In this document: piece by piece, positions 1-36,660 of the stretch
How the letters are laid out: every line of letters begins with the position of its first letter
How positions within the stretch are numbered: position 1 is the first letter of the stretch
NCBI GenBank assembly: GCA_024427105.1
Contig: JAKSVR010000004.1
Span: forward strand, 1-36,660
Source: Mycoplasmoidaceae bacterium
Lineage (GTDB): Bacteria; Bacillota_I; Bacilli_A; Mycoplasmatales; Mycoplasmoidaceae
DNA: 36,660 nucleotides
Direction: 5' to 3'
Program-made: the position numbers and the translations under genes
Notes under the pieces: model-generated
Databases searched by the model: none
What the model was told of the DNA's origin: nothing
The model's input: only the letters and a program-made list of their open reading frames with translations

Positions 1-1238
1 GGTTCAACAGCTAAACTAATAACTGGTTCAGCAAATTTCATTGATTCTAGTTTAACATCAATGTCTTCATCACATAATGTGTCACCAGTAGTTGTTGACT
101 TCAAACCAACAACAGCACAAATATCACCAGCACAAATATCAGGGATTTCGTTTCGGTTATTTGAGTGCATTTTAATTAAACGTGAAACACGTTCTTTAAT
201 ACCACGCTTAGAGTTAATAACATAACTACCAGCATTTAAGTGTCCAGAGTAAAGTCTTACGAATGTAATTCTACCAACAAATGGGTCAGTTGCAACTTTG
301 AATGCTAAAGCAACAAACTTATCTTCATCGTGGTTTCTTAATTCTAGTTCTTTACCAGTTTCTTCATCTTTTACTTTAATAGAAGGACAGTCAGCTGGAG
401 ATGGTAAATAATCAACAACAGCATCTAATACTGCTTTAACACCTTTGTTTTTGAAAGATGTTCCACACAATACTGGGTGGAAAGCTGCAGTTAGTGTTCC
501 TTTACGGATACACATTTTTAATTCTTCTTCAGTTAATTCTTCACCGTTTAAATATTTTTCCATGCATGCTTCATCATAGTTAACAGCTTCTTCAACTAGG
601 ATTTGTCTAAAGTGTTTAGCTTTTTCAACTAAGTCTGCTGGAATTTCAGCAATCTTATAGTCTTCTTCTGGTTTACCATCAAACATACGACATTTCATAG
701 TTACTAAATCAATAGTTCCAATGAAGTTTGCTTCAGCACCAATCGGATATTGGATCGCAACACCTTTTGCACCTAGATTCTTTTTAATAGATTCTAGACA
801 CATTTCAAAGTCCGCACCAACTTTATCCATTTTGTTGCAGTAAACAATACGAGGAACTTTATATTCAGTAGCTTGTCTTCAAACTGTTTCAGTTTGTGGT
901 TCAACACCTTGTTGACTATCTAAAACTGTAACAGCACCATCTAATACTCTTAATGAACGTTCAACTTCGACTGTGAAGTCAACGTGTCCGGGAGTATCAA
1001 TTAAGTTAAGTTCATATCCCTTTCATGTAACATAAGTGGCAGCAGCAGTAATTGTGATACCACGTTCTTTTTCTTGTTCCATTCAGTCCATGGTTGCACC
1101 ACCATCATGAACTTCACCAATCTTATGGGTTTTACCACCATGGAATAGGATACGTTCTGATGTAGTAGTCTTACCAGCATCAATGTGGGCCATGATACCG
1201 AAGTTACGATATTTTTCTAGAGGAAATTGTCTTGGCAT
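1..1238 (-). CDS. fusA: Elongation factor G, N-terminal part (cut by window edge)
   Basis: Translational GTPase that moves tRNA and mRNA through the ribosome. About 412 residues are visible and the C-terminal part lies beyond base 1. The G-domain motifs are clear: AHIDAGKTT (17-25), the switch region ERGITI (58-63), DTPGH (81-85) and NKMD (135-138). Two in-frame TGA codons, one in the [10 protein letters not shown] stretch and one in YVTWKGYE, fall at tryptophan positions. The start ATG has AGGAGA about seven bases upstream and lies ten bases after the rpsG stop, so it is the last visible gene of a rpsL-rpsG-fusA transcript. Identification is secure. Confidence 0.97.
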
Positions 1239-1248
1239 AGTTTATCTC

Positions 1249-1716
<468 letters not shown>

Positions 1717-1730
1717 AGTTAATTCCCTCC

Positions 1731-2150
1731 TTATTGTGCAGCTTTAGGTTTCTTAGCACCATAAGCTGATCGTTGTTGATTTCTTGTTGCAACACCTTGT
1801 GTATCTAGTGTTCCACGAACAATGTGATATCTCACACCTGGTAGGTCTTTAACACGACCACCACGGATTAAAACCACTGAGTGTTCTTGAAGGTTATGAC
1901 CTTCACCTGGAATATATGCAAGAACTTCTTCACGGTTAGTTAATTTAACCTTTGCATATTTTCTTAAGGCAGAGTTAGGTTTCTTTGGTGTCATTGTACC
2001 AACTCTGGTACAAACTCCTCTTTTTAATGGCGCAGGTGAGTATTTTTGTCTTCGTTCAAAAGAGTTATATGTACTCAATAGCGCAGGAGATTTTGATTTT
2101 GATTTTTTACTTTTACGTTTGTGGCGTATTAGTTGTTGTATAGTAGGCAT
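1731..2150 (-). CDS. rpsL: 30S ribosomal protein S12
   Basis: Decoding-centre ribosomal protein. It has 139 residues and contains the hallmark block [17 protein letters not shown] and the [20 protein letters not shown] segment. The family start MPTIQQLIR is intact. AGGAGA lies six bases before the ATG. It is the first gene of the rpsL-rpsG-fusA transcript, and the promoter region is the gap between it and the 3' end of the EzrA-like gene. No TGA codons occur in it. Very confident. Confidence 0.97.
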
Positions 2151-2203
2151 TCTTTTCTCCTTATTATTACTATATATTAATTGGATACAACTTACTCGTG
2201 TGT

Positions 2204-2231
2204 ATCATACGTAAGATATATAATATCACAA
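2204..2231 (-). promoter_or_regulatory. Putative promoter of rpsL-rpsG-fusA
   Basis: On the minus strand, TTGTGA (2226-2231) is followed after 16 bases by TATGAT (2204-2209), about 54 bases before the rpsL ATG. The surrounding gap is very AT-rich, so other -10 boxes are possible. Assigned by pattern only. Confidence 0.4.
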
Positions 2232-2262
2232 TTAATATAAAAATGATAAATTATTTAATAAA

Positions 2263-2280
2263 AAGAAGCTAGTGCTTCTT
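2263..2280 (-). terminator. Intrinsic terminator of the EzrA-like gene
   Basis: A perfect 7-bp stem (2263-2269 with 2274-2280) with a 4-base loop, followed on the minus strand by a T-rich run. It overlaps the stop codon of the EzrA-like gene at 2269-2271 and separates it from the rpsL promoter. Confidence 0.6.
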
Positions 2281-3963
2281 CCTATTACTTTTTATTCTCT
2301 TGGCTGATTTGATCACTTTTAATAATTCATCAATACACTGACTATAGTTTCGTGATGCATACAATTTATTAATTTTTTCAAAACCATTCTTTAATTGATC
2401 AAAGTCTTTATAACGGTTAGAATAAATAATCAGCTTACTTGCATATTCTTTTAGAACAACTGTTGTCGTTAGTTTCTTATAGATTTGTTGGCTTTCTTCA
2501 ACAATTGAACTAATTTCATAAGCAATTTGATCAAAGTCTGGTTTTTCTGCACCAATAATTTGTTTTAAATATTCATTGATTTGAGTTGTGCTCTTAGTAA
2601 TCAATGCTTCAATTTCCTTACGGTCTTGACCATTAGGAACTAATTGTTTAATTACTGAAAGTAATTGTCAGAAGTAAACATATAAATCATTTAAGTCAGT
2701 AACGGTTTTGATAACATGTGACAAGGCATCATTAATTTTGTCAATACTATTAATAATCTCACTCTTACGATTAACAATTTGATTGGCAATTTGATCCAGA
2801 TCTTTAATTGCACGAACTTTTTCAGTATGTGTTCGATAGTTTATAGTATTTGCTGCATTATTTAAAACACTAATGTAGTTAACATCTTTTTCAATAATGT
2901 CAAAACATTGTGCTAATTCTGGTTCCAATACAAAGTATTGTTTTAAATCACGAATGCTATTAATGATCTCTTGTTTGTTAAGAATGATACTGTCAGTTTG
3001 TTCTTTAATTTCAGAAATACTAACAGCAATTAATGCAGGAGTTTTTACATGGATATATGTAAATTGATTTACTTGGTTAATTGCTTCAATAGCTTGGACT
3101 GCAAAATCTTTAGCTTTGCCAAGTTCAAGTTGGCGATAATGCAAATCAAAGTGACTATATGCATGACTAAATAACGTCAATAAATTTTGCAATGATTGTA
3201 AGTCAGAACGATCAATTTCATCAAAATATTTTGAAATCATTTTTTCGTTATAACTTCTAGTTGTTTTTAAATAAGTATCAATGATTTGGAAACGGAAAAC
3301 TAATAGGATTGCATTAGCCAAAGCTTTAAGCTTACGACCTAAATCAAGAATTGTATCAATAGTTTTTTTGTAATCAAATTCAATTGATAGTTCAGGAATC
3401 ATTGTGAATGTTTTCTTGATTGAATTAAGTAATAAATTGATTCTTGTAAATATTTCAGGATGTTCAAGTTTCTTATGATAAAAGTTATCTAGTGTTTCAT
3501 AAATTTCAAGATAATTTTGAAAAGCATTTTCAATTGCTTGACCATATTGAGTGTAACGATCATATCCTTCTTTTAAATTCGCTAAAGCATCTAATGATTT
3601 GTTTAAATCATAATCAATTAGAGATAAATATCTTTTAGCAACCTTAAGGTTGAATGCATTAAGTTCAACATCAGCTGTGTGGATATTGGCTCTAATCCCA
3701 GCTGAATTTTCTTTAAGCTTTTTGTAAATTGAAATATATTTTTTTAAATCTAACTTATCACCAATGTCATTATTGGCTAGAACTTGAATCTTGTAAATGT
3801 TGATAACATTTAGACCACTAATTAAGTTGTTGTATTTCTTAATTAATTGAATTTCTTTGTAGAAATATCTCTTATGAATTGAAAAAAAGACAGCATAAAC
3901 AGCCAATCCTGCTGCAAATAAGCATATGAAGACAATAACTAAAGCAATTAAGGTTTCTTGCAT
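2269..3963 (-). CDS. EzrA-like septation ring regulator, membrane-anchored coiled-coil protein
   Basis: A protein of 564 residues, close to the usual EzrA length of about 560. A single hydrophobic segment at residues 4-27 (LIALVIVFICLFAAGLAVY) is followed by a long, charged, mostly helical region with no globular motif. That is the EzrA plan: an N-terminal anchor and a cytoplasmic spectrin-like coiled coil that binds FtsZ in Firmicutes. A TGA at 2668-2670 encodes Trp and joins the 431-residue N-terminal part to the C-terminal part in the same frame. There is no clear ribosome-binding site; a TATAAA box lies 8 bases before the ATG. The family call rests on architecture and length, so another membrane coiled-coil protein is possible. 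Confidence 0.6.
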
Positions 3964-3986
3964 ACTTATATTTTATATTATCAAAT

Positions 3987-4012
3987 AAAAAAAGAGTTTT
4001 AACTCTTTTTTT
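3987..4012 (-). terminator. Terminator of the amino-acid permease gene at 4011-5696
   Basis: A 12-bp stem (3987-3998 with 4001-4012) with a 2-base loop; the A and T runs make it work in either direction. It overlaps the permease stop codon (4011-4013) and ends only 23 bases before the ATG of the EzrA-like gene on the same strand. Confidence 0.7.
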
Positions 4013-5696
4013 AATTTCTTTTAACGGATCGTTGAGCAATTTTTTTGTCCATTTTTGCTATCATCGCTGCTTTCTTTTCTTTATACATTTCAATGCTACT
4101 TGGAATGCAACTAACAAGAACAAAGACAATTAGCATGACTAAAGTCATGATTGCTCCAAGCATGTCTTTATTTCAGTCAGCTCTGGTATAACCACTTTCA
4201 TATCCTGGAATAATTTGGTTAATATCTTTTGCTCATTTAGCAACAATAATAACATCAGCAATTGAAGCAATAACAATAAACAAACATGCAACACTTATAA
4301 CGATTGTTGAGACTATAGAACAGAATCAGAAGCCTTTAGCTTTTCTTACTTTAACTACGTTAGTCTTTCTGTTTTTCATTGCACCAATAGTTGCAAAGAC
4401 AACACATAGGAAGGCAATAATTGATGTTCAATTAGCCATTAAATCACAGAATGAATATAGTCCATTACATGGGCCATTTGCAGCAATATCATAACCGGTA
4501 TGATCAGCAGCAACGTTTGACATATTAACCATTACTGTTGTCGAATAACCAATAGTGTCTGGGTAAGCTAATGCACCAATCAATGTAAATAAAACAAAGA
4601 ATACAAGAGTGATAACACCGGCATATATTAAACCAACTCAATTATGTTTTTGTGTTTGAATTTTAGCCTTCAAATGTTTAGCAAATGGTAAACCATTTTC
4701 TTTAATTAAATCTTGGTAATACAATGGGTTGTAAATTGCAAAACCATTGATAATTCCTAAAATACCAATAGCAATTAAGATTTGAATTACACCAATTACT
4801 CAGTGATAACCGTTTTCATTAAATCATGCTAGAGCATTAACCCTACCTAAATTTCCAACATCTGAATTACTTGTACCAAATAATAATGAAACAGCAATTA
4901 ACAAGTTAATAACTGAAACAATTACTAAACCAATAACTAATGCAGCTGGTGTTTTCTTTGGTTCTTTCATTTCTGATTGAATACCTGCAGCAGAATAGAA
5001 ACCATCATAACTGAAGATAATTGCTGGAACTGAACCAATTATTCCAAGCACGGGAACCATTTGTGCTAAACGCACATGGGCACTAGGATCAGGTTTAATT
5101 GGGTCTAATGGTGGAATAGTTGAATAACCTAATGCTGCTAATGTAATACCAGCAATTACACAAAATGCTAATGGAATAAACTTAACTGCTGTTACGACTC
5201 AGTTTTGAATATTACCTAACTTACTTGATAAACCACTAGCAATAAAGAATCATGCCGTAATTGCAAATGCAATTAATGCCGATACTCACCATTGCGTTTG
5301 CCAACCAAAAGCATCTTGGAATTGGATAACAACATAATATGGCATCAAGAAAAAGTTTAAAGGCAAATATAGAAACGCCATAAAGTATTTGGAAACTTTA
5401 TACAAATACTTATGACAAAAGTTTTTAACTCATGAGATAATTCCTAAGTTACTATCAGTTGTTGCACTAGCAATTTCTGCTAGAGAAACACCCATACAAA
5501 TAACGCCAAAGATTGATAAAACTCATGAAACAAGTGCAAGGATTCAACTATATCCAACATTTCCTAACACTTCACCATTTTTAAGGAAGATACCAGCTCC
5601 AATTGAGGAACCAATAACCAAAAAAATGGCAGAGACGAAACTAATTTTCTTTTTCGTGACTTCGCTCTTGGTCACTTTTTTCTTTAACTTTGACAT
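4011..5696 (-). CDS. APC-superfamily amino acid permease (permease D)
   Basis: Integral membrane transporter of 561 residues with about 12 hydrophobic segments. The first helix has the APC signature GSSIGAGIFLKNGEVLG, and PAIIFSYDGFYSAAGIQSEM matches the helix 6 region with its following loop. It uses many TGA codons as Trp, so it fragments under the standard code. Substrate cannot be told. It is transcribed alone: a terminator precedes it, its own terminator overlaps the stop, and a TATAAT box lies nine bases before the ATG. It is related to, but clearly more distant than, the three tandem permeases at 30575-35568. Confidence 0.85.
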
Positions 5697-5705
5697 ATCT
5701 AAATT

Positions 5706-5711
5706 ATTATA
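5706..5711 (-). promoter_or_regulatory. -10 box close to the permease D start
   Basis: TATAAT on the minus strand, nine bases before the ATG at 5696. The expected transcription start would fall within a few bases of the ATG, and no ribosome-binding site fits, so a leaderless or near-leaderless transcript is likely. The hairpin 5715-5737 sits directly upstream. Confidence 0.45.
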
Positions 5712-5714
5712 TAA

Positions 5715-5737
5715 AAAAGAAAGCTATGCTTTCTTTT
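5715..5737 (-). terminator. Terminator of the Trp-rich repeat protein gene
   Basis: A perfect 10-bp stem (5715-5724 with 5728-5737) with a 3-base loop and a T run on the minus strand, 14 bases after the stop of the gene at 5751-6104. Confidence 0.75.
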
Positions 5738-5750
5738 AATTTGTCAATTT

Positions 5751-6104
5751 TTAGTGAAGATTATTTCTTTCTAAAATATCTTCTATTTTATCTAATCGTT
5801 CTTCTACTTTTTTAAAAACGTTCTCATTTCACTCTTTAAACCAACCAGGTTGTTTCTTTTCATATACGTTTTCACTTCACTCTTTAAACCAACCAGGTTG
5901 TTTCTTTTCATAAACATTTTCAGCCCATTTTGTAAATCATGCTGGAGCTTCATCATTACTTCTTTTATGCTTGTATTCAGCATAAAAATGATTTGGTTTA
6001 ATGTTTGACAATGATTTCATTAGTGTGACTCCATCATATACATCAACCAAATTATATTCATGATATAAGACTGTTTTATTTATTTTTTCTAATGGCTTTG
6101 CCAT
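5751..6104 (-). CDS. Small Trp-rich tandem-repeat protein, function unknown
   Basis: This 117-residue gene was found only by reading TGA as Trp. Residues 1-55 look globular (VDVYDGVTLMKSLSNIKPN). Residues 56-103 are three copies of a 16-residue unit, WFxxWxENVYEKKQPG, at 56-71, 72-87 and 88-103 (the last degenerate). A charged helix, EERLDKIEDILERNN, ends the protein. Tryptophans recur at 56/60, 72/76 and 88/92, with TGA and TGG mixed. The copies share a 34-bp exact DNA match at 48-bp spacing, suggesting recent duplication. GGAGA lies eight bases before the ATG, and a strong terminator follows. The amphipathic W-rich repeats could bind membrane or a partner; no family is recognised. Confidence 0.8.
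5831..5912 (-). repeat. 48-bp tandem repeat inside the Trp-rich protein gene
   Basis: Two near-identical copies start at 5831 and 5879; the first 34 bases are identical. A third, diverged copy (first in coding order) lies above 5927. The period of 48 bp equals 16 codons, so copy-number change keeps the frame. Confidence 0.85.
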
Positions 6105-6211
6105 TATTGTATCTCCATTAATAGATTTACTTAAAAATTAGAATTTTTAGGAAATAATATTATCCATTCGTCGTAAAAGGCGATGAATTGTAGAGTTATA
6201 ACGATAAAACA

Positions 6212-6234
6212 AAAATAATTTTTGCAATTATTTT
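6212..6234 (-). terminator. Weak AT-rich terminator of prmC
   Basis: A 9-bp stem of A and T only (6212-6220 with 6226-6234) with a 5-base loop, overlapping the prmC stop codon and followed by GTTTTAT on the minus strand. With no G or C in the stem, function is uncertain. Confidence 0.35.
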
Positions 6235-7043
6235 CGTTTAATAATCAAATATTGTTTTTCTGTAACAAACTGTGGAATTAAGTTTGGATATTTAGTTAAT
6301 TCAGACTTTAGTGCATCAATTAAGTCATAACCAATTTCAAATCAAGCTTCCTTAAATGAATGAGTACTTAATCATTTAAAGTATTCTTTATAGAAATATA
6401 AACCATGATCAGGAGCAATTAATGCTTTTTTATCTTCTCATTTAGTTACTTTTTTAACGTTTTCGAAATTGTCTTCATCAATATATGGTGGATTAGAAAT
6501 TAAATAATCAATTCATGTCTTTTTATTTAGATATTCAATGGCATCAACACAATCTAAAGTAATTGGTGTTTTATGCTTTCGTGCATTCATATGCGTATTA
6601 AAGAAGGGCCCATAATATTTATCAATGCATGTAACAATAAATTGTGGTAAGTATTTCCTTATAGAAATACCAATGCAACCACAACCACAGCATAAATCAA
6701 TTAATTGTGCAGACGGAACTGATTTATGCGAAAGAATAAAATCTTTAGTCATTTGTTCAGTAATATCTCTTGGTGATAATACTTTTTTATCTACTTCAAA
6801 TCGTAATTTACAAAATGTTGTATGACCAACAATGTGTGCTAATGGTTTTTCTTTTTTGAAATAGTCATTACATAATTTCCATAACTTGCGTTGAAAGAAA
6901 TCTAATTTGCTTGTCCGATTAGCAATAAATCGTTCCTTATTATTAGCTAGTTTAGATAAACTAAAAACTATTTCAAAAAATATTACATCGTGTGTTGTCC
7001 CATATTGTTTTTGAAATTGTTCAAATAGTTCATTAAATGTCAT
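6228..7043 (-). CDS. prmC: Release factor glutamine methyltransferase PrmC (HemK)
   Basis: SAM-dependent enzyme that N5-methylates the glutamine of the GGQ motif in release factor 1. It has 271 residues. The SAM-binding motif reads LIDLCCGCGCIGISI (family: DLGTGSGCIA), and the substrate-binding motif ISNPPYI follows the TGA-encoded Trp at 6513-6515. It starts one base after the prfA stop (TAATATG), so it is translationally coupled to its own substrate gene. The Cys-rich variant of the glycine motif is somewhat unusual. Strong call. Confidence 0.93.
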
Positions 7044-7044
7044 A

Positions 7045-8136
7045 TTAGATTTTTAATTGTTCCATTAATTTAGCTTGTTCAGAAGCAATTAATTGGTCAT
7101 GTAGTTCTTCTAGCGTCCCACCTTGCATAATGAAATCTAACTTATTTAAAGTTAGACCAATACGATGATCGGTAATTCGATTTTGCGGATAGTTATATGT
7201 ACGAATTTTTTCTGCTCGTTCACCAGTTCCAACTTGGCTACGACGTGTAGAATCTTCTTGAGCTTTACGATCATCTTCAGCTTTTTGTCATAGTTTAGCT
7301 TTTAGCATATTCATAGCTTTAGCTCGGTTTTCAATTTGGCTACGTTCTGATTGACATGCAACCACGATGCCAGTAGGCATATGCGTTAATCTAACAGCTG
7401 ATTCAGTTCGGTTAACATGTTGACCACCGGCACCAGAAGCACGATAAACATCTATTCTTAAATCAGATGGATTGATTTGAATTTCAATATCATCTAATTC
7501 TGGTAATACTGCAACAGTGATTGTTGATGTATGTACTCTTCCTTTTGATTCAGTAGCAGGAACACGTTGTACACGATGTACACCTGATTCAAATTTCATC
7601 TTTGAATATACATCTTTACCTTTAACGGTAAAAGATAAATATGAATAACCGTTTCCTTGCGGTCGGACATCCATAATTGTGCATTTTCATTTTTGATTAT
7701 CAAAGTATCGTTTATATACATCAAATAAATCAGCAACAAATAATGCTGATTCATCACCACCAGCCGCTGGACGCATCTCAATGATAACGTTTTTATCATT
7801 ATTAGGATCAACTGGTAATAATTGTGTTTTAATTTCTTGTTCAAGTGATGGAACTTTAGCCTTAATGGCTTCCAAATCATTTTTAGCCATTTGGATGAAA
7901 TCAGGATCTTTAATACTTGAATCATTTAAGATATCTTCAGCTTGTCTAGCATCATCAATCATTTTCTTAAGTTCATTGAACTTAGCTGCTACTGGTTGAT
8001 GCTTCTTTAATTGAATGTTTATTTTCTTAACTTCATCAAACGGTAAAGATGTATCAGTTTCAACTTTGTTAGATAATTCAACAAAGTTTAGTGCAATCTG
8101 TTTTACTGTTTCGTATAGTTTCTTGTTATATTCCAT
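7045..8136 (-). CDS. prfA: Peptide chain release factor 1
   Basis: Reads UAA and UAG stop codons. It has 363 residues, the normal RF1 length. The catalytic GGQ is in [16 protein letters not shown], and RVPATES carries the RF1-type PxT tripeptide that recognises A/G at the stop codon. TGA codons at 7687-7689 and later encode Trp. RF1 alone suffices where UGA is a sense codon; no RF2 gene is in the window. The start at 8136 is preferred over an upstream ATG at 8166 because GGAGGG precedes it by three bases and MEYNKKLYE fits the family N terminus; the upstream extension runs through the rpmE terminator. prmC follows directly. Confidence 0.95.
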
Positions 8137-8155
8137 GGTCCCTCCAAAAAAAATA

Positions 8156-8185
8156 AAAAAAGACAAACAAAAAGTTGTCTTTTTT
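8156..8185 (-). terminator. Terminator of rpmE
   Basis: An 11-bp stem (8156-8166 with 8175-8185) with an 8-base loop and a long T run on the minus strand. It lies 11 bases past the rpmE stop and 20 bases before the prfA start, so some readthrough into prfA is possible. Confidence 0.7.
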
Positions 8186-8196
8186 ATTGTGTTAAG

Positions 8197-8487
8197 CTAT
8201 TTACTTAAATCGTCAAGATTTGAAATAACGGTTTTATTAGATTTTTTAGCACGAACCTTTTTAACTTTAGGTTGGTAGTTTTTGTTTTCAAATCGGTTAG
8301 CAAGTTTTTCAGCACGACCTTTAACTTGTGTTTCTACAGATTTGCCAACAAAGACTGGGTGGCAATTTGCACAAACGTCAATAGAAACTACGTCAGCTTT
8401 GCAAGTTGACATAATTTTGTATTCAGCACCACATGTGGCGCATTTGAATGTTGTTAGTTTACTAACTGGATGAATTTTTTCCTTCAT
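8197..8487 (-). CDS. rpmE: 50S ribosomal protein L31
   Basis: Large-subunit protein at the subunit interface, 96 residues. MKEKIHPVSK is the usual start. The zinc-type cysteines are present: CATC at 16-19 and CANCHPVFVG near 38-47, the 'C+' form of L31. The C-terminal tail from about residue 65 is longer than in many bacteria and rich in Lys/Arg. Only a weak AAGG precedes the ATG. It is transcribed toward prfA with a terminator in between. Confidence 0.95.
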   Translation of the reverse strand: MKEKIHPVSKLTTFKCATCGAEYKIMSTCKADVVSIDVCANCHPVFVGKSVETQVKGRAEKLANRFENKNYQPKVKKVRAKKSNKTVISNLDDLSK

Positions 8488-8543
8488 AACAAAACCTTAT
8501 TTATTGTTATTTATTTTATATTAAAAATTGATACTATAAATAA

Positions 8544-9428
8544 TTATTTTCAAAAATTATTAGTATGGAGACCAAATTCTGGGTCTAACTTTGGTGCTTC
8601 TTGCTCAATATATTTTGGTTTTTTTCTGTTACCAATTTCATTAATAAAATCTGAGTTAGAAGCCAATATTGAATTTTTAAAAGCAATATAACATTCATTA
8701 TTAATGCAGCTTGCTGCAATATATAAAACATCACTTAAATTTTGAATGTTTTGCTTTGCCATTATTTTTTGAACAGCTTTAAGTTTTGTTGAATCCTTAG
8801 TTCCAATGTGAACATATTTTGATGTGTTGTTAGTTTTAAATGTCAAACTTGGAATCTCATTTTCAAAATATTTATCAAGATTGTACAAAACTAAACGTTG
8901 TTTAGGGTGATCTAGTGGTCCTAAAAACATTAAATAACCAATATCAACAATGTCAGTTCGATTTAATGTTTTCTGTAGCATATCATATGTATCTAATACT
9001 TCGTGATGACTATAACATAAATGTTTTAGATTGTGATAACCAATATCATTAGACACATAAATGAATTTTCGATCAGGAGTATAGAATGTAACATTAATGA
9101 AATTCATAATTCCATGATGAACAATTGCTTGAACATCTTCATTGCTAATGGTGTGCATCTCAATGATTTTGCCTTCGGCAATATCATAAATGATTGCTCC
9201 ACCGCTAGCAACTAGATAACCATTTTTAATCTTATGGTTATTAACAAAGTCTAATGCATCAGTTAAACAACCGCTAGTAGTAATCACAACCGTTTGATAT
9301 TGGCACGCTTCTTCAAGCAAATTATAAATAAGTGGAAGATCACGATATCTTCTGTCTTCTTGTTTATAACAGTTTCAGTCTAGGTTAACATCAAAGACAA
9401 TTATTTTTTTGTAGGTTGTTTGTTCCAT
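8544..9428 (-). CDS. Cof-type HAD-family protein with degenerate catalytic motifs
   Basis: This 294-residue protein has the Cof/type IIB HAD layout: an N-terminal motif I strand, YLVASGGAIIYD for the usual 'xNGA' segment, an inserted cap, then a Lys-containing TKLKAV and a C-terminal motif IV region. The key residues are eroded. Motif I reads FDVNLDW, so DxD has become DxN (D13, N15); the GDxxND motif appears as ASCINN (239-244), losing both Asp. The segment YIAFKNSI matches the usual 'VAMGNA' just after it. Active phosphatase function is therefore doubtful. The ATG lies two bases after the thrS stop with no ribosome site, implying coupled translation. The last codons use TGA as Trp. The fold call is good; the function is unknown. 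Confidence 0.7.
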
Positions 9429-9430
9429 TA

Positions 9431-11155
9431 TTATTTATGTGCAGCGATTCGTTTAATTAAAATGTTACCAAATTCAGCCATCGGAACATTAGTTACATCG
9501 CTTTTACCATATTCACGATATGAAATAGTTTGAGTTTTGATTTCTTCATCACCAAAAACAATTTGGTAAGGGATCTTACGAATTTGTCCATTACGAATCT
9601 TTTTACCAAGTCGTTCATCAGTATGATCAACTTCCACACGAACATCATGGTTCATCAAACGTTGTGCAAATTCATCACAGAATTTTTCATGAACGCTAGC
9701 AACTGGAATAAGTTGGACTTGTACTGGTGCAAGTCATAATGGGAACACTCCTTTATTACTTTCAAGTAATATTGACATGAATCGTTCAAGAGTTCCAATA
9801 ATTCCACCATGAACTAAAATTGGACGTTGTAGTGAGCCATCCTTATCTATATATTGAAGATTGAAACGTTGTGGTAATAAGAAATCAAGTTGGATTGTTG
9901 ACATTGTAATAATATGTCCTAAAGCAGTTTTCATTTGAATGTCAATCTTTGGTCCATAGAAAGCAGCTTCACCAACTTTTCTTTCATATTTCATTCCCAT
10001 ACGGTCCATGCATGCTGCAAGTTCTTTTTCAGCTTGTTTTCACATTTTTGGATTGTTAAAATATTTTTCTTTATCTTTTGGGTCATGTAAAGATAAGTCA
10101 ATACGATGAATTTTAATATCAAATGTTTTTAATGTTTCCATTACAACATTGTAATAATGACGAATCTCCGATTCGATTTGATCAGGACGAATCATTACAT
10201 GAGTATCAATTAATTGCATTTGTCTTACACGTTCAAGACCAATTAGTCCGCCAGATGCTTCATATCGGTGTAAAATAGCTTTTTCAGCAATTCTAAAAGG
10301 TAGTTCACGATAACTACGTGGTTTGTTCTTGTACACTAACATATGATGTGGGCAAGTCATTGGTCTTAAAACCATAACTTGGTCATCAATCTTTAGGGGG
10401 TTAAACATATTTTCACGATAGTGGAATCAGTGCCCAGATGTTTTGTATAATTCATCACTACCTAAAATTGGTGTTGAAACAAAATGGAAGCCATTTCGTA
10501 ATAGAATTTTTCTAACAGCTTCATCAATTTGATACATTACTGCTGCACCGTTTGGTAATCAGATTGGTGCACCTTGACCAGCTAAATCATTAAATGTAAA
10601 TAATTCAAGATCAGCACCTAATTTACGGTGGTCTCTTTCTTTACGATCTTGTGCTTCAGCTTCATATGCTTTAAGTTCTTCTTTAGAACTATATGCATAT
10701 CCTGTAATTCTTTGTAATTGTTTGTTCTTTGCACTACCTAGTCAGTAATGACCAGAAACGTTTTCTAATTTAAATGATTTAATTTCATTAAAATTTAAAT
10801 TCTTTGTGTCTAGACGATTAACAAATGGGAATTCATCATTAATCTTAATCATCTTGATAGTTTTCTTATCATGCTTTTTAACTCAGTATGATAAGTATTT
10901 GTTCTTTTTTAAACATTGACAAGCTAGAACGTTTGCAATTGGTTTTTGTTTAGATTCAGCTTTTGTTGCGCGATTATAAATGAATTCACATACTTCATTT
11001 TGCAATTGTTTAAAATGATCAATTGAAATGATTTCTGGTGATTCAAAATCAACATAGAAAACATTTTCTAGTTCTCCTACATCGGCAATTTTTGCACGAT
11101 GTTTTTTATATAGGACATATGCTAATGCATATGCCATTTTGGAATTAAGTTTCAT
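9431..11155 (-). CDS. thrS: Threonyl-tRNA synthetase
   Basis: Class II synthetase that charges tRNA-Thr, 574 residues against about 640 in E. coli; the N-terminal TGS domain is missing. The catalytic core starts near RDHRKLG (174-180). Motif 2 and zinc-site sequences are clear ([39 protein letters not shown]), and motif 3 is [15 protein letters not shown]. The C-terminal anticodon-binding domain is complete. Residues 1-170 correspond to the editing (N2) domain, but by manual alignment its active-site His and Cys residues are replaced. AGGAGA precedes the ATG. It is in one transcript with the OB-fold gene upstream and the HAD gene downstream. Confidence 0.95.
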
Positions 11156-11183
11156 ATTTCTCCTTATTTTTGAATAAATTTAA

Positions 11184-11504
11184 TTAAGCGGCTTGTTCTT
11201 GATCAGCAGGTGTTCAACTTACTAATTTTTCAATAAGGATCGTCGTGTGAAATAAATTATCTTTTTTAGAATAGTATGTTCTAAGTTTTCCTTCGATAAT
11301 AACTTGGCAGTTTGGATTAGTTTCAATAATTTTAGCTAATTGACCAGCAAGTGGACGGTTAGCATAAGCTGAGAAAGAGTTAACTGATTTAAATTTGTTA
11401 AAAACTCTTTCTTGCTTAATATTTAAGAAGTAACCACCTTCTTCTTTATTTTTCCCTCATGAACTTCTTGTTACAGTTCCTTCTAGAATAACTTTATTTA
11501 ACAT
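11184..11504 (-). CDS. Short SSB-like OB-fold protein
   Basis: 106 residues. It begins MLNKVILEGTVTRSSWG, very like the SSB start (NKVxLxGxL), and includes VNSFSAYANRPLAGQL and VIIEGKLRTYYSKKDN, which match the SSB strand pattern. The acidic C-terminal tip of a full SSB is absent. A full-length ssb lies at 25358-25822, so this is a second, truncated paralogue. From memory, mycoplasmas of the pneumoniae group also have an SSB-like gene next to thrS. GGAGA lies upstream, and thrS follows after 28 bases. It may bind single-stranded DNA or RNA; this is unproven. Confidence 0.7.
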
Positions 11505-11586
11505 ACTTAATCTCCAATAATTTATATATTTTTTAATTTAAAAGATTTTATTTAAATATTTTTTTCACAACCTCAGTTTTAAGTAT

Positions 11587-11607
11587 AATGAATATATAAT
11601 ATTCATT
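11587..11607. promoter_or_regulatory. Perfect 9-bp inverted repeat in the divergent promoter region upstream of tsaC
   Basis: AATGAATAT (11587-11595) and its exact complement (11599-11607) are separated by three bases and end five bases before the tsaC ATG. It overlaps two TATAAT boxes (11584-11589 and 11595-11600). It could be an operator or simply AT-rich promoter sequence. No ribosome-binding site precedes tsaC. Confidence 0.4.
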
Positions 11608-11611
11608 AACT

Positions 11612-12169
11612 ATGCAGATTTACAATAAAACTCAAATTAATGAAATTGCTTTGGCTTTAAAAGATGGTAAGGCTGCTATTTTGCCGACCGACACGGTGTG
11701 AGGAATAGTGAGTCTTAACGAACTAAGAATCTATCAAATTAAAAAACGACCCCTAACAAAGAAGTTATGCAAATTTGTCGACTCTGTCGATGCAATAGGC
11801 CTACCTTCTTTTTTAGCAGATGCCATTAGACCATTTATGGAAGGACCATTAACTGTCGTTTGAAAAGGTGTTAGTTATCGTGTACCTCATTGCTCATATT
11901 TAATTGATTTGATCCATCTTACAGGACCGCTTTATCAATCATCAGCAAATATTTCTGGACGCCAACCAATCATTATGTCACAGCAAGCTGCTGTGGAATT
12001 TCGTGACTCTTTAAATTATTTAATCATTGTTGATAACTCACCATGAGAACAAGCAGCAAATATGCCTTCAACTGTTGTTGATCTTGATCAAATGGTTGTT
12101 GTCCGCGATGGGCCAGTTGATGGCCATGCAGTATTGGCAGCAATTAATGCATTAAAGGAGCAAAAATAA
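11612..12169 (+). CDS. tsaC: Threonylcarbamoyl-AMP synthase (TsaC/YrdC family)
   Basis: Makes threonylcarbamoyl-AMP from Thr, bicarbonate and ATP for the t6A37 modification of ANN-decoding tRNAs. It has 185 residues, a stand-alone TsaC length without the Sua5 extension. Family motifs: ILPTDTVWG near the start (Trp is TGA), KKRPLTKKL, GPLTVVW (Trp is TGA), GPLYQSSANISG and MPSTVVDL. It is the first gene of a long plus-strand run; its stop overlaps the next ATG (TAATG), so it is coupled to the nucleoside-binding protein gene, an odd pairing. No ribosome site is visible at its own start. Confidence 0.9.
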
Positions 12170-14985
12170 TGAAATTCAAGTCATTCATGAACGCACACAG
12201 TGCGTTAGTTAAAGACGTTGTAATCAGCACGTGTCTAGTTGGTGCAACCGCTGGAATTGTTTTTGGCATTTCAGCTGGAACATTCAAAATTAACTATATG
12301 GATTTAACTGATTCACAAGCTAGATTAGCGGCTTTTAATAATCCCGCTAACAACTATACTGCGGAAAAAGTTTATTCAGCATGAAACATGAAAGAAACAA
12401 AAACCGATGCTGGAATTATTGATGCTGCTCCTGCTCCAACTGATCGTGATGTAACAAATGAATATTGAAAATCATTACATGGTGATGCTCCAAGATTAGA
12501 TGTTAATGAAGAAGCAATGAAAGTTGATGATCAACACCCTTTTGGTGTTGCGTTAGATCCAACTACTGATGCTCAAGCAATAATAAACCGTTATAACTAC
12601 ACTGCAATGATTCTTGATGGTTCAACGCATACAAATCTTGATCGTTCCTTCAACCAATCACTTTATAGTGGTTTAATTGATTTTAATCGTAATTACTCTG
12701 TACCATATGTTAATTCCGATAAGGAAGAAGACCCAACTAAGAACTTTGTTGCTCACTCATACCGTCCTGCGCAAGACAACACTACTGAATTTATCAATAT
12801 CTATTTATCAACTTTTGACCGACACTATGTTTTAGGTTTAGCTGGTTTTAACCATGCAACACCATTAAATGCATTAATGACCCACAAGCCTTCATCAACT
12901 CCTGGTCATTTTGAAGCCGTTGCTTCACATGCTAATGCTACAACCAACAAAATGTTAAATGGACGGGGAATGATTTTAATTGATTCCAACGTTGCTAATA
13001 ACCAATGTGTTAGTTCAGCAGAATTTAGAGCTGACCAAGGTGCTTTCTTAAGTGCTTTATCAACTTGTATGTATTTCTATCACAACCTTGATATATACCA
13101 TAACAAATACCAAAATTTATCAGTTGGTATTATGGGTGGTGTACAAATCCCAACTGTAAATATTTATCTTGGTGGTTTCCAACGTGGTGTTGAATTGTTC
13201 AATTCAATTGTTTTAACAAACATTGTCAATGATGGTGCACAAGTAGCCTTTAATCTTGTACCAGAAAAAGCTGATGATCAATATTTCCAATCTTGCTACA
13301 ACACTTTCATGACATTATTAGATCATAGTCGTTATGGTGATGAAATTAAACCATTATTAGGTGATGAATCTAATTGAACTACATATGAAGAACAATATAT
13401 GAACCAATTGCATGATGAATACCAAATTCGTTTAATCAAGCTTGGTAATATTGCTACACACTTCACTGGTTCATTTGCTGCTGGTGATGCTATTGGTATG
13501 ACTAAACAATTCTTGAACCGTGGTGCTCAAGCTTTGCTTGTTGTTGGTGGTCCACAATCAGTTGATGCTGCTCAAGAAATTAAAAATCAAAACTCTAATT
13601 GTATCTTAATTGGTGTTGACACATCAATGGAAGATAGTGACTATCAAAGATTACATGCTGGTTGTACAACTGGTGAATATAACAAAGACGATCCATGACA
13701 CGACCGTTCTGTTGGAGCTGATGGTTCTCGTTCTGCTCAAGCTAATTCAATTATTAAATTTTCAGCTTTAAAAGATATTCGTAATACTACTCAAAGTATG
13801 ACACAATTAATTGCGTCAGGAAAGCATTGAGATATTACATCTCCAGCTTGAAAACATCAATATGATCCAGATTATAGAATTGATCCTGATCATCCAGATA
13901 AAGTTTTTATTGTTGATCTTGCTGATGATGATGTTATTACTAAAAAACCTCTTGCTGATGATCCAACATCATGAATAATTGAAAAGTTCAATGCTACTGC
14001 AGCAGGTCAAAAAGGATTCACTAATGATACAGAATCATTAATTATTCCAACATCTTGGGTTGATCAAGATGGTAATGTTAATAATGTCGTTGATATTAAA
14101 CCAAGTGATGAAATGAAAGCTGCTGGCGATTGTGTATTTGATGAACTAAAACATGTTAAAAATATTGCTTTTGAATATGATGGTGCAATTAATGAACCAA
14201 ATTTACACATTTCAGCTAATGCTTTTAAAGGAAATACTACTCATGGTGAGCTTCCTACAACAATTGTTAGATGCATTGACCTTTCAAAATTAACAAACTT
14301 AGAAAAATTCTCTGCAGATATTGGCGCATTTGTTGATTTCCAACGACCAAAAAATGATGGTGGTGTATTATGCCTTTTAAAACGTGGTATTGCTGCTCAT
14401 GATAAAGATAATTTTGCCGATCAACTTGGTAATGCTGGATTAAAAGATTGATATTTCTTAGGTCCAGATATGGAAAAGAGTATCTGTAGTATTGGTTTCC
14501 AAACTTGTGGTAATATTCAAAATGGAATGGTTTCCATTTCATGAGATGGTTTCCCACAATTAATTGATGCATTATCACACATTCAATATAATTTTGACAT
14601 TAGTCAACCACCAATTAATTTAGCTCAAGCATGAAAGACAAGTGTTAAAGAATACTTCGACACATTATCACAAGCTGCCAAAGCAGTTATTCCTCTTGAC
14701 TACTATAATCCTGCTACACAAACAGGTGAAGTTGTTGAACTTGATAATTTAAAATCATATAAACGAGCTAAACAAAATGGTGATCCAACACTTTTATATA
14801 GTCAATATAAAACAACAATCGGTATTTTAGGTTCATTGCTTAATAGAGCATTATTGGAATTTGATGGAAGAACAACAATTTATTACGATGAAGTCAATAA
14901 TAAATTCATCACTATTCCAGATGATCGTTATGTCACTATTTCAATCTTGCAATGACTAGAATGAAATATGTATGTTATTGGATAA
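12169..14985 (+). CDS. Oversized BMP-family nucleoside-binding protein
   Basis: 938 residues, more than twice the usual BMP (PnrA-like) substrate-binding protein. Residues about 120-510 carry the BMP landmarks: DRSFNQSLYSGLIDF, SVGIMGGVQIPTVN then YLGGFQRGVELF, and GAQALLVVGGPQSVDAAQEI then CILIGVDTSMED. The remaining ~430 C-terminal residues match nothing I recognise. The N terminus has a hydrophobic segment (about 17-37), but the only Cys there (C22, preceded by IST) is a poor lipobox, so an uncleaved membrane anchor is possible. It is followed by a GGAGG site and the ABC ATPase gene. The likely role is capture of nucleosides outside the cell for the downstream transporter. Many TGA-Trp codons. 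Confidence 0.8.
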
Positions 14986-14996
14986 GGAGGTAGATA

Positions 14997-16592
14997 ATGA
15001 AACTAAAAGATAAAACTACCACCTTAAGAAAAGGTAAATATGCAATTTCCATGAAGAATGTTACCAAAACATTTTTAGGTGGAAAGATCATTGCTAATAG
15101 CAATGTTAATATTGATGTTAAATGAAATGAAATTCATGCCATCTGTGGTGAAAACGGTGCTGGTAAATCAACATTAATGTCAATCTTATTTGGTTTATAC
15201 AAACAAGATTCTGGTGAAATATATGTTGCTGGACAAAAAGTTGAATTTAAAAATGCTATGCAAGCAAATGCTGCTGGTTTAGGAATGGTCCACCAACACT
15301 TTAAGTTGGTTTTAGCATTTAACTTATTACAAAATATTATGCTTGGTGCCGAAACAACTAAGCATGGTTTTTTGGATGAACAAGCATCAATTACTAAAAT
15401 CAATAAGATTTGTAATGAATATGGTTTTAAGATAAACTTAAAACAAAAAACATCTGAAGCATCAGTTGGAACACAACAAAAAGTTGAAATTATTAAACTA
15501 TTGTTCCGTGGTGCAGAAATATTAATCTTTGATGAACCAACTGCCGTTTTATCTGATGATGAAATTGCTGGTTTTTTAGAAATGCTTCGTACCTTAAAGA
15601 AACAAGGTAAAACCATTATTTTAATTTCACATAAACTAAATGAAGTTCTTGATGTTGCTGACACAATTACTGTTTTACGTAAAGGTGTAACTATTGGTAC
15701 ATATCCACGTAAATCAGTTGATACTGCTAAATTAGTTGAATTAATCGTTGGACGTAAAATGGTTGAAAACCCAAATAATTTGAGTTTTGAAAATAAGTTG
15801 TCACCAATCATTAAGATTGAGCATTTAAAGATGCACAAACAAAATGATAAAGACTTACCAGCAATTTATGATTTATCATTAAATATTAATTCTGGTGAAA
15901 TTGTTGGTATTGCGGGAATTGAAGGTAATGGCCAATCAGAGCTTGCTTTAGCATTAGCTGGTATCCAACATCCAGATGGTGGAAAGATAACCTTCTATGT
16001 TTCTGGTCTTGATACAGACATTACCAAAGAATCACCAAAGATTATTTCGCGTTTAGGTTTAAGTCATGTTCCTGAAGACCGACATAAATATGGTTGCATC
16101 TTGGATGAGACTGTTGCTTTCAACTTAGTTTGCAACCAAGTTCATCGGGAAATGTTTAGCCGTTTTGGTTTCTTAAAATTAAGAGAAATTAACAACAATG
16201 CTAATAACTTATGTACTAAGTTTAATATCTTGGGTGCAAATAAAGGAAAGGCAAAGTTCCGTTCTTTATCTGGTGGTAACCAACAAAAAGTAGTTGTTGC
16301 TCGTGAATTATCAAAACCACATTCAGTGATTGTCATGGTTCAACCAACACGTGGTTTAGACGTTGGAGCAATTAACAGTATTCACGAATACATATTAAAA
16401 GAAGCTAAAAAAGGTCGAGCGGTTATCCTTATTAGTTATGAATTAGATGAAATCTTAAAGATTGCATCACGTGTGGTTGTAATGGACCATGGTGCAATTG
16501 TTTATGATGGTCTAAAGACTGACACTGATCGTCAAACAATTGGTAAGTTCCTAATGCGAACGGAACAAGCTGATATGAAAGGAGGTAACTAA
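14997..16592 (+). CDS. Nucleoside ABC transporter ATP-binding protein (two ABC domains)
   Basis: 531 residues with two tandem ATPase domains, as in the RbsA/NupO group. First domain: Walker A GENGAGKST, signature SVGTQQKVEI, Walker B ILIFDEPTAVLSDDE. Second domain: a degenerate Walker A, GIEGNGQSEL, signature LSGGNQQKVVVAREL, and VMVQPTRGLDVGA, in which the catalytic Glu is replaced. That asymmetry is normal for this family. AAGGAGG ends about six bases before the ATG and overlaps the end of the upstream gene. Its TAA overlaps the permease 1 ATG. It energises uptake with the permeases at 16592 and 22058. Confidence 0.93.
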
Positions 16593-18937
16593 TGCAAACA
16601 TCTCTTTTCAAAGAAAAGCTTAGTCATCATTGACAAAAGATTGTTCATTCTGATGTTCGTCAATCAATGACTAAAAAAATTGTTGCCACGATAGTAGCAA
16701 TTACCATTGCTTTCTTTTTAGCATTGATAATTGCTTGCTCAGTGTGTGATGCATGACCAAAATTTGGTGATGTAATTAAAACTATCTTCACCTCTGGTTA
16801 TCAAGAACAATTCCATAATACATTATTTAGCAATATGACGATATTAATCGTCGGTGGATTATCATTTGTTTTTGCTTATAAAGCTGGATTATTTAATATT
16901 GGTATCTCTGGACAAATGATTATGGGTGGAACCGTTGGAACCATTATTTGCCATTTATGCAAGATTCCAGCTGGAGCTAACCAATTTGTTGTCATTATTG
17001 CAAGTATGATAGCCGGAGCATTTATTGCCGGAATCATTGGTGCATTAAAAGCTTACTTAAGAGTCCATGAAGTAGTTTCATCAATTATGTTTAACTGAAT
17101 TATCTACTTCATGTCAGTTTTGACTTTAGCTAATTTACCAATCCCCCATGATGCATCTAATCTTAACACTGATGCACCAGCTGATGCATTATTGTTAAGA
17201 ATGAATGGTGAAAGTTTTATTCCTTTAATAATCATTACAGGAATTGTCATTATCATAATGGTGGTAATTCTTAATTATTCTGTATTTGGTCGAAAATTAA
17301 GAGTAACAGGTTTAAGTAATACTGGAGCATTAGCATCTGGTTACAATATTAAGGCAAATATGATTGCCTCAATGGCAATTTCTGGTTTACTAGCTGGATT
17401 ACTAGGAGCAATGTTATATTGTGGATTTGCTCCAAATATGCCAGTTACTGCTGCTGCAAAAGCTATTCCACAAGAAGGATTTAATGGTATTTCAGTTGGA
17501 TTAATTTCAATGTGCAATCCAATTGCAACTGTTCCTGTTTCATTATTCTTCTCAATGGTTAAGACATCAGTTAGTGATTTACAAATGCTTGGTATTGATA
17601 ACCATATTTCTGATATCGTCTTTGGTATTATTGTTTATGGCGCAGCAGCAATTGCTCTATTCTTAAACCTTAAACCATATTGATTAACTTTAGAAATCAT
17701 TCGTGGGAAAAACTACAGTCGAATTAAGCATGAAAAAAATATGACAAGCATTGAACTTTTAAGTTTGTCTGGTGATCAGTGTTCAACACTAAAAAAATAC
17801 TATGTTTTCTATAAAAAACATGGTAAAGTTAAATCATCATTACGTTATCCTCTTATTGCTCGGATCAAGATGATTTGAGCAAATATCTGTTATGGATTTG
17901 TCACTGTTCATGCTAACTGCCGTGTACGACAAAACAAACGAAAAGATATCATCACATTAGAAAAATTCTATCGCCAAGAAATGGCACACTTTGTTGTGAA
18001 AAAAGGTCAATTAATCATTGACAAAGAACAAAAATATCACGGTGGATGATGATTAAAATTAGATGATGAAAGAGTTAATTCTCCTAAGACAAAATCAATT
18101 TTATCAGCTAACTGTGGTGTAAATTTTGCTCCAGGATTATTTAATACATTAAAGGAAATGAACTCATATTTAAAAGCTCATCCATTTAATAATCGTGAAA
18201 TACGTTTAGTAAGTAAATTAGCTTACTTGCAAAACATTCGTAGTGGTTTAAGTTACCGAATTGGTATTACTAAACAAAACAAATTAACTTACTTCACTTT
18301 CATGCAAACAAAAAAACAAGTCCAAGAAATTGGTTTGGATGAAATTCATTCACGCAAACAATTTAATCTTGCTCATAGTGCTTACTTCCGTGCATATCAC
18401 AAAACATTGCAAGCAGTAAACAAACACTATGAACAAATGTTCAAAACATTTACACGTAAACAACCATTAAATACAATTGGAATTCGATTTGATTCAACAA
18501 CATTGGCAAATCTATACTTACGTAATTTAAAAGAAGAAGTATCACAAATTGCTCATTTGATTAATAGTCCATTATCAAAAACACAATTGGAAGAAGTAAC
18601 ACAATTAGTTGCAAAGATCAATAAAGCAAAAATGAATATTGCTGATAATCAACGACAAATTGATAAAATTCAATCAGAAATGAAGCACTTTGATAAAAAT
18701 AATATTAATTATCAAAAAAATATTAAAAGTGACATAAATAAATCTAAAATATATAATAATAATATAATTAATGAAAGAAAGTATATAACTAAGCTTCAAT
18801 CAAAGATAAATACAATGGTTTCTAACGCACGCAGTGTGGAAGAAACATACGAAACACAAAAATGACTAGCGCGTAAAAATGCAAATGAAAAAGCGCGCAA
18901 GAAATTAGAAAAGATTGCAGCTAGGAAAGGTATATAA
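16592..18937 (+). CDS. Nucleoside ABC transporter permease 1 with a long C-terminal tail
   Basis: 781 residues. Residues 1-364 are the membrane domain, with about nine hydrophobic segments and the BPD_transp_2-type sequence AYKAGLFNIGISGQMIMGG plus HEVVSSIMFNWIIY. The typical family length is about 350, so residues 365-781 are extra. The tail starts with a basic stretch and a possible small globular part (about 365-500, including YHGGWWLKLDDERVN), then becomes charged, Lys/Gln/Asn-rich helix (about 570-781) with coiled-coil character. From memory, M. genitalium's homologue is also longer than usual, though less so. Start ATG overlaps the ATPase stop. The rod gene begins two bases after its stop, out of frame. 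Many TGA-Trp codons. Confidence 0.88.
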
Positions 18938-18939
18938 AA

Positions 18940-21900
18940 ATGACAGACGAAAAAAAGCGAAGACTTAGACGAGCAAAAGCCGACATTCTTGACTATGAAG
19001 AAGAGGCTAAGAATAAAAACAAAAAGGTTGATGAAGATAGAAAACGTGAAATCTTAATCAGTCGTGCACTACAAGCTAGTGCATATGCTCATGCCATTGA
19101 TGCAGAACGTGATGCTGAATTCTATGCTCAACATCAAGCTGAAAAAGCAAAACGTGCTGAACAAATGAAAAAACAACAACGTTTGAATGCTATCAAGCGT
19201 GCTATTGCCGAACAAAAAGAAAGAGAACGTCGTGCTGCTGAAAAAGCAAAGCGTGAAACGGCTGCACTAAAAGCTGAAGCAAAGAAACAAGCTGAAAAAG
19301 AAGCTAAAGCTAGAAAAGCTGCGCAAATCGAAATGATGGCGCAACAAAAAGAAGCACGTAAACGTGCTAGAGCTAAAGCTCGTGAAATTAAAAAAGAAAA
19401 TAGAGCTGTTTTAATTGAACAAAAAATTCAAGCTCGTGAAGCTGCTCACCCAGAATGAGCTGCTCGTGCTCGTAGTAAAGCTGCAAAAGTTGCTGCTAAG
19501 ACTCGTGCTAAACACCAAGCTATGGAAGAAAAGATGCAGATAATGCGTCAAAAAGCTGCAAGAAGAGCAGCTCGAACGCGTTCTGCAAATGCTCGTAGAG
19601 AAGAAAATTGAAGACAAAGAGCTACTAAAACTAAAGCCAAGATTGATGCTCGTAAAGAGAAAGAAGACGAAGCCCGAGCGGCAAAAGCCGCTCGAATTCG
19701 TGAAGCTAAACTTCGTCAAAGAAAAGCCGAAGAAAGAAGAGAAGAAATTCGTCGTCGTAGAGCTGCAATAAGGGCTGCTAGAACAAGAGAAGCTAATGCT
19801 CGTAAAGCAGCAGCTAGAGCTGCTAAAGCAAGAGCTGAAAGGGAAGCTATTGCAGAAAAAAGACGTGAAGCCGCAAGAAGAGCTGCTGCTGAAAGAAGAG
19901 CTGCTATCGAACGTGCAAAACGTGAAGCACAAGAACGTCGTGAAGCTGCTTTAAGAGCTGAACAAGAAAGAAAAGAAGCTGCAGCAAGAGCTGCTGCTCA
20001 ACGTCGTGCTGAAGCTAAAGCTGCTGCTGAAAGAAGATCAGAAGCTGCAAGAAGAGCTGCTGCAAAGCGTCGTGCTGAAGAAGAACGTGCTGCTGCTGAA
20101 CGTGCAAAAGCTGCTGCTAAGCGTCGTGCTGAAGAAAAACGTGCTGCTGAAAAACGTGCAAAAGCTGCTGCAAAGCGTCGTGCTGCTGCAAAACGTGCTG
20201 AAGAAAAACATCAAGCTGAACTAGCACGTGCTGCTGCTAAGCGCCGTGCTGAAGAGAAACGTGCTGCTGCTAAACGTGCAAAAGCTGCTGCTAAACGTCG
20301 TGCTGCTGCAAAACGTGCAGAAGAAAAACATAAAGCTGAACTAGCACATGCTGCTGCTAAGCGTCGTGCTGCCGCAAAACGTGCAGAAGAAAAACATCAA
20401 GCCGAACTAGCACATGCTGCTGCGGTAAAAAAAGCTGCTGCTGAACGTGCTGCTGCAAAACGTTCAAGAGCTGCTCAAAAAGCCGCTAGAACACGTGAAC
20501 TTAATGAACGTAGACAAGAAAGAATTCGTGAGGCTGCAGCTAGAAAAGCTGCAAAAACACGTGCTCGTGCTGCTTGAAATGAAGCTCATACACTTGAAGC
20601 TAGACAAGCTCGTGCTAAACAACGTAAATTAGAAAGAGAAGAAGCAAGAACAAAGAATGCTGCATTTAAGAAGCAACGTGAACAACTTTGAATCAAGCTA
20701 CAAAGAGAAAAAGAAGAAAAACGTCGTATTGCCATAATCAATAAGGCTAAGGCTAAACAACTTGCTGATGAGCAAAAAGCAGCAGATGCTGAAAAACAAT
20801 CTAAGTTTAAAATTCGACGTGAACGAGCAAAAAATGCTGCTTATGCTTTAAAACTTGCAAGACAACGCGAACAAGCTAAGATTGATGCAGAAAGAGCTGC
20901 AAGAAGAGCTGAAGAAAAAGAACAAGCTCGTTTAGCAAAAGAACGTCAACGTTTACGTGACGAACAAGCAAAACAACATCGTCTTGAAGAACAAGCTAAG
21001 ATTGATGCTAAGATTGCTCAAACTAAATCAAAACGTGCTGAAGCTAAAGAACAACGTCGTGCTGCTAGAGCAAAAGCTCGAGCAGAAAAACTTGCCTTTA
21101 GACAACAACGTGCTCAATTGAAATTTAAATTAAAACAACAACAAGAAGCTCAACGCCGTGCTGATGAAATGAATCAAGCTAAAGCTGATCAAGTTGCTGC
21201 AAGACGTGAAGTTCTTGAAGCGCAACGTGATTCACGTCGTGAAGTACGTAAAGAACAAGAACGTAATATTGCCTTTGCATTAAAGATTGAACAAGAACGT
21301 AAAGAAGAACAATTACGTGCTCTAAGAGAACATCGTCGTGAAAAAGCTCGTATTCAATTAGAACGTGCTAAAGAAGAAGAACGAATCATCAAAGAAAAGG
21401 CTGATCGTACAAACGATATTGAACAAGCTAAAGTTGATGAACAAAAAGCAGAAGCTAAAGCAAGACGTGCTGAAGCACGAGAACAAAAACGTGCTGCAAA
21501 AGCAAAAGCTAAAGCTGAAAAATTAGCTATTAAGATGCAACGTGAACAATTACGTATTCGTCTACAAAAAGAAAAAGACGAACAACGTCATTCTGAAGAA
21601 ATTGCTCAAGCAAAAGCTGACAAGATTGCTGCTGAAAAATCAATTATTGAAGCACAAAATGATTCTCAATTAGAAATTAATAAAGAATTAGAAAAGAACA
21701 AACAATTAGCTCAAGAACTTGCAAGACAACAAGGTGTTGAACAAGTTAAAGCTGAAGTTGATGTTAAAATTGCTGAAGCTAACGAAGATTCTCGTTTAGC
21801 TCTTGAAAAAGATCGTATTCGTAAAGAAAAAGCAAAAGAATTCCGAATTGAACAACAAGCAAAAGTTCAAGCACACCGTGCTCAAGCTAGAGCAATGCGT

Positions 21901-22056
21901 GCTGAAGCTAAAGAACAACGTCGTGCTGAACGTGCTAAAGCTAAAGCTGCTAAGGCTGAAGCTAAAGCTGCAAGAAAAGCAGCAAAACGTGCTGCTAAAG
22001 AAGCAAAACAAGCACAAAAGAAAAACGCAGAAGTGGCTGATACACTAGGATTGTAA
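18940..22056 (+). CDS. Giant Ala/Arg/Lys/Glu-rich helical rod protein, function unknown
   Basis: 1038 residues with almost no Gly or Pro (one PE near residue 171) and little hydrophobic sequence beyond Ala; no signal peptide or membrane segment. The composition resembles TolA domain II and single-alpha-helix proteins. Residues 1-365 are irregular charged helix; about 365-505 is very Ala-rich with short repeats (AAAKRRAEEKRAAxKRAK); from 555 to the end there are three 144-residue repeats and a partial fourth (starts at 555, 699, 843 and 987). The tail AEVADTLGL differs. A few TGA-Trp codons sustain the frame, so it is translated in the local code. AGGAAAGG lies about nine bases before the ATG. 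It sits between permease 1 and permease 2 genes. No homologue is recognised; a cytoplasmic scaffold or cytoskeletal rod is an inference. Confidence 0.85.
20041..20450 (+). repeat. Short Ala/Lys/Arg-rich repeats in the rod gene
   Basis: The unit encoding RAEEKHxAELAxAAAKRRA recurs, with GAACTAGCA-type landmarks at 20218, 20338 and 20404, that is 120 bp (40 residues) and then 66 bp (22 residues) apart. Several 30-50 bp stretches are near-identical, so slippage or recombination could alter length without breaking the frame. Confidence 0.75.
20602..22056 (+). repeat. 432-bp (144-residue) tandem repeat in the rod gene
   Basis: Anchor sequence CGTGCTGAAGC begins at 21034, 21466 and 21898, exactly 432 bp apart; a diverged unit begins at 20602. 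Proteins align without gaps: FKKQREQLWIKLQ, FRQQRAQLKFKLK and IKMQREQLRIRLQ occupy the same place in units 1-3, as do NAAYALKLARQ (unit 1) and NIAFALKIEQE (unit 2). The fourth unit is cut short at the stop. Confidence 0.85.
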
Positions 22057-22057
22057 T

Positions 22058-22990
22058 ATGGGCGATTTAGGAACCTTATTAGATTTAACTTTCCTATTTA
22101 CCGCAATATTGCTAGCAGGTGCCCTATCGGGGTATTTATCAGAACGTGCAGGGATTGTTAACCTAGGAATTGATGGAATGATGTGTGTTGGTGCCTTATT
22201 CTTTGGCATCTTCTCATCAACCGCATTTTGAGGTGGCACTCCACACTTTGCAACAATCATTGTTGCTTTATTATTAACCATGATTTGTACAATGATCATG
22301 GGAGCGATGCATGCATTTGTGTGCATTCATTTACGGGCTGATCATACCATTGCTGGTACAGCAATCAATTTAGTCGGTTTAGCTCTTGCAACATTTTTAA
22401 ACCCAACATTGGCTCACCGTTTATACCCTGGTCAATCTTATTCCAGCATTATGTGTCAATATAATTCATGCTTGCCAATTGGTAACTCATTATTTGGTAG
22501 CAGCATAATTATTTTCTTTGCTGTATTGGCGATTGCTATTGCAATCTTTGTTGTAGTTAACAAAACCAAAATTGGTTTAAGATTTAGAGCGGTTGGTGAA
22601 AACCCTAATGCTGTCGATGCCCAAGGTATCTCTGTATTTAAATACCAATGAATTGCGGTATTGCTTTCATCAGCAATGGCCGGACTTGCTGGTGGTATCT
22701 TCCTATTTAATGTGAAGATGTTTAACGGAACAGTACAATCAATGGGATATTTATCATTAGCTATCCTTATTACTGGTGGATGAAGAGTACCAAAGATTGC
22801 GGTCTTTGCTTTAGTCTTTGCAATGTTTAATGCTGCAGCAAACACTACAACATTAACTCAATTAGGCATTCCGCAATTAGTAGTGTTCTCTATTCCATAT
22901 CTAATTACATTAATAATATTATTATTCTCTGGGCGAAAGAATCTCGCCCCGGCCCACTCGGGAATACCGTTTGAAAAAGGAATGAGGTAA
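22058..22990 (+). CDS. Nucleoside ABC transporter permease 2
   Basis: 310 residues, normal for the second permease of NupQ/YufQ-type systems. It is hydrophobic throughout with about nine segments. Family landmarks: SGYLSERAGIVNLGIDGMM near the start, HLRADHTIAGTAINL, and KTKIGLRFRAVGENPNAVDAQGI, the cytoplasmic coupling loop. Its ATG lies one base after the rod-gene stop, so translation of the two is likely coupled. It should pair with permease 1 although 3.1 kb of rod gene separates them. upp follows after three bases. Confidence 0.92.
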
Positions 22991-22993
22991 ATT

Positions 22994-23611
22994 ATGAAAC
23001 ATGTAAAACATCCAGTTATTAACTATCAATTAACATTAATGCGTGATAAAAACGCTAACAGTCAATTATTCCGTAGTTGTTTAAGAACTGTTTCTTATTA
23101 TTTAGCGGTCCAAGCCACTAGTGATTTAAAAGAAAAAGATATTCCAATTGAAACACCAATTTGTAAAATGGTTGGTAAGAAACTAGCTGATAAGGTTGTC
23201 TTAGTACCAATCTTAAGAGCTGGTCTTGGTATGGTTGATGCATTTAGAGAAATGATCCCTAATGCACGAATCGGTCACATTGGTTTATATCGTGATGAAG
23301 TAACGCACCGACCAGTGCATTACTATTGTAAGATGCCAACTACAATTAAAGGTGGAACTGTAATCTTACTAGATCCAATGTTAGCTACTGGTCACTCTGC
23401 TGGTGACGCAGTTGATATGATTAAAAAATTTAAACCAAAACGTATTATCTTTGTATCAATTGTTAGTTGCCCTGAAGGAATTAAATATTTTGAGAAACAA
23501 CATCCAGATGTTAAATGCTATACAGCAGCCATTGATAAAAAATTAAATAAAGACAAATATATCGTTCCTGGTCTAGGTGATGCTGGAGATCGAATCTTCG
23601 GAACAAAATAA
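22994..23611 (+). CDS. upp: Uracil phosphoribosyltransferase
   Basis: Converts uracil and PRPP to UMP in pyrimidine salvage. 205 residues, full length. The PRPP-binding loop reads VILLDPMLATGHSA; VPILRAGLGMVDAF and VSIVSCPEGIKYF are family hallmarks, and the C-terminal PGLGDAGDRIFGTK is conserved. GAGG before the ATG overlaps the permease 2 stop region. It is the last gene of the nucleoside-uptake operon, joining import with salvage. A strong terminator follows immediately. Confidence 0.97.
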   Translation: MKHVKHPVINYQLTLMRDKNANSQLFRSCLRTVSYYLAVQATSDLKEKDIPIETPICKMVGKKLADKVVLVPILRAGLGMVDAFREMIPNARIGHIGLYRDEVTHRPVHYYCKMPTTIKGGTVILLDPMLATGHSAGDAVDMIKKFKPKRIIFVSIVSCPEGIKYFEKQHPDVKCYTAAIDKKLNKDKYIVPGLGDAGDRIFGTK

Positions 23612-23633
23612 AAGAGGAAAGCCTCTTTTTTTT
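23611..23633 (+). terminator. Terminator after upp
   Basis: A 7-bp stem (23611-23617 with 23622-23628), GC-rich at the loop side, with a 4-base loop and a T run. It abuts the upp stop and ends the nucleoside operon. Confidence 0.85.
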
Positions 23634-23655
23634 ATTTAAATATTTAATTTACATA

Positions 23656-23690
23656 TATAATAAATAAACCATATTTTAATTTTTATGGTT
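23656..23690 (+). promoter_or_regulatory. Promoter and leader hairpin of rplU-prp-rpmA
   Basis: TATAAT at 23656-23661 is followed by a 7-bp hairpin, AACCATA (23667-23673) with TATGGTT (23684-23690), starting about where the transcript would begin. The leader then runs about 57 bases to AAAGGA and the rplU ATG. The position is that of the L21 leader known in Firmicutes, an autoregulatory site, but I cannot confirm it as that family. Confidence 0.45.
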
Positions 23691-23747
23691 ACAACCGCAC
23701 TAAATAAGATTAAGTTCTGAATAGGGAGTCATGAAAGGATATAAATT

Positions 23748-24047
23748 ATGTTTGCAATATTTCAAACAGGTGGCAAACAATATAAGGTTTCATTAAAAGA
23801 TGAAATCTATGTTGAAAAACTTGAAGCAAAAGCAAAAGATAGTATTACTTTTGATCAAGTTTTAATGATTGATAGCAAAATTGGTAAACCTTATTTAGCT
23901 GGAGCAAAAGTTGTTTGTGAAGTTTTAAAACAAGGTAAAGCACCAAAAATTGTTAATATTAAACACCTTCCCCAAAAACACCACACTCACAAGACAGGTC
24001 ATCGACAACCATATACAAAATTGGTAGTTAAAGAAATAATTGGTTAA
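23748..24047 (+). CDS. rplU: 50S ribosomal protein L21
   Basis: 99 residues. MFAIFQTGGKQYKVSLKDEIYVEKL is the typical L21 start, and the C-terminal rRNA-binding part has HKTGHRQPYTKLVV. AAAGGA lies eight bases before the ATG. The stop overlaps the start of prp (TAATG), and rpmA follows, the standard L21-Prp-L27 arrangement. Confidence 0.96.
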   Translation: MFAIFQTGGKQYKVSLKDEIYVEKLEAKAKDSITFDQVLMIDSKIGKPYLAGAKVVCEVLKQGKAPKIVNIKHLPQKHHTHKTGHRQPYTKLVVKEIIG

Positions 24048-24340
24048 TGATTAAGATAACATATACAAAAAATTCTATTAGCTTAACTGGTCATGCATGT
24101 CAAGCTCCTAAAGGAAAAGACATTGTCTGTGCTGGAATAAGTGCCATCTTCTTTGGTTCATTATCATGGTTCAAAGCAGAAGATATCACATTAGTTTACA
24201 ACAAGAAAGTTAATGGTGTGAAATTAGAATTAGTTAACAAATCAAAACAAAATCAAGCTTATATCGCTTTAATTGTGAAACAATTAACACCAATGGCATA
24301 TGATTTCAAAAAATACATTAAATTAAGTAAAGGAAAATAA
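24047..24340 (+). CDS. prp: Prp, cysteine protease that trims ribosomal protein L27
   Basis: 97 residues. Prp removes an N-terminal peptide from L27 in Firmicutes and relatives. The catalytic pair is visible: His16 in TGHA and Cys28 in DIVCAGIS, 12 residues apart as in the staphylococcal enzyme (H22/C34). The gene overlaps the end of rplU and is followed one base later by rpmA, whose product has the matching cleavable leader. Clear by motif and context. Confidence 0.92.
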
Positions 24341-24341
24341 T

Positions 24342-24620
24342 ATGAAAAAGATAAATTTACAATTCTTTGCCTCTAAAAAAGGAGTAGGTTCAACTAAAAA
24401 TGGTCGTGATTCTAATCCGAAATTTTTAGGAGCTAAAATTCCTGATGGAAAAGTAGCTAAAACTGGACAAATCATCTACCGTCAAAGAGGAACAAGAGTT
24501 TATCCTGGTAAGAATGTTGGTATGGGAACAGATCACACACTATTTGCTTTAAAATCTGGTGTTGTTAAATATACTAGATTTGACAACAACAAACGTAAAG
24601 TGAGTGTTATCGAAAAATAA
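24342..24620 (+). CDS. rpmA: 50S ribosomal protein L27 with Prp-cleavable N-terminal leader
   Basis: 92 residues. Mature L27 would start at [15 protein letters not shown], whose N terminus reaches the peptidyl transferase centre. It is preceded by MKKINLQFF, the conserved leader that Prp removes after the second Phe. An uncleaved leader would block the active site, so Prp next door is probably essential. Followed by a strong terminator. Confidence 0.97.
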
Positions 24621-24650
24621 AAAAGGCTGGATAAATCCAGTCTTTTTTAA
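24621..24650. terminator. Bidirectional terminator between rpmA and tRNA-Thr
   Basis: A 12-bp stem (24621-24632 with 24637-24648, one G-T pair) with a 4-base loop, A run on one side and T run on the other. It can end both rpmA (plus) and the tRNA gene (minus). Confidence 0.85.
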
Positions 24651-24651
24651 T

Positions 24652-24726
24652 GGTGCCGAAGATCGGAATCGAACCAACAACCTACTGATTACAAGTCAGT
24701 TGCTCTGCCTGTTGAGCTACTTCGGC
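24652..24726 (-). tRNA. tRNA-Thr (anticodon UGU)
   Basis: 75 bases on the minus strand including an encoded CCA. Acceptor stem GCCGAAG pairs with CTTCGGC; D stem GCTC/GAGC; anticodon stem ACTGA/TCAGT around the loop CTTGTAA, giving anticodon TGT; T loop TTCGAAT. A TATAAT box (24746-24751, minus strand) lies 20 bases upstream. With its unmodified-type U34 it could read all ACN codons or mainly ACA/ACG. Confidence 0.95.
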
Positions 24727-24745
24727 ATTTTTTAATACTCTAATA

Positions 24746-24751
24746 ATTATA
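24746..24751 (-). promoter_or_regulatory. -10 box of tRNA-Thr
   Basis: TATAAT on the minus strand, 19 bases between it and the 5' end of the tRNA. No convincing -35 box. Confidence 0.45.
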
Positions 24752-24758
24752 ACAATAA

Positions 24759-24894
24759 TTCAATTATACAAGGAAAAATATGTATAATGATTACGCCTTA
24801 TATATTATTTTATATAAGTTTATATATTATCTAATATATAAAGCCTCTATGCTACTGAGCTATGTAGCAAATATCCCAAGGAGACTATATATAA
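24759..24894 (+). promoter_or_regulatory. Promoter and structured leader of the rpsF operon
   Basis: TTCAAT (24759-24764), 18 bases, then TATAAT (24783-24788). The leader of about 100 bases can fold: TTATATATTA near 24799 pairs with TAATATATAA near 24832, and TGCTAC pairs with GTAGCA around 24849-24868. GGAGA follows before the ATG. S6:S18 autoregulatory leaders occur at this place in many bacteria; I cannot confirm the conserved core here. Confidence 0.4.
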
Positions 24895-25365
24895 ATGACT
24901 AACTATGAAATTATGTTAGTTGTTGATGGCAATAAATCAGCTGCAGATGCTGATGCTGTTTCAACTAACTGCCAAAAACTTTTAAAAGGTACTAAGGATC
25001 TTAAAGAAGAAAAATTAGGCCTTAAGAAAATGGCATATAAGATTAACGGATGTTCACAAGCATACTACTATGTGTTAAATTTTGCTTGTGACAAACCTGA
25101 AATCATTCGTGAATTTAACCGATTAACATTGATTAACAAAGATGTGTTAAGATTTTTAATTATGAATCTAGAACACAACTATGGTTATCGTGCAATTCAC
25201 AACGAAAAGAAGGTAGCTCGTAGTCAAAAGAAAGCAAAGATCTTTGCTGATAAGCAAAAGAAATTTGAAGAACTTATGGCTGCTAAGAAAGCTGCTGCAG
25301 CCGCTGAACTAGAAGCAAAAGCTGAAGCTAGAGCTGCAAAAGAGAAAGAAGCAAAAGATGAATAA
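24895..25365 (+). CDS. rpsF: 30S ribosomal protein S6 with charged C-terminal extension
   Basis: 156 residues against about 95-135 usual. Residues 1-100 are S6: MTNYEIMLVVDGN, LKKMAYKINGCSQAYYYVLNF, and RFLIMNLEHNYGYRA. The extra ~55 residues are Lys/Ala/Glu-rich helix (KKAAAAAELEAKAEARAAK), in style like the rod protein. AAGGAGA precedes the ATG. Its end overlaps the ssb start by eight bases. First gene of rpsF-ssb-orf99-rpsR-rplI-dnaB-lipoprotein. Confidence 0.95.
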   Translation: MTNYEIMLVVDGNKSAADADAVSTNCQKLLKGTKDLKEEKLGLKKMAYKINGCSQAYYYVLNFACDKPEIIREFNRLTLINKDVLRFLIMNLEHNYGYRAIHNEKKVARSQKKAKIFADKQKKFEELMAAKKAAAAAELEAKAEARAAKEKEAKDE

Positions 25366-25822
25366 GGTCTTTTTAGTTGGTAACTTAACTGCTGATCCAC
25401 TACCAAAGCAAACATCAACAGGTAAAACATTAGTTAACTTTACTGTTGCATGTAATGACAACATCCAAGGTAAAGATCATACTAACTTCTTTAACTGTGT
25501 TGCTTGAAATCAACAAGCTAACTACTTATCAACTTATGTTAAGAAAGGTGATACAGTAGCAATTGACGGACGTTTAAATAAACGTAGCTATGTAAATAAA
25601 GAAGGACGTAATGTTAATGTTATTGAAATAGTTGTTGATAGTATTAAAACAATTGTTAAACGTTCTAAAGGCGCAGATCAAGAAGAATTAGTATCAGTCA
25701 ACGACAACTTTGCCACAAAGATTATTGATACTGAAGGTGACTTCACTAAACCAAACCAACCTAAGAAGGTTGATGATGGTCTAACTGAACTAGACTGGAT
25801 CAATGAAGAGGAAAGCAAATAA
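25358..25822 (+). CDS. ssb: Single-stranded DNA-binding protein
   Basis: 154 residues. OB-fold landmarks: [36 protein letters not shown] (Trp is TGA), and IDGRLNKRSYVNKEG. The C-terminal tail is acidic (ELDWINEEESK) but lacks the DDDIPF-type tip of most bacterial SSBs. It binds single-stranded DNA in replication and repair. Start lies inside the end of rpsF, so translation is coupled. Confidence 0.95.
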
Positions 25823-25824
25823 TT

Positions 25825-26124
25825 ATGGCTATTGATAGACAGGAAGCTTCGCTAAAAGAAAGATTGTTAGAAAAAATGAACAAGCAAGTTGCTGAACTGC
25901 AATACAAGATCGCTTGTGCACAAGAAAGACATGCTAAGAAGCAACTTAAGAAAGAATTTAAAGCTCTTAAGAAAGAACGTGCTGATGTAATCAGACAAGT
26001 TAGAGCGATTAGAAAATACAATCAAGCAGATCTTGGTTCAAGAATCAAAACAATAGCAAATAATGGTATGAAAATTGCCGAAGCAAAATCAACAAAAAAA
26101 GTAAAAGAATTAGAAGGTAAATAA
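25825..26124 (+). CDS. Small charged helical protein between ssb and rpsR, unknown
   Basis: 99 residues, starting two bases after the ssb stop and ending two bases before rpsR, so clearly part of the operon. It is almost all predicted helix, rich in Lys, Glu, Ala and Arg ([41 protein letters not shown]), with net positive charge and no membrane segment. No family recognised. rpsF-ssb-rpsR are usually adjacent, so this is an insertion. It may bind nucleic acid or the ribosome, but nothing shows this directly. Confidence 0.75.
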
Positions 26125-26126
26125 TT

Positions 26127-26378
26127 ATGGAAAAACGTACAAATAAAAGAAATAAAAAACGTGTTCTTAAGAAAAGACCATGTGTCTTATGTGCTCGTGG
26201 TATCGATTATGTTGACTATAAGGATGTTGAATTACTACAACGTTATTTAACACCAAGTTGCAAAATCGTTCCACGTCGTGTTTCTGGTCTATGCCAAAAA
26301 CACCAAAGAATGATTGCTAATGCAATCAAGAGAGCAAGAATCGTTGCTCTATTACCATTTGTTAAGACTTACGAATAA
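26127..26378 (+). CDS. rpsR: 30S ribosomal protein S18
   Basis: 83 residues. [17 protein letters not shown] and later [24 protein letters not shown] are S18 hallmarks. Four metal-type residues, CVLC, the Cys of PSC and CQKH, suggest the zinc-binding form. S18 forms a heterodimer with S6, encoded upstream. Stop overlaps the rplI start. Confidence 0.97.
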
Positions 26379-26815
26379 TGAAATTAATATTGTTGCAAGA
26401 TGTAAAAAATGTTGGAAAGAAAAACCAAACCATCGAAGTAAAAGATGGTTATGGTAATTTCTTATTAAGCTCTGGTAAAGCTATTGCTTGCTCTGATAAA
26501 GCAAAAGAAATTGTTGATAAACAAGTTGCAGCTGAAAAGCAAGAATATGATTACCAAGTTAAGCAAGCAACAATGCTTAAGAATAAAATTGAAGCAATTA
26601 CATTAGAGTTTACTCTAAAAACAAATCATGGCCAAGCTTTTGGTAGTATCTCTAATAAACAAATTATTGAACAACTAGCACAACACAATATTAAGATCGA
26701 TAAGTTTATGCTAGTTGATGCAACAAACTCATATGGACTAGGTCGTCATCGTCTTGGTATTAAATTACATAAAGATGTAATAGCCTATGTCACAATATCA
26801 ATTACAGGAGAATAA
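26378..26815 (+). CDS. rplI: 50S ribosomal protein L9
   Basis: 145 residues. The N-terminal domain, [30 protein letters not shown], is textbook L9; a long connecting helix follows and a C-terminal domain with GQAFGSISNKQI. TAATG overlap with rpsR and a one-base gap to dnaB place it in the operon. Confidence 0.97.
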   Translation: MKLILLQDVKNVGKKNQTIEVKDGYGNFLLSSGKAIACSDKAKEIVDKQVAAEKQEYDYQVKQATMLKNKIEAITLEFTLKTNHGQAFGSISNKQIIEQLAQHNIKIDKFMLVDATNSYGLGRHRLGIKLHKDVIAYVTISITGE

Positions 26816-26816
26816 T

Positions 26817-28211
26817 ATGGCTAAACAAACTGTTGATAATTACATTGTTAAATGTGAGAAAGAAGTATTAACCACTATCTTCAATGATCCAATCACTGTA
26901 GAAGAATGTGTTACTTCTTTAACACAAAAAGATTTTATCGATGAAAAGAATGCTTTATTATATGGAGCAATCTTAGAAATCCATTTAGGCCATTTAAAAC
27001 AAATCAATAAGAATACTGTTACTGATTACATTGCTAACAATGTACAATGACAATTTACTAATTGACAAGCATATCTTGAAGAAATTAGTTCAGGCTTTGC
27101 TTATGAAGATGATTTAAAAGCAAATATTGAAATTATTAAGAACTCAAGTATTAAACGTCAATTAGATAACTTCTCACAACGTGTAATTAACACCAAGATT
27201 GACTTTGCACAATATGATAACCAAATTGCTCAATTAGAAAATGAATTCCTTGACATTACTCAATCTAAACATACTGATCGTCTAGCTCCAATTGATACAA
27301 TTGCCGATCAATATCTTGATCGAGTAAATAAATTACGTCAACGTAAGCAAGATATTACTGGTACGCCAGTTGGCTTTAGTGAAATTGATAAAGTAACTAA
27401 TGGTTTCCAACCAGGAGACTTAATCATTCTAGCTGCTCGACCAGGTGTTGGTAAAACCGCTATTGCACTTAACTTTTTAAACAATGCTGCAAGATCAATT
27501 CGTGAAAATAAAACAAGTGAAAAAGATCGTGTTGTTATTTTCTCATTAGAAATGGGTAAAGAACAACTATGTCAACGTTTAGTAAGTATGAATGCCTGAG
27601 TTGATGCATCAGCATTACGTTCAGGTAAAATGACTGACACACAATGATCTAAAGTTCAATCTTCGATTGAAGATTTAAAAACATTACCAATTTTAATTGA
27701 TGATGAAGCTGTTTCAATTGTTGATATTCAATCTAAATTAAAACAATTAAAAAGTGAATACAACATTAAACTAGTTGTTATTGATTATTTACAATTAATG
27801 AAAGGTCCAGCATTAAAGAACACACAAGTTAATCGTCAACAAGAAGTTTCAACAATTTCAAGAATGATTAAATTGTTAGCAAGACGTATTGAGGCACCAA
27901 TTGTTGCTCTAGCTCAATTATCAAGAGCAATTGAAATACGTGGAGATAATGCTTATCCAAAATTATCTGACCTTCGTGAATCTGGTTCTTTGGAACAAGA
28001 TGCAGATATTGTTTGCTTCTTGCATAAAATTGAATTACCAGAAAATACCCAAGAGGGTATTAAAGCTGCTGGTCCAAAGGAAGTTCCAGAAATTTTATCA
28101 GTTGACTTTATGATTTCAAAACACCGTAATGGTGCATTAAAAAATATTCGTTTATCAATGAATACTAAATATGGTAAATTCTATGGTAACGAAGATGGAG
28201 GTAACCAATAA
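26817..28211 (+). CDS. dnaB: Replicative DNA helicase
   Basis: 464 residues, full length (also called dnaC in this group). Residues 1-100 match the N-terminal helical domain (EKEVLTTIF, DEKNALLYGAI). The RecA-like ATPase has Walker A AARPGVGKTA, EMGKEQLCQRL, Walker B LVVIDYLQLM and DLRESGSLEQDADIV. It unwinds DNA ahead of the fork. Several TGA codons read as Trp. AGGAGA lies before the ATG, and its stop overlaps the next ATG. Confidence 0.96.
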
Positions 28212-29836
28212 TGAAAAAGATTGGAAAAATATTAATGGGGAGCTTAGCCCTTCCAACTGTTGCTGTCCCTATGACAACATTAGCTAGTTGTGGTCAAGCA
28301 TGAGGACATGCCACACCAATGTATATCGGTTCCATGGAAAAAGGCCCATATGCAAGCTTAGAAACAAATCATTATCTTGACCGTGATGGTGTAGATATCG
28401 TAAGTTATCTACAAGATAACTATACCGTTCAAAAAAGCTCTAATGCTAATTATGGTTATTCAACTCCATATAAGTTTGTTGATGACAAAGAAGTTAAACA
28501 ACCAGAACCGTTGGGTTGAGAACCTGCTAACGTTGGTTGATATACATCTAGTGATGGTGCATTTGTTACATCAGCTAAAGATGAATGAAAAGAAGGTGAA
28601 GAAACTAAATCAGCAGTCAGATACAATGCACGAAATGCTACATTATCACAAAACATTGATTATGTTTGTTCAATTGGTTCAACTATCTCTTCATACATCG
28701 ATCTTGCATTAAATTATAGTACAACACAAGTACATGATAATAATGTTGACTGTGATGAAGATATCAAAACTGCTTGAGGTGGTCAACTTAACCACGGTGA
28801 AAAAGGTGGTTCTACAAAAGAACAAAATAATAAATTCTATGAATTTATGTTTGCTTTAGCAAATCTTGTCAACACTGAAGATGGAAAAAATGTTGCAATG
28901 TTAAAAACATCTCATGTTAACTTTGAATTCAACACAATGCCATTGCCATCTTACTCTTTTTCTCCTCAAAATCGTCTAGACTTTAGTAACTCATTTAAGA
29001 ATCTTCTTGAAGGAAATGCTGCTGTTTGAACTCAATCTAGCCCAAGTCAAACTTTACGTTACTACACTAAAGCTTCTGATGTTCAAACTGAAAAAGTAAA
29101 AGAAGGCGATGATGAAAAAGAATACAAATACATCAATTACACATATGAATATGTTCCAGTTATCATCCACACTACTGAATACAAGAAAACATATTTAAAT
29201 GTTTCTAAGAAGGCTAACTCATATTTAGTGAATGATTATTATGCAAATGACAATGATGTTACTAAAACTGTTGGTAACTTATGAAAAGGTAAGCATGGTA
29301 TCCATAACTATACAGATATTGAAGATACTGATGCAGTTCCATCATATAAGGAATATGAATTAAATGTTCAAGAAAATCCTAAACAAGTAACAACTGCTAA
29401 AGACGAACGAATTGAAGGTGAACAAATACACGGTTGTGATTTCATTGGTTTAATGAGTTACAGTATTAATCTATATAATGCTGATGCAGAAAAACAAATC
29501 ACTGAAAATCACCCTGAAAGAAATAGTGCTATAATCCTAGGATTAAATTATCTTTTCCCAGCATATTTAATTGATTTATATGGTGATGAATTATATAAAG
29601 ATCTTAAGACTGATGGGCCAAAGGTATTTGATCGAAGCAAAATAGAAAATCACAATCTATCTTTATTGAACCTATGAAACCGTTCAAGCAAAGAAGGCAA
29701 AAAGCCTCATGCTCGTGATTTAAATGAAGATAGTAAAAAACTATTACAATTCTTAACATACATGTTTGGAAATAATAGTAACCCGCTTAGCACAAACGAC
29801 TTCCTAACTCCAGGGCAACCAATCTCTAAACAATAA
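28211..29836 (+). CDS. Surface lipoprotein, function unknown
   Basis: 541 residues. A basic start, a hydrophobic stretch and a good lipobox, TTLASC, put the lipidated Cys at residue 27. The rest is polar and Tyr/Asn-rich, typical of mycoplasma surface proteins, with no domain I recognise. Its ATG shares a base with the dnaB stop (TAATG), and a GGAGG site lies within the end of dnaB. From memory M. genitalium also has lipoprotein genes after dnaB and before ung. It ends in a strong terminator. Several TGA-Trp codons. Confidence 0.85.
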
Positions 29837-29841
29837 TAAGT

Positions 29842-29870
29842 AAAAGTATGCTATGCATACTTTTCTTTTT
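29842..29870 (+). terminator. Terminator of the rpsF-dnaB-lipoprotein operon
   Basis: A perfect 10-bp stem (29842-29851 with 29855-29864) with a 3-base loop and a T-rich tail. The ung -10 box starts at the next base. Confidence 0.85.
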
Positions 29871-29876
29871 TATAAT
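29871..29876 (+). promoter_or_regulatory. -10 box of ung, implying a leaderless mRNA
   Basis: TATAAT ends six bases before the ung ATG at 29883. Transcription starting about seven bases downstream would begin at the ATG itself. No ribosome-binding site is present. Confidence 0.5.
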
Positions 29877-29882
29877 TAAGTT

Positions 29883-30524
29883 ATGAATTGAAAACAATTT
29901 ATTCAACAAGAAGTTAATAAAGATTATTTTTTGCAATTAATGAAATTTATTAATTCGCAAGGAAAAGATCATGAAATCTTTCCTGAACCAGAAAACTTAT
30001 TTGCTTGTTTTCATTATTTTAATATTGAAGAAACTAAAGTAGTCATTGTTGGGCAAGACCCTTATCAAACACCTGGGTTTGCTAATGGTTTAGCTTTTGC
30101 TGTTAACCAAGGTGTACAAACGCCTAAATCATTAATCAATATTTTCAAAGAACTTAAAGATGATTTGGGGATAGAAAAAACAGATACTGAATTAAAAGAT
30201 TGAGCTGCTCAAGGAGTTTTACTCCTTAACCGTGTCTTAACTGTTAATGAAGGACAATCTAATTCGCATAAAGGACATGGATGAGAAACATTTACCAATG
30301 AAGTAATTAAATTAGTCAATGAAAAGTGCAACAATGTCGTATTTGTTTTATGAGGCAACAATGCTCAAGAACTAAAACCATTAATTGATGAATCAAAACA
30401 TTTAATTATTTGTTCATCGCATCCAAGCCCCCTTGGATACTATCGATCTTTTAAAGGATCAAAGCCTTTTAGTAAGATAAATCAATATCTAAAACAACAT
30501 AATAAACAAGAGATTAAATGATAA
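29883..30524 (+). CDS. ung: Uracil-DNA glycosylase
   Basis: Removes uracil from DNA in base excision repair. 213 residues, near the family length of about 220. Motif A is VVIVGQDPYQTPGFANGLAF and motif B is SSHPSPLGYYRSFKGSKPFS. The catalytic Asp (GQD) and the His of HPSP are present, but the His of canonical GQDPYH is Gln here. VLLLNRVLTVNEG and FVLWGNNAQ also match. The last codon before the stop is TGA (Trp). Monocistronic: terminators lie on both sides. Confidence 0.95.
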
Positions 30525-30542
30525 TTACAAGTAATTATCATT
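30517..30542 (+). terminator. Terminator overlapping the ung stop codon
   Basis: A perfect 11-bp AT-rich stem (30517-30527 with 30532-30542) with a 4-base loop, starting before the stop codon (30522-30524), with a short T tail. The next promoter's TATAAT (30549-30554) follows at once. Confidence 0.55.
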
Positions 30543-30548
30543 TTGACT

Positions 30549-30554
30549 TATAAT
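30549..30554 (+). promoter_or_regulatory. -10 box of permease A
   Basis: TATAAT, 20 bases before the permease A ATG. No purine-rich ribosome site lies between, only ATAATAACTCCAAA. Confidence 0.4.
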
Positions 30555-30574
30555 AAGAACATAATAACTCCAAA

Positions 30575-32200
30575 ATGCCAAAAGTAAATCGTCAAACAGC
30601 AGGAAAAGTTGGTCTATTTAGTGCTATTATGATAATCTTTAGCACTTTAATAGGTATTGGAATTTTCTTTAAAAACTTTTCAGTATTTAATAACAATCAT
30701 GGCAACCCATGAGGTATTCTTATTTCATGAATAATTGCTATTATCCTTGTAATGTGTTCAGCCTTGTCCTTCTGTGAAATAAGTTCTTGCAAGACGAAAT
30801 TTAAAGGTGAAGGACTTGGTGGTTGAGCACAAAGATTCTGTGGTCATAAGTTTGGTCGATATTCTAAAGTTGGCTATACATTATTCTTTTATGCCCTAGA
30901 TACTTTTGTAGTAATGTTTTTTACTGGTGAAGCATTATTAAACTGCTTTGCTAATTTAGGTGGTGGAGCTGGACATGTTGATTTTGGTAAAGCAACAGTC
31001 TTCTATATTTTCTTAATTGGTGCAGCAATATATGCTATTTTTGCAATTGTCAATGTTGTTGCCAACAATGCAATGACAAAATTTAGTGATGCAGTTGGTA
31101 TTATTAAATTCCTACCAATTATTGCAGTCGTTGTCCTTGGTATAACATTTGGTTCATTAAATAATGGTGGATTATGAAATGGTGAATGATTTAAACACAC
31201 ATCCGAGCAATATCATTCAACGCCTGATCTGGTCGGTATCATTATTTCATTACCATCAATTCTATTTATTTATGAAGGATATTTAATCATCGGTAATATC
31301 GCTGGGGATATGAAAAATCCTGAAAGGAATGTTCCATTAGCTGTAGTTATAGCAATCATTATTGCTGCTTGTCTATATGTCTTAATCACTGTTGGTTGTA
31401 TCACTGCTGGAACTGGTAATGTTTATGAATTAATGGAATTCTGTTTTGGTGAAGGAACAGTATTAACTAATGTTTTCACAAACATTATGTCTGTCTTTAT
31501 CTTTATTTCAGTATTGGGTGTTTTGAATGCAATGGTCTTTAGTGGAATGAGAGCATTCCAAAACAATTGTGAACGGGGAGAATTATTTAAATCAAGACAA
31601 TTGCTTAAATTAAAACCAAGTAATAATTTATTTGCTGGAGCGGTTAGTTTATCAATCGTCATTTGTTTTTGATGAACAATGATGATCGTGCCATCTTGTA
31701 TTCTTAATACCGATCGGATTATCGATGGAATGTCCAATATGATGATCTTAGCAATCTATGTTGTTTATGCGGTATTACTATGTTGTGGTTTAAATAATCG
31801 TAGAACAAATAAAGTAGAAGTTAGAAAAATCAAAGGTTTTAAAGTCTTTTGTTCAATAGCTATTATCACATGTTTCTTTATGATTTCATTCTGCTCAGTA
31901 TACCAATTCATAATCAATCCAATTATTGGGGCAAGCAAAAATGGTTGAAATAGTGTCTATACTGATTGCGGTTGGGGACTATTTATCAATTGTAAATCTT
32001 CTTTAGTTCCATGACCAACCGATGAGAATGGATTCTTGCTTGGCTTTAACTATTGACAATCAATGCTAATATATTGAATTCTATTAGGTTTTACAATGGT
32101 TTGCCCACTAATTAATGATTTAATGATCAAATGATGGGATAAGTCAAATCACCAATGTTTGATCTGACAAAAACCTAAAAACGATATCGTTTTAATATAA
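30575..32200 (+). CDS. APC-superfamily amino acid permease A
   Basis: 541 residues with about 12 hydrophobic segments. Helix 1 has the APC-type STLIGIGIFFKNFSVF. Shared landmarks with permeases B and C: a start of MPK followed by QTAxK, FxGEALLN, IIKFLPI, FIYEGYLIIGNIAGDM, and TAGTGNVYEL. These three form one paralogue family; substrate unknown. Many tryptophans are TGA. Its 3' end is followed by a 68-base AT-rich gap without a strong terminator, then permease B. Confidence 0.88.
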
Positions 32201-32227
32201 AATAATAAAATTTATCTCTTATTTTTT

Positions 32228-32233
32228 TATAAT
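32228..32233 (+). promoter_or_regulatory. -10 box of permease B
   Basis: TATAAT, 35 bases before the permease B ATG, following a T run (32222-32228). AAAGGA near 32257-32262 is the ribosome site. Confidence 0.4.
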
Positions 32234-32268
32234 ATAAATAATTGATTATTATATGAAAGGAAAATTAC

Positions 32269-33933
32269 ATGCCTAAAGTTACGAAACAAACCGCAAGTAA
32301 GATTGGATTGTTTAGTGCGATCATGGTGATTTTTGGTGCTGTAGTAGGTATCGGTATTTTCTTCAAAAACTATTCAGTTTTTCGAGCAAATAACGGTAAC
32401 TGAATCGGTGTATTAATATCCTGAGTTATTGCCATAATTATGGTATTGTGTATTGCTATTTCCTATGGGGAAATTGTCACCTGCAAGACTAAAAACAAAT
32501 CTGAAGGTCTAGGTGGATGAGCAACACGATTCAATGGCCACCATTGAGGTCGCTTTACTAAGCTAATGTATACACAAGTATACTATCCAGTATTAACTTT
32601 TGCGATCTTATTCTTTACTGGTGAAGCTGCCCTAAACATTTTCGGTAGTCCAGGAATTATAGATGCTTTTGGTAAACCAACAACTCTATACATCTTCCTA
32701 ATTGGTGGTGGATTGTTTGCCATTTTCATCATTCTTAACTATTTTGCGTCTAGAGGTATGACCTACTTCAGCAACGTTACTGGTATTATCAAGTTCTTAC
32801 CATTAGCTGCTGTATGCATTCTAGGTATTATCTTTGGAATATTAAAAGGTAATAATGGTCTATGAAATGGTCAATGATGAGGACAATGAGTTGAAGGAAG
32901 CTCTGAATTCTCTTGAAAAGATTCTGGTTCATTAGATGTCGTTGGAATCATTTCATGTATTCCAGCAATTCTATTTGCCTTTGAAGGTTACCTTGTTATT
33001 GGTAACGTTGCTGGAGATATGGAAAATCCTGAAAAGAACGTTTCATTATCAATTGTTCTAGCAATTGTTATTATTTCAATTCTTAACCTTGGTATTACAA
33101 TTGGTTGCATGACTGCTGGAACTGGTAATGTTTACCATTTAATGGCGCTAGTGAGCATGGGTAATAGTGAACTTGCCCATATTCTTAATATTGTCATGTC
33201 AGTATTTATCTTCATCTGCATTATTGGTGTGTTAAATGCTATGGCCTTCTCAGGAATGCGTGCATTCCAAGTATCATGCCAAGACAACACACTATTCAAA
33301 GGTAAAGCATTAGCTGACAAGAAACCTGGTACATTATATGCTGGAGCAATCTACTTCAGTGTTATGATCCTAATTTGGTGAATAGGCATTGGTGTCCCAT
33401 CAGTATTGCTAAATACTGATGCAATTGCTGATGCAAGTAGTTTAATCCTAGTTGTGATGACATACTTACTATATGGTTCAGTATTACTAGGTGGATTTGT
33501 AAACCGATTCACACGAAATGTTAAAGTCCGTAAGGTTGGTGTATTCCCAGTTACTGCCTTTATTGGAATCCTAGCATGTTTCTTTGTATTTGCCTTTAGT
33601 GGTGTTTACGAAAACATTGTTGATCCAATATTACATCCACATTCTATTAACCCTAATAACTGAGGTCTATTTGTTCAAGACAATGATGGATTACCATTAC
33701 CTAACTGATTAAATACAACATTCTCAGATAGTCATGGATTCACTCGTGAAGGTTTCCAATGAGAAAACTGAACTGAATGTATTGTCTTCTGAGCTATTTC
33801 AGCAGTAATGGTTCTTATCCCATTCATTAATGATGGACTAATTCACAAGGGAGACTTGTTCAATACAACTTCATTAATTTGACAAACTCCACTTCCTGAA
33901 GAAATGATTATTGAAAAAAGGATATTGTATTAA
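32269..33933 (+). CDS. APC-superfamily amino acid permease B
   Basis: 554 residues, about 12 hydrophobic segments. Starts MPKVTKQTASKIGLFSAIM; GAVVGIGIFFKNYSVF in helix 1, LFAFEGYLVIGNVAGDMENP in the helix 6 region, and TAGTGNVYHL. Unlike its neighbours it has a clear ribosome site, AAAGGA, seven bases before the ATG. Trp-rich, largely TGA. The C-terminal loop before the last helix (GLFVQDNDGLPLPNWLN) differs from A and C, which could reflect different substrates. Confidence 0.88.
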
Positions 33934-33961
33934 TAATTAATATTAAAAGTTAAATATACTT

Positions 33962-33990
33962 TATAATAAGACTAACGTCTTATTTTTTTT
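33962..33990 (+). terminator. Terminator with embedded promoter between permeases B and C
   Basis: An 8-bp stem (33965-33972 with 33977-33984), a 4-base loop and a T run up to 33990, directly followed by the permease C ATG at 33991. TATAAT (33962-33967) overlaps the left arm, so the same bases serve as terminator for B and promoter for C. Confidence 0.6.
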
Positions 33991-35568
33991 ATGCCAAAAG
34001 TACAAAAACAAACAGCCGGAAAAATCGGAATGTTAAGTGCTATCATCATGTTATTTGGTGCCGTTGTAGGAATTGGCATATTTTTTAAGAATACAAATGT
34101 TTTTAAACTAAACAACTATAACTGAATCGGAGTTATTGGTTCATGAGGTTTTTCAGTTTTAATCATTATTTGTATGGCCTTATCATTTGCCGAGCTTTCA
34201 ACCTGCCAGATGGCAAATAAGAATGCTGGTTTTGGTGGTTGAGCAAAAGTCTTCTTCCCACATGGCTTTGGCAGATATTCAAAACTTGCTTATCCATTAA
34301 CTTTCTATTCAATGAATACATTTGCTGTTGTATTCTTCGCTGGTGAAGCAGTATTAAACTGCTTTGGTAATTTAGGAATTCATGGTTCAGCCATTGGTGG
34401 GTTTGATTTTGGTAGATTCTCAGCTTTATATGTTTTCATCATTGGCGGGGTAATTTATGGTTTGCTTTGTCTTGTTAACTATTTTGTAAGTAAAGCAATG
34501 TGTCGTTTCAGCGACATCATGGGTGCAATTAAGTTCTTACCAATGCTAATGGTTATCTTATTAGGTGTAATCTTTGGAATAATGAATGGTGGAGGTTTAT
34601 GAGCTGGTAAGGCATTTGACCCACCTTGAAAAGATGCTCCAATTGTTGGCAGTTTCTCTTTTGTTGGAATGATTCAAGCTGTTCCATGCATCTTATTTGC
34701 TTATGAGGGATATTTAGTTGTTGGTAATATTGCTGGAGAAATGGACAACCCAAATAAACAAGTGCCAATCGCCGTTGTTGTTGGTGTAGCAATTGTTTCT
34801 TTGTTATACCTTGGTATAACAATTGGTTGCGTTACTGCTGGAACTGGTAATGTTTATGAATTAATGTGAATTGTTGGGAATGAAAAGGTTGCCAAAATTT
34901 TAACTTATGTAATTTCAATCCTAATCTTTATTTGTTTATTAGGAACATTAAACTCATTGGTATTTACTGGAGCAAGAGGTTATCAAGCTGTTTGCGAAGA
35001 TGATACTTTATTCCTAGGAAAGAAACTTGCTAATGCTAAACCAGATAACCCATTATTTGCTGGAATAATTTGAATGGCACTTGCAGTTGGTTTCTGATGA
35101 GTTGTAACTGCGATCCCATCAGTTATATATAACACTGACACCATTCCTGATGCTGTGTCAACAGTAATGGTAGTGTTCCTATATATTATTTATGGTGCAA
35201 CAGTTTTAGCTGGTTTTGTTAACCGTTTCACAAAGAAACATACAACTAATTGATTCACTATTTTCCCATTTGCAGCTGTTATTGCAATACTAGGCTCATT
35301 GATTATTTTCTCAGTTTCTGGTGTTAACCAATTTATTGTTGAACCAGTTAAAACCATAATGAATGGTGGTTTATTTAAACCATATGACTGTGGTTGAGGT
35401 TTATTCTTAAAACCAGGCGGAGACCTTCAGTACTTGTCTTGCCTTGAAGTAATTGTTTGTTTCTGAGGAATGTTCTTAATTACTGCGATCATGCCGTTCA
35501 TTAATGACCTATTAATTAAATGCTTTGATCGTCAAAACACTCAACGTTTAATTTGGCAAGGTAAATAA
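33991..35568 (+). CDS. APC-superfamily amino acid permease C
   Basis: 525 residues, about 12 hydrophobic segments. MPKVQKQTAGKIGMLSAII, GAVVGIGIFFKNTNVF, LFAYEGYLVVGNIAGEMDNP and TAGTGNVYEL show it is a close paralogue of A and B. No ribosome-binding site; eight T residues precede the ATG. Its stop overlaps the ATG of the macro-domain gene (TAATG), so these two are translated together. Substrate unknown. Confidence 0.88.
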
Positions 35569-36089
35569 TGAAGATATATCTTTTAGATAAAAATCCATTA
35601 GTAACTACTGCTTGAACGCAATATTTTCAAAATGAACCAGATATTAAAATTGAAACTGGTGATTTTAAAGACTTCATGGATAAATATAAAGTTGAATGTG
35701 TTGTTAGCCCGGGTAACTCCCATGGTATTATGACAGGAGGCTATGATGCTGCTATCACCGATTACTTTGGTATACAGCTAACAAAAAATGTTCAAGCTTA
35801 TATTAATAAAAAATTTAATGGCACACAACCAGTTGGTTCAGCATTCATTATTGATATTCCTAATTCAACAATAAAACTAATTCACTGTCCAACAATGGTT
35901 GAACCATCAATCATTAAAAATACCAAAGTGGTCAAAGATTGTATGTATGCAACATTGCAAGAAGCCAATAAGCATAACATTAAGTCAATTGTTATTCCGG
36001 CATTTGGTGGTTTCACCGGACGAGTCGGCCCATATGAATTAGCAAAATTAATGTATGAAGCTTATAAACAAATAAAAAAAGAGGGATAA
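35568..36089 (+). CDS. Macro-domain protein
   Basis: 173 residues, essentially one macro domain. The ADP-ribose-binding segment reads CVVSPGNSHGIMTGGYDAAI, the site of the Asn and the GG loop of the family, followed by a C-terminal IKSIVIPAFGGFTGRVG for the second phosphate loop. Macro domains bind or hydrolyse ADP-ribose derivatives. It starts on the last base of the permease C stop, so it is in that operon. The N-terminal part (MKIYLLDKNPLVTTAW, Trp as TGA) matches the family's first strand. The biochemical role is not predictable. Confidence 0.85.
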
Positions 36090-36099
36090 CCTCTTTTTT
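36075..36099. terminator. Bidirectional terminator between the macro-domain gene and rpsD
   Basis: A 10-bp stem (36075-36084 with 36090-36099) with a 5-base loop containing the macro gene stop, A and T runs on either side. It serves both convergent genes. Confidence 0.8.
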
Positions 36100-36100
36100 A

Positions 36101-36660
36101 TTAAACCAAACGGTTGTATCATTCAACTACGTAAGTTTCGTTGATTTCAGGGTTTAGTTCTTCACGTTGTGGGTAACGAACATAAGTTCCTGTTTTTCCA
36201 GTGCCTTCAACCTTAACAAATTCAAGTGTCTTAGCAAGAACTGTATCCTTAACAACTGGTAATGCTTGTGATTTTTCTTTAATTGAAATCTTATCACCAA
36301 TCTTACAAATTGTTGATGGAATAGAACATTTCTTTCCATTTAATAACACATGTCCATGTGTTACAAGTTGTCTTGCAGCTCTTCGTGTTGGAGCAAAGCC
36401 CATACGGAAAACTAAGTTATCAATTCTAGATTCAAGAACGATTAATAAGTTTAATGCGTTAGAACCTTTCATTTTCTTAGCAACAACGAATAAACGTCTA
36501 AATTGACGGTCATTCATTCCATACATAAATTGAAGTTTTTGCTTTTCTTGTAATTGTTCAGCATAACCTGACAATTTACGTTTATTAGCACCATGTGCTC
36601 CTGGCGCATATGTTCTTTTCTTTCCCTTAGAAAATTCTTTGTTGTTTTCTAATAAAGAAA
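36101..36660 (-). CDS. rpsD: 30S ribosomal protein S4 (N terminus cut by window edge)
   Basis: About 186 residues are visible; the first few lie beyond the right edge. KRTYAPGAHGANKRKLSGYAEQLQEKQ is the S4 N-terminal region and the S4 RNA-binding domain follows (LESRIDNLVFRMGFAPTRRAARQLVTHGHVLLNG). A TGA at 36119-36121 encodes Trp near the C terminus, followed by YNRLV and stop. S4 nucleates 30S assembly and often represses its own mRNA; its leader is not in the window. Confidence 0.96.

What the first reader, a model, noticed from the sequence alone, without database searches (positions are those of the whole stretch)
18940..22056. A 1038-residue charged helical rod gene sits inside a nucleoside ABC transporter operon
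Seen: an uninterrupted reading frame (UGA as Trp) made almost wholly of Ala, Arg, Lys, Glu and Gln, with almost no Gly/Pro and no membrane segment, flanked within 1-2 bases by permease 1 and permease 2 genes. Known: NupOPQ/PnrA-type operons normally have the two permease genes adjacent. Inferred: the rod, perhaps a single alpha-helix or coiled-coil fibre of order 100 nm or more if fully extended, is made with the transporter and may scaffold it or form a cytoskeletal element. I know no described system of this kind.
Basis: partly seen in the sequence, partly recalled or inferred. Interest (0 to 1): 0.85.

Follow-up and report, generated by a model that had tools for sequence, protein, structure and literature searches.

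The report
Giant charged rod beside nucleoside importer
In an uncultured mycoplasma-like bacterium, a real gene for a very long, positively charged, probably helical protein sits between the two channel genes of a nucleoside importer, and one channel protein carries an extra domain of an RNA-binding type in its tail, so the importer may be tied to something inside the cell.

Summary
Confirmed: window 18940-22056 is one open frame of 1038 codons, 79% A/R/K/E/Q, 2 Gly, 1 Pro, net +146, between permease 1 (ends 18937) and permease 2 (starts 22058). It behaves as a gene: coding-type base asymmetry, a C-terminal half of 3.5 ungapped 144-residue repeats, and a 102-residue gene of like composition in the same slot of Candidatus Hennigella equi. 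Elsewhere the permeases are adjacent (68 of 70 scored loci). Two related permease-1 proteins end in fused charged tails instead; similarity of tails and rod beyond composition is marginal.

The unexpected part is permease 1: its 400-residue extension holds a YlxR-type domain (hhalign 98.1%; only significant PDB sequence hit 1g2r). In both lineage genomes that could be read, ylxR is missing from its usual place between nusA and infB. Best reading: permease-1 tail plus rod form a polybasic cytoplasmic appendage of the importer, for tethering or clustering, possibly to nucleic acid. Against it, the YlxR-type domain has lost residues invariant in free YlxRs, and one relative lacks the rod. A scaffold is plausible; a cytoskeletal fibre is unproven; canonical single alpha-helix and heptad coiled coil are not supported. 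Function is inferred throughout.

The parts
11612..12169 (+). Sua5/YrdC-type gene at the head of the gene run
   Evidence: Pfam PF01300 E 1.8e-17
12169..14985 (+). PnrA/Bmp-like substrate-binding protein, 938 aa
   Evidence: PF02608 E 2.9e-6
14997..16592 (+). double ABC ATPase of the importer
   Evidence: PF00005 E 6.9e-42, 2 stretches; 84% identical to the H. equi gene
16592..18937 (+). permease 1, 781 aa: membrane domain (about residues 1-375) plus ~400-residue extension
   Evidence: PF02653 residues 80-350 E 2.5e-36; AF2 mean pLDDT 83.6
17921..18190 (+). YlxR-type domain in the permease-1 extension (residues 444-533)
18572..18934 (+). terminal basic helical segment of permease 1 (residues 661-781, net +14)
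   Evidence: AF2 helices 663-698 and 705-780; charge
18940..22056 (+). rod gene, 1038 aa, net +146, 79% A/R/K/E/Q
20053..20439 (+). rod residues 372-500: 18-, 22- and 40-residue tandem units
   Evidence: 40-mer copies 37/40 identical, dN 0.06, dS 0.23
20560..20991 (+). 144-residue repeat, copy A (rod 541-684)
20992..21423 (+). 144-residue repeat, copy B (rod 685-828)
21424..21855 (+). 144-residue repeat, copy C (rod 829-972)
21856..22053 (+). 144-residue repeat, partial copy D (rod 973-1038)
   Evidence: shift 144/288 matches; 28 and 27 of 66 identical to B and C but only 13 of 66 to A
22058..22990 (+). permease 2, 310 aa
   Evidence: PF02653 E 5.7e-33; 86% identical to H. equi
22994..23611 (+). 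uracil phosphoribosyltransferase (upp), next in the run
   Evidence: TIGR01091 above cut-off

Best explanation
The rod is an accessory cytoplasmic protein of a PnrA/Nup-type nucleoside ABC importer in a Hennigella-like lineage of Mycoplasmoidaceae. It extends, as a separate gene or (in relatives) as a fused tail, the basic helical C-terminal tail of permease 1, whose extension also carries a captured YlxR-type domain. I propose that rod and permease-1 tail associate on the inner face of the membrane and act as a long polybasic tether that clusters importers and/or holds them to a polyanionic partner, most plausibly RNA or the nucleoid. Shown by calls: gene, composition, repeats, slot, fusion-like tails, YlxR-type domain, absence of ylxR from its usual place in two genomes. 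Inferred: cytoplasmic side, homology of rod and tails, physical association, binding to nucleic acid, purpose.
For: Same slot in H. equi, L001:12540-12848, 102 aa, net +27. P0009 and P0012: permease 1 runs on into charged tails, 342 and 135 residues counted from the LKKIA motif, net +62 and +23. All four tail/rod bearers fall in one clade of 14 permease-1 rows (support 91/98, drawn open), whose members end in basic segments (last 70 residues net +4 to +17). YlxR-type domain. ylxR not in its usual place: G017 nusA-infB adjacent, G001 nusA-lipoprotein-like ORF-infB, against G016 nusA-ylxR-infB (infB and ylxR named by NCBIfam or frame); in G001 the only PF04296 match at E <= 0.01 is the one inside permease 1. 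B. subtilis YlxR/RnpM binds RNase P RNA and, non-specifically, DNA (PMC11898665, abstract and introduction read). Selection on the rod: coding asymmetry; copies A-C with dN/dS 0.56-0.74 at near-saturated silent sites, pN 0.39-0.47 against 0.67 for shuffled partners.
Against: Rod and tails are not demonstrably homologous: Smith-Waterman z against block shuffles at most 2.5 for rod pieces, 1.1 or less for the 102-aa protein against the rod. The phmmer search with the rod found nothing at E <= 1e-3 among the 7988 candidates scored. The permease-1 YlxR-type domain has replaced residues invariant in 9 mollicute YlxRs (Arg by His, Arg-Gly by Gly-Gly), so nucleic-acid binding may be lost; Pfam finds it in 13 of 35 permease-1 members even at E <= 10, and not in P0009 or P0012. 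G017 (same contig as L002), a relative whose permease 1 aligns over the YlxR-type region, has no rod and abutting permeases. dN/dS is 0.96-1.24 against partial copy D. The basic stripe is uneven by region. No charged fused tail was seen in the loci scored. Only one other rod-slot locus had DNA context.
Confidence: 0.4

Rival explanations
1. Cytoskeletal or length-setting fibre: the rod self-assembles into a helical filament or bundle under the membrane, as HMW2 does in Mycoplasma pneumoniae, and its operon position matters only for expression.
For: Length (up to 156 nm at 0.15 nm per residue), predicted helix (low confidence), in-register 144-residue repeats; HMW2 (1,818 aa, calculated 190 nm) acts as a length ruler of the attachment organelle (PMC8191905, passages); that M. 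pneumoniae belongs to the same family is recalled.
Against: No heptad or hydrophobic-core periodicity; few hydrophobics (123 of 1038 ILVMFYW); like-charge repulsion at +146; only 102 residues in H. equi and absent in L002/G017.
Confidence: 0.22
2. Weakly constrained expansion: a short basic helical tail gene grew by repeat duplication, with little function beyond not disturbing the operon.
For: Extreme length variation (102, 135, 342, 1038), tandem duplications, dN/dS 0.96-1.24 against copy D, absence in L002/G017.
Against: Frame intact over 1038 codons; Ala/Arg codons kept while third positions are AT-rich; copies A-C kept in register near silent-site saturation; cost of a 1038-residue protein in what is probably a small genome (G001 and G017 are listed at 600,000 bases).
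Confidence: 0.2
3. Chromatin- or RNA-binding polycation of histone H1-like kind (compare Hc2, AlgP) that happens to be encoded in this operon and has no physical link to the importer.
For: Net +146, Ala/Lys/Arg repeats, repeat-number growth as in Hc2 (PMC2848022, abstract).
Against: Same slot kept in H. equi and fused tails on permease 1 point to the importer; 176 acidic residues and only one Pro are unlike Lys/Ala/Pro histone-like tails as I recall them.
Confidence: 0.13
4. Misread or artefact: antisense or non-coding repeat, or assembly error.
For: Low complexity opens other frames too (539-aa antisense ORF).
Against: Start and stop lie 1-2 bases from both permeases with SD-like runs; a gene of like composition in the same slot of H. 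equi; the best antisense frame has 3 stops.
Confidence: 0.03

Closest known systems
PnrA/Nup-type nucleoside ABC importer (mycoplasma P48 locus)
   Same: Gene set: Bmp-like binding protein, double ATPase, two permeases; same order in many Mollicute loci.
   Different: Extra rod gene between the permeases and a YlxR-type domain plus helical tail on permease 1. In M. agalactiae/M. bovis p48 is transcribed opposite to the ATPase and two permease genes (PMC12892991, passages).
YlxR (RnpM), PF04296
   Same: Residues 444-533 of permease 1 match the profile and the fold.
   Different: Inside a membrane permease, not a free ~90-aa protein; Arg and RG positions invariant in 9 mollicute YlxRs are changed.
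HMW2 of Mycoplasma pneumoniae
   Same: Very long helical protein (PMC8191905, passages).
   Different: HMW2 is described there as having 11 predicted coiled-coil domains; the rod shows no heptad signal, is strongly basic and lies in an importer operon. No sequence comparison was made.
Histone H1-like repeat proteins (Hc2, AlgP)
   Same: Hc2 is lysine-rich and changes length by repeat duplication and deletion (PMC2848022 abstract); AlgP only from a search listing.
   Different: Far longer than Hc2 (165-237 aa), 17% acidic residues, predicted helical, beside a transporter.
Charged single alpha-helices and TolA domain II (both recalled)
   Same: Ala/Lys/Arg/Glu-rich helix.
   Different: E to K/R i+4 pairs not enriched over the whole rod; no Pfam or NCBIfam match to the rod.

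Membership tests
PnrA/Nup-type nucleoside ABC importer | Bmp/PnrA-like binding protein, double ATPase and two BPD_transp_2 permeases in one run | tested here: met
   Pfam PF02608, PF00005 (2 stretches), PF02653 twice
PnrA/Nup-type nucleoside ABC importer | permease genes adjacent (usual, not essential) | tested here: not met
   rod gene between them; 68 of 70 scored loci among L001-L080 have them adjacent
PnrA/Nup-type nucleoside ABC importer | transports nucleosides | not testable with these tools
   inferred from families and the neighbouring upp
YlxR (PF04296), for permease 1 residues 444-533 | whole-domain profile match | tested here: met
   hhalign 98.1% E 8.1e-14, 12 against 9 rows; 1g2r E 1.8e-5; the single-sequence Pfam score is below the curated cut-off, 15.8 vs 26.9
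YlxR (PF04296), for permease 1 residues 444-533 | YlxR fold | tested here: met
YlxR (PF04296), for permease 1 residues 444-533 | residues invariant in 9 mollicute YlxRs (R-x-C, Arg, RG-x-Y) | tested here: not met
   Arg to His, RG to GG; R-x-C only in some relatives
YlxR (PF04296), for permease 1 residues 444-533 | binds RNA (RNase P RNA) | not testable with these tools
   known for B. subtilis YlxR (PMC11898665)
Charged single alpha-helix (ER/K) | enriched E to K/R salt bridges at i+4 (recalled criterion) | tested here: not met
   48 seen, 54 expected, z -1.0 over the whole rod; residues 1-180 alone z 2.3
Heptad coiled coil | hydrophobic 3.5-residue periodicity | tested here: not met
   no dedicated coiled-coil predictor was available
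Histone H1-like repeat protein | binds DNA or RNA | not testable with these tools
   charge only
TolA | family profile | tested here: not met
   no Pfam match at E <= 10 and no NCBIfam match at E <= 0.001 to the rod

The most novel reading that the evidence does not exclude
A nucleoside importer that is physically coupled to RNA: permease 1 took over the YlxR (RnpM) domain when the free ylxR gene was lost, and a polybasic rod of up to 156 nm reaches from the importer into the cytoplasm to hold RNA, RNase P or the nucleoid at the membrane, so that uptake and RNA turnover of nucleosides meet in one place.
Probability: 0.17. Interest if true: 0.87.

Novelty: new variant of a known kind. Interest (0 to 1): 0.6.

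Why it matters
Mollicutes depend on imported nucleosides. A transporter whose permease has absorbed a domain of an RNA-binding family, in genomes where the free gene is gone from its usual place, and that is made with a huge basic rod, would be a new way to organise import inside a minimal cell. It gives a direct test of whether nutrient uptake and RNA metabolism can be tied together physically, and shows a large low-complexity protein kept in an AT-rich genome against the base bias of its silent sites.

Tried and rejected
Rod by sequence search: phmmer on 5.8 billion proteins, none of the 7988 scored candidates at E <= 1e-3; 95 family genomes, one hit (E 6.6e-6) that I take for a wrong-frame reading of a tandem-repeat lipoprotein, L113; PDB sequences none at E <= 1; PHROGs none at E <= 1; Pfam none at E <= 10; phage records no megablast match for window 12000-24000; viral contigs, queried with permease 1, one distant permease only.

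Homology of rod and fused tails: Smith-Waterman against 150 block shuffles for 21 pairs; best is P0009 tail with P0012 tail, 174 against a shuffle maximum of 170 (z 2.9); rod pieces z <= 2.5. Treated as not shown.

Longer permease-1/rod fusions: searched with P0009 (candidates up to 1.75 times its length); of 54 hits none is longer than 1099 aa. Of the 82 loci (of 111 examined) where both permeases were found, none has more than 55 A/K/R/E/Q in the last 100 residues of permease 1.

The open frame of 3831 codons at permease 1 of L027 is due to 9955 masked N. The power of 16 for a 3.60-residue K/R period in the C half is inflated by the repeats: per block against 200 shuffles, A 31, B 0, C 14, D 0 reach the observed maximum; residues 1-180 7, 181-370 104, 371-540 27; reported as a tendency only.

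The permease-1 fold search tests the membrane part and the YlxR region; matches of the terminal helices to moesin and others are taken as common long helices. No Foldseek match reached E <= 0.001. The rod model (pLDDT 63.9) was not searched.

In print: YlxR+mycoplasma (9 papers, 8 listed), mycoplasma+nucleoside ABC transporter+permease (3 papers), single alpha-helix searches (2 and 9 papers). Apart from passages of PMC12892991 I saw listings only for these; no listed title names a YlxR-permease fusion or a rod. Not a proof of absence.

Full report
WHAT IS THERE. The frame at 18940-22056 is as described: 1038 codons by table 4, ending in TAA. It is 79% A/R/K/E/Q, with 2 Gly and 1 Pro, and 322 basic against 176 acidic residues, net +146. 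It follows permease 1 after 2 bases and precedes permease 2 by 1 base, each start with a purine-rich SD-like run (by eye); the same holds in H. equi. Code 4 is supported by the eight TGA codons in permease 1, whose frame is uninterrupted and aligns along its length with relatives.

IS IT MORE THAN CHANCE. Codon-position GC is 0.675/0.465/0.099. Of 16 window genes computed the rod has the lowest third-position and the highest first-position GC; the second position is only slightly above permease 2 (0.426). The protein is not uniform low complexity. Residues 372-500 are 18-, 22- and 40-residue tandem units. Residues 541-1038 are three and a half copies of a 144-residue repeat that align without insertion or deletion: over residues 501-1038 the mean BLOSUM62 score at shift 144 is 1.64 and at 288 1.48, against a mean of -0.01 and s.d. 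0.19 over shifts 5-399. Copies A-C are 33-42% identical (48, 61 and 52 of 144) with dN/dS 0.56-0.74, while pS (0.50-0.62) is near the shuffled value of 0.52; comparisons with partial copy D give 0.96-1.24. So specific sequence, not just composition, has been kept, though not strictly.

SHAPE. AF2 from the single sequence gives six long helices, mean pLDDT 63.9: weak evidence. There is no 3.5-residue hydrophobic signal, so no ordinary heptad coiled coil, and no overall E to K/R i+4 enrichment, so no canonical ER/K helix; E to K/R i+3 and K/R to E i+4 are enriched (z 3.2 and 2.8). A 3.6-residue K/R tendency exists in parts. A fully extended helix would be 156 nm.

RELATIVES. Closest held genomes are Candidatus Hennigella equi (L001/G001) and a genome whose contig is titled RUG11194 (L002; G017 holds the same stretch). 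Hennigella is the name given to GTDB genus RUG11194, Mycoplasmoidaceae, found in diverse mammalian guts (PMC8957277, passages). That the window belongs to this lineage is inferred from permease similarity (59% and 47%). A search of 320 genomes of the order added no closer one. Of loci L001-L080, 70 gave both permeases and 68 have them adjacent. H. equi has a 102-aa Lys/Ala-rich ORF exactly between them, net +27. L002 has none. Among 67 permease-1 homologs in the protein collection, P0009 and P0012 continue into charged tails of 342 and 135 residues from the LKKIA motif. All four fall in a clade of 14 rows (91/98, open). Sequence similarity among rod and tails beyond composition is marginal, so the link rests on position, composition and fusion-like architecture. 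Only one rod-slot relative has DNA context; the contigs of the other close homologs could not be fetched.

MECHANISM. I commit to an importer appendage: permease-1 tail (YlxR-type domain, helices) plus rod, cytoplasmic, polybasic, acting as tether or cluster former, with nucleic acid the likeliest partner (0.4). Physical association, location and partner are inferred. Rivals are a cytoskeletal fibre (0.22), weakly constrained expansion (0.20), an unlinked histone-like polycation (0.13) and artefact (0.03).

NOVELTY. The importer is of a known kind. I know no described importer with a captured YlxR domain or a rod gene between its permeases, and the listings searched name none by title; this is limited to open papers and mostly to listings. 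I rate it a new variant of a known kind.

Noticed in passing
window 17921-18190 and loci L124, L125, L123: YlxR-type domain inside permease 1, with ylxR missing between nusA and infB in the two lineage genomes read (G001, G017) but present in G016. Possibly of more general interest than the rod.
   Followed up: yes
window 25825-26124: A 99-aa charged ORF (58% A/K/R/E/Q, net +14) without a Pfam match lies between ssb and rpsR; 1 of 95 family genomes gave a weak match (E 9.4e-4).
   Followed up: partly
window 24895-25365: Ribosomal protein S6 carries an Ala/Lys/Glu-rich C-terminal tail (47% A/K/R/E/Q over the protein).
   Followed up: no
window 30575-35568 and 4011-5696: Four amino-acid permease genes (PF13520), three of them in tandem, followed by a Macro-domain gene at 35568-36089.
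   Followed up: no
L113 1367-2182: In G076 a lipoprotein-like ORF holds 18 exact copies of an 11-residue repeat; several other frames of the array are open too.
   Followed up: no
L007, L017, L024, L038: Other Mollicutes also have long permease-1 ORFs (745-882 aa); in the A1 set of 25 only 6 members match YlxR at E <= 0.5, so other extensions may have been added to this permease elsewhere.
   Followed up: partly
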